Shown here piece by piece: positions 1-64,000 of a stretch of 64,000 nucleotides of DNA. A model generated the notes under the pieces. The model worked only from the letters and a program-made list of their open reading frames with translations. It made no database searches and was not told the DNA's origin. The position numbers and the translations under genes were made by a program. The stretch's first letter is position 1. Every line of letters starts with the position of its first letter. Origin of the DNA: Antedon mediterranea (lineage: Eukaryota > Echinodermata > Crinoidea > Comatulida > Antedonidae); the NCBI RefSeq assembly GCF_964355755.1, contig NC_092673.1, forward strand, positions 32,745,648-32,809,647, read 5' to 3'.

Positions 1-180
1 TTTTCGTTGAATTGGTTTATGTAATGTATATGTATCTTGATTGCTCAGCCATTCCTGAACTTGTTTCTTGGTAATATTTAATTCGTCTTTTACATTTTGA
101 TGAAGTCGGTCCACACCACCAAAACTACCGGGGTGTTTAGGATCGTAATATACTTTTCTTAAGTACTCATCCATACTCAT
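1..180 (-). CDS. Polinton/Maverick-type integrase, N-terminal fragment (runs off window)
   Basis: Reading the minus strand from the ATG at 180-178 gives 60 uninterrupted codons up to base 1. The peptide starts MSMDEYLRKVYYDPKHPGSF, continues with GGVDRL and ends with QDTYTLHKP. This is the characteristic N-terminus of the retroviral-type integrases carried by Polinton/Maverick elements (the C. elegans F54H12.3-like transposon-derived family), just ahead of the catalytic core, which lies outside the window. The family would cut and join element ends during integration. The PC4-domain gene at 677-1207 lies on the same strand, so both probably belong to one element. The family assignment is from memory of the motif; whether the element is intact cannot be seen here. 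Confidence 0.7.
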   Translation of the reverse strand, partial: MSMDEYLRKVYYDPKHPGSFGGVDRLHQNVKDELNITKKQVQEWLSNQDTYTLHKPIQRK

Positions 181-676
181 TACCCTCAATCATCCAAATG
201 AAAATTGTAAAAATAATTCAAATACTTAAATAACACGCAAAGATCAAATTTCATTTTCGTTGTTGTTGTTAAAAACGAAATTTATTTCAATACACATTCT
301 ATTGCAATACACTTTACAAAACATAAAATCAAAATTACACAATAACAATTAAATAGAAAAAAAAAATACTTTTATATATACACTAACGTATTATTTAGTC
401 AGAAAGAACAAAATACATTAATCTCAAAAACATTAAATTTATTTTAAAATAACTTTTAAATAGAAATGAAGAAATAACAAATGATAAATTAAATTTTTTT
501 TTTTAAATTACTTTTACAAATACACTAGCCAGTTATTTAGTACTGAAAAAACCACACCAAAAATAACACACAGGTTAAAATGTTTAAATGCCCATTCAAA
601 GTGGGTACTCGCATTTAAAAAATTGTTCAATTCAATATCACCAATCCGTTCCGTTTTCCAAAAGATTACATTGTAA
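181..676. other. AT-rich spacer between integrase and PC4-like gene
   Basis: No convincing gene is visible. The stretch is A/T-rich with several poly-A/T runs. Two similar segments, about 365-405 and 505-545, share an ACTTTTA...ATACACTA...GTTATTTAGT pattern, indicating a small local duplication. It is probably internal spacer of the element that carries both flanking genes. Confidence 0.4.
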
Positions 677-1207
677 TTACGGGAACTGTTTTAACCAATC
701 GTAATTGTCATTCTTGTAGCTTTTTTTGGTCATTTGTGTTTCTGGCATTCCATTGTCATTCATGTCTACACCGGTTCCACAATCGTCAAATCCATCCAAT
801 TCTAAAAACATTTCATCGACCATGTCCTTTTGTTCCATTAGATCTCTCCACTGCATCATTGTTAAATTAATACCTTTCTTCCCAGGTTTAAATTTACCAT
901 CTGGTTCTGATTGATAGTATTCTCGGATACATACGTACATATCATCACCCCAACGTTGAGCAACGACGTGCCTCGTTTCATTAAGTTTAATACGTTTAGT
1001 AGCTCTAACTGTAATTCGACTATCATTCTTAAAAAAGTGATTCTTTACGACTGGTCGACAATCTTGTTGAAAAGAAGCGCTTGTATTTGGTTCATCTTCT
1101 ACTCTCTGTCTCTTGCTAGACCTCATAACTCGCTGCATAGTAGCCTTAGCCTTCTTATCAGCTAATTTAGAATCGGCGTAATCAGCTGTTGGTTTGTAGA
1201 AGTTCAT
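677..1207 (-). CDS. PC4/p15-domain (SUB1-like) protein, probably carried by a Polinton-like element
   Basis: A 176-residue open frame. Residues about 80-134 carry the PC4 single-strand-DNA-binding fold signature: a basic strand, then IREYYQ, GKFKPGKKGINLT, and MQWRDLMEQ, matching the family order of IREYW, KPGRKGISL and QW..L. Residues 29-36 (RSSKRQRV) are a basic, nuclear-localisation-like stretch, and the C-terminus is acidic. Cellular PC4 is a general coactivator of RNA polymerase II that binds single-stranded DNA. Here the same-strand integrase fragment suggests a mobile-element copy that may act in element transcription or replication (inference). The protein is slightly longer than typical cellular PC4 because of its N- and C-terminal tails. 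It could instead be a host paralogue that happens to lie beside an element. Confidence 0.72.
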   Translation of the reverse strand: MNFYKPTADYADSKLADKKAKATMQRVMRSSKRQRVEDEPNTSASFQQDCRPVVKNHFFKNDSRITVRATKRIKLNETRHVVAQRWGDDMYVCIREYYQSEPDGKFKPGKKGINLTMMQWRDLMEQKDMVDEMFLELDGFDDCGTGVDMNDNGMPETQMTKKSYKNDNYDWLKQFP

Positions 1208-4071
1208 ACTGATGAAAACTGTACTAAAATTCTCTTAATCAAGAATGTGGAAGTGAGTTTAGTGCGTTGTAAGCTGGTACTGATGAGTTCACTATAAATT
1301 TACCCATATATGTATACACACTAAAATAATTTATGCATGATGTCAGTAGCGTCCCTCTTTACCCACTTTTTGTTTTATTTTAAAAGGAAACAAAGAAATC
1401 TTTTCGTAAACGTAACCAATTTAAATGAAAATAAAACTAAACATTGGAAAACAAAAATCATCAAAAATAGTGAAACTAACATCATGACGTCACACATTAA
1501 ACTTTAGTATGTCAAACGCCGTGTCACTGATTTCGATTTCTCTCCTTTGTTAACAAATCCGGAAGATGGTTAATTACCTGTCGGTATAGTTCAATCAAGA
1601 CATACTTATTATTTAACTTCATTCATTCTTATCTTTTTGTTTTAGTCATTGTTATAATATCCGGATCAAATAACTTATGTCTTTGGATTATGTCGGCATA
1701 CATCAAGCAAAAACCTCAATTAACTAGTTTTAATTAACCAGGTGCATCTTTATTGACTATGACTAATTCAAATCTTACAAAAACTATATTGTCTCACTTC
1801 CTTACCCTATGTTAACCATTGTATTATAATCCGAAACATAACACCTATTGACTTCAACCATTGTAAACCATTTGTTCTCATCACAAGCAACTAAATTACC
1901 ATATCATTTTTTTTTAATATTTATTAATTTTATATTATAATGTATATTAATATATAACAATTCTATATAACAATTCTAGTGAAATGATATTCTCTATTGT
2001 CTTATACTACCCCCATTGTTAACCATTGTTATAATCACGACTGACTATACCTCCATGTACACTACTTCTCCACTTATTCGTATTCCATTTCCCCCAGATT
2101 TTAATATTGTCTAGGTCAATCACTCAATCCATTATTTTTCGCATGATTTACCATTTTTTAAATTTTGATGACGTCACCATTTTCAAAAGCGTGAATTATT
2201 TGGTCACTTATTTTCATCATTAGGCCTACAGTAAATTTTAATATGTTAGAAAAGTGATACTCATGATTAAAACGTTTTGTGGAAGCTGTTGAATTGTAGA
2301 TACGAATTATTCATGTGAACATTTTGCCAATCAGATGTTGTAACGGCATCATTATGTCCAGTTGAATTTAAAAAGTCGTATTTTCATCTTTTGCGTCATA
2401 GTTCATCACATATAAACAGGCGCGCATCTATAATTCTACGTATCCAAATTTCTTCAACACGTTAATATGTTGTTACTCAGATAATTCCCTTTCAAAATTG
2501 CTATCTGCGTGTTTCATTTAATGACGTCATCATGTTAAAAATTAGAATAAAAGGCGGGTCCCGTTATTTTCACCTATGCTGCACTGTAGTATGTATACAG
2601 TATGTGTATGCTGTATATATACTTTGACACAAAATAGAAAGCACACTAACAACATTTTATTTTCTTTAGGTCACAATGGCATAATCTTTTTTCTGTGCGT
2701 AATATTCTAACATTATGATGTGCTCATATATGCTATAGCATTTGCGCGGCGGATAACCTACCATATGACGTCATAGGTACGTCATATGGATATTTAAATA
2801 TGCGAATTAGAATGTTTAATATCACATTTATATCTAATCGTAATGCACTTAGGTGGTCTAAATCCAACCGTTAAGGAGATATGGGTATAGATATAACTGA
2901 GTAATGTTATTCAATGATTGTAATGTAGGAATAACAAAATCGTTTAATCTTACGGCTAGCCTCTATTATTTTTTTTTTGTATTTGTGAACAATGAGATTC
3001 GGTATTGGGAAAATTATTCTATAATACACTACCTACCTAAAAAGAAATTGGTGAACAAAATTAGATTTGTAAAAAAATGCGTTTTATAAAGGATATATTA
3101 ACCAAATCATATATATTTTCAATATTTGACCTCCAATTCCTCGTTCTCATATTTTCCCACTTTCTCACCAAATAACTCAGTAATGCCTTGTTCAAATTTA
3201 GTCAATTTTTTACAAAAGATAGTTCACACAATTGTATTTTGCATAGCATAGTCTCTTTTCCAAATAATAGTTAATTTTCCAAAACCAACAAAAAACCTAA
3301 AAATATGTTTCATATAGGCCTATATAGTAGTGATTTTTTTAAAAGAATGGCTAGAGGAGAAAATGGTCAGATCTTTTGCCTATTTTTTTTATTAAAATGA
3401 TTAGATGACTGTAGACCTCAAGTTAGACCAAACAATGTTGTTTTACTATGATTGATGTTAATGTTTTTTAGGTTTCAGTTGTTTTACTCAGGGGTAGAAG
3501 CTAGCCTTATTTTTTTAAAGTTTACTCTAGTAAAGTTTGCAAGTTTTACCTCAATGAAACAAAGCGACTTAATTCTCTCTCTGCATGTATTATAAGATAT
3601 GCACGTATACATAGCACATTGCAGTTTTGATATTTGATATGAATACTAATTAAGAAAATAATCGGCAAATACAATTCCTCTGCCAGTAATGATCTGATTG
3701 GCCAATAACGTATAGCCGAAGGTACTACACCAATTTCTGAATTTAGAGGAATTGCGGCAGATAACACTATGAAGATTTAAAAGCCTCTTTGCAAAAAGAC
3801 AATGTACTGCTATTGTTGAAGAAAGTTCATAGTCAAGAAACAAGAAACTGCTGGTTACCGGTATTTTAGTGTCGCTATACTATGAACTCATGAGTATGAG
3901 AATCAGTCCAATCGGGTTGACTTGTCTTAAGCACTTGGTAGAAGAGTATCGAGTAGGAACATAAGCATAATTATTATAACATATTTGCGAGATGGCAGAT
4001 AGGAGATTTCTCTCAATCGAGGGAAACATTATTTATTTACATGTATACGTTTGTTTTTCCTTTTATTGTAG
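1208..4071. other. Non-coding stretch with repeated CRE-type palindromes
   Basis: I see no supported exon here. The notable content is four exact TGACGTCA palindromes (1485-1492, 2169-2176, 2522-2529, 2766-2773), the last sitting in a hairpin at 2761-2789. The rest is AT-rich with poly-A/T runs. Short open frames in this stretch have no recognisable motif or coding-like composition. Confidence 0.5.
1485..2789. promoter_or_regulatory. Cluster of four TGACGTCA (CRE/ATF-like) sites
   Basis: The full palindrome TGACGTCA occurs at 1485, 2169, 2522 and 2766. The last copy lies between inverted arms CCATATGACGT and ACGTCATATGG at 2761-2789. TGACGTCA is the consensus site of CREB/ATF bZIP factors. 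Four exact 8-mers in 1.3 kb of AT-rich DNA exceed chance expectation. It is not known which gene, if any, they control: the PC4-like gene lies just left on the minus strand and the SLC44 fragment to the right. Confidence 0.35.
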
Positions 4072-6648
4072 ATCCGTTATTATTTTCGTAAATTTCCAAA
4101 GCGTTTCTACCATGATTCTGGAAGACCTTTCCGCAGTTTGGTATGCAATTATCTTGTAAGTATTGTAACTCCACACTGTGAAAAAATAATTTGTTTTATT
4201 GTCTTTTTGAGTTCCCCGCTTTTATTTGATCATCATTAACATTTTTTCATTCATTTTATGATTTTTACATTTATACATTATCTAATCTAATTCATCATAA
4301 TTACAGTATTGGTTTATTACATTCTACATACAAAGCATAACCAAACTATTTGTAGTATAGAAATGTAGAAACATCTATGTATAATACAACATATATATTT
4401 ACTAATTCATGATAACATTATTGTAATCTTTTCTTCATTGAAACTTATTCATCAAATTATCTAGATTTGTTTTTATTTTCAATTTATACATTTTAGAGAT
4501 GTCAAAGATATTAGTTTAAACTGTGATTAACGTATTTGTTTGCCATTCTACAGTTATTAACACATCTCATGATCCATATATATTTTTAAAAATGCATATA
4601 ATAATTATTAGCATGTGGATGCATATATATATATATATATATATATAAACATATCTTGAAAAAACATTGCATGCACAAATGCATCTAAAGTGAGTTGTGA
4701 TATCTCTCATCAAACCTGTACTGAATATTGAATTGAAGGCACATTAGGCATAAACCTTATACCAACAAGGACAACTTAATCCGTAAATAAAACAAAACAA
4801 ATGTTGTCCATGTGGCATGGTTACATTATTTTAATTGTCATGTTAATTGGACGTGTAATAGGTCTTGTCTGCAATTAGGAATCAGTAGGCAAAATTGTCC
4901 AACCAAGTCAGCCTATCTTACCACCTAATACTCAATTATCGGCATGTATAGCCATTTCTAAAAATGTTTTTTTGTTAGTTTATTTTCTTTTGTTAAAGAT
5001 GTATTGTCCCTTGAAACACAAAAAATGAAAAAAAAAATATTCTAAATTTAAATTGGCCATATCAAAGTAATATTAAAGTTATTCACTTTAAGTCGAAAAT
5101 TCGAGCCAAAAACAACAGTTTACGTAATTAACAGGTAAATTAATTAGATTACATTTCGTCTGAGAAATCGTCGCAAGCGAAAGTAAACAAAGATTTTAAA
5201 CCATGAGTATGCATTATGCATGATGCTAATTAGGATTGTTTACAACTCATCACGGTTGAGAAGGTGTTTTCACACAGATCGCGAAGAAGTTTATGATTAT
5301 GCATACAGAGTAGCCAAACAAGCGCATTGCATTATGGGATATGTTTTGATTGAAAACTTTGACTGGAAGTCAAAGTTATTTTTTGAAAAAAAAAAACATC
5401 TGTATTTCGGTTAAATTATTATTTTTTTGACTAATTTTTGGTGAAAGTTAATAACTATTATGATACTTCAAAATGACCCACTTTTTTTCGAAATTAAAAA
5501 AAAAATATTTTTTGGTAAAATTGAATAAATTGAAACATTTTCTTGTAGGCATTATCTACAGATGGGGTTGTGTGCTGCTATTCTAGCATCTTTTCTTTTC
5601 TTTGTCCTTAAGAGATTTATAGCACGTCCGATGGCTCTATTTGGTATCATTGGGCTTTATGCAGTCACTGTCTGGGGTATGTATAACCATTGTATAGCAC
5701 TTGTCTAACTGCTTTCATTTTCACATTAATAGACATTTCTTTTTATATAAATTAAAATTGAATGTACCGCGTTGATACTAATTTGTACATGTTGGATTTA
5801 TATTTAATTTAAATGTAAATCCAATATTTATAAATTAGAAATCAATCAATAATAATAATCAATTCGAAATGAGTTTCTTTAGATTTTCCACTTTTTTCCA
5901 GTTTGTTATTACTACTGGATGCGGTACATGGATATTGATAAAATGCAGACTGATGTAGATCAGTCATTTGTGGACCTGGATAGCTACCTAAATTTGAAGG
6001 AGTGGCTTGGTAAGACAGTGCCTTATGATTGATATAAGTTAAATAAAGCATTAAGGAAAAAGTCAGCTTGCGCATGTACACATAATGGTATGAATCCAGT
6101 ACCAAGAATATCGTTAATGTACAGTTATTACATCAGAATTGTTCACTGCTAGCCCGGTAGTGGTACTACGTAGTTAGCAACTTATTATACTTTTGCAATG
6201 CTAGGGAAATTTGAAAGTTATGCCTAATACAACAGTAGATGTACATCTTTCACACACAGAATAACTAGGCCGAAGGTTAGCTTGCTTTTCATAGACCTGA
6301 CTAGTTATTAATTTTTTAAATATTTTTTTAATCCACAAACACGTAAACAAATCAATTGACTATTCATAAAATAATATCAAAGTAACTTTAAATATGTTAG
6401 CATGTACTTAGTAGGACCATGAAGTAATTCAAAGTTGAGAATCTAAAGTAGTTCCTATAAAACACATGCCAAAATCATGTATCGTATAGTCCTTTATTAA
6501 ACAAACTTGTTTTAAAACATCAATGATGTGTTCTTTGTTCTTTTTTCTAGGTATCGCTGCTATTTTATCATTGTTTCTACTCATCATCGTTTGTCTATGC
6601 AAACAAATTATGATTGCTATTGGCGTTCAACAAGAGGGTAAAAAGTGA
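4072..6648 (+). CDS. SLC44 choline-transporter-like protein, internal exons (partial or truncated gene)
   Basis: Four exons with clean AG and GT borders and matching phases: 4072-4155, 5549-5676, 5902-6009 and 6551-6648 (TGA), or ending at 6637 if the GTAAAA there is a donor. Joined, they encode EDLSAVWYAIIL, a hydrophobic helix, LKRFIARPMALF, a second helix, CYYYWMRYMD, then YLNLKEWL, a third helix, and KQIMIAIGVQQEGKK. This order (W-helix, RF.A..M..., C..YWMRY, Y..LK.WL, helix, I.IAI...EG) matches the middle transmembrane region of SLC44/CTL proteins, which carry choline or related amines across membranes. Full-length relatives are several times longer with about ten membrane helices. Neither the first helix and extracellular loop nor the C-terminal helices were found nearby. 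An AATAAA at 6706-6711 would serve a short transcript. It may be a real gene with distant exons or a duplicated fragment. Confidence 0.7.
4622..4647. repeat. (AT)n microsatellite
   Basis: A run of alternating AT inside the first intron of the SLC44-like fragment. Confidence 0.8.
4995..5540 (+). mobile_element. Copy 1 of a TTAA-AGATGTATTGTCCC MITE-like repeat
   Basis: The left end is TTAAAGATGTATTGTCCC. The body matches, in inverted orientation, the segment 32148-32690: both contain CATTATGGGATATGTTTTGAT (interrupted copies) or its complement, an ACTGGAAGTCAAAGTT block and a GGCCATAT...TTATTCACTTTA block. A third, shorter relative with both ends lies at 60281-60626. The right end of this copy is degraded. 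It sits in the intron immediately before the SLC44 exon at 5549. An open frame within it (5220-5414) is part of the repeat and is not taken as a gene. Confidence 0.65.
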
Positions 6649-7800
6649 GAAATCGTTGGTTTACCTAATTTGCAAATAGAATAATTTATACTGACCTAAC
6701 TATTAAATAAACGAAATTGTGTCGCAAATACAGTAATATTCAACCGTTTTTTCTGACCTATTGCATTGTATTTATTATTTATTTATTATGTGTTTACTTT
6801 TCTTTGTTTTTTTGTACGCGTAATAAATAAAAACCAAAATTGTACGGTAATAAAGTATCAATGTCCCACTGCTTATGAGTGTCTACGACACCAAATACAA
6901 TGATATGATGATAACAATAGAAAGAAAAAATGGGCGTTTTAATAATTTCTGACGGTGAATTATATCCGCTTACGAGAGGTATCCGCAAAGGGATGTTCAA
7001 CTCAGTTGCTATGATGCACATTTAGCAAATATGGCAAAAGGATAAACGTTTTAAAGTTAGGTATGCGGTAGGCCTACACCATGTGATTCCAAAAAGGAAA
7101 TAAATGAACTTATATAATATTATTATTATTATTATAAGTTTACATATTGAAAGTTTACAGCGAATTAACACTAGTAAGTTAGGTTCCATTTACGGCCATC
7201 TAGAATAAGGTCACATGCAAAGTTCCAAACACATTTTCATGTTATACTGCATTATATTCAAACTATTTAATAAACCCCTTACACCCCGAGCTCCGTGGTC
7301 GGTGAATTCGGCAAGCCGGGAGGCAATAATGTATTATCATTTTAGGGCAGACATCATGAATAATGCACAAGCCTAATTATTTTCTATGGTATAGAATTAT
7401 AACATAGCTGACCTATTTCAGGGGGCAGGAGGTTCGGAAACTTAGTATTTTAGTTACAGGCTCCCATGATGGGGATGCGGCGAAGCGACACTAGATGGCC
7501 GTAAATGGTACTCTCACACATCAAATTAATAATAAATCACACTTGTTGGCCGGAAATGACACTCCCACAATTTTGTATTGAGCGTTAGTTAATTTTTCCG
7601 TTTACATTAATTATTTCACATAACAAAATAAACTTTCCGCCACCAACCCACGTGTTTTAACATAGGATAATCCAAAAAGCACATTTTATATATTGTTGTT
7701 GTGCCCAAACTGGCTACCAGATCGCCGTTGGCAAAACTTCATTTCACGTTTAAGTACAGTTTAAAAACCGTCACTTCTGTTTACTTACAGTTCATTTAAG
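6649..7800. other. Intergenic stretch before the first VLIG exon
   Basis: No gene is seen. It holds the AATAAA at 6706, a possible small inverted-repeat element at 7186-7508 and a good pyrimidine tract with acceptor ending at 7790 (CTTCTGTTTACTTACAG). That acceptor could join an unseen upstream exon to the VLIG exon. No DED-like exon is apparent upstream of copy 1, unlike copy 3. Confidence 0.45.
7186..7508. mobile_element. Possible small MITE with 18-bp inverted ends
   Basis: CCATTTACGGCCATCTAG at 7186-7203 is exactly the reverse complement of 7491-7508. The ~323-bp interval has no coding content. A third weaker relative (GGCCGGAAATGACACTCCCAC) follows near 7547. No clear target duplication could be assigned. 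Confidence 0.45.
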
Positions 7801-10800
7801 ATGGAAGATACATTTTACATACACCAAGTGGTTGAACGTCTAGGACTACAAAAATATTATCCTAGAAAACTAACACGTGAAGAAGTATTTATAGTTTCTA
7901 AAAATGATATTTCACCAGACGAACTCAATGATGATCCAAGCAAAATACCTTGGTACATGCTGCAAAATCTTATAATGTGTAACTATGAAGGAAGATCTTT
8001 TGAGTTAGAAGAAATTGAGCCTTTTGAAGGAAAGGAAATTGCACTCTCTTCTGCTACACAAAAAAGTGGAAAAGAATCAAATCACCGTAAAGTAAGTCCA
8101 ATAGACGCACTAGTAGCTATCTTCTTCTGTTGTGACAACTTTTTAAGACAAATTTTGATTGAAAAATTGTCAACATGTCAGTTAGCTATTCCATTGCTGA
8201 TGCGCGTTACCGACGTACAAAATAAACAATGGGAATTGATTGTGTGGGGAATGAGCACAATCACAAAGAAATGGCAAACGGGTTCCGGTTCATATTGTGA
8301 ACGACCAATGGTGGTAGAAAAGTTACCGATAGTGTCTGCTTTGCGAATAGGAAGACCTAAAATATCAAAATCTAAAATCATCAACTGTGTCATGAATGAG
8401 CAGAAACATGATATTTTCTTTAATTCTGGGTGCAAAGGTGGACATTTAGAACGGAAATTATCAGATGGCTTAATAGAAATATCATGGTACCTTCCAACAC
8501 AGAAATGCATGAATGCTTTTTCAGATGCATTGACTTTTATAAATTTGAGAGGGAACGCATCAGGTTTACATCATCAGACACAATTTTTATCTGAGACATC
8601 ACTGGTCACTATTGCATTCGTGGCATCTGCTGATTATAAAGAGAGTGACAGCAGATTACTTGAATCATTGTACAGACAAAATGGTCATGTAATTTTTGTC
8701 TTAGATGGAACTCCTGGAAAATATTTGAAAACAACCTTTCTTAGGATGGAAAAAAACATACAAAATGTGAATAAACAAGTAAACAGTTTTGTTTCATCAA
8801 TGAAGAAGGAGCTGCAAATAAGCAGATACATTTGGGAATTGCTTGGAATTCATTTTGAAGGAAGAAATCGGAATGCTGTTTGTGATAGGAGTATTGAGAT
8901 GTGCATTGAAGTAGCACAGAAAATGAATTATCATGTTGATGAAATGATACAGGATTGTTTACAGGCTAAACAGGGTTCTGAGGAATTGATCGAGCGTGTT
9001 AGATTAAAAGGAAAACAAAATGAGCTACCTTTGCAGATGGTAACACGAAGCATTGCAGAAATGAAGAGAGAACAGCATCAGCTACTAAAAAATATGCAAA
9101 CTGTAGAATACGTTGATAGACTAAAGAAAGAGATAGACCTACGTAGTAAACAGTTACACATACAGCAAGGTAGATCCGAGCGTTGCGTATATGAGATGTT
9201 TAGAGCCTCATTCACAAACTCTCTTTCAAATAGAAAATATTTCTTTGGTTTTATTAAGATAATGGCTGATCGATATAGCATCGACAGGTTACAACCAATA
9301 CGTGACAAATGGAATGAGTTGTGTGACAAAAGAAAACACGAACCAGAAACATCAAAAGCACAATTAGAATCAATGACAGATAGACTTGAACTTGAACGAC
9401 AACTTTCTAGTGAATCACTTGGATTAGAACACTTCAATCGAGAAGTTGGACAGAATTACGAGATGTCATTAAGTTTAAAATTACGTGACCCCATCGTAGC
9501 AGAAGTTGCTGCTGAAATGTTACTACATGGTTATCCCATTGAGCTGATGGATGGTGATGCAGCCCACGCGCCTCTCACTTGGATTGAAGCCGTTTTTAAT
9601 TCTCTTAAGGACCAGATTGGCAATAAGAAACTATTTGTGTTATCTGTACTAGGCATTCAAAGTAGCGGAAAATCAACCATGTTAAATTCAATGTTTGGCT
9701 TACAATTTGCCGTTAGCGCCTGCAGATGTACTAAGGGTATATTCGCCCAGTTAATCTCACTAGATGAAGATTTAAGAGAAGACACACAATGCCACTACAT
9801 TCTGGTGGTTGACACTGAGGGCTTGTGGTCTCCTGAGTTTGCAAGCATCCATCAGTCCTACTATCGTCATAATGAACTAGCCACGTTTGTCATTGGTTTA
9901 AGTGATCTTACCCTATTAAACATCAAGGGAGAAGATGCAACAGACATGCAAGACACACTTCAAATTGCTGTCCATGCTTTTATGAAAATGGAAAATGTTA
10001 ATATCAATCCAAACTGCTTATTTGTACACCAAAACGTCACTGATGTCTCAGCATCCGATCTGAATGCGACACAACAAAGTATGCGAGAAACTTTAAATAA
10101 AATGACAAAATTTGTAGCCGAAGCCGAAAATTGCAGTGGAAAATATAAATCATTTTCTGATGTCATTAAATTTCATGAAGACAAACACATAATGTACACT
10201 TCAAGTCTTTGGCAAGGAGATCCACCGATGGCGCCCCCAAATCCTGGATACAGCAAATACAGTCTTCGAGTAAAGAAACAAGTCTTGGAAATCATGAATT
10301 ATTCCAAACCTAAAAGTATAGGTGAGTTCACAACATTGCTGTCCGATCTTTGGAGGGCAATATGTCAAAATTCTCTTGATATTCAAGCTTTTTATGCTTT
10401 AAATAAAGAATATGAGAAGCATGCCCGCACATTCAGAAGAAATACACTGACATATAGCGCCAGACTTCAAACAAAATTTAAGAAACTTAGAGCTGAAAAG
10501 ATGAAAAAAGAGGGTGGCAAAATCCTTAACGAGTACATACTGAAGTTACAAAATGACATTGGAGCTTTTCAATTAAGCATGGCGTCATATTTTGAAGAAG
10601 AAGAAAAAGCATGTCAATGGAAATGCAAAATGGATTCACAACGTGACGGTCTTTGTAAAGAAATTGAAAATGAACTGAGGGATGTGTTTAAATCAATGAG
10701 AAATAAAGCAATTAGAAGAGTTGAAATTGATCCCGAAAATGAAATGAAATTCATTTTGGAACAAGAAAAAACATCTTATAAGGAGTCGAGCACATGTAAA

Positions 10801-10825
10801 GAAGAACAAGTTCAAACAGAAACAG
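7801..10825 (+). CDS. VLIG-like GTPase copy 1: large exon, C-terminally truncated, spliced into array A
   Basis: VLIG/GVIN-type dynamin-superfamily GTPase. Residues 20-31 hold YYPRKLTREEVF. Next come the family N-terminal region (WYMLQNLIMCNYEG; ALRIGRPKISKSKIINCV; DGLIEISWYLP, a degenerate G-like fold by inference) and a charged helical stretch. The true G domain has G1 GIQSSGKST at 618-626, G3 DTEG at 671-674 and HQNVTD downstream. The frame can run to a TAG at 10828-10830, but CAG|GTTAGT at 10825/10826 is a good donor in phase 1, matching the acceptor of the first mini-exon 127 nt on. The ATG at 7801 is the first after an in-frame TAA at 7762; a phase-2 acceptor at 7790 would allow an upstream exon. 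Compared with copies 2 and 3 it lacks roughly 560 C-terminal residues, has an 8-residue deletion after AIC (about 10370) and reads DTEGLW instead of DTEGLR. Confidence 0.82.
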
Positions 10826-10952
10826 GTTAGTTAGTGCAGTTAAATTGTTAGTATTACTATAAGCCAATATTCAAGATATATATTTTATTGCCTTTGATAC
10901 TATTCTGTTGGTATTCAAATACAAAACGTATTTGTATTGTTTTATTAAACAG

Positions 10953-11042
10953 AAAAAATTAGCCAGGCAAAAGCGTCTGACGAGTTTCCAACCACATGTA
11001 AAGAGAAACAAGAATCACCCGAACAGGTCATACCAAAAGAAG
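10953..11042 (+). CDS. Array A mini-exon 1
   Basis: 90 nt, phase 1 to 1, encoding EKISQAKASDEF then PTTCKEKQESPEQVIPKE. Acceptor AAACAG, donor GAAG|GTGAGT. Only 127 nt separates it from the donor of VLIG copy 1, the main argument that copy 1 is spliced into the array. Confidence 0.75.
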
Positions 11043-11218
11043 GTGAGTTACTGCGGCTATATGAAATATGGTTCTAAAATGACACATAAGGCTTGAGCTC
11101 ATATTATAAGAAAAATCAGATTCAACAATTATACATGAATGTGGACCCCGTAGTGACATAGGGTTGACGTAAATACAAACATATAAAATTGTTTTATTCT
11201 TTCATTAATTTAAAGCAG

Positions 11219-11311
11219 TAAAATTAGGTCCAGCAATTAAAACAGCTTCCGAGGAGTTAGCAGGTACATGTAAAGAACAAAAATCACCCGAACAGGTCAT
11301 AACAGAAGAAG
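11219..11311 (+). CDS. Array A mini-exon 2
   Basis: 93 nt, phase 1 to 1, encoding VKLGPAIKTASEEL then AGTCKEQKSPEQVITEE. Acceptor AAAGCAG, donor GAAG|GTGAGT. Confidence 0.75.
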
Positions 11312-11480
11312 GTGAGTTTACTGCGGCTCTGAAATCTCCTGAGTCAATATAGTGTATATTATGAGCAAAATCAGATTAAATAATTGTATATGAATATTCA
11401 GTGGACACGGTAGTTTATACATGGGGTTGGCGTAAATACAAACACCTAAATATTTTTTTCTAATTCTTTCATTAAAGCAG

Positions 11481-11576
11481 TAAAATTAGCCCCAGCCAAA
11501 AAGCCAGCTTCTGATGAGCTACCAGGCACTGGTGAAGATGAACAACAATCACCCGAACAGGTCATACCTGAAGAAG
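11481..11576 (+). CDS. Array A mini-exon 3
   Basis: 96 nt, phase 1 to 1, encoding VKLAPAKKPASDEL then PGTGEDEQQSPEQVIPEE. Donor is the slightly weaker GAAG|GTTAGT. Confidence 0.72.
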
Positions 11577-11781
11577 GTTAGTTACTGTTGCTATGTGAAA
11601 TATGGTTCTCAAACTATAGGTCTACATGTGGCTATTGAGTATATTATTATACAGTATATTATTATGAGCAAACGCATATTAAAACATTCTATATTTAACA
11701 TTTAGTGGACCCCGTAGCAACAATGGTTTACGTAAATATAAACATCTAAAATTGTTTTATTCTTTCATTAATTAAAATCAG

Positions 11782-11877
11782 CAAATAAAGGCCCAGCTAT
11801 TGAAACAGCTTCTGAGGAGTTATCAACCACAGCTAAAGATGAACAAGAATCACCAGAACAGGTTGTAGCTGAAAAGG
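11782..11877 (+). CDS. Array A mini-exon 4
   Basis: 96 nt, phase 1 to 1, encoding ANKGPAIETASEEL then STTAKDEQESPEQVVAEK. Donor AAGG|GTAAGT. The acceptor context AAAATCAG is poorer in pyrimidines than in neighbouring units. Confidence 0.68.
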
Positions 11878-12051
11878 GTAAGTTATCGGCTATGTGAAAT
11901 ATGATTCGCAAACGATACATGTTGCTATTGAGAAAATATATTATGAGCAAATAAAAATTCAATAATTCTATATGAATATTCAGTGGACCTCTTTGTTACA
12001 TACTGATACATCTACACCTTTTCTTTATTCTTTCATTATTAATAAAAGAAG

Positions 12052-12144
12052 TAAAATTAGGCCCAGTAATTGAAGCAGCTTCTGGTGAGTTACCAGGCAC
12101 ATTTAAAGAGGAAAAAGAATCATCCGAACATGTCATACCAGAAG
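12052..12144 (+). CDS. Array A mini-exon 5
   Basis: 93 nt, phase 1 to 1, encoding VKLGPVIEAASGEL then PGTFKEEKESSEHVIPE. Donor GAAG|GTGAGT. The following intron is longer (525 nt) than the rest of the array and holds unrelated AT-rich sequence, including an AATAAA near 12499 that could end a short transcript. Confidence 0.7.
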
Positions 12145-12669
12145 GTGAGTGAAATATAGTTCTCAAACGATAGGTCTGAACTTTGTACATTTATTTGCCA
12201 AAGAGTTTCTAGAATACATGCTTTATTATCTTACAATCATTCTCCTTATAATACTAGGCATAGACACACCTTTGTTGAAACCCAATACCGAACGCCATTT
12301 TGTGCAGTCCTCTTCCATATTTGATTAGACCTAAATGAATAATTTGTAATTTTGCATTTTAATGCAGTTTTACTGTTTCTTATATATGTATTTTGATGTT
12401 CAATTTGTTTTTATGACCTATATAGCTGTAATTTTAACCAATAATTGTATACCTATTTTGTAAATTGAAACGCAATTCAGAATTGGTTTTTTTTATGAAT
12501 AAATATCAATGAATACGGTACTACATATGACTATTGAACCAATATGTATATTATTATGAGCAAATGTATATTAAATAAATCTATATTTCATATTCATAGA
12601 CCCCGTGATATAGGGCTGACGTAAATATGAACATCTAAAAAATGTTATTTATTTTTTTTATTAAAGCAG

Positions 12670-12765
12670 TAAAATTAGGCCCAGTAATTAAAACAGCTTC
12701 TGATGAGTTACCAGGCACATGTAAAGATGAAAAAGAATCACCCGAACAGGTCGTACCAGATGAAG
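12670..12765 (+). CDS. Array A mini-exon 6
   Basis: 96 nt, phase 1 to 1, encoding VKLGPVIKTASDEL then PGTCKDEKESPEQVVPDE. Acceptor AAAGCAG, donor GAAG|GTGAGT. Confidence 0.75.
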
Positions 12766-12957
12766 GTGAGTTACTGTGGCTATGTGAAATATGGTTCTCA
12801 AACGATAGGTCTACATGTGGCTATTAAGATAATACAGTATATTATTATGAGCAAACGCATATTAAACAATTCTATATTTAACATTTAGTGGACCCCGTAG
12901 CGACAATGGGTTGACATAATGAACATCTAAATAATCTTAATTCTTTCATTAAAGAAG

Positions 12958-13044
12958 TAAAATTAAGCCCAGTAATTAAAACAGCTTCTGAGGAGTTACC
13001 AGGCTCAGGTGAAGATGAACAAAAGTCACCCACAGCAGAAAAAG
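12958..13044 (+). CDS. Array A mini-exon 7
   Basis: 87 nt, the shortest of the set, phase 1 to 1, encoding VKLSPVIKTASEEL then PGSGEDEQKSPTAEK. It lacks three codons of the EQVIP segment but keeps the frame. Confidence 0.72.
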
Positions 13045-13208
13045 GTGAGTTACTACGGCTAATACGGTTCTCAAACGACACAATAAGGTTGATATTGAGA
13101 CAATTATGAGCAAATTAATATTAAATTATTCTATATGAATGTTCAGTTGAACCCTTTGTTATATACGGATTGATGAACATCTGCACATTTTCTTTATTCT
13201 TGTATTAT

Positions 13209-13275
13209 CCAAGCTTTAAATAAAGGCCCAGTAATTTAAACAGCTTCTGATGAGTTATCAAGTTATGTTATGTTA
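13209..13275 (+). pseudogene. Decayed array A exon
   Basis: AAATAAAGGCCCAGTAATTT and CAGCTTCTGATGAGTTATCA match the first half of the unit. The frame has a TAA stop, there is no proper acceptor, and the second half and donor are gone. It would be skipped in splicing. Confidence 0.7.
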
Positions 13276-13424
13276 TCAGCAATTTGAAATATGGTTCTTA
13301 AACGACATGTCTACACGTGGCTATTGAACCAATATAGTATATTATTATTAGCAAATGAATATTCAATAATTCTATATTTAATATTTAGTGGACAACCTTT
13401 TTTTTAATTCTTGTATTAAAGCAG

Positions 13425-13520
13425 TAAAATTATGCCCAGCCAATGAGCCAGCTTCTGATGAGTTACCAGGCACAGGTAAAGATGAAAAAGAATCACCGGA
13501 ACATGTCATACCAGAAGAAG
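13425..13520 (+). CDS. Array A mini-exon 8 (last)
   Basis: 96 nt, phase 1 to 1, encoding VKLCPANEPASDEL then PGTGKDEKESPEHVIPEE. The donor GAAG|GTGAGT opens a ~6.4-kb intron; the next compatible phase-1 acceptor found on this strand is at 19970, the start of the VLIG copy 2 exon. Confidence 0.73.
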
Positions 13521-13583
13521 GTGAGTAAATGTTATAGATTTACTTGATTTGCTGATAATTTTGAGTACATTGAAATAATAGTC

Positions 13584-16500
13584 TTAAAATGGATATGAAA
13601 GGATTTTAAAATTTCACAAAAAGGACTTTGTATGAATCCTTTTAATGTTAATAAACAGCACACAAAAAATTAGATTCAAATACCTAGTAGAAATTGAGAA
13701 ATAAACAAATTAAATTTTGGTATAAAACGTCCGCAAAATGGCCGACCAACTGGCACGCCATCTTAATTTTTATGAACGTTCTATACGCACGTACGAGATC
13801 GTCAAATTTAGAGTTTGAAACACCCGGGGTTGTAGCCACGGCAGCAGTCGTTTTGTGATTGGTTAATGAATTTTAATACAGTCCAATCACCGCCTTGTCT
13901 CGTTCGCGGACTGTGTGGTGTAAACAAAATAAACAAACCCATGCTACACGAGACTCGCGTGTTGCAAGCTCCCTGTTGCTGCAGTCGTAGAAAATATCGA
14001 TATTTCCAGTCGAGCAGCAAAGTGCTCATTTAACCGTTAAAACGCTGTTTTTTAACTGCGCAGGTCACTGAGCATCGCCAAGTTATAGTGACTTCCGGTT
14101 CGCTTTTCACTTCGCGGCAAGCATTTTGCATGGGAATACCCTTACAAATCTGCTGCAATTTCCATCATCCGGGTTAAATTATATCTTTCTATATTTGGAA
14201 ATTGTTACTCCTAATATGGAAGATTATTCCCGCCACAAAATTTTGGTATAAATAGCCCAGGAAAGGACGACAGAGCTTATTGAAGAAAAAAGTGCAGATG
14301 GAGGTGTTCGTTGAGGTAGGCTACATGATTTATTTATTTGTTTGGTTTCGTAGGGAATCCGGCACTTTTCTCATCAGCACGGAACCTTTATAAAAACTTA
14401 GTGGTTGGTTATTAGGTTATTAATCTATCTTTTCTGAAAGTTTAAGCTTGGTTCAGCTTGTGGGACGGATTCAATATCCGTTCAAAGCTGTGGATATATT
14501 CTAAGCAGACTCCATCTTGGATTCGTATGTTTAGTACAGGCCGTGTGGTTGAGTAATTTCAATCCTTCAAAATCACTATGTGCAATCCGTTTTTAAACCA
14601 GTTAATATACCAAAATATGTTATTAGTAGCTTTATTATTTTGGATTTGGTGCTAGTTTGGTAAATATTGCAATATAATTGTAGATTATTTGGTTGTAAAA
14701 AAATGTACCCAACTTGTAGTATTATCTAGGCCTAGGCTAGGCCTAGCCCATTTGACGGAAACCCAGTGCTATTTGTAGGCGGATAGAGAGGGCCGCAGGC
14801 TAGTTTTTAGTGGCATATCGCCGACTTATTATAATCAATGTGAAGCCATATTATTATTATGTTTAAAATGTTGAATCTATATCCACTGGATTATGGATAT
14901 ATATCGTCGGATATTTAAAGAAAGGCCTAGGCCTAGACCTTTTTATTTATTTAATTTAGGACTATATTACGGGAAATTCTTTGCCAAAGAAAAGAAAATA
15001 CGTTGTGGCTGTTGGAGGTTTGTAAATATATGACAATAATGTAGCCTAGGCTAGGAAGGACTGTAGGTAGGATGAGGTAATTTGGATGGTCGTACATATG
15101 ATATTTATATATACAGTATTGTGTATAGTAGTGATCATGGCGACAAAATTTAGGATGACTAAAGTTGACATTAAAATTATTTAACTATGAATAGCTCATT
15201 ATTGGTGTTTTTTTTTTCTTTCAGGTTTCTAAGAATAAACTATCCGACTTGTGATTCATCTTGTGCTGCAAAAACAATCCTATTTTGATATTTGTAAATT
15301 GATGTACGTAACAGATGTCTTTAAAAATAAAAAAAAAATTAAAATTTTTATTATCGCGATGATTTAACTCAAATATTGACATATATAACTTGATATTTTA
15401 GCCTGAGCAAGATAGTTTGATAGGCATATTTTACTTCGATGTAAATAAGATATTACATGTTATACTGTATGTAAAATACTTTTTTGTAAATAAAATTATT
15501 TAGGCTAATGGTGGTTAATTTATTAACTTGTTAATTTGTTTGTTAGTTATGATGTTATACTATTAATTATTTAGTTCGTAACCAAAGTGGAGTGGATTCG
15601 TGGCAGTTGCAACTTGACTGTAATATGCATATATATAATAATATTTACTTCTTCTTGGATAAAGGTAAAGCAAAATAAGCAATAATAAAAATTAAATATT
15701 TATTTTGCCATAAAGAAAGCAAAAACTAAACATACAGTACTATATGTACAATAATACCATGGACCTATAGGTCCATAGTAATACATACTGTAGTATTGAG
15801 CACCAGTAGCAGAGACGTCTGGACAATCGAATAAATCGTTATCAGCTGTCTGGGTACCCAAGGCTAGTGCTAGAAAATGGCGAAAATTCGTGTATTCATT
15901 CGCCGTCAGCGAAATGAATCCGGCACTTTTCTCATCAGAAGCAAATCAACAAATCCTTTTATCAGTTTGTTTTGATATATAATCTGGATAATATATATTA
16001 AAATGGCCTTGGTTCAAGCATTTTTAAAAGGTAAAATCAGATTTTTTCCTACCTAGGCCCCTTAGCACTGCGGTACCCTACGCCGTGTGGGGGAACCGAT
16101 CTCGGCAGTATTTCTTAAGTAGCCTATCTTTCGTAAAATCCTTAGTTGAATTTTATTAATATAAATTTAATTGTATGAATATGCTATTTAAATGTTATTG
16201 ACATTTTTTTTTGCTGCATTTTGTAATTCCGCACTACTTGCTTTATCGCGATTCCAAGATGGCGGCAATTCAAATTTTGATTTGGTAATAATTCGCGAGG
16301 TCAACCACTTTGCTGCCCGACTGTTTCACAAATCAATAAAAAGTTATGTCTGCAAAGATTGTACGTGAAAAGAAGAAAGTGTGTATTTGTACTTCTCACA
16401 CTAAACCACTCACGCAGACTACAAATTAGGCTAGGTCTAGTAGACTATAGTTTCTTCTAAATTCGCTAGTACTGTAGTAGGCTAGGCCTACACATGGAGT

Positions 16501-18827
16501 TACTCCATGCATGGCCTACAGTACAAGAGAGTAGCAGTCGCCGGTCCACCGACGAACCTCCAGGAAGTGGACAAGGCGCGGGCGTAGACGTATGTAAAAG
16601 GCGACGTAAATAAAAAAGGTAAGCTTGTGTTGAACTTGTTTTTGGCTCTGACTTTTGTTATTGACTAATATAGTAATATAATAATACTAATAATTAAAGT
16701 AGAGCAGAGGAGGTGAGGCCGAGAGGATTATTATAGTTTAGTTAGTAACTGTAGTGTAATTAAATAATAACCTCTTTCTGTTTGTTACCAAGTCATAAAA
16801 TATAATACTATAGGGCCTAGAGGTAGGATAGAATAAAAATAATAGTACATTTCCATCCATTTATTGGTCTTATCTTTGCAGATTTATGGAATCAACAGTA
16901 CATGAGATGGCTTTGAAGAACTGTAATAGTACTAGTAATAAAATTGTAAACATCAAATTATATGGCAGAAATAGTGTGTGGAATGAATTTTATTGAACAA
17001 ATGTATCATAATGAGTTTGGAACAAGCAGGATTTTTCAAACAGGACATAAATTACTTTTGAGACCTGAGTGATACATTTTAATTCTATCAACACCAGCCA
17101 GCTCCATCATATTCAAGAGATGGATTCTTTCATAAATGTCCATTGTACATAGTATTTGGCTAAATAAATAAAAAAAGAAGTACAGTAGTGGTTTATTTGT
17201 TTATATACCCAGACCCATTTAGATGGTTAAAAACAAACACTATATGATGCACTGCTACTAGTGTACTGTCTGGTAGTACATTACCATAGTTACAGTATGA
17301 CTGTAACCCTAGCACTCGCGTCTAAAGAATTCTATTATGCATATTTTACTATTCTTCATAAATATTTAGTTCTGTAATTTTAATTGTCTGCGCTCATTCT
17401 ATACTTGGTGTCTTAGTATACTGCATAAATGTATCGTGCAAGCATGATCCAAGTAGCATCTATTATAAAGTACTCTGGGTATCTTTCTATTCACCTGAAA
17501 AAAGGAAAATGAATAAGCACATGTTTATCTGCCCTCAAAACAAAATAATAATTTAGTATAATGTATTATGTAGGTTTGATCAACAGTTTAAAATAGCAAT
17601 GCTCAGTATCTGTTACCTTAATATTATAATTTGACTCTAACATTTGCGCTTCCATTCCAATCAATAAATACATTTGCTTATCCCGTCCATCAATTATCAT
17701 AATTGCACTCCAATTATAGACCTGTAGGTAGGTAAAAATACAAATGAATTGTTTATTTACTGTATACTGTACTGTATATTGTACTGTATATGATACAAGC
17801 TGAAATACCCTAACTAGGCCTGGCCTGTTATAACCTTTATTACTACATTAGAGAAAATCCAACTCTATTCATTTGATTGGGAATCATAATATTTAGTATT
17901 CAGTGTTGCCTAGCCTACTAGCTAGTAGGGCGGCATGTAATAACAAAAAAATATTTAATAATACGTTAGTCAGGACACTACAGCACACAACAATATTAAT
18001 AAACGTACTTATAAATAATGTGTATATACATAATACAGTAACACAATTGTGCCTACCTATCACACACTCAACGATACATCAAGGAGCATACGCTCTCAGC
18101 TCACCTCTGGCCGGGCGACTAAACACCGTATCCAGCAGTCATCACTACTAAAAAGGCCTAGGCCTAGCTAGCTCCAGGCCATGGCATTGTCAAACACCAT
18201 TTACTCGTCCAACCGTTTCTTCAAAACGATATTAACATCCGTGTTAACAAGACGATGTGGACGAATTTCCATCAATTTCAGTTAATTACAACGAAATAAT
18301 AATAAAATGAATGTTTCAATAATACGTGTATAATAAATAGCGAAATAAACATCGCTCGCGAGGAGGGTCGAGAGAGAGGCCAAGGTGGTCGACTCTGTGA
18401 TTCTCACGCATGCGCAAAATAACTCCGTGTACCCAGCAAGATAGGCATTTGGCTATGAATTTCGTAAAAGATGGCCTTGAAAAACGAAATTAAAATCCGT
18501 TTAAAAAAAAACTTGGTTGATAATATGAATTAATTTTATTCGATTAGGCTAACATACTTATCCAAGAATAAAAATATCAAAGCAATAAGTAATTACTACC
18601 ATGCTTTTGCATCAATCAATGATTTACTGCTAAATTCCTATCTCTGTAATACAAAAATAACTTTTAGTGACGTCACAAAAAGTTTTTCACAGGTTTCTCA
18701 GGGGCGTTTTGAGGGCGTTGTCGTCCTCCAAAACATTAAGTATGACTATGGCAAGCTTAAAACTGATTGATCTACACGTTGAGCCAATAAAATGATATTG
18801 CTAGGAACCCTTTCATATCCATTTTAA
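13584..18827. mobile_element. Candidate TTAA-flanked (piggyBac-style) non-autonomous insertion
   Basis: At 13584-13602 the + strand reads TTAAAATGGATATGAAAGG; at 18809-18827 the minus strand reads exactly the same. Thus two TTAA tetranucleotides (13584-13587, 18824-18827) bracket a 5.2-kb segment with perfect 15-bp inverted ends, the arrangement left by piggyBac-superfamily transposition. No transposase frame is visible inside. Caution: the right end abuts a LINE-derived stretch, so the shared 19-mer could instead be a fragment present twice in opposite orientation, and its AATGG end is not the usual piggyBac CCC start. Confidence 0.35.
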
Positions 18828-18845
18828 CAGTTTTACCATCAAAGC

Positions 18846-18995
18846 CAGCTCTTTTAAATTTATAAATTAGAAAATTATGATTACCGAATCAAATGCTTTT
18901 TTAAAGTCAATAAACGCCAAATAAACTCTCTCTTTCTTTTTACATAAATATTTTTTTATAATAGTGTTTAAAATAAAAATATTCTGAGTAATACA
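18846..18995 (-). pseudogene. LINE reverse-transcriptase fragment
   Basis: Minus-strand translation contains TQNIFILNTIIKKYL, then KKERVYLAFIDFKKAFDSV. This matches the fingers/palm region of non-LTR retrotransposon reverse transcriptases, including the AFIDFKKAFDSV motif. Only about 45 residues are recognisable, so it is a dead 5'-truncated or broken copy. It runs into the CAG repeat on one side and the TTAA-bounded segment on the other. Confidence 0.72.
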
Positions 18996-19002
18996 ACAGC
19001 AA

Positions 19003-19046
<44 letters not shown>

Positions 19047-19060
19047 GCAACAGCAACAAT
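18991..19060. repeat. CAG/CAA trinucleotide microsatellite
   Basis: About 70 bp of CAG and CAA triplets. No surrounding frame supports a polyglutamine protein; on the minus strand it reads as poly-Cys, an artefact. Confidence 0.9.
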
Positions 19061-19662
19061 GCGCTGTTCCTGCTCTCACAGCATTTATTATTTTTGTACA
19101 CTATTTTAAAAGAACGAATAAATATATAAGAGCATAATACACACTATACAAAATTGCACAAAAACATTATACATAATAATAAAGATACATTATAAAAAAA
19201 TTACTTAAACAGAACCAAATTATCTATTTTCGTTTCGAAAACCAGGTTGTTCTTGACAAAAAAAAATGTTCTTCAGCCCACTTATACATTCTATTATTAA
19301 TGATATTCAAATATATTTTACACATACTAGGTATTAGGGGAATGCCTCTCTGTATTACTTTTTTTTTTCTTTTTTAAATCGGAATTATAGAATAGTTGTC
19401 TATCTACTTGGAAAATTACCTAAGTAAATTGTTTATTAAACACCTTTGCCTGTTGGTCAACCGAAAACTGGAAAATAATAAAAACTTAATTATTATTTTA
19501 AGATATAAGAAATTGACCAAAATAATCGACATTGAAAAAACAGTATTACTATTACATTAATTACTTTTAAAAGAAATTACGGGACAATATTAAATACGAA
19601 TTTCACTGGGAAATTTGTTCCAAATACAAGTTGAACATACCCCTGAAAATGAGGATTCTGTC

Positions 19663-19735
19663 TTTTTTTTTTTTTTTTTTTTTTTTTTATTTCATACTCA
19701 TCCAACAGCGAGTAACCCGCCAATTACAGGATGGA
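19663..19735 (-). mobile_element. Retroposon 3' tail with poly-A (minus strand)
   Basis: On the minus strand: CCATCCTGTAATTGGCGGGT, then TACTCGCTGTTGGATGAG, TATGAAAT and a long A-run. The same sequence occurs on the + strand at about 56183-56250, where it ends in GAA repeats. A shared 3' end followed by simple tails is typical of a LINE or SINE family. Confidence 0.6.
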
Positions 19736-19969
19736 TAAACTTGCAACGACCAGTATCAAAATGTTTACCAACAGGTGAATTACGAAAATACATTGCGGAT
19801 TTTGAAAATTGAAACGATTATCAGAAATATTGGTGGTTACTTTTTTATCATTAGAAACTGAAAGTACGTTCATGGTGGAAGTCTAAACTACTATATCTTA
19901 GAAGTGTTATGTAAAGCAAGTTAAAATGTGAAAATGTATTTATATTTGTAAATATGTAATTCTCTTTAG

Positions 19970-22900
19970 ATAAGACGGATGCTAAATTTGAAATGTACAA
20001 GCAGGTAGTTGTACAGCTACAACTACAGAAATATTATCCAAGGAAATTGACTCGTGAAAAAGTGTTTGAAGTGTCAGAAAATGTGGTTTCACCAGAAGAC
20101 CTCAATACTGATTCAAGCAAAATACCCTGGTACATGCTGCAAAATCTTATAATGTGTAACTACGAAGGGAGATCATTTGATTTAGAAGAAAGTCAATCTT
20201 TTCATGAAAATGGTTTATCATTTTCTTGTGTTCTACAAGAATCCGATAATAGTAATGAAAACTTCCAAGTAAGTCCTTCTGATGCACTAGTAGCTATTTT
20301 ATTGTGTTGTGACAATTTTTTAAGACAAATTATAATTGAAAAATTGTCAATATGTCAGTTAGCTATTCCGTTACTAATCCCAGTTACGGACGTACATAAC
20401 AAAGAATGGGAAATGATTGTGTGGGGAATGAGCACGATCACAAAGAAATGGCAAACGGGCTCCGGTTCATCTTGTGAACGATCAATGGCGATAGAAAAGT
20501 TACCAATTGTGTCTGCATTGCGATTAGGACGACCTAAGATATCAAAATCTAAAATCGTCAACTGTGTCATTAATGAGCAGAAACATGATATTTTCTTTAA
20601 TTCTGGGTGCAAAGGTGGTAATGTAGAACGGCAATTATCAGATGGCTTATTAGAAATGACATGGTACCTTCCCACACAGAAACGCACAGAGGCTTTTTCA
20701 GATGCACTAACTTTCATAAATTTGAGAGGAAATGCGTTATATTTTAGACGGCAGACGTCATTTCTATCCGAGATATCACTGGTCACCATTGCATTTGTTT
20801 CCTGTTCTGATTTTAAAGAGAATGACGCTGCGTTACTTGAATCATTGTACAATCAAAAAGGTCACGTAATAGTTATCTTAGATAATGTTCCAGGAGAATA
20901 TTTAAAAGAAAGGGTTGAGGAATTTGAGAAAAATTGGGATACACCTACAAAGAAACAAGTAAAATATGTTTTGTCACAAAAAAAGAACGAGCTAAAAATA
21001 AGCCGAGAAATTTGGAGATTTATTGAATCAAATTTTAAAGAAAGCAATCGAAATGTTATACGCAATTGGAGTATTGAGATGTGCATTGCTTTAGCAAAGA
21101 GAATGAATTACCACGTTGACGAAACCGAACGAGATTGTTTGGAAGCAAAACAGAGTGCAAAAACTTTGATTGACCGCGTAGTTTCGGAGGGGAAACAAAA
21201 CGAGCTGCCCTTGCAGGTGGTAACAGTGAACATTGGAGAGACGAAAAAAGAGCAACACCGACTATTAAGAAAAGGAAATATGCAAATAGAAGAATACGTT
21301 GACAAACAAAAGAAAGAGATAGCAGACTTGCGCCGTAAACAGTTAGACCTACACAATCAGAGACCTGAGCATTGCACATACAACGTGTTTAAATCCTCCT
21401 TCAAAGAGTCGCTTATAAAAAGAAAATATTTCTTAGGGTTTGTTAAGATAATGACCGATCGACATAGTATCGACACACTTCAGCCAATACGTAGAGAGTA
21501 CATCAAACAATGGAATGAGTTATGTGACGAAAGAAAAAACGAATCAGGAAAATCAGAATCATTTACGCATTCAACGAAAGAAATACTTGATGAACTTGAA
21601 CAAAAACTTTCTCAGAACTCTCTGGGATTAGAACATTTTAATAGAGAAATTGGACAGAGTTACGAAATGTCATCAGACTTAACATCACTAGCCTTCGAAT
21701 CAGATAATAACGACATAGCAACAGTTACTGCTGAGATGTTAGTACATGGTTATCCCATTGAGTTAATGAATGGTGATGCAACATACGTGCCTCTCACTTG
21801 GATTGAAGCCGTGTTCAGTTCCCTGAAACACCAAATTGGCAATAAAAAAATGTTTGTGTTATCTGTACTAGGCATTCAAAGTAGTGGAAAATCAACAATG
21901 CTGAATGCCATGTTTGGTTTACAGTTTTCCGTTAGTGCAGGCAGATGCACTAAAGGTATATTCGCCCAGCTGGTACCACTAGATACAAGTTTGAAAGAAG
22001 ACACGCAATGTGACTACATTCTGGTGGTTGATACCGAAGGTTTGCGGTCTCCTGAATTTGCTAGTATTCAACAGGACAACAATCGCGATAATGAATTAGC
22101 CACGCTTGTGATTGGTTTGGGTGATCTTACCATAATAAACATTATGGGAGAAAACCCAACAGATATGCAAGACATACTTCAAATCGCTGTTCATGCTTTT
22201 ATAAAGATGGAAAAAGTTAATATTAAACCGAGCTGTGTATTTGTACACCAAAATGTCACTGATGCTACAGCATCTGACTTAAATACGACACAAAAAAGAA
22301 GTATGCGAACAATGTTGGATAAAATCACAACAATTGCAGCTGAAGCAGAGAACTTCAGTGAAAAATACAAGTCGTTTTCTGACGTCATTAATTTTCAAGA
22401 AAACAAACACATAATGTACATTTCCAGCCTTTGGCAAGGAGATCCACCAATGGCGCCTCCTAATCCTGGTTATAGCAAAGGTATTCTTCAAGTAAAGAAA
22501 CAAGTCTTGACATTCATCAGGAATTCTGAACCTAAAAGTATCGATGAATTCAAAATATTTCTGTCCAGTCTTTGGAATGCAATATTATATCAACATTTTG
22601 TATTCAGTTTCAAAAATTCCCTAGAGATCAAAGCCTTTAATGATTTAAATGCAGAATATGTGAAACATGCCCGTACATTTAGAAGAAATACACTGACATA
22701 CAGCCACCAAATTCAAGTTGCATGTAAGAAACTAAAAGCGGATAACATTAGAGAAGAAGGGGAGAAAATTCATCGCCGTTACTTACTAAAATTAAAAACA
22801 GACATCGGTGAATTTCAATCAAGTATGAAGTCTTATTTTGAAAAAGAAAAGAAAGCATGCCAATGGAAGTCTAAAATGGAAACACAACTAGACGATCTTT

Positions 22901-24696
22901 GTAAGGAAATTAAAAAGGGTATAACGGATGCATTTACAGCAATTACAAATAACGTAATTGCAAGGACTAACATTGATGAAAACATTAAAATGCAGGAAGA
23001 AGAAATTGTTAGAAAAGCAAAGAAACTTGCCGACGATTATCAAAATCAAAAACTTTCTGACGAAAATCTTCAAATTGAGTTTGCTAGTAAGTGGAAGACG
23101 TGGGTTTCTGCAATACCAAGACTTATTGATTCTGAAGATGTAAACACGTCTTTTCAAAGAATCACTGGAGAATATTACACAGAAAACCATAGATCAGACG
23201 TTACTCAGGAATTTCGGTTTGGCTTTACCAAAACAGAGGTAGTGGAAGATGATTTGGATTTTGGAGTAATTCAGTCTATAAAATCTATGTTCAAACCCTT
23301 AAACAAGTCAGCACTTGTAAATGAGGCTAATTGCACTAAACAAAATATTCTAGAAAATCTTAAAAAACAAATCTCAGATCATGCTCAGAATGGTGAAAAC
23401 TATTCTCATCAATTTGGATTTGACATTTTTAACTCACTGTCAAATGAACTTAAAGAGATGAAAGTGGATACGAAGTTTGGACTTAAGAAGAAAAAAGTAA
23501 TGCCACTAGTCCTGTATAATTTCAATGTTGCCTTAATACCAAGCCTTAGAGAAATGCAGGAAAAGTACAAACGCGAAAATGATCCTAGATTATACATGGA
23601 GTCTCAGAAGGAAAAATTGTGGCAAATGTTTAAAGAAAAGTGTGAAGGTCTTCACATAACTGTTAGAGGGGCGTCAGCTATATCTTGGGAGCTTACATGT
23701 GCTATTAAAACATCACTTCCAGAGAAATGCAAACTTGGAATAATCGACCATCTAAGACATTCTCCAAATAAAGGGTTTTCTAGTAAGATGTCTCTTCATG
23801 CATGGATGCTGATAGAAATGGCAGAGAAAGGCGATTTTAAATCATTTGTACCGTATTTGTCTAATCCAGTCCAGTGCATCAAGACGTTCACATCTGAAGT
23901 AATAAAGAAAATGTGTTTACAAGAGAATGAAATCGGCACTTCTTTATTAGAAGAAATACACCATCGTAAAGTCCATGACACCATCATTGTATTAAGACAG
24001 GTTATTTCTACTTTAAGTGCGAAAACTACTGTCGTCACAGTAAAGACTTTGTGGTCATCCTTAGTCGAACACATTGACGATAAAGAGTTGTGTCTCAAAA
24101 CAGATATTTTAATTTTTGATGAGGACAGGGGTCTGATTTTGGATGAACTTTGTGATAGCTTGTTATTAAAACTAGAGTCTATCGAAGAAAGCAGAATTAA
24201 AGCTTATGATGATAGCATTTTCAGTCAAATAAGCACATCCTGTTTTGAATTCTTCACAGCTGATCTACTAGCTTGTCAGGAGATGTGTCCATTTTGTAAG
24301 GCACTATGTGATCTTAATGGCAAACATGATCACCATCGTACAAATTGTCACAGACCACAGGGGATTGCCGGATTTAAACATGAGGAATCTAAACGACTCG
24401 TCTCGGAATTATGCACAACTTCAGTAATGTCTAATAATAGCTACTTTTTTAATCAACATACGAACGGTAAATGGATAAAATACAGAAACTATAGGAGTGT
24501 GAATCCCTACTACGATTCATGGAAAATAGAACCAGAAGCAGGCGAATCAGAGATGTTTTGGAAATGGTTTATGGCAACATACAATACTCAACTTGCTGAA
24601 CACTACATTTGTAACGAGGCCGATATACCAGATGGATGGAAAAGTGTTACAAAGGAAGAAGCAACGGGAGATATGAAAAGGTTGTACGACATTTAA
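19970..24696 (+). CDS. VLIG-like very large GTPase copy 2, full-length exon
   Basis: The longest intact copy, 1567 residues from the ATG at 19993. The exon itself opens at a phase-1 acceptor (CTCTTTAG|AT) at 19970, adding DKTDAKFE before that Met, so it is probably an internal exon. Order of parts: YYPRKLTREKVF; WYMLQNLIMCNYEG; ALRLGRPKISKSKIVNCV and DGLLEMTWYLP; helical region; G1 GIQSSGKST at 627-635; RCTKGIFAQL; G3 DTEG at 680-683; HQNVTD; PPMAPPNPGYSKG; FVFSFKNSLEIKAF; a long helical region; the Cys/His cluster CQEMCPFCKALCDLNG, then HDHHRTNCHRPQG (1428 onward); and FWKWFMATYNTQLAEHY near the end. This matches GVIN/VLIG proteins, interferon-inducible giant GTPases in vertebrates. It could be the second module of a gene beginning at 7801. 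Two AATAAA signals (24901, 24954) follow the stop. Confidence 0.88.
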
Positions 24697-25377
24697 GATC
24701 GACTGATAAATGTTCCTATAGAGAATAACTGGACTTACTTCCTTTATCATGTATTCGTGTACGGTGTCCTTGATATTTCGAACATGACACTTACGAACAA
24801 CAGTGATTTCTGTACAGTATCTATGTATACACAGTCAAGTTTCACATTTTTTTTATTTTTCGGGGTTCACGTAGGTTTTAGATTTTAATGTCAATTGAAA
24901 AATAAAAAATGCCAATCTTCACATTTTATTAATGTATTATAATGTCATTCATAAATAAAAGTTACGTCATGCTAACGTTTTAAAACAGTCGACCAGTTTC
25001 TCAAAATGAATATTGCATCTCGTATTACACTAGGCATATCATAATGTGGAATCCTTACATGATATAACTGTATTTGTATAATTCCGAATTTGAATAAAAC
25101 ATTAAATTGCTTCTTTAATTATTTAAAAAAAAAAAGAAGCATGTGTGTCATAATATTTTCAATAAGCCATTGGCCACTTCAATGATTTAGCCATCTTATA
25201 ACTTTCAATTCAGTGATGAATTCTAATTCAAATAATAGTTTAAAATGTGTATTCAGTAATGGTATAATTTAGTTTATAGTCTAATAAACTGTATAATGGA
25301 TAATTTGTTTAATCTAGGATATGCTTTAATATTAGTTAATAATAAATCGAGTTAGAATAGAATATTTTCGAAATTAT

Positions 25378-25620
25378 TATATCCACTCGCACATTATATT
25401 CACATACACTCGAATATTATATTCACTCGCATCTCATTATATTCACTGCCATAATGTATTCACTTGCATACACTCGAATATTATATCCACTCGCATATTA
25501 TTATTGTATATCCACTCGAATACCATTATAGTATTCACTCGTATATTATATTAACTTGCATACACTCGAATATTATATCCACTAGATGAACTATTTATAT
25601 CAACCGGCATATTATTATAT
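25378..25620. repeat. Degenerate TATCCACTCG-type short tandem repeats
   Basis: Repeated CACTCG, ATATTATAT and CATTATAT blocks of irregular spacing. They resemble parts of the 39-bp unit that forms the large minisatellite at 48742-52212. Confidence 0.6.
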
Positions 25621-26079
25621 TCATATCCACGCCATTATATCTCTTCCCTGATTATTGTATATAATTATTTGCTTTTTGTAATTAACTCGCAAATATACTT
25701 TATGAATTCGTATATATACATAAGTTTCCGTAGGAAATGAAATATAATTTGGATGCAAACACTATCGAATTTTATATTTTTGGTTTTTTTTTCCTCTTAT
25801 TTAACGATTATTCATTTAAAATGTTAATTAAACAAAGTAAATATTGTGCCTTTTTAAAATAATTTTTACACATATAGGACTGTATTTTAAATTTTAGAAA
25901 ACTACTAAAACCTATTTCTTTTATTAATTAGGTTTTAATTACAGCAAGTACAATTTAATATTGAAAGCCTATTATAATACATTTTAAGCCTATAATAGTT
26001 TCTTCTTTCCTTACATTCCAATCGTTAAATCAATCAATATTAATAAGCTTGTAGTACGTTTCCATTTGATGCTTAAATG

Positions 26080-27560
26080 CGTTTTAATTTGATCATTATC
26101 ATATCGCAATATCCTTTACATTAAAACAATAACCTATTTTGTAATTTTGGTGTCGTTAAATATATCTAATTCAGAATGAATGTTTTCAATAATATTACTG
26201 TGCAAATTGAAAGTTGTGTAGTTATATTAAGTAATGTTAGCATTATATATTACATTAAAACATCGTCTATAGTAAACCTTTTTCGCATATAAGAAGATAA
26301 ATAATCATTTTGCTGTTACTAGCCTACTACTACTGCTACTGAAATATAAATGTATGTATTATTATCTATAATTGTACTTGGGTCAGTGGCCAAGGCTACA
26401 TGTAATTTTAGAATTAGATTTCCTTTATTAGAAATAGTAACTCAGCTTGAGTTAGAAGGATGTTTTCAAATTTATTGTTTCGCATATAATTGTGTATAAT
26501 CATTTACTCCCATTATTAAATTTCTCGTATATTAGGCCTACCATTATCCATACGTGTATCCACTCGTATATTACTGTTATCCATCATACTCGTACGTTGT
26601 ATCCACTCGCAATTATATCCACTCACATTAATATTGTATCAATTCGTATATCATAAGTATTAGTTAACTTGCCTTAATTAACAAATAAATGTTCAATATT
26701 TCGTTGTTTTTTCTTACAATTTTCGTAATTAATATTTTTGTAATGGTATAATGGTAGTAATTATATTGTTTTAGGCTAATATAGTTGCATTTCATTATGA
26801 TATTGTATTATTATTGTTAATGTATACCATTATTATATAATAATTATTCTTTTCATTTAATGTGTTAATTTAGTATAATGTAATGTTTACAAGTTTGTAG
26901 TAGCCTAGACCTATACGTTTAATTCTCTGTTTAGAAAAATTAATTTTAATGACTTTGAAAAAAATAGTAACAATATGTTTAACTATTTTTGATAAATGTT
27001 TGCAATTAGTTAAGTTTTGCCAGTTTATTGAAGAATTTATGAACAATAATGATATTATTACATTGTATTACTGTTTACTCGTGAGATTGCTTATAATCGA
27101 ACTTCTCAGTTATTGTTTATTAATTTTTACGTAGCGCCATCAGCGAGAGTTTTTTTTTTAGTATAGTATAGTTATGGCACGCCATATATGCCAAAATGGT
27201 TTTCTTTTTTATTATTCTATTAAGCCTAAATTGCCGTACGTCTAGAACCTAGACTAGAGATCGATGTTTTACTTGTCCTCTGGTGTATCATCACAGCAGC
27301 CAGTAAATTACTATATTCAAATTTGCTTTAATGATAAATGTATAACTAAAATATTGTAGTTTAGGTGATATGTTAATGTTACTGCGTGTACTGCTCATAG
27401 GTTCATATTAGTGATAAGATATTTTAAAGTATATACTCAGATACAATAATCGTATAAACTAAGTAAAATTGTTTAGTGATTTGGTTTGAAAAATAAAGTG
27501 TGTTTTTAGAATTAGAATCACGTTCTGTGTGTGTGTTTTATTGTGTTAGTAGGCCTATGA
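26080..27560. repeat. Segmental duplicate of the VLIG copy 3 downstream flank
   Basis: Blocks in the same order recur downstream of copy 3: CATCGTCTATAGTAAACC at 26264 and 48478; a match at about 26456 and 48674; TCAATTCGTATATCAT at 26638 and 52243; ATGGCACGCCAT at 27174 and 52829. The copy here has only about two 39-bp minisatellite units (about 26530-26612) where the other has roughly 78. Confidence 0.75.
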
Positions 27561-30500
27561 AGCAGTAAGTACCGTAGTGAGTAGAAAAAAAAAAAAACCA
27601 CGGAGAAAATTAAATGAATAAATTACTATACATTTATATTTAGATTTGTATAAATATAAATTAACAGGTTTAAAGTTTTACGATGTTAACTTATGACGAC
27701 GCAAACAATGCAGACACAATTGACAGATAAACCTATAAAAAGATAAAAACACAATCCAACTTTAAAAATAACAACAAACGAAAACAACAACGTGAGGTGT
27801 CAACTAACATTAAAATAAATGATGGTCGGGATGGTTTTCGCTGTGTTATAAACAAGTCACTGAAACTAAATGTGAACATGACGATAAATAGAACGCTAAA
27901 AAAGAAAATATTGTTGAGGGAAAGGAAGCCTTTTCAAAAGCCTAATAGAAGTGGAAAGGAAGAGGGAAAAAACCCAAACAAAAAATCTCTGCCTATCATT
28001 TTTTAAATTTAGTTATGCTACGCCATGCCTAAAGTAAACCAAACAATTTTCATGAGAGTGTTGGAGAAAGTTATATTATGGATCTCCTGGCCATCATTAT
28101 TAAATAATCATACCGTAGAACGATGGGAAAGGATAGGTTATCAAACATGTTGTGGTATTGGTTGATGTATAGGGCTATGCATAAGTTTAAAGTGTACATT
28201 TTGTGTGAAATTGTATATTGTCTGTATTTTTGGGTTAAAACAGGGTGGCCACCGATGGAATCTAGGCAGCAGCACACATTTATGCCAGACGATGCTAGAC
28301 AAAATTATACCCGACTCACCAAAATCTTGTAATCTTGGTATATGGTTAATAATAACGTTATGCCCTGTGTAATGATCTTCTATATCATTATCAAGTAAAA
28401 CTTTTGTGGGATTTCTTTTAATGATAATATATGTCAATCTGAGTGTAATTGGCACCTACACCTAGGATTTTAAGCAAACACTATCAAAGAAGTTCAACGT
28501 TATCACATAAATCAAATTAAGCAACACACAACAAAGCATTGCCAAAAACGAATTATAGTATCAGTTTGTTGGTCAGGTTCTAATCAGTCAGAAAACATTT
28601 ATCACAGGTTATATCATTTCAGTAACGTTATACACACTTAACATCTTTACAGATTGTTCACTGAATGATTACTCGCCTGTTTGTTGCCCTGTTTCAAATC
28701 AACCTACATCATTACAAAGTATGTAGAAGATGTCAGTACATATCAGTCTTTATAGTTCTAATATCACGCACATTATTGAGATTGCCTTCGTTGTACCTTT
28801 AATCAATACTACTACAGTGCGCTCTTAAGATAAATCACCACGACGAAAAAGATAGGTGAATATTACGTGTCACAGTGTAATTTAGTGTTCAATAACATCA
28901 CCTGATTTTCGTAAGTTTTTTCGACTTTTGTGGTCTTTCTCTATTTCAAGTAATACTCTTTTTTTGGGAGTGAAAATGTGGAGCAGAGTCATATATATAT
29001 ATGGCTCTGATGCGGAGAATGTAGCGCCGTCATTGCCAAAAGAAAGAAACCTAATGCGCACGCATAATCAAATATTTTTCGTCTTAAGACATTGCCAAGA
29101 CGTTTTTATAAATAAGCTTACATTTTTTATTTTTTTAAATATTTAAACTTAAGCAAAAACATAAGCAAATATTGATAAATGCCAACCCAAGTCTACGAAA
29201 CAGTGATTAATAAAAAATAAAAAAATGAAAAAAAAAGATTGGCATCATATACATTTCTAACACAATATTTCTTTTAACACCACCTAGAGCTAAAATCCGC
29301 ATAATTAAGTCCCATAAGCTTTGGGCTTTTATTTAGCTTTCGTATCAGTACGAGTGACTTTCATGTTAAACCGTATTTACATATCCCTATCCGGACGCTT
29401 AAAAATTGTATTGTGTGGTATTAAAAATATAATAAAAAAAGAAAAATAATTTACAGAGGTCAAATGTACTACCTATAGACTGTATTGTCGAATGGAGGGG
29501 TTAATATAGGCAGGAGAAATGCAACCTATGGGAATAAAATCGGATAACAACTGTAAAACTGGTCCAGTAGGCCTACACGTCTGGCTCATGCGCACGTAAA
29601 GTACCCAGTGAAAGTGGAAGACAGAGGAGTGCCTAACTAATTTAGTGACATCATGTTTAATAGCCCCGTGGGAATTCTAGAGGCAATGTGAAAGATTTCG
29701 TTAATATTATAAATAACTCTTCATACCCAAGTATAGACTTGCCCCAAGTCTGTATTATCTTTTTTTTTTTTTATTTGTTTTTATTTCGACCGCGATTTTT
29801 GTCTGAAAATACAGACTTCTGAAACACGTATAGAAATCGATTTGCAGACCGCAAACATCCGATAAGAATGACGTAGTTTATCATACCGTATTTGGCTATA
29901 TGGGGCGGGCGGTATGTAAATACGGATTTCGAATCAACCAATGATCATTTTGTTTCAAAATTAAAAAGATCGAGTACGTACAGTGCTGAATGTACGATCG
30001 AGACTGTTGAAATATAAAATCGTAATGCCAAGTTGTTTTGTTTATTAATTGTTTAGTCCTTGGCCTAGGCCTCTTTCGTAGGTCCTAAATTCGCACGTAT
30101 GACCTGCCAAATAAAATGCCAATAAAGTAGGCCTACATACCACCACCGGCGGCACACAACAACAGGGCTACACCACCACACAGAACAGGACAGGGTCTGG
30201 GTGGGAATTAAATCAAAATTATCTCCGCGTAATAAATGATCCATTCAATGTTTGATTTGCGGAGAAGCTAGACTATCATATCAAGACGAGTTTTCATGTT
30301 CTTGAGAAAAATCCCATCAAATGTTTACCAGACTACTAGGCATATACATTTCTAGCCTTCAGAAACTTTCATAAATGTACCCACCAAGTACATACCATAG
30401 CGCATGCGCATCATCTTAGTTGTTGAGTCTTTGAAATTCTGAAATATGAATATTAAAACGGTGTACGAGTGAGTAGCCAATCGCATGCAGCTGAAACTAG

Positions 30501-31519
30501 TCAACCGGATAATCGTATGCACCAAGGGTTCTTGGTGTCAAACCACGTGACTTGTGCGTGTTTCCCCAGACGGAGTATCCAAAATCAAGTAGTATACGTA
30601 TGAAACGCCATATGTGCCAAAATATTTATCTTTTTACTAATATTAAGACAAAACTCCGTCTGGAACCCAGACTAACCCAAGTACTTTATGTTTCTATTAT
30701 CGTATATTTTAATGATGATATTGCTCCTTGTTATGTTATTCATTTTTATAGTTAAAAACAAAAATGAACCGGCAGTTTGTATACTGTAATCATGAACCAT
30801 GCCTCCATTAAATATCAATACAGTACACTTATTCATTAGTATTCAGTTATTATGCTTCAAGTATTTTGTACAAAGGTTCTTTGTGAAATTTAGTCTTAGC
30901 CCGCTGCTTTTGCGCAGAGACCTAGCTCGGTAATTGTTTATTAAAAACCAAGCCTATAAAATGAATATATATAGGTTAACATGGATGGTTGATTATGGTG
31001 TCGTTGTGTATCATTTTCACACACACGTAACAACATTACATTATTATAATTTAACTTGAAGGTGAGATTTTTTATGTATAGTATTTAGAAATAATGTTTA
31101 GTGAAATTCAGCTTAAAAGTGTTAAATCTTCAAGCTGCTTGAGTTGATTTCTTGTGTAGACCTACGTACGTTGGCCTTTTCTAATCGGTTTATGTTATAT
31201 TTTCTCTTCCTGGTCTACCGAGGATTATCAAACCAAGCTTTTGCTGTGAGTTGAATTGATATTACAGTTTAAAATTGTATTGTCCCGTAAGCAAAATTGA
31301 TATTGTGATAAAATGATATGGCATTTTTAACTGTTTCTTTAACAGTGAACATTGTTGTGTAAATGTACAGTAAGGGTATAATCGACAAACAAAGCTTACG
31401 TTTATTTTCGCTTACTAAACTTCGTTTATATAAAGGTTACAAGAAAAATATCTGGAAATAATAGGCATATCAAGCTGCCAGCCTAATTATAACTCCTAAG
31501 AAAGAAAATAAATGTTTAT

Positions 31520-31549
31520 GTTGATTATTGATTGATTGATTGATTGATA
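31520..31549. repeat. (ATTG)n microsatellite
   Basis: Tandem TGATTGATTGATTGATTG run in non-coding DNA. Confidence 0.8.
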
Positions 31550-32147
31550 GTTCTTGTCATTTGAAATTGTGTCGTTATGTAGAATGGGCCGGAAGCCACC
31601 CGACGATCTACGCGACCTCAATGGCGGCTTCCGCTTTCCATAGCTCTGTTGAATGACGTGTGTAATTGCTAAATTATATGATGAAGAGATTTTGCAGACA
31701 TTTCCATGGTGCTGTAACATTTATACTAACAATTAAATGTACTGTACTAAAATAAACTGATAAATGAAAAATAACTCTTAGATAAGACACAAACTTATAG
31801 GGCATACATTGTAATCAAATGACAAGACTACTTAGATGTTATATAAAACAAATAAGCCTAATGAATGTTATTGTGTGCAATGGTGCAGAAAACTTCATTT
31901 TTGGTGAAAGACAAAATTATTTGAATATTATTCAACTTTAAGAGCATTGACTCTTGCTGTGCTCTCCACAACGGTACGTTGTGAAAATTTGTGATCATTA
32001 ATTACCTTAAAGTTAATTTTAAAAATTTCAGTCACTTGCAAAATAGAACAAAAAAGAGTGATGAAAATGAGCCCGTTCATGTCTCCTTGTTTACCCGGGT
32101 AAAGAGCAGTTATCACCAAGTTCGACTCAACTTACCCAGGTAAATAT

Positions 32148-32690
32148 TAAAGATGTATTGTCCCTTTGACTAATTAAAAAAAAAAAAAAAATAACAGATT
32201 TCGAAAAAAGGTGTGTCATTTTGAAGTATCATAATAGTTATTAACTATCACCAAAAATTTGTCGAAAAAAAAAATAATTTAACTGAAATACAGACGTTTT
32301 TTTGTTAAAAAAATAACATTGACTTCCAGTCAAAGTTTTCGATCAAAACATATCCCATAATGAAACGCGCTTGTTTGGCTACTCTGTATGCATAATCATA
32401 AAACTTCTTCACGATCTGTGTGAAAATACCTTCTCAACCGTGACGAGTTGTAAACAATCCTAATTAGCATATGCATAATGCGTACTCGTGGTTTGAAATC
32501 TTTGTTTACTTTCGCTCATGACGATTTTCCAGACGAAATGTAATCAAACTAATTTACCTGTTAATTACGTAAAGTTGTTGCTTTTGGCATGAATTTTCGA
32601 CTTAAAGTAAATAACTTTAATATTACTTTGATATGGCCAATTTAAATTTAGAATATTTTGACCTTCATTTTTTTGTGTTTCAAGGCGTAG
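32148..32690 (-). mobile_element. Copy 2 of the TTAA-AGATGTATTGTCCC repeat, just upstream of the DED exon
   Basis: Inverted relative of 4995-5540. The terminal sequence TTAAAGATGTATTGTCCC is present at its left edge. It ends about 130 bp before the start codon of the third VLIG gene, so it may lie in or near that gene's promoter or 5' untranslated region. Confidence 0.65.
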
Positions 32691-32817
32691 TATAAAACAA
32701 CGACAAACGCGTTGGTTTGCAAAAAAAATGTACCTATGTTGTGGTAAAAGTAAATTGTACACTACAAAAATGTAATTTTTTTCCAAAACATTTGTTTTAC
32801 AGGTATAAAAAGCTGAT

Positions 32818-33349
32818 ATGGATGATACTGAACTTAAACAAAAGTTTTGGGAATTTAAAAATAATTTCAGTAAACACTATGATGGTCACAAATACCGTTG
32901 GTTAAAATTCTGCCTATTTAGTATAATAGATGTATCTGATCTTACCGATGAACAGTTTACAGCGATCGTATTATTAAACAGACTGGAGGATTTCGGTGAT
33001 ATCACCTTTACCAACATTAGTCTTCTGCTAGAAATAGCAAAACTATCACGTTTAAAGGGGGCAAAAGATCTTGTTATTCAGTATATGAGAGTTAACAAAA
33101 TTCAACAAACTTCAGATAAAGAAAAGTTGTCACCTTTCCGAAAACGACTTTTTAATACCATCCGTCAAGTTGGACAAGACGACATACAGAAGGTTATTGG
33201 GCACTATCAAATGCAAATCAGTTCAACGAATATGTGGGACGTGGTGTTTCGACTGGAACGAGACACAGAATTAGCAGATGAAGAAGATAAAATAAGGACG
33301 TTTGCTGGTCTCCTTAGTACATTTGCAAGGAATATACTACTTGATATTT
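32818..33349 (+). CDS. DED-like first exon of VLIG gene 3
   Basis: 177 codons from the ATG at 32818 (in-frame TAA at 32806-32808 just upstream, so this is the true start) to a phase-1 donor T|GTATGT at 33349/33350. Without splicing the frame would stop at 33384. Residues about 8-85 look like a death-effector-domain fold: FWEFKNNFSKHY, WLKFCLFSIIDVSDLT, LLNRLEDFGDITFT, then ISLLLEIAKLSRLKGAKDLV and IQYM, close to the helix 5-6 pattern of FADD and caspase-8 DEDs. A second helical, charged region follows (about 100-177). DEDs mediate homotypic adaptor assembly in apoptosis and innate immunity. An acceptor (TTTACAG) at 32802 suggests an upstream untranslated exon. The phase fits the next exon at 33552. 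The DED call rests on pattern recognition alone. Confidence 0.72.
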
Positions 33350-33551
33350 GTATGTTTCGTATTTCAAATATATATATATTTTAAATCCTATAAAAGCCAA
33401 TTCTGTTTTTTAGCTGCTCTTTGTTTAAGTCAGTAAAATAATTCTCATGAACATTGTATTGATTGTTGAAATCGACCTATTCTATAAATTAGGTAAGCAA
33501 TATTTATTTGTCTATTCTTCCTTAATTGTTGTATGCTTTTTGTTGTTGCAG

Positions 33552-33659
33552 GTACTCAGATACCAATACAACTAAAAAGACGACATCCTGACTCTGAAGA
33601 TGAGCCATCTGCACAAGTAGCTTCTTGTGAAAGTCGACATTTGAAAGTTATTGACGATG
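33552..33659 (+). CDS. VLIG gene 3 exon 2 (linker)
   Basis: 108 nt, phase 1 to 1, acceptor TTGTTGCAG, donor GATG|GTAAAC. It encodes TQIPIQLKRRHPDSEDEP then SAQVASCESRHLKVIDD, a charged low-complexity linker with a basic LKRRHP patch. Its phase matches both the DED exon before it and the mini-exons after it, so it joins smoothly to array B. Confidence 0.7.
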
Positions 33660-34039
33660 GTAAACTGATAATATCAATAGTTCTTGATAGAAAAAAATAA
33701 ATTGAAATTTGGCTTAAAGGAAAACGTTGTAAAAGTGTCAATATGATACTAAGGTCTGTATCACCACCCGAAAGGGGACAAATTGCCATCCAACTTCTCT
33801 AGACCAGAATTTTCCGTAAATTACGAATATGGAAGGTAATCGATCAGGATATGAAGCGTTTTCGATAAATAAGGGGTCAAAGTTCAAAATTTACCAATAT
33901 AAAAACATGCTATATCTCTGGAAATTCTGGACGTTGTGAGATAATTTTGGTGTCAAATGTACTCAACTAAAATTAGCACCCTGGAAATTACTTCCGAAAG
34001 AGAAACTTTTCACAAAATGAGACCAATTGTTTCTATATA

Positions 34040-34490
34040 TAAATTTACGTAAGGCCAAAATACGGTAAATCGCGCGTTACTCGATGGTATATAAAGTTAG
34101 TTAGAATCTCGGTACTGATTTTAACGACCTGATGTAACCCTGTTTACTAATTAAATTGAGTTAGATAATTAGTTATTGACGATTAAAACGAATTTTGGGT
34201 TCAACGATCTGCCCTAAATAGGGGTGTTTTCCGATCGTGGTATACACTGTATTATGGATGTCCTCATGAAAAATACCTGCACACAATAATACGAGGATGC
34301 TTCGCATTTTCCTATCTCCTCCTACGATAATTGTTTTTAATAGCTGAAAACCGGTTGAACAGTTCGTGTACAGTATCATATTGTTGAAGACAGACCGATT
34401 TTCTTTATAAAATACTATTTTGATAGATTTAATATACGTTTATACAAATGTATTGATTTGCGATGAAAGGAACATTCCAATCTCTCAGAC
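34040..34490 (+). repeat. Dispersed repeat, inverted partner of 62990-63490
   Basis: Shared blocks, read in opposite directions, include AATTTACGTAAGG, ACTCGATGGTATATAAAGTT, CCTGTTTACTAATTAAATT, TAGGGGTGTTTTCCGATCGT and CTCCTACGATAATTGTTTTT. It is non-coding. Confidence 0.75.
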
Positions 34491-34726
34491 TCCCAGTTTG
34501 TAGGTACATTTGTGAGCCCTTGGTTTAAAGAAGTAGGTAAATTTATGGGCCCTTGGAGAATAAAACTTATATATAGTATTGCAATACTTTGACAATATTG
34601 TAAATACTGAACGTAGGCTATTAACCATTTTTGGTCGCCATTTGAATCGAAATTGTCTTACTGTGAATGCGGTTACTGTTAGATATATACACAAAATATA
34701 CAAAGAACATGTATTACTGCGGGTAG

Positions 34727-36211
34727 ATTACTGACAGTTGCTTCTCAACGTTTGTATTAATTAATAATTATAAAAAATATAAATGTCGTAGAGGTGTATC
34801 GTTACATGTACTTTACTATTTCAATCGACTATAACAGGGACAGTTTTAAAAAAGTATTATAAATCGTAAATGTTTTACTGGGTATATTATTTTTAGGCCT
34901 ATAAAACATTTAAAACAATATTTCGTTACTGAGTGGATAAAGAATATATTTAAAAATTGTTCTTCCCATCCTCTTCCTCATCCCTCAACTCTAATGTTAT
35001 ATACAAAACACAAATTGGGTTTGTTTAAATGAGTTCAAATAAAAAAATTAGACTCATTTTTTATACAAAGGCCTAATTCCCAGGGTGCTAATTTTACATA
35101 AATCATTGTGTCTATTTATTCGTTTCTGTAAACGACAATATAGTCCTGTGGTACGTACATTTTTTACGCTGAAATTACACTGTATTCGAGAGAACCATCT
35201 AGTGAGCAAAATTTAAACAAACTTAATTTGTGTTCTGTATGTAACATAAGTTTGAGCGATGGGGAAGAGGTTGGGTGCAAAGAGGAACAAATTTTAGTCG
35301 CGACTCAATATTTCACTATGTCGGTCGGTCTGTCGGTCTGTCGGTCTGTCTGTCGGTCCGGTATCACTATGCGTTTTATCGCTTTCTGACCTTATCTTGA
35401 TATCAGTTTAATCTAGCTAAGTCAATTTTTCACAGTATATTCCTTATGGCCAGAAATCGATGTGGTTATGTTTTCACGGTGCGCAATAAAAAATTACGCG
35501 GTCTACGCACGATTTAACGAAACAACGTTTGTAATCATATCTTCACAACCATGAATCACAATTAAATAAAATTTGGTACTCATAAATGTCAGGGCATATA
35601 TCATCATGGCAATACAATTACGTGCGTAGCGCGCATTCAAAATTTATTTTCGATAAAATAAGAGTACGTTTCAGGCAATTTTAGGCGTTTACAAAATTGC
35701 CATGAGTGCGCAGATTTTTGCGCGCGCACTGCGCGTTAAATGTTGTCTCGCACTCTTTTTGCCCGATTTCTGTTTTCTTGACTTACTTTTCAACTCGAAA
35801 TTACCTTATACGAGCACGTCAAAAGTGACAGGCTACGCACGTGTAAATTAAAAAAATATCAATGTTTTTAAACATTTCAACATTTTTAAACATGTTCAGT
35901 AATTTCGGTCAGTTGGTAGGTTGGTCGGTCGGTCGGTAAACACTAATGAGCGACTGCAGCCATCTATATGGCCTTGTTAAATATAGTCTTTATCCATTTA
36001 GTAACGAAATATTAATTGTTTTCATGTTTTACAAATAATATACCACTAAACACAGTAAAACATTGCGATGTAATACTTTGTTGAAACTGTCACCGTCATA
36101 GTCGATTGAAATAGTACAGTACATGTAACGATACATCACTACGACGTTTATATTTTTTTTTGTAATTACAGTATTAATCAATACAAACGTTGAGAAGCAA
36201 CTGTCAGTAAT
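34727..36211. mobile_element. Long inverted-repeat element in VLIG gene 3 intron
   Basis: Left arm about 34727-34954 and right arm about 35980-36211 are reverse complements with some divergence (outer tip ATTACTGACAGTTGCTTCTC; inner blocks such as GGATAAAGA and AATATTTCGTTACT). The 1-kb centre holds a TCGGTCTG microsatellite (about 35318-35360) and a GGTCGGTC run (about 35920-35937). No transposase frame. A partial relative lies at 58680-59230. Confidence 0.7.
35318..35360. repeat. TCGGTCTG microsatellite
   Basis: Tandem TCGGTCTG/TCGGTCGG octamers inside the long inverted-repeat element. Confidence 0.8.
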
Positions 36212-36757
36212 AAAGTTTATTTGTATATGTGTTTATATAATGCAAAACAATTTGTGAAAAACACACCTATTCGCTTTAAACGACAATAAATAATTATCTA
36301 GCTCAAGGGTCTGTACTTTTCCATCTTTCTTGTTCTTAATTTTCGCATACTCTTTAATCTCTTGGAATTGCCACATCAATTATTTAACACTCTTTCTACA
36401 TATTATATACTATATAATGTCCGTTCTTCGTGCTTTTATGTCTCTATCACGTTGGACATTGGATCACATGATCTTTATTTCTTCATTTTCCATTACAACT
36501 TCTAGATGATGTTCGTATCATTTCACATTAACTTCGAAGTTTAACTTCAGTTACCAGACACTGTCGTAACACCTTTTAAACTGAGTTACTGCAGTTATGT
36601 GAAATCGGGTCACAAACATGTGGCTACTGAGGAAATTATCATTATGGGTCAAGATTCAAGAAAATTCTCTATCTAATCAATATTAGGTGAATCCCTTAGC
36701 TACACAGATTTAACATAAATACAAACATATAATTATTGTTATTCTTTTACTAAACAG

Positions 36758-36838
36758 ATAACTTAGACCATAGAAGTAAATCAGCTTCTAACGAGGTGAA
36801 TCAAGAGGAACAAAAATCGCCGGTGTTAACAGAAGAAG
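36758..36838 (+). CDS. Array B mini-exon 1
   Basis: 81 nt, phase 1 to 1; LDHRSK and EEQKSPV variant. Preceded by the intron part of a lost unit. Confidence 0.78.
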
Positions 36839-37013
36839 GTGAGTTGCTGCAGTTATGTGAAATAGGGTCACAAACATGTAGCTACTTAGGAAATTAACAT
36901 TATGAGTCAAGATTCAAGAAAATTCTCTATCTAATCAATATTAGGTGAATCCCTTAGCTACACAGATTTAACATAAATACAAACATAATTATTGTTATTC
37001 TTTTACTAAACAG

Positions 37014-37094
37014 ATAACTTAGACCATAGAAGTAAATCAGCTTCTAACGAGGTGAATCAAGAGGAACAAAAATCGCCGGTGTTAACAGAAGAAG
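37014..37094 (+). CDS. Array B mini-exon 2
   Basis: 81 nt, phase 1 to 1; LDHRSK and EEQKSPV, same as unit 1. Confidence 0.78.
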
Positions 37095-37271
37095 GTGAGT
37101 TGCTGCAGTTATGTGAAATAGGGTCACAAACATGTAGCTACTGAGGAAATTAACATTATGAGTCAAGATTCAAGAAAATTCTCTATCTAATCAATATTAG
37201 GTGAATCCCTTAGCTACACAGATTTAACATAAATACAAACATATAATTATTGTTATTCTTTTACTAAACAG

Positions 37272-37352
37272 ATAACTTAGACCATAGAAGTAAATCAGCT
37301 TCTAACGAGGTGAATCAAGAGGAAAAAAAATCGCCGGTGTTAACAGAAGAAG
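37272..37352 (+). CDS. Array B mini-exon 3
   Basis: 81 nt, phase 1 to 1; LDHRSK and EEKKSPV variant (a CAA to AAA change makes an A-run). Confidence 0.78.
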
Positions 37353-37531
37353 GTGAGTTGCTGCAGTTATGTGAAATAGGGTCACAAACATGTGGCTACT
37401 GAGAGGAAATTATAATTATGGGTCAAGATTCAAGAAAATTCTCTATCTAATCAATATTAGGTGAATCCCTTAGCTACACAGATTTAACATAAATACAAAC
37501 ATATAATTATTGTTATTCTTTTACTAAACAG

Positions 37532-37612
37532 ATAACTTAGACCATAGAAGTAAATCAGCTTCTAACGAGGTGAATCAAGAGGAAAAAAAATCGCCGGTGT
37601 TAACAGAAGAAG
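37532..37612 (+). CDS. Array B mini-exon 4
   Basis: 81 nt, phase 1 to 1; LDHRSK and EEKKSPV, same as unit 3. Confidence 0.78.
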
Positions 37613-37789
37613 GTGAGTTGCTGCAGTTATGTGAAATAGGGTCACAAACATGTGGCTACTGAGGAAATTATAATTATGGGTCAAGATTCAAGAAAATTCT
37701 CTATCTAATCAATTTTAGGTGAATCCCTTAGCTACACAGATTTAACATAAATACAAAAATATAATTGTTGTTATTCTTTTACTAAACAG

Positions 37790-37870
37790 ATAACTTAGAC
37801 CATAGAAGTAAATCAGCTTCTAACGAGGTGAATCAAGAGGAAACAAAATCGCCGGTGTTAACAGAAGAAG
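37790..37870 (+). CDS. Array B mini-exon 5
   Basis: 81 nt, phase 1 to 1; LDHRSK and EETKSPV variant. Confidence 0.78.
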
Positions 37871-38045
37871 GTGAGTTGCTGCAGTTATGTGAAATAGGGT
37901 CACAAACATGTGGCTACTGAGGAAATTATAATTATGGGTCAAGATTCAAGAAAATTCTCTATCTAATCAATATTAGGTGAATCCCTTAGCTACACAGATT
38001 TAACATAAATACAAACATAATTATTGTTATTCTTTTACTAAACAG

Positions 38046-38126
38046 ATAACTTAGACCAAGGAAGTAAATCAGCTTCTAACGAGGTGAATCAAGAGGAACA
38101 AAAATCGCCGGTGTTAACAGAAGAAG
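38046..38126 (+). CDS. Array B mini-exon 6
   Basis: 81 nt, phase 1 to 1; LDQGSK and EEQKSPV variant. Confidence 0.78.
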
Positions 38127-38303
38127 GTGAGTTGCTGCAGTTATGTGAAATAGGGTCACAAACATGTAGCTACTTAGGAAATTAACATTATGAGTCAAGA
38201 TTCAAGAAAATTCTCTATCTAATCAATATTAGGTGAATCCCTTAGCTACACAGATTTAACATAAATACAAACATATAATTATTGTTATTCTTTTACTAAA
38301 CAG

Positions 38304-38384
38304 ATAACTTAGACCATAGAAGTAAATCAGCTTCTAACGAGGTGAATCAAGAGGAAACAAAATCGCCGGTGTTAACAGAAGAAG
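38304..38384 (+). CDS. Array B mini-exon 7
   Basis: 81 nt, phase 1 to 1; LDHRSK and EETKSPV, same as unit 5. Confidence 0.78.
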
Positions 38385-38561
38385 GTGAGTTGCTGCAGTT
38401 ATGTGAAATAGGGTCACAAACATGTGGCTACTGAGGAAATTATAATTATGGGTCAAGATTCAAGAAAATTCTCTATCTAATCAATATTAGGTGAATCCCT
38501 TAGCTACACAGATTTAACATAAATACAAACATATAATTATTGTTATTCTTTTACTAAACAG

Positions 38562-38642
38562 ATAACTTAGACCAAGGAAGTAAATCAGCTTCTAACGAGG
38601 TGAATCAAGAGGAACAAAAATCGCCGGTGTTAACAGAAGAAG
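38562..38642 (+). CDS. Array B mini-exon 8
   Basis: 81 nt, phase 1 to 1; LDQGSK and EEQKSPV, same as unit 6. Confidence 0.78.
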
Positions 38643-38819
38643 GTGAGTTGCTGCAGTTATGTGAAATAGGGTCACAAACATGTAGCTACTTAGGAAATTA
38701 ACATTATGAGTCAAGATTCAAGAAAATTCTCTATCTAATCAATATTAGGTGAATCCCTTAGCTACACAGATTTAACATAAATACAAACATATAATTATTG
38801 TTATTCTTTTACTAAACAG

Positions 38820-38900
38820 ATAACTTAGACCAAGGAAGTAAATCAGCTTCTAACGAGGTGAATCAAGAGGAACAAAAATCGCCGGTGTTAACAGAAGAAG
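38820..38900 (+). CDS. Array B mini-exon 9
   Basis: 81 nt, phase 1 to 1; LDQGSK and EEQKSPV, same as units 6 and 8. Confidence 0.78.
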
Positions 38901-39075
38901 GTGAGTTGCTGCAGTTATGTGAAATAGGGTCACAAACATGTAGCTACTTAGGAAATTAACATTATGAGTCAAGATTCAAGAAAATTCTCTATCTAATCAA
39001 TATTAGGTGAATCCTTTAGCGACACAGATTTAACATAAATACAAACATAATTATTGTTATTCTTTTACTAAACAG

Positions 39076-39156
39076 ATAACTTAGACCATAGAAGTAAATC
39101 AGCTTCTAACGAGGTGAATCAAGAGGAACAAAAATTGAAGGTGTTAACAGAAGAAG
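39076..39156 (+). CDS. Array B mini-exon 10
   Basis: 81 nt, phase 1 to 1; LDHRSK, with KSP changed to KLK. As the edge unit it is the most diverged. Confidence 0.75.
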
Positions 39157-39328
39157 GTGAGTTGCTGCAGTTATGTTGAATAGGGTCACAAACATGTAGC
39201 TACTGAGGAAATTAACATTATGAGTCAAGATTCAAGAAAATTCTCTATCTAATCAATATTAGGTGAATCCCTTAGCTACACATGTTTAACATAAATACAA
39301 ACATATACTCATTTTATTGTTTTACTAA

Positions 39329-39394
39329 ACAAAAAATTTAGACAAAGCAACTAAAAAGCTTCTGATTATATAAACAAAGACGAACACAAACTAC
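39329..39394 (+). pseudogene. Decayed array B exon
   Basis: CTAAACAAAAAATTTAGAC and AGCTTCTGATTATATAAAC match the unit loosely. The acceptor AG is lost, a TAA interrupts the frame, and the donor is gone. Confidence 0.6.
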
Positions 39395-39510
39395 TGAGGA
39401 AATTTTCATTATGAGTTAAGATTCTAATAAATTCTCTATCAATATTAAGTTAATCTCTTAGCTATACAAGTTTTACATAATACGAACATATAGTTAGGTT
39501 TTTTTTGTAC

Positions 39511-39592
39511 TAAAACAAAACAACTAAAACAGCTTCTAAGAGTTTTCAACCACATGTAGAGAGAATCAAGAACTTCCCGAACAGGATAACAT
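39511..39592 (+). pseudogene. Relic exon of array A type inside array B
   Basis: AAAACAGCTTCTAAGAGTTT, then TCAACCACATGTAGAGAGAA, TCAAGAACTTCCCGAACAGG. This follows mini-exon 1 of array A (TTTCCAACCACATGTAAAGA and CACCCGAACAGG) much better than the array B unit. It has a TAG stop and no clear donor. Confidence 0.65.
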
Positions 39593-39862
39593 TTTTATTT
39601 TTTGACTAAACAGACAATTTAGATCAAATGTACAGGTGCAGTTGACAATGTTAACAAAAACCCCTCTTTTTAGAATTACTACTTTCACTGATTATTGAAA
39701 TCGCTGTAGCTCGCAGGCTTGCTTATCCATCCTTAGACATCCAGTACATAAAGATAGATAAAATACACATTAACGATCCTAATATAAATAAATTCTAATT
39801 AAGTGAAAGTATAGCCTATTACTACAGTAGCAAATTATTCTTAATTTAGTCAAATTTCAGTA

Positions 39863-39983
39863 CCCAAGGAATTTAATATATATAATGTTCTTTCAATTTC
39901 ATAGCAAATATATTAGTATATTCAAGATACTAATATATTTGCTATGAAATTGAAAGAACATTATAAATATTAAATTCCTTGGG
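39863..39983. repeat. 57-bp inverted repeat with 7-nt loop
   Basis: Left arm 39863-39919 and right arm 39927-39983 are reverse complements with a single mismatched position region (TATATA against TATTTA). The arms start and end with CCCAAGGAATTTA and its complement. It could be a tiny foldback element or an RNA hairpin in the pre-mRNA of VLIG gene 3. Confidence 0.85.
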
Positions 39984-41610
39984 ATGTTATGTACCTGTAG
40001 CTACTCAGCAGCAGTGTCAGTGCAGCACGCCAACATATTATTTTTAGTAGATAGGCTAGGCCCTAGTATTAGTAATCTATATATAAATTATGGTTAATTC
40101 TGACATAGGCGAGCACAATGCAAAAACTTCGGTACAAATCTCCGCCTTGAATACCTACCTTATCTATCTGAGATGTACCGCGAAACGTAGATTTGATAAC
40201 ACTAGTGTTCACATCGACGCTATTGTTCCACATTTCTATCTTAGGAAGATATTATAAAGAATTTTTTAACAAAATTTATGATTTCAACATTAGATTTTCA
40301 TCTCAATTTCAATTCTTCCCGGTCAAAGTAATTTCCGGGTTTAAGATAAGTTCACCTTGCAACAACCTGGTTTCAAATGTTTTCTCTCTTTTATACACAA
40401 GGGAGAAGTTAAAATAATAGATTTGACCCTAAAGGTGACTGGAAACTGGCACTTTCCATCAATCAATACAGTGTCCCTTTGGAAGACGAAAAAAAAATCA
40501 GGTAGTAGGACTGGAGCTTAAGTTTGCCATTAGTCCGCATAGCCATTTCAGTTTTTTGTTTATTTTAAAACATACCGCGCGTGTGTGAAGGTACAGTATA
40601 TAAATAATAGGAATTATACTGCAAATTAATAAAGATCAAATTAAATATACGCCATAACGAATCAGAATATATTGTGGGGAATAGTATTATATAATTACAT
40701 AGGGACATTTGATGATAAGACATTTTTCGAGTGAAATCCTGATAGCTGAGTTTTATTGAGTAAGCTTGCAGGAATAACTGTAGGCTATCTTCCTGTGTCC
40801 CGTTAGGACCGAGATGTCTGCCCATGTTGCAAGCCGTAATGTATTCTTTCTTGGGCCCACTCTGTTACGGCAGTTAGTTTCAAAAGATGGTTAAATTAAA
40901 TAATGTATTAATAATTATTAGGATGGTATTCATTTGAATAAACGCCTCTCCAATAAAACATCACTTTGAATAATAACCCCCCCCCCCCAAACCCAACTAT
41001 CTAATAAACGTCCATCCACATATTTATAATAACACAATTATACTATTTGTAGTAGAATTCACCGCACTGTTATCTACAATTTACAAGCATTTGTTATTCT
41101 TCTTTAGCACTGTTCATATCTATTAGAGGATTTCATTTGATTATCAATGTTACCATATTATTAAAACTAAAATATTTAACATATATCCCTCGAATAAGCA
41201 CCTCCCTCAAATGACCTCCGCCTCCCAAAAGGGCCCTACCAAACAATAAAAACTATACTTTAACATTTTATTAATCACCTAAAACACTGTGAAACAAACT
41301 AGTTTAGTTTTACGAATGTCAAGCATTTTCAATATTAATGGTAACCGACAGAAAACGTATAAGGAGAACATTATCATTCCGAGAACCATCGTCTACACTT
41401 CCTAGAGGAGGAGCAAGCGAAGCGAGTTCACCCTCTAGTAATACTTAATTAATACTGTACTAATTGATTTGACCAAAATCTAATCAAACTAGCCTTGAGC
41501 CTAGGCTAGTAGGCCTATGTACTAAATTGTATGAATCAAAATATGAATGAATTATCTTGGCCTAACTAGTTATATGTATATATATTTATACAAGATGTTA
41601 TTTTTTAAAG

Positions 41611-41680
41611 GTTTTGAACAACTGAATTCAAAAACTGAAAGTACACCAACACCGCGGAAGACCGAATTATCGACTGTAAA
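41611..41680 (+). CDS. VLIG gene 3 linker exon before the GTPase exon
   Basis: 70 nt, acceptor TTTTTTAAAG, donor TAAA|GTAAGT. It enters in phase 1, matching array B exons, and leaves in phase 2, matching the giant exon at 41781. It encodes GFEQLNSKTESTPTPRKTEL then STVK. The phase change explains why this exon is needed between the array and the GTPase exon. Confidence 0.68.
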
Positions 41681-41780
41681 GTAAGTTAATATATGGAAAT
41701 TATTTACATTTTGTTACAGATTTTTTATGTTGGAGATTACCGGTATCATATTATATTTAACACTTTCGTTAAACTTCCAG

Positions 41781-44700
41781 AACTTTAGATAAAAAGGAAG
41801 ACAACATTGGCATACACCAGCAGATAGTTGAACACCTAGGACTAAATAAATATTATCCCAGAAAACTAACTCGTGAAGATGTATTTGTAGTCTCCAAAAA
41901 TGTGATTACACCTGAGGAACTAAATGATGATCCAAGTAAAATACCATGGTACATGTTGCAAAATCTTATAATGTGCAACTACGAAGGAAGATGTTTTGAT
42001 TTAGAAGAAAATGAATCATTTTCACTTTTTTCTCTTCTACAAGAAAAATCAAATTACAGTAAAAAAAACAGTAAAGTAAATCCAATTGACGCACTAGTGG
42101 CTGTTTTCATGTGTTGCGACAATTTTTTAAGACAAATTTTGATTGAAAAATTGTCGATGTGTCAGTTAGCTATTCCATTACTTATGCCAGTTACAGACGT
42201 ACCTAACAAAAAATGGGAACTGATAGTGTGGGGAATGAGCACAATCACAAAGAAATGGAAAACGAGATCAGGTATGTCTTGTGAACGATCAATGGTAGTA
42301 GAACGTTTACCAATTGTGTCTGCTTTGCGATTAGGAAGACCTAAGATATCCAAATCTAAAGTTATCAACTGTGTCATTAATGAGCAGAAACATGATACTT
42401 TTTTTAACTATGAATGCAAAGGTGGAAATTTCGAGCGAAAATTATCAAATGGTTTATTAGAAATGGCGTGGTACCTTCCTACGCAAAAGGGTCCTTTCTC
42501 GGAGGCACTATCTTTCATAAATTTGCGAGGAAATGCATCTGATTTCCAAATTCAGACACAATTTTTGTCTGAGATATCACTGGTCACTATTGCATTTGTT
42601 TCCTGTGCTGATTTTAATGTTAATAACGCCACGTTGTTTAAGTCACTGTACAGACAAATGGGTCACATAATTTTTATCTTAGATGGTATTCCTGGAGAAG
42701 GTTTAGGAAAGGTCTTGCGTGAAATTCAAGAAAATGTTAAAGATATGAACAAACAGGTACGATATATTAAGTCATTAAACAAAAATGAACTTAAAATAAG
42801 CGCAGAAATTTGGAAACTGCTTGTATCTAATTTTGAAGGAAGTAACCGTAAAATTGTTGGCCTACATGATAGGAGTGTCGAGGCATGCATTAAGGTAGTA
42901 GACAAACTAAATTTCCACGTTGACGAATTTGATTGTTCACATGAAGCAAAAAACAAAGTTGGCATGTTACTTAAGATTGTCAAAAAAGAGGGGAAACAAA
43001 AGGAACTACCCTTGCAAATGGTAACAGTAGAAATTGGAGAAAAAAAAAAGAGCAGCATCGGCTACTAGGAAAAGGAAGTATGCAAAATGAGGTGTATGTT
43101 GAAAAGGTAAAGAAAGAAATATACGACTTACGCTGTTGGCAATCAAGTCTACACAGGGAACGCAGCGAACGCAGTGAAAGCACGTATATGTTATTTAAAG
43201 AGTCATTCAAGTACAAGACTATTGAAAGAAAATACTTCTTTGGATTTGTTAAGATAATGGCCGATAGATATAGTATTCAAAAGCTACAGCCAATACGTGA
43301 AGAGTACATAAAGAAATGGAATGAATTGTGTGACCACAAAAAAGACAAACCAGAAACATCTAATCCACCATTGTACACAATGAAAGATAAACTTGATGAA
43401 CTTGAACAGAAACTATCTCGTGAATCTGTAGGATTAGAACATTTCACTAGAGAAATTGGACAGGATTACGAAATTTTTTCAGATTTGAAACTGCCAACAA
43501 ACGAATTTGACAGTGATCACTTACCAGAAGTTACTGCTGAGATGTTGCTACATGGATACCCCATTGAGCTGATGGATGGTGATGCAGTTCATGTGCCTAT
43601 TGCTTGGATTGAAGCCGTGTTCAACTCTCTTAAAGACACCATTGGCAAGAAAAAACTGTTTGTGTTATCTGTACTAGGCATTCAAAGTAGCGGAAAATCA
43701 ACCATGTTAAACGCCATGTTTGGTTTACAATTTTCCGTTAGCGCTGGCAGATGTACCAAGGGTATATTTGCTCAGCTGGTATCATTAGATAACAGTTTAA
43801 GAGAAGAAACACAATGTGACTACATTCTGGTGGTTAATACAAAGGGGTTGCGCTCTCCTGAATTTGCCAGTATTCAACAAGACACCAGTCGTGACAATGA
43901 ACTAGCCACACTTGTGATTGGTTTGGGTGATCTCACCATAATAAATATTATGGGAGAAAACCCAACATACATGCAAGACACACTTCAAATTGCTGTCCAT
44001 GCTTTTATGAAAATGGAAAATGTTAATATTAAACCGAGTTGCTTATTTGTACACCAAAACGTCACTGATGTTACAGCAACTGATAAAACTACGGAACAAA
44101 AAAGGAGTATGCGAGAAATGTTGGATAAAATTACAAAAATTGCTGCGGCCGAAGAGAATTGCAGTAAAAAATCATTTTCTGATGTCATCAACTTTCAAGA
44201 AAACAAACATATTATGTACATTTCCAGTCTTTGGCAAGGAGATCCACCGATGGCTCCACCTAATCCTGGTTACAGCAAATGCATTCTTCAAGTAAAGAAG
44301 CAAGTCTTGGAAATCATGAAGGATTGCAAACCTAAACGTATTGATGAGTTTCCAACATTGCTGCGCGATCTTTGGAAAGCAATATTATGTCAACATTTTG
44401 TAATCAGTTTTAAAAATTCTCTTGAGATTCAAACATTTAATGCTTTGAATGTTGAATATGTGAAGCATGCCCGTACATTGAGAAGAAGTGCACTGGAATA
44501 CAGCTACGGACTTCAAATTGAATGTGAGAAACTCACGGCAGACGAGATGAAAAAAGATGGACAACGAATCCTGGAAAGTTACGTACATAAATTAGAGAAA
44601 GATTTTCACGGATTTAAATCAAGCATGGCACATTATTTTAGAAAAGAACCAAAAGCATGTCAATGGAAATTTAAAATAGACATTCAAGTCAGTGGTCTAT

Positions 44701-46526
44701 GTGAGGAAATAAAAGCTGAACTAAATGACGCATTTACATCTTTTAAGAATAAAATTACTGGAAGAGCTAAATTCGATGTCGATATTAAAAGGTACAAAAC
44801 AGGTATCTATGAAAAAGCTAAGACGCTTGCCGACAAGTACCGAAATCAACAACTACCTGAGGTACAACTTAAAAAAGAATTCGCTACAAACTGGGAAACG
44901 TGGGTTTCAGACATACCAGGTGGTGATGAACACGTAGATGTACACAAGTCTTTTCCAGAGATTGCTGACAAATGTTTCTTAGAAAACGATAAATCGGAAG
45001 TTACAAGTATATTGCAGTCTAAGAACTTTGATACTGGCGTACTTGAAACGGATTTGTCTTTCGATACCAATCGCCCGGTTGAACAAAATAAAGCAATAAA
45101 AGTTGCTAAATCATTATTTAGTAAATTTGTGTTCGGTGGCAGTAAAGCACATGTGAATAACGCTAATAGTATTAAACAAAGCATTGTAGAGAAATTTAAA
45201 ACAAAAATCACAAAGCTTGAACAGAGCGGAAGAAGTTACACTGTACAACAAGGATGCGACCTTCTTAGCGACTTAGCAAATGAAATAGGAAAAATAGAAA
45301 TAGATGAGAAAGTTCACGTTACCGCGAAAGGAAAGATTCGAATAGCCTTGTGTAATTACAAGGTTAAACTCTTACCCATTTTGGCAAAGATGCAGGAACA
45401 CTACAAACGCGAAAATGACCCGAGAATATACATGGAGTGTCAAAAAGAAGGATTGTGGCAAATGTTCAAAGAAGAATGTGAAGATCTGCACATAATTGTT
45501 AAAGTGGCGTCGGCTACATCTCGATGGATTTCAAGTGCTATTAAAACAGCTCTTCCAGAGAAATGCAAACGTGGAGTAATTGACAAACTGAAAACCAACA
45601 AAGGTTTTTCTAGCAAGATGTCTCTCCATGCATGGATGCTGGTTGAAATAGCAGAAAAGGGCGATTTCCAATCATTTGAGAAGTACTTATCTGATCCAAT
45701 AAAATGCATCAAAACGTTCACATCTGAACAAATAGAGAAAATGTGTTTTCAGAAGAATGATAAAATCAGTAGTTCTGTAATACAAGATATATATCATAAT
45801 AAAGTTCAGGACATATTAAATGGATTAAAGGAAGCTATCCGTACATTAAGTGCGAAAGGTTCCATCACAATGAAATTATGGTGGCCAACCTTTCTTAGAC
45901 ACATTGATAAAGAGTTATGCGTCAAAACGGACATTATGTTTTTTGATGAGGACAGAGATCTGGATTTGAAAAGCCTTAGCGATACACTGTTATCGGAATT
46001 AAACAAAGTTGAAGATAAAATAATTAATGCATATGACGACAGAATAGTCAATGAAATAAGCAAATCTTGCTGTGAGTTCTTTACAGCTAATCTACTAGCT
46101 TGTCAGGAGGTGTGTCCATTTTGTAAAGCACTATGCGATCTTAATGGCCCACATGATCACCATCGGACAGATTGTCACAAACCGAAAGGGGTTGCCGGAT
46201 ATAGGTGGAAGAAGTCTGAAAAACTCAATTCAGATATATGCACAACTGCACTATTGTCTGATTATAGTTTTAGGAATCAACATACGAATGATGAATACAT
46301 TAACTACAGAAACTATAGGCCTAGAAGTGTAAATGACTACTACGCATCGTGGAAAATTGAACCACTGGGATGCGAGGCAGAGACGTTCTGGAAATGGTTC
46401 ATGGCAACATACAATACTGAACTTGCTGAACACCACAATGCTAAAGAGGCTGATATCCCAGCCGGATGGAATGATATTACAATGGAAGAAGCGAAGGATG
46501 ATATGAAAAAATGGTACGACATTTAA
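41781..46526 (+). pseudogene. VLIG-like very large GTPase copy 3, giant exon with one frameshift
   Basis: Acceptor AACTTCCAG at 41780; the exon continues the frame of 41611-41680 with TLDKKEDNIGIHQQIVEH then LGLNKYYPRKLTRED. The frame stops at 43068, then resumes from about 43056 in another frame to the TAA at 46524-46526. The break is at an A10 run (43040-43049); copies 1 and 2 have the equivalent E(T/M)KxEQH in one frame, so this is a 2-nt gain or 1-nt loss. In the second part (numbered from 43080), G1 GIQSSGKST is at 200-208. G3 reads NTKG (253-256) instead of DTEG. HQNVTD, FVISFKNSLEI, the cluster CQEVCPFCKALCDLNG with HDHHRTDCHKPKG (from 1008), and FWKWFMATYNTELAEHH are intact. Everything else is open, so the break could be an assembly error, a polymorphism, or recent inactivation. 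Confidence 0.82.
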
Positions 46527-46573
46527 ATAACCAACATGTATTGATCGATTGGTAAATTCCGACTATTCCTCTA
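46527..46573 (+). other. Very short native 3' flank of VLIG gene 3
   Basis: Only 47 bp lie between the stop codon and the foldback element. No AATAAA is seen here; candidate ATTAAA signals lie inside the element (about 46729, 47381). Confidence 0.5.
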
Positions 46574-47680
46574 TAGTCCATGGGATTTAGCTAAAAAATG
46601 ACCCTTTTCTCACACAAATTGCAAGAAAAGGTTTTTTTGATGAAATGTGTTCTTTAGACCCTACTGAACACATTTATCAACGTTAGGACATTTTTCGACA
46701 ACGGGAAGTAGCCTAATTTGCATAATTAAAAATGGCCGCCATTTTTAATAACGTACTCTGTATCTTGGAAACCGCTAGTCACAGATACTTAATTATGGTG
46801 TCAAAATCGTTAGAATATATGTTTTCATATTCACTTTATTGAAAAAGTTTGTCCAAAAATGAATGGAAGTGTTATTTCTAACATTATTGACCTTTGACAT
46901 TGAATTCTCATATCTCAGCAACCACTAATCGGAGATATACAAATTAGGGCTTGAATTGTTCAGAAACTACACATTTATATCCAGTCTAATGGCATGTTTT
47001 TGCAAAAAATGGCGGATTCTAACATTATTGACCTTTGACCTTGATTTATCATATCTTAGCAACCACTAATCTGAGAAACACACAATATGGCTCAAACTGT
47101 TCAAAAACTACATATTTATATTTAGTCTAATGGCATGTTTTTGCAAAAAATTGCCGATTCTAACATTATTTACCTTTGAACTTTGCACTACATAAAATCG
47201 CATAACTTTGAAAATATTGTACATATGAAATTATTTTTAGTGTCAAATTGTTCAAAACATACATGTTTCTATAGAGTCCAATGACACATTATGTCAAATA
47301 ATGGCCTATTGTATGGTTATTAACATTTGAACTATATTTGAAAAGGATTTAAACCCGGAATCTTCTTCATGTGGACATCCATTAAAACATGTGATTTTGG
47401 CACTCTAAAATGTAAGAGTTGTAACGTTGACTTATTATGTTTAGTTTAAAGTAGGCCATGGTACATTAAATTTATAAGCATAAACTATTGCATTCATCCA
47501 AAAACTGCCTACAAGTTTACACGTTTGTTTATTTTTAATTATGCAAATTAGGCTACTTCCTGTTGTCGAAAAATGTCCTAACGTTGATAAATGTGTTCAG
47601 TAGGGTCTAAAGAACACATTTCATCAAAAAAACCTTTTCTTGCAATTTGTGTGAGTTAAAAGTCTAAATCCCATGGACTA
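46574..47680. mobile_element. Foldback-type element with ~155-bp inverted ends
   Basis: Left arm 46574 to about 46733 starts TAGTCCATGGGATTTA and matches the reverse complement of about 47530-47680 almost throughout, including GATGAAATGTGTTCTTTAGA and CGTTAGGACATTTTTCGACA. The centre has about 2.5 copies of a ~141-bp tandem unit (TCTAACATTATTGACCTTTG at about 46877 and 47018, a weaker one near 47158). No coding frame. A CTA may be duplicated at the borders. It is a non-autonomous DNA transposon. Confidence 0.82.
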
Positions 47681-47859
47681 CTAGGCTCTATTGGACGTGC
47701 ACCTCTATGGTACCAACTTCATTATTGTGTATACATTTTTGTACGGTACAGTGACATGTAGGATATCCATGACATTTTGAATATTACTCTTTTTGTATAA
47801 TAACAGCAATTTTGGAAGATTGTCTAATAACATTACAAAATCATTCATGTCATTTATAC

Positions 47860-48156
47860 TGACGTTCCGCAAACTATGGGCCGTGGCCCAAATTTGGGAA
47901 GCGAAACACTTTTGAAGGGTCGCGGAGTGGCTTATGGAATTGTGAAAACAAACATGATTTGATGTTGCTGAAAATTCTTGATGTGCGCCTCGTTACCATA
48001 AAAAAAAATACAATGCAGTTTTTTGGGACCTAAAATGTTCTGAGGCTGAGGTGTCACGGACTTTCATTACCTTCATGTCGTTGATGCTGCTTGGGCCGCA
48101 GGTTGGTCCCGAGATGAGGATTTTAGCCCGCGAGATAAAAAGTTTGCGGAACGCTG
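47860..48156. mobile_element. hAT-type MITE with 8-bp target duplication
   Basis: Ends TGACGTTCCGCAAACT (left) and the complement of CAGCGTTCCGCAAACT (right) match in 13 of 16 positions. Flanking octamers ATTTATAC (47852-47859) and ATTTTTAC (48157-48164) agree at 7 of 8. A GTTCCGCAAACT-like end and 8-bp duplication are typical of the hAT superfamily. No transposase. Confidence 0.75.
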
Positions 48157-48309
48157 ATTTTTACAGTATCATACATTGAATTTTACAATAAATCCAGAAT
48201 ACATAATCCTATTAATAAAGGTGTTATATCAATGTTTACTTATTATGAGAGTTTTTAATTTTAATTTAATAAGACAACGACACAGTAACAGAACAATTCA
48301 ATATATAAT

Positions 48310-48741
48310 GTGACGGCATATCCATACGTTTTAATTTGATCATTGTCAATTATATTTTTCATTAAAACAATAATAAACCTACTTTGTAATAATTATTCAG
48401 TGATGAATGTTTTCAGTAATATTACTGTGCAAATTGTGTAATATTAAGTAATGTTAGCCTTATATATTACATTGCAACATCGTCTATAGTAAACCTTTTT
48501 CGCATATAAAAAGAGAAACAGTCATTTTGCTGTTACCACTACTCAAATTTAAATGTATATTTTAATTATTTTTTATTAATAAATGAATGAATGTATGAAT
48601 ATTTTGTTTAAATACAACATTGTAAATTTAGAATTAGATTTGCTTTATTAGGAAATAGTTACCTCAGCTTGAGATAGAAGAATATTTTCAAAATTATTGT
48701 TTCACATATAATTGTGTAACAATCATTCACCCACATTATTA
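48310..48741. repeat. Left part of the duplicated downstream flank
   Basis: Paralogous to about 26080-26530 downstream of VLIG copy 2; continues at 52213 after the minisatellite. Confidence 0.75.
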
Positions 48742-49581
48742 AATCCCTCTTATATTACTATTATCCACACTCGTACGTTGTATCCCTCGTATATTACTAT
48801 TATACACACTCGTACGTTGTATCCCTCGTATATTACTATTATCCACACTCGTACGTTGTATCCCTCGTATATTACTATTATCCACACTCGTACGTTGTAT
48901 CCACTCGTATATTACTATTATCCACACTCGTACGTTGTATCCCTCGTATATTACTATTATCCACACTCGTACGTTGTATCCCTCGTATATTACTATTATC
49001 CACATTCGTACGTTGTATCCCTCTTATATTACTATTATCCACACTCGTACGTTGTATCCCTCGTATATTACTATTATCCACACTCGTACGTTGTATCCCT
49101 CGTATATTACTATTATCCACACTCGTACGTTGTATCCCTCGTATATTACTATTATCTATACTCGTACGTTGTATCCACTCGTATATTACTATTATACACA
49201 CTCGTCGTACGTTGTATCCCTCGTATATTACTATTATCCACACTCGTACGTTGTATCCCTCGTATATTACTATTATCCACACTCGTACGTTGTATCCCTC
49301 GTATATTACTATTATCCACACTCGTACGTTGTATCCCTCGTATATTACTATTATCTATACTCGTACGTTGTATCCCTCGTATATTACTATTATCCACACT
49401 CGTACGTTGTATCCCTCGTATATTACTATTATCCACACTCGTACGTTGTATCCCTCGTATATTACTATTATCTACACTCGTACGTTGTATCCCTCGTATA
49501 TTACTATTATCCATACTCGTACGTTGTATCCACTCGTATATTACTATTATCCACACTCGTACGTTGTATCCTTCGTATATA

Positions 49582-49808
49582 AAGCTTGGTTCCCACTAGA
49601 ACGTAACGCAAGGACGTAAACGCAATTTAAGCTTGGTTCCCACTAGCGACGCAACGCAAGGACGTAACGCAACGCAAGTGAATTGACCAATCACAAGCGA
49701 TGGCTTATTGGCTTGTGATTGCTAACTGGTATGACTTCGCTTGTCATTGGTTAAAACGCTTGCGTTGCATTTACGTCCTTGCGTTACGTTCTAGTGGGAA
49801 CCAAGCTT
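49582..49808. mobile_element. Palindromic MITE inside the minisatellite, copy 1
   Basis: 227 bp. Ends AAGCTTGGTTCCCACTAG and GAACGTAACGCAAGGACG are perfectly inverted at the other side. It has a nested second AAGCTTGGTTCCCACTAG near 49629 and an internal CAATCACAAGC/GCTTGTGATTG hairpin. Inserted in a minisatellite unit within GTATATTA. Confidence 0.82.
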
Positions 49809-50200
49809 ACCTATTATCCACACTCGTACGTTGTATTCCTCGTATATTACTATTATCTATACTCGTACGTTGTATCCCTCGTATATTACTATTATCCACA
49901 CTCGTACGTTGTATCCCTCGTATATTACTATTATCCACACTCGTACGTTGTATCCCTCGTATATTACTATTATCTATACTCGTACGTTGTATCCCTCGTA
50001 TATTACTATTATCCACACTCGTACGTTGTATCCCTCGTATATTACTATTATCCACACTCGTACGTTGTATCCCTCGTATATTACTATTATCTACACTCGT
50101 ACGTTGTATCCCTCGTATATTACTATTATCCATACTCGTACGTTGTATCCACTCGTATATTACTATTATCCACACTCGTACGTTGTATCCTTCGTATATA

Positions 50201-50427
50201 AAGCTTGGTTCCCACTAGAACGTAACGCAAGGACGTAAACGCAATTTAAGCTTGGTTCCCACTAGCGACGCAACGCAAGGACGTAACGCAACGCAAGTGA
50301 ATTGACCAATCACAAGCGATGGCTTATTGGCTTGTGATTGCTAACTGGTATGACTTCGCTTGTCATTGGTTAAAACGCTTGCGTTGCATTTACGTCCTTG
50401 CGTTACGTTCTAGTGGGAACCAAGCTT
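50201..50427. mobile_element. Palindromic MITE inside the minisatellite, copy 2
   Basis: Apparently identical to 49582-49808 and exactly 619 bp away, with the same flanking variant units. It arose by duplication of a 619-bp block rather than by independent insertion. Confidence 0.82.
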
Positions 50428-52212
50428 ACCTATTATCCACACTCGTACGTTGTATTCCTCGTATATTACTATTATCCACACTCGTACGTTGTATCCACTC
50501 GTATATTACTATTATCCACACTCGTACGTTGTATTCCTCGTATATTACTATTATCCACACTCGTACGTTGTATCCCTCGTATATTACTATTATCCACACT
50601 CGTACGTTGTATTCCTCGTATATTACTATTATCCACACTCGTACGTTGTATCCCTCGTATATTACTATTATCCACACTCGTACGTTGTATCCCTCGTATA
50701 TTACTATTATCCACACTCGTACGTTGTATTCCTCGTATATTACTATTATCCACACTCGTACGTTGTATTCCTCGTATATTACTATTATCCACACTCGTAC
50801 GTTGTATCCCTCGTATATTACTATTATCCACACTCGTACGTTGTATCCCTCGTATATTACTATTATCCACACTCGTACGTTGTATTCCTCGTATATTACT
50901 ATTATCCACACTCGTACGTTGTATCCCTCGTATATTACTATTATCCACACTCGTACGTTGTATTCCTCGTATATTACTATTATCCACACTCGTACGTTGT
51001 ATCCCTCGTATATTACTATTATCCACACTCGTACGTTGTATTCCTCGTATATTACTATTATCTATACTCGTACGTTGTATTCCTCGTATATTACTATTAT
51101 CCACACTCGTACGTTGTATCCCTCGTATATTACTATTATCTATACTCGTACGTTGTATTCCTCGTATATTACTATTATCTATACTCGTACGTTGTATTCC
51201 TCGTATATTACTATTATCCACACTCGTACGTTGTATCCCTCGTATATTACTATTATCTATACTCGTACGTTGTATCCCTCGTATATTACTATTATCTATA
51301 CTCGTACGTTGTATCCCTCGTATATTACTATTATCCACACTCGTACGTTGTATCCCTCGTATATTACTATTATCTATACTCGTACGTTGTATCCCTCGTA
51401 TATTACTATTATCTATACTCGTACGTTGTATCCCTCGTATATTACTATTATCCACACTCGTACGTTGTATCCCTCGTATATTACTATTATCTATACTCGT
51501 ACGTTGTATCCCTCGTATATTACTATTATCCACACTCGTACGTTGTATCCCTCGTATATTACTATTATCTATACTCGTACGTTGTATCCCTCGTATATTA
51601 CTATTATCCACACTCGTACGTTGTATCCCTCGTATATTACTATTATCCACACTCGTACGTTGTATCCCTCGTATATTACTATTATCTATACTCGTACGTT
51701 ATATCCCTCGTATATTACTATTATCCACACTCGTACGTTGTATCCCTCGTATATTACTATTATCCACACTCGTACGTTGTATCCCTCGTATATTACTATT
51801 ATCCACACTCGTACGTTGTATCCCTCGTATATTACTATTATCCACACTCGTACGTTGTATCCCTCGTATATTACTATTATCCACACTCGTACGTTGTATC
51901 CCTCGTATATTACTATTATCCACACTCGTACGTTGTATCCCTCGTATATTACTATTATCCACACTCGTACGTTGTATCCCTCGTATATTACTATTATCTA
52001 TACTCGTACGTTGTATCCCTCGTATATTACTATTATCCACACTCGTACGTTGTATCCCTCGTATATTACTATTATCTATACTCGTACGTTGTATTCCTCG
52101 TATATTACTATTATCTATACTCGTACGTTGTATCCCTCGTATATTACTATTATCCACACTCGTACGTTGTATCCCTCGTATATTACTATTATCTATACTC
52201 GTACGTTGTATC

Positions 52213-53240
52213 CACTCGCAATTATCCATTCACATTTATTGTATCAATTCGTATATCATTAGCATTAGTTAACTTGCCGTGGTGAATTAACAAAATAGTT
52301 TTCAATTTTGTTGTTACCTTTGATTAACATAATTTGATTTCATTTCGTTGTTTTTTCTTATAAATTTCGTAATTAGGCCTACTATTTTTGTAAAGGCTAA
52401 TATAGGTCTAGTTGCATTTCATTATGATATTGTACTCTTATTGTTAATTTATACCTACATATTCTAGATTACCTATTATTATTGTATAATAATTATTCTT
52501 GTCATTTAATGTGTTAATTTAGTAGTGTTTGTGTAATGTTTACAAGTTTGTAGTAGACCTATATACGTTTAATTCTCTGTTTAGAAATGTTAATTTTAAT
52601 GACTTTGAAAAAAATAAGTAACAATTTTTAACTATTTTTGAGAAATGTTTGCAATTAGTTAAGCTTTGCCAGTTTATTGAAGAATTTATGAACAATAATT
52701 ATATTACATTGTATTACTGTTTCCTCGTGAGATCGCTTATAGTTGATCTTGCCACAGGTCTCTAGTTATTGTTTGTTATTTTACGTAGCGCCATCAGCGG
52801 GAGTTTTTTTTTTAAATATAGTATAGTTATGGCACGCCATTTATGCCAAAATGGTTTTCTTTTTTTATTAATAATTAAGCCGAATTGCCGTACGTCTAAA
52901 ACCTAGACTAGAGATCACTGTTTTACTCCGCCTCTGGTGTATCATCATAGCAGCCAGTATATTACTATATTCAAATTTGCATGTATGTATGTATGATTAA
53001 TTAATCGAAAATACTGTAGGTAGTTTAGGAGATGTGTTAATATTACTGCGTGTACTGCTGGGCATATAGGTTCAAATTAGTGGTAAAAGCCAATTAAATA
53101 GTCAATAATTGTATAAACTAAGTAAATTTGTTTGGTTTGAAAAATAAATAATGCTTTTAGAATTAGAATCACGTTCTGTGTGTGCTTTATTGGTTTATTG
53201 TGTTAGTATGAAGCAGTAAGTAGTGAAGAGACCAAAAAAA
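52213..53240. repeat. Right part of the duplicated downstream flank
   Basis: Matches about 26612-27560 in order, including TATCAATTCGTATATCAT, TTTAATGACTTTGAAAAAAA, ATGGCACGCCAT and CACGTTCTGTGTGTG. Indels disrupt every candidate frame, so it is non-coding. Confidence 0.75.
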
Positions 53241-56182
53241 CGATGAAGATACTGAAATGTATAAATTACTATACATTTATATCTTAATAGATAAATACAA
53301 AGTCACGGATTTAAAGTGTTACGATGTTAATTATGACGACGAGAGTGTACATTTGTGTGAAATTGTATGTATGTTGGGTTAAAACAGGGTGACCAGCGAT
53401 GAAAAACTAGGCGGCAGATAAAAATTAGGCCAGACGATGCTAGACAAAATTATGCCTAATCTCCACCAAAGAAACCATAGAAAATAAGGGAAATATGCTT
53501 GGCAAATGGATTTATGCCAGATTATGCTAGATTTTCGAAAATTATTTCTAGAATTAATGCTAGGTGGATCAAAATGATGCTAGTTAACATAATTATGCTA
53601 GATTTGCTCGCTATGAATTAAAATCAAAACTATATGTGTTTACATTATCGCATGAATGCTTGTTTTGTCCAAACCTAAATAATTCGGTACAATAAAGAAT
53701 TCTCCTGACGAGACATACTTATTTCTTAAACCTAGTCTCATTTGATTGGCTGTTTGAATGATGTGTATATTTGCTAAACTTTGATTGGTGCCTCTTCTAT
53801 CCTCTTACATATCTATAAACTTTACTGTCTGCTAACTTTACACTGCAATAACCTAAGTATGATCTGTGTAATGATCTTCTATCTAATACAACTTTTGGGG
53901 GATTTTCGTAATGATGATAATAATACATATGTCAATCGGTGTGTAATCAGCGACAACCATACATTAACACAGAAATTATCACATATTTTGAACAAATCAA
54001 ACAACGCAACCAGCATTGTTACAACGTCTGCAGAAGTTGACACAAGTTTGTTAGTGTGTTTGTGTTCAGGTTCTAATCAGCCAGAGTAAAACATACACGC
54101 AATATAATTTCAATACATATCAACTTTATACAGATATATTTGCTGAGTTTTCGGTCGCCGATAGTCTGTTTTCTTCTAATCAACCAACATCATTACAAAA
54201 CATTCCAAAGACGGCCAAGACGAATTCATATAATTCTTTTATTCAAAATTTTGTAGGCCTAAGATAGGCTTATATATATTTTAAAATATATGATCATAAA
54301 CAATAATCGTATACTAGCTATTGGTTATTTGGTTTTAAAAATAAATTGTGAATTATAATCACGTTCTTTGTGTAATTTCTTGGTTTATTGTGTTAGTATG
54401 AAGCATTAAGTATAGTGAGAAGACATAGAGATTAAATAAATAAATAATTTCTCTATGCTTGTAAATATATATTTCGATCTTACGACAACAATGACGACGA
54501 CAATAATGCAGACAACATTAAAACTAAACCTTAAAAAAAAACAAATGTGCCTGACAAAATAATTCCAAACGAAACGTGATGTGTGACGACTAAAACAAAT
54601 CAACGGGATGGCTTTCACCACTTTATTTAAGAAAAGTCACTGAAACTAATTTGAACATGACGATAAATAGAACGCTATAGAAGAAAATAATGCTGAGGGG
54701 AAGAAGGGGAGGGGGTGAATTATAATCCTTTTAAAAGTTTAAAATGAAGAGTGGAAAAAAAGTGAAAAAAACCAGCGAAAAAAAATCGTAAACAACTGCT
54801 GGATTTGAAGGCTTTGTCAATCACCTTTGAAGTTGATTTTAATATGACATGTGAGTATACAGTTCACCACAACTCAACATAGTACATTAAGTGCAGGAGA
54901 AGAATTTACGGTATCTCTACTGTTGTTAAGTCGTAACACCGTAGTATATTTTGTGGTGGTTGGTGCATGTCCATAAGTGTTATACATTTTGTCTGAACTG
55001 TTATGTTGGCTTTTTTAAAATAAAACAAACTCATTCTGGGTTTAAACGATTGTTTTATTATCACATGAATGCTTATTCACGTGCTTCCAACATGAAACAG
55101 TTAAAGACATTATAATTAACTTAATAATGGGTGCTGATGCTAGCAAACACATTCTCATTTGATTGGCTGATTGAATGACGTGTAATTATTTGCTGCAATC
55201 TGATTGGCTTGGCTTTTTTTCGCTAGAATCATTGACATTAGAGATTACTGTCTGTTAACATGACACTGCAATTAACAAGTTATAACTTGTGTAATTCTCC
55301 GAGAAAAACTTTTGGGTGGATTTCTTGTAATTACACCCAATCTGGGTGTAATCAGACGCTACACCTACACCCACGGCTAATAAGCAAACATTAACACAGA
55401 AATTCAACGTTATAACATTTGGAACAAATCAAACAAAGCAACCAGCATTGTTGCAAAACATACGAATTCGTATCAGTTTTGCAATCGAAGAAAACGTTCA
55501 TCACGGGTTGATATAATATTCAAAATCTACCAACTTTATACAGACTTTAATATTTTTTGTTCACCAAAAATTAATGATAACTCAACCAAAGTATAATCAA
55601 CAAACATCATTACAAAGCATCAAGAAGTTACCGAAAGTTTTTTTTATCAGTCCTATAGTTCTGATTATACGACGCAAATTGTTATTGAGAATGTGCTTTT
55701 AATCTCCCTCAGTAACTGTGCTTTCTTAAAAGAAATAACCATGACGAAAACACTTACCCAATCTACAAAAAAATCCATTTAGACAGACATTCACCCTTCC
55801 AAAAGGAAAATGAAATGTGGGTTTGGTTCTTAAAATTACAATCAAAATTAATATGTACAGAATTATTAAGGATCTTAAGATCAAGGTAAACATTTAGCTG
55901 AATTGATTGGCTTAGTTTCGTGAGAGATCAAAACGCACAAAACAATGATGGAACCTTTCTATACAATTGACATGAACCAAGCTAATTGTTATAATTAACA
56001 GAACCGAAATCAAGAGAAGGTCGAATTAACGTCTGATAAAGAGAAATGTTGGTTTGGGGTGAAGATCTTTACAGTTTCTACACATGAGTCCCAACATACG
56101 GTTTACCTTTTAACGGGTTCGTTAACATGAACAGACAAATTATGTTTAGATTCAACATAAACCCTAAGAACTTTTTGGTTTT

Positions 56183-56250
56183 CCATCCTGTAATTGGCGA
56201 GTTACTCGCTGTTGGATGAGTATGAAGAAGAAGAAGAAGAAGAAAAAAAG
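56183..56250 (+). mobile_element. Retroposon 3' tail with GAA repeat
   Basis: CCATCCTGTAATTGGCGAGT, TACTCGCTGTTGGATGAG, TATGAA, then GAA repeats. The same 3' end as on the minus strand at 19663-19735. Confidence 0.6.
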
Positions 56251-57544
56251 AAGGGTTTACAAAGTCGCTAAACTGTCGGCCTTAGATACTATAACTGCTG
56301 CTTGCTTTAGCTTATGAATGAGTAGTCCTCATGGGACGTAGCTGGCTATAGCAGCAGCGGGAAAAATAATAAGACCTTTCTTAAGAGTAATACCTACGAT
56401 TTTACACTTCTCGGGGTTGAGTTCCAATCCAATTAATTTCGATTGGCTTTCTTCTAGGTGAAAGTATGACGCCTAAGCGATGCCTATAATTTTGTGCAAT
56501 CCAACAAGTTTGACATTAACATGTCATTAAATTGTAAAGTGAAATTAAGTCAAATCGAAGCAAATTACTTTATATTTACAGTATTCTTTTCAACATCACA
56601 TCTTAGTATGACTTCTACGCTGAAATAACAAGTTCTTCGATATTCTGTTTTTTGTAATGATATATGTCAATTTAACTGTAACAGCGACAATCTGTTTTAC
56701 AACGTTATACTAATCAACGTTTTTACTAGCTAGTTAACTAACTAAAGTTTTACGATGTTAAGACAACAATAACAATAACATTGACAGATAAACCTTTAAA
56801 AAGATGAAAACACAATCCAACTTAAAAAATAACAACAAACGAAACAACGAAATAAAGTGACGACTCAGAAAATACCATCGGGATGTTATATTATAACACT
56901 TCACTGACACTAAATTGAACATGATAATAAAGAGAACGCTAAAGAAGAAAACAATGTTATGGTTAAGTGGGTTTTGGTGTGTTATACTCCTTTTAAATGG
57001 TCGAAAGGGAGAGTAAAAAGGGGAGTGGAAATGAAGGGGAAGAAAACCAGAGAAAAAAGATTAGACAATTGTAGAGTTTGAAAGCTTTGACTATCACATT
57101 TAACGTTGAGTTGAATTGAATACGCCATGAGATACAGTTAACCACAACTCAATTTTAAAGTCGTAATACCGTAGAATGACGAGAAAGAAGGATAAGGTTA
57201 GTATGTATAGTGTACATTTATTGTGTAAAATGTTATGTTATTTATATGATGATATGATTATATTTCATGAATTTTGCCCAAAATGAAATAGTTAAAGAAA
57301 ATAATTCACTTGACGATGTGTGTTGATATTTTAGCAAACCTATATTCTCATTTGATTGGCTGCTTGAATGACATGTAAATTTGCTGCAATTTGATTGGCT
57401 TGCCTTTTTTTTCGCTGAATCAGTGACATTTGTAATTACTGTCTATGGACGTTAATGACCTGCGTGATGATCTTCTATCAAGAAAAACTTTTGGATGATT
57501 GTTGTAATGATAATAATTATGTCAACACCTACACCTAAGGATTT

Positions 57545-57675
57545 AAATTTCATTTCATTTCATTTATTTCACTTTATAAATATATAAATATAAAGTGGAG
57601 GAGCCTAAAAGAAAGCAAAGCTTGTGGTGAATAGGCTCCTCAAAACAAAACAAATAAAATATAAATAAAAATCAA
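57545..57675. mobile_element. Short retroposon insertion with ATTTC repeat and hairpin
   Basis: TTTCATTTCATTTCATTTAT at the left, then a GAGGAGCCTA...TAGGCTCCTC stem at about 57597-57642. It interrupts a conserved repeat unit that is continuous at 55370-55400 (CACGGCTAATAAGC...AACACAGAAAT), which marks its borders. Confidence 0.55.
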
Positions 57676-58616
57676 ACCTAACACAGAAATGCAACGTTAT
57701 CCCATTGGAACAAATCAAACAAAGCAACCAGCATTGTTACAAAGCATGCAGAAGTTGACAAAATGTTTGTTGGTCAGATTCTAATCAGCCAGAGTAAAAG
57801 CAAACATTAGCTATAACACAAAACCTATCAACTTTATACACATATGATTTTGAACATATTGAAAGAGTTTTCAACGAAAGATTACTCGTATCTTTGTTGC
57901 CATAGTTAATCAACCTCAACCAACATCATTACAAAGCATCCACAAATTCGCTGAAAACAAATTTATATCAATCTTTATCTATTAGTAACACAGAAATAAT
58001 TCAGTAAAAAAAGCATCACCAGAAGGTGTATTGTATGTATGCTGGATTGCTTCAGCAAACATACTCAATTGAATTATCGTGTTTTGTATTATTAACTGTA
58101 TTGTGCAGTAAAATATAGAAACGTTGTCAAATCACCGATGAGTGAGGCAATTACTGTCCCGGGTCGTTTTTGCTTCGCTGCAAATCGTTGTCCTTTTAGT
58201 GTGTGTCCGATCGTACTAAAACATACCGTAACTGTAATTTTACAAAGAAATTGTTGTGTATACTTTTTAAAGTTTACATATATAAAAAGAACTTTAAAGC
58301 TGAGCAACCTAAATATATGGCAAGCCTCAGCTGTCTGAAGTATTCAAAATATTATATTATTATATCATTTTTTTATTATATTATATATTGTATTGTAATA
58401 AATTATATGTTTTGCATTATATTACTTGGTTTTAGCATTATATTATATCTATTTCTAATATATTATGTGAAAAATGTAACAAATTATTGACTTTTTGTAT
58501 TATATTATTTGGTTTTAGCATTATATTATGAACATTTAATATTATATTATTAATAAAATACATTATATTATAATATAATTGTATTATATCAAACGCATTT
58601 ACTTTACTTTATAACA

Positions 58617-58653
58617 CTAGATGGTACGCTCGCTTCGCTCGCGTACCATCTAG
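58617..58653. repeat. Perfect 13-bp inverted repeat
   Basis: CTAGATGGTACGC (58617-58629) and GCGTACCATCTAG (58641-58653) with an 11-nt TCGCTTCGCTC loop; probably an element end or a short foldback. Confidence 0.7.
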
Positions 58654-58679
58654 GTCGTGCCCACAGATGGTTATCGAAT

Positions 58680-59230
58680 ACATAATAATTTCAGTGTTAA
58701 AAAACTGACGATTTCAAATGTACGTACAATAATACATGTCGTTTACACAGGAACGAATACATAGACACTGATTTATGTACTCAACAAAAATTAGCACCCT
58801 GGGAATTACTTCCGAAAGAGAAACTTGTCAAAAAATGAGACCAATTGTTTAAGTCAAATTTAAACAAACTTAATTTGTGTTTTGAAATAATAATGTAACA
58901 TTAGGGTTGAGGGATGGGGAAGAGGATGGGTGCAAAGAGGAACAATTTTTAAATATATTCTTTATCCATTTAGTAACAAAATATTAATTGTTTTCATGTT
59001 TTAAAAATAATATACCACTAAACACAGTAAAACATTGCGATGTAATACTTTGTTGAAACTATCAGTATCACTGTCCTAGTAGATTGAAATAGCAGTACAT
59101 GTAACGATACATCACTACGACGTGTATGTTTATATAATGTAAAACAATTTGTGAAAACCACCTCTATTCGGGGAAAATCATAAAGTCGATTTAATCGTCA
59201 ATAAATATTAAATTATCTAACTCAACTGAA
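58680..59230. repeat. Partial copy of the 34-36 kb repeat family
   Basis: Contains ATTAGCACCCTGGGAATTAC, CTTCCGAAAGAGAAACTT, TTTATCCATTTAGTAAC, CATTGCGATGTAATACTTTG and ACATGTAACGATACATCACT, all present in the VLIG gene 3 intron. Confidence 0.75.
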
Positions 59231-59389
59231 TTAGTAGGCCTAATGGTTTTCAATTGTTTCTTAGAGCCAAGTCATACTTAAGTTGGTTCCTACCCTACCC
59301 ACCAAAGTTGTTTTGCGTTTATGATGCACCGTAGGCATATCAAGCTCTACAATACGGGGCGCCGTTTGGGACATTGCTAATTTTGTCAA

Positions 59390-59830
59390 AATATTACAAT
59401 TTTGTCTACACATAATTAATTTTGTCAATACAAAATTCATTTTGCCAACACAAAATTCATTTTGTATTGACAAAATTCATTTTGTGTTGACAAAATGTAT
59501 TCTGTGTGGACAAAATTCATTTTGTCTCGCCAAAATTAATTCTGTGTAAACAAAAGTCATTCTGTGTAGACAAAATTAATTCTGTGTTGACAAAATTAAT
59601 TTTGTGTAGACAAAATTCATTCTGTAACAACAAAAATCATTTTGTGGCGACAAAATTCATTCTGTAACGAAAATTCTGTGTAGACAAAATTCATTTTGTG
59701 GCGACAAAATGTATTCTGTGTAGACAAAATTTATTCTGTGTAGACAAAATTTATTCTGTGTAGACAAAATTCATTCTGTGTAGAAAAAAATTCATTTTGT
59801 CGCGACAAAATGAATTTTGTTAGCCTAGCC
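59390..59830. repeat. Subterminal GACAAAATTCATTYTGTG tandem repeats (left)
   Basis: About twenty degenerate units, each partly palindromic (ACAAAATTCATTTTGT). Confidence 0.85.
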
Positions 59831-60280
59831 TACTCAAGCGTGGGACAAAACGTTTTTTAAAACATTTTGTCCCACGCTTGAGTAGGCTCGGTTTTAACAT
59901 TTAAATTAGAAGGCGGAGTTTAAACTTGAAAAGGGCAAGACAGGGTGAAGCTATAAATGATGACAGCGCGCGAATCTTTGACATTTGTTATTGGTTCAGT
60001 TATTATGGCTGAGCATGCCTCCGTCTCTATTGCTATCATATTAATCTATTTTATAATATCAGGGACCCCTGAAAATATCAGATATGATCAGTATTCATAC
60101 TTTGACAATTTAATATCTACGTCGTCAGTAATAATTATTATTATAATGTATTCTATATTAAAAAATCGGAAAATGGTTTTTATAGAGCCCTGTAAAATTG
60201 TAGTAATGGGGCTATTTAAAATTTTGTCGTTTAAAATATTATTTATTATTCTTATAAAATGTATATACTTTATTTTAAAA

Positions 60281-60626
60281 TTAAAGATGTATTGTCTCCC
60301 AAAATCATGAAAAATAAAGATTTTTAAAATCGGACTTTGAATAGGCCATTATGCAGTTTTAATGAAGTTGTTCACTTCCATAAGAAAAAAGAACGGGGAA
60401 AAATGATTTCACCTATAAAAAGACAAAATAAACAGTTAAATTACCCAAAAACTCATTGGCTTCCAGACAATTTGACCATTTTTTGCTTTAAATTACATTT
60501 TTTTCAGGTAAATAATTTTTTTTCAGACCTAATTTTTTGTGAAAGTGAATAACTATTATGTGACATTAAAATAACATATTCAACAAAAAGATTAAAAAAA
60601 ACATTTTTTCAGGGGACAATCTTTAA
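60281..60626. mobile_element. TTAA-flanked MITE, shortest complete copy
   Basis: 346 bp from TTAAAGATGTATTGTCTCCC to GGGGACAATCTTTAA, with TTAA at both borders. Shares its tip and internal TTCACTT/GTGAATAACTATTATG blocks with 4995-5540 and 32148-32690. Nested inside the 59353-62778 element, so it is younger than that insertion or moved with it. Confidence 0.65.
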
Positions 60627-62424
60627 GATAATAATAGTCATTGCAGAAATAATGATGCTGAAAGCTGTCCGTTATTTGAAAAAAAAACATTTAACACATT
60701 GACTGCCAAGGCATTTTCCGTAATTTCTGTCCCAGTGCCAAGTCCCGTTTACATATTAAATTACAGTTTGAAAGTGTAACATCTGGTCACAGACTATCAT
60801 GATGTCATTCAAAATACGATGGCGGGAAAAACCGTTGAGACGTATAAATACGTCACTGGCAATGGTCCAACAATTTTATTGACTTTGCCAGGAACGTAAA
60901 TATACGTCGGGGATTTTCCGCGCTAAAATCGGTCAAACCTATCATCGAGAGATAAAAACAGTAAACCACACTGAATCATTTCATCCTTTATTATTTTTAT
61001 TTACTATTAGCGCAATTTATGACATGTTTGAGATGATTATATTGAGTGTGAGGGCGCCATCGTATCAACCATATTCAATGCATGAGGGAATAAACACAAA
61101 CAAACATATGACATTTATTTTTAGATTATCGTTTACGTACATCATTCATAAACTGCCATGCGATAATTCCTGTTCCAATCACCACTGCCAGCGATTCTAC
61201 ATACAATACAAAAGTGCTACGATTTTGACGTAGTATTACGTCTTGGCAAGTAGCGACACGCAATTTTTGACGTATAAATACGCCGTGGCAGTGAACGTGT
61301 TGTTAAAGAACTGACTACAAAAGATTGCTCACGTTAGTTTTATATAACAGTCATCCACCCTGCGAAACCTAATAACCTTTAACCTACAGTAGTAAGTAGG
61401 CCAGGTAGCCTACGTTGGCTAGGTTACAGGACTGATTGCCCATAAAACATTCGATGTATAAATATCAACACCCCAGACAGTGTAATAATGACCTTTCCAG
61501 ACCGAAAACCATTCTGCCCGAAATTACGATACTCTCTCGATACAATTCCATATTTTATTAGTGGAAATGCATTTTTATTTAACATCAATCTTATCAAGCC
61601 AGCCAAAGACTGAATACGTACATTAAAAGTACAAAGAACAATGTAAACCTATAAACAATTATTTGCAATTAGCAATGTATAATAAATAAAATCAATCATG
61701 GAGAAGGTGGAAAGATTATATACACTGCCATGGGAATGGATACTTGAGAGGCGCCATATGTCAGTTGTGTGAACACCCATTATAACTATTTGGTCAAAGT
61801 TGAATTATATCTTTCGAGGGTGTAAATATATAATAATATGCAACCGAGAGTAAAATTAAATTTAACTTTTTAACGACAATTTGCAATATCATAATCTATG
61901 GCGTACCAAAGTGTCATTTATTTAGGCAACTAAAATATCTTAGTTTTTAATAGATGTAGTTAGTTTATCTTAGGTTCCAATAGAGATATATCCCTGTTTA
62001 TAACCAAGATATCTTTTCAATAAAGATATCTCTATTATTCCAATTAGAGACAATTAATATATGTCTTAAGAGATATTTCATAGTTTTGTTCCCTTGAGTT
62101 AGGCCTATTAGCAATTTAGTATTCCTATCAAATAAACTTGGTAGGCCTATAGACGACGCAATTCCCATGAGAATAAATAGGCCTATACTAACTATTATAT
62201 TAAAATAAATGTATTAACTAAAATCATTTCATTACTACTCAACTTATCAGATGTTATCGTAAATAGTGTTGTCATTTTCTTAATCAATATTATCGGTATC
62301 GATATAAATCTTCAACCCTCTTTAATATTTATTACCAAAATTGGTAGGCATATAGGGCTACGTGTTATACATCAGTATAAACTGTACTTATACTCGACGC
62401 AAAGTATTCAAGTTCCATATTAGA

Positions 62425-62740
62425 CTGAAATGAATTTTGTCTACACAGAATGAATTTTGTCTACACAGAATGAATTTTGTCTACACAGAATAATTTTTGT
62501 CTATACAGAATACATTTTGTCGCCACAAAATGAATTTTGTCCACACAGAATTAATTTTGTCTACACAGAATTAATTTTGTCCACACAGAATTAATTTTGT
62601 CGAGACAAAATGAAGTTTGTCAAGACAAAATTAATTTTGTCCACACAGAATAAATTTTGTCAACACAAAATGAATTTTGTGTTGAACAAAATGAATTTTG
62701 TATTGACAAAATTAATTATGTGTAGACAAAATTGTAATAT
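62425..62740. repeat. Subterminal repeats (right), inverted relative to the left array
   Basis: Tandem TGAATTTTGTCTACACAGAA units, the complement of the left array. Confidence 0.85.
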
Positions 62741-62989
62741 TTCGACAAAATTAGCAATGTCCCATACGGCGCCCCGTACTACTATGTCTTTACAACGCTA
62801 CTCATGCCAGTGAGAGGGAAGGGTGATGATATGGGTGGTTTAACTGCAATAATAAAGATTTGTACATACTATACGGCGACTGAAACCATTATCCGTCTAA
62901 AAAATTTATATCCAACCTCTGCAGCACAGATTGAAAAAAAAATGGATCCAATTTCTGTTATGAGTATAGAGTAATTTCCTTTACGACGC

Positions 62990-63490
62990 CTGAGGGAATA
63001 GACACTTGTGGAACGACACAGAGATTGGAATGTTCCATTCATTGCAAATCAATACATTTGTATAAACGTATATTAAATCTATCAAAATAGTATTTTTTTA
63101 AGAAAATCGGCCTGTCTTCAACATTATGATACTGTACTCGAGCTGTTCAACGGGTTTTCAGCTATTAAAAACAATTATCGTAGGAGGAGATAGGAAAATG
63201 CGAAGCCTCCTCGCATTTTTGTGGCGGGTATTTTTCAAGATGGACATCCATTAGACAGTGTATACCACGATCGGAAAACACCCCTATTTGGGGCTAATCG
63301 TTGAACCTAAATTCGTTTTAATCGTCAATAACTAATTATCTAACATAATTTAATTAGTAAACAGGGTTACATCAGGTGGTTAAAATCAGTACCGAAAGTA
63401 CGAACCAACTTTATATACCATCGAGTAAAAATTCTAAAAGTAAGGTGCGATTTACCGAATTTTGCCCTTACGTAAATTTATATATAGATA
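62990..63490 (-). repeat. Inverted copy of the 34040-34490 repeat
   Basis: Reverse complement shares long blocks with the VLIG gene 3 intron, including AACGATAA-type ends, CGATCGGAAAACACCCCTAT and CCATCGAGTAAA. Non-coding. Confidence 0.75.
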
Positions 63491-64000
63491 CAATGAAACG
63501 TCATCTTGTAAATTTATAGAGGCGGATAAATCTTATTGGGACAATGCATGCTGGAAAGTAGGCCTACTTATGATGTTTATACTGATCACGTAATATTCAT
63601 GAAAGGAATGAATATAATGATAAGAGCAAACAGGTTTTTAAATTGAAATTCAGTGATTGATTAAAAAGCAGTAAATCAGTTATTATAACTATTATACTAC
63701 TATAACTATAAAAATGTTCCCAGGTCAGACAAATTATCTCTGATTTTACTTTCGTATTCTGTGACTATTTACTAAAATACAAAAACACAGCGTCGGTTAC
63801 TAACGAAAAAAATAAACCGTGTAATCACAGTCAACTCTTCGAAATCCGGACTCTCTAAAAACACAACTTTCTGGCCAACCTCAAGCTAAAAAATGTTCTT
63901 ATGATTCATAAGTATATAATATTGCAATTACATTTGAAATGTGTTGGGAATGAAGAGATAATAATTAAGTGATCCGAAATCTCTTTGCTTCCGCCAACAC
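63491..64000. other. Terminal stretch, nothing recognised
   Basis: AT-rich sequence with no supported exon, repeat or RNA gene. Confidence 0.4.

Follow-up and report, generated by a model that had tools for sequence, protein, structure and literature searches.

The body of the vertebrate very large interferon-inducible GTPases (GVIN/VLIG) is a single long coding exon. We found no report in the open-licence literature of a GVIN protein joined with a DED or with tandem hinge exons. Tandem amplification of coding exons together with their introns is known from the human LPA gene, in which the kringle IV type 2 (KIV-2) unit of 5.6 kb contains two exons (160 and 182 bp) for a folded kringle, and the number of copies is from 1 to more than 40 with known population variation (PMC6314250). 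Here, we analyzed a window of 64,000 nucleotides from the crinoid Antedon mediterranea (contig NC_092673.1, positions 32,745,648 to 32,809,647 of the forward strand), which carries three GVIN/VLIG-type GTPase bodies and a 258-bp tandem repeat of intron plus exon in 10.7 copies (array B, 36582..39343, plus strand). Array B is probably a recent tandem amplification of a hinge exon with its intron, serving as the N-terminal hinge of a GVIN sub-class that has no ATG in the body exon.

TRF detected array B with a period of 258, 96% matches and a score of 5072. Within 36758-39156 there are ten plus-strand exons of exactly 81 bp, each encoding 27 amino acids in phase 1-1: B1 (36758..36838), B2 (37014..37094), B3 (37272..37352), B4 (37532..37612), B5 (37790..37870), B6 (38046..38126), B7 (38304..38384), B8 (38562..38642), B9 (38820..38900) and B10 (39076..39156). 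Their starts are spaced by 256, 258, 260, 258, 256, 258, 258, 258 and 256 bp and their introns are 175-179 bp long, in agreement with the first-pass annotation, which had described ten near-identical units of about 258 bp with a spacing of 256-260 bp. Every unit has AAACAG| on the 5' side and G|GTGAGTTGCTGCAG on the 3' side of the exon, and these splice sites (AG/GTGAGT) are intact in all ten exons. The array is extended leftward by an intron part (36582-36757), and on its right side there are decayed units (39344..39590, plus strand) detected by blastn and nhmmer, including a relic of an array-A-type exon (39515-39585, plus strand, nhmmer 32.6 bits). No other occurrence of array B was found in the 354-Mb genome. 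The window also contains other tandem repeats: a 39-bp minisatellite of about 88 copies over 3.5 kb (48743-52218), which is broken up by a duplicated block of unique sequence (47-bp repeats at 49582 and 50201), and a 20-bp repeat (ATTTTGTGTAGACAAAATTC) in two mutually inverted arrays (59399-59820 and 62429-62732) that are 2.6 kb apart.

The array-B exons share one open frame, D-NLD(HR/QG)SKSASNEVNQEE(Q/K/T)KSPVLTEE. The variants at the two positions are as previously claimed, namely Q>K in B3 and B4, Q>T in B5 and B7, and HR>QG in B6, B8 and B9, and in addition we found SP>LK in B10, the last intact unit. Of the 270 residues in the ten peptides, 70 are acidic, 30 are basic and 15% are hydrophobic. 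Pfam gave no credible family for the hinge, and the Rfam search gave no match. The units differ in 21 columns (14 in the intron and 7 in the exon), and the mean pairwise difference is 0.030 for exons as well as for introns in all units, or 0.024 and 0.022, respectively, in units 1-9. This equal conservation of exon and intron, with only 2-3% difference, bears out the suggestion that the array is young or being homogenised. Units 6 and 8 are the sole pair identical over exon and intron, and units 5 and 7 are different solely in one 2-bp intron indel. The proposal that units 5-6 and 7-8 were copied as a pair has some support: they are the closest pair of dimers, with 2 differences against 6 in the next best pair, but a dimer pair as good arises in 5% of permutations of the unit order (p ~0.05), and neighbouring units are not otherwise more similar (permutation p 0.35). 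Dimer copying is the simplest reading of these identities and is modestly supported.

The array-B exon is a member of a genuine family of coding exons, which forms two further arrays. Array A (10953..13520, plus strand) is an older array with eight intact exons (10953-11042, 11219-11311, 11481-11576, 11782-11877, 12052-12144, 12670-12765, 12958-13044 and 13425-13520) and a decayed unit at about 13209-13262, all on the plus strand. Array C (C4:32662.7-32667.8 kb, minus strand), found by DNA search with array A, lies about 115 kb from array B, and eight exons were read with introns of about 200-1360 bp. The exons of arrays A and C, 16 in all and diverged, are without exception 78-99 bp long, divisible by 3, in phase 1-1 and with intact splice sites, and for this reason we regard the family as coding; the chance that all 16 lengths are divisible by 3, were the lengths free, is about 2e-8. 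The mean exon difference within arrays is 0.205 in A, 0.030 in B and 0.162 in C, while that between arrays is 0.35-0.39. Thus, the exons group by array, and each array must have grown or been homogenised on its own.

There seems to be little constraint on the amino-acid sequence of the hinge, because the pN/pS values of arrays A and C are near 0.9, with wide intervals, and in array B the changes at the seven variable exon sites are all nonsynonymous (0 of 7 synonymous with 22% expected, P ~0.18), a count that by itself is uninformative about selection. Such weak constraint and the acidic composition fit a spacer in which composition outweighs sequence. Arrays A and C have 8-9 and about 9-10 hinge exons, respectively, while array B has ten and the related locus L020 has one, and such differences between paralogues would be what unequal exchange gives. 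The older arrays in two sister genes show that the spacer segment has been repeatedly enlarged by local duplication.

The GVIN family has about 20 bodies in the genome, most of them within C4:32.63-33.04 Mb. The body of gene 3 behind array B (41781..46526, plus strand) matched URGCP_GTPase (PF25683) and URGCP (PF25496) at 405.9 and 241.2 bits, above the Pfam cut-offs, and both domains were likewise above the cut-offs in genes 1 and 2. The bodies in the cluster fall into two classes by their 5' ends. ATG-bearing bodies have an N-terminus like ..TTTAGATAAGATGG.. with the start codon inside the body exon, whereas ATG-less bodies keep the acceptor TTTAG|AT and show other codons, such as ACG or AAG, at the position of the ATG. 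Arrays A, B and C are each located upstream, on the same strand, of an ATG-less body, namely gene 2 (19960..24696, plus strand), gene 3 and L018, respectively. A fourth ATG-less body with a hinge, L020, is preceded by a DED exon, a domain exon and then one hinge exon, all in phase 1. Of the other ATG-less bodies, L012 and L024 had no hinge exon in the upstream stretch searched, and L024 has a DED exon upstream. Thus, a hinge exon precedes four of the six ATG-less bodies and none of the nine ATG-bearing ones (p 0.011), and the counts for a hinge or a DED exon are 5/6 and 0/9 (p 0.002), in upstream stretches of unequal lengths (5.8-19.8 kb); these p-values are optimistic because the paralogues are related. 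Elsewhere in the window, an ORF with a PC4 transcriptional coactivator domain (Pfam PF02229) is found at 677-1234 on the minus strand.

We propose that one coding exon with its intron was amplified recently to give array B, most likely as tandem duplication, by unequal exchange, of a symmetric hinge exon plus intron in an N-terminal extension. The exon would encode a 27-residue spacer, acidic, polar and probably disordered, and in one gene cluster the exon family would supply a sub-class of GVIN/VLIG-type giant GTPases with their N-terminal hinge. The body exon of this sub-class, which has lost its own start codon, would be entered at the phase-1 acceptor TTTAG|AT by splicing from upstream phase-1 exons, which include a DED exon at two loci; the body of gene 3 may be entered instead through a linker exon. 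Since every unit is 81 bp in phase 1-1, gain, loss or skipping of a unit keeps the frame, and unequal exchange can therefore alter the hinge length in 27-residue steps. Points against this proposal are the weak amino-acid constraint, the two ATG-less bodies that showed no hinge exon, the state of the gene 3 body and the repeat-like stretch before array B (see below). A bolder extension, which we regard as rather doubtful, is that the hinges of the cluster GTPases consist of identical in-frame cassette exons whose length varies by allele (0-10+ units of 27 residues) and by splice form, and that this module also recruits DED exons.

The body closest to gene 3 is L020, with 77-84% amino-acid identity and a dS of 0.34-0.40. 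Gene 3 has ten hinge exons differing by about 3%, whereas L020 has one detectable. Compared with that dS, the unit difference indicates that the amplification of array B, or its last homogenisation, is much younger than the gene duplication, though L020 may alternatively have lost hinge units. The start ATG of the gene 3 body has been lost (LDKM>LDKK) and its first Met is beyond the conserved N-terminus; therefore, an upstream coding exon is needed or the gene is dead. The candidate acceptors of the body are CAG|41781 or TTTAG|41789. By phase arithmetic, 41611..41680 (plus strand) is a candidate linker exon, phase 1 in and phase 2 out, which resembles the N-terminus of the L012 body (KTIPSPRNTEVS), and the phase of array B fits the body with or without this exon. 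Judging from the genomic sequence, array B may be spliced into the body at 41781 and gene 3 may still be active. The frame of the body is broken by a frameshift in an A10 run (43040-43049), giving two overlapping ORFs, and this frameshift may be either genuine or an error of the assembly. The first-pass annotation had placed the hinge in an immune-type gene, and the unit is indeed a real exon family upstream of immune-type (GVIN) GTPases, but array B is a putative part of a working spliced gene, the body being frameshifted and having no start codon.

These features of gene 3 would also suit a relic, that is, a minisatellite-like amplification in a dying GVIN gene, the exons of which are untranslated and intact merely from youth. 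We give this possibility somewhat less than even credence. It is favored not only by the frameshift and the lost start codon but also by the broken DED neighbour, the repeat-rich stretch upstream, the decayed units at the right edge of array B and the missing excess of synonymous changes among its units. On the other hand, the frameshift is a lone homopolymer lesion in a body that is open over the rest of its roughly 1,580 codons, and the dN/dS of this body versus paralogues is as low as 0.23-0.45. All ten exons and all 20 splice sites of the array are intact as well, though this is expected anyway at 3% divergence. In the upstream stretch (33760-36582), which is repeat-like, no recognisable coding exon was found. 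Part of it (35300-35937) is 90% identical to DNA near locus L041 (C4:33020418-33021091), and is probably a mobile repeat.

Further upstream, there is a tandem-DED-like exon of a neighbouring gene (32818..33348, plus strand), which is followed by a second exon with an in-frame TAA at its end (33554..33700, plus strand); the rest of the exon-2 domain has been lost in the window and is intact in the paralogue at C4:14660300. The DED-like exon is one member of a very large family. Among 404 candidates in the genome, at least 150 were scored as matches; they lie on C3, C4, C9, C10 and others, many of them in clusters. In paralogues the Pfam DED matches stayed under the cut-off (E 1e-5 and 7e-4), the window copy had no DED match, and phmmer gave E 0.025 against the tandem DED of caspase-8. 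Gene 3 could be conceived as a DED-hinge-GTPase fusion, in which the DED exon would be spliced to array B through a shorter form of exon 2 that ends ahead of the TAA, at a donor GATG|GTAAAC near 33659. The phases are compatible and the ATG-less bodies of L020 and L024 have upstream DED exons, but we consider such a fusion unlikely, as in the paralogue the same GATGGTAAAC simply lies within coding sequence. Moreover, the window DED is 64% identical to the distant DED gene at C4:14.66 Mb and only 41-44% to the DEDs of L020 and L024, despite the 77-84% identity of the gene 3 and L020 bodies, and because of this difference the DED exon was not counted in the array-B gene. The DED exon with exon 2 was also rejected as a proven N-terminus of that gene, in view of the in-frame stop in exon 2 and of the presumed donor being coding sequence in the intact paralogue. 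At two other loci, a domain without Pfam match follows the DED exon (L042:2801-3205 and L040:7070-7312); it has about 32 genome matches, and at each of the two loci it ends with a donor AG|GTAAGAAA.

The GVIN body of gene 1 (7765-10825) is a truncated one, whose reading frame continues into the end of a hinge-type exon (10766..10825, plus strand, nhmmer 29 bits); the phase-1 donor of this exon lies immediately ahead of array A. If read as the normal arrangement, this would make the arrays C-terminal tails of the upstream gene rather than N-terminal hinges, and gene 1 might then continue in frame into array A with a possible end at the TAA at 13526-13528. We hold such tails to be very unlikely, since array B has no GTPase body directly before it, none was found in 12 kb upstream of array C, all three arrays precede ATG-less bodies, and gene 1 looks more like the product of a deletion, by which it became joined to the hinge of gene 2. 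Finally, it is scarcely credible that array B is an assembly artefact, because it occupies 2.8 kb within a 36-Mb contig and its 21 differing columns, with only units 6 and 8 identical, show that the units are not copies of one misassembled unit, even if the homopolymer frameshift hints at base-level errors.

If our favored reading of array B as a recently amplified N-terminal hinge is true, exon-intron units of an immune-type GTPase family themselves behave as a minisatellite does, and 36582-39343 is a concrete candidate site for hinge-length polymorphism and cassette splicing. With three arrays of differing age (B young, A and C older) in one cluster, it would be possible to trace how tandem exons multiply, become homogenised and decay. 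The closest known arrangement to array B is the LPA KIV-2 array, which likewise consists of near-identical whole exon-plus-intron tandem units with in-frame gain and loss and unit subtypes (PMC6314250); array B, too, is a head-to-tail repeat of a whole exon and its intron, the exon being symmetric in phase. In contrast to KIV-2, the unit of array B is 258 bp with one 81-bp exon for a low-complexity spacer, and it is known from one assembly. The array resembles coding minisatellites and low-complexity protein repeats in being a young tandem repeat with a copy number changeable by unequal exchange, but its repeat is an exon plus an intron with its own splice sites, so that units could be skipped singly. 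With the vertebrate GVIN/VLIG family, the cluster shares the URGCP and URGCP_GTPase domains, the long body exon, clustered paralogues and broken members, while one sub-class here differs in having no body ATG and being located behind hinge exons and sometimes a DED exon.
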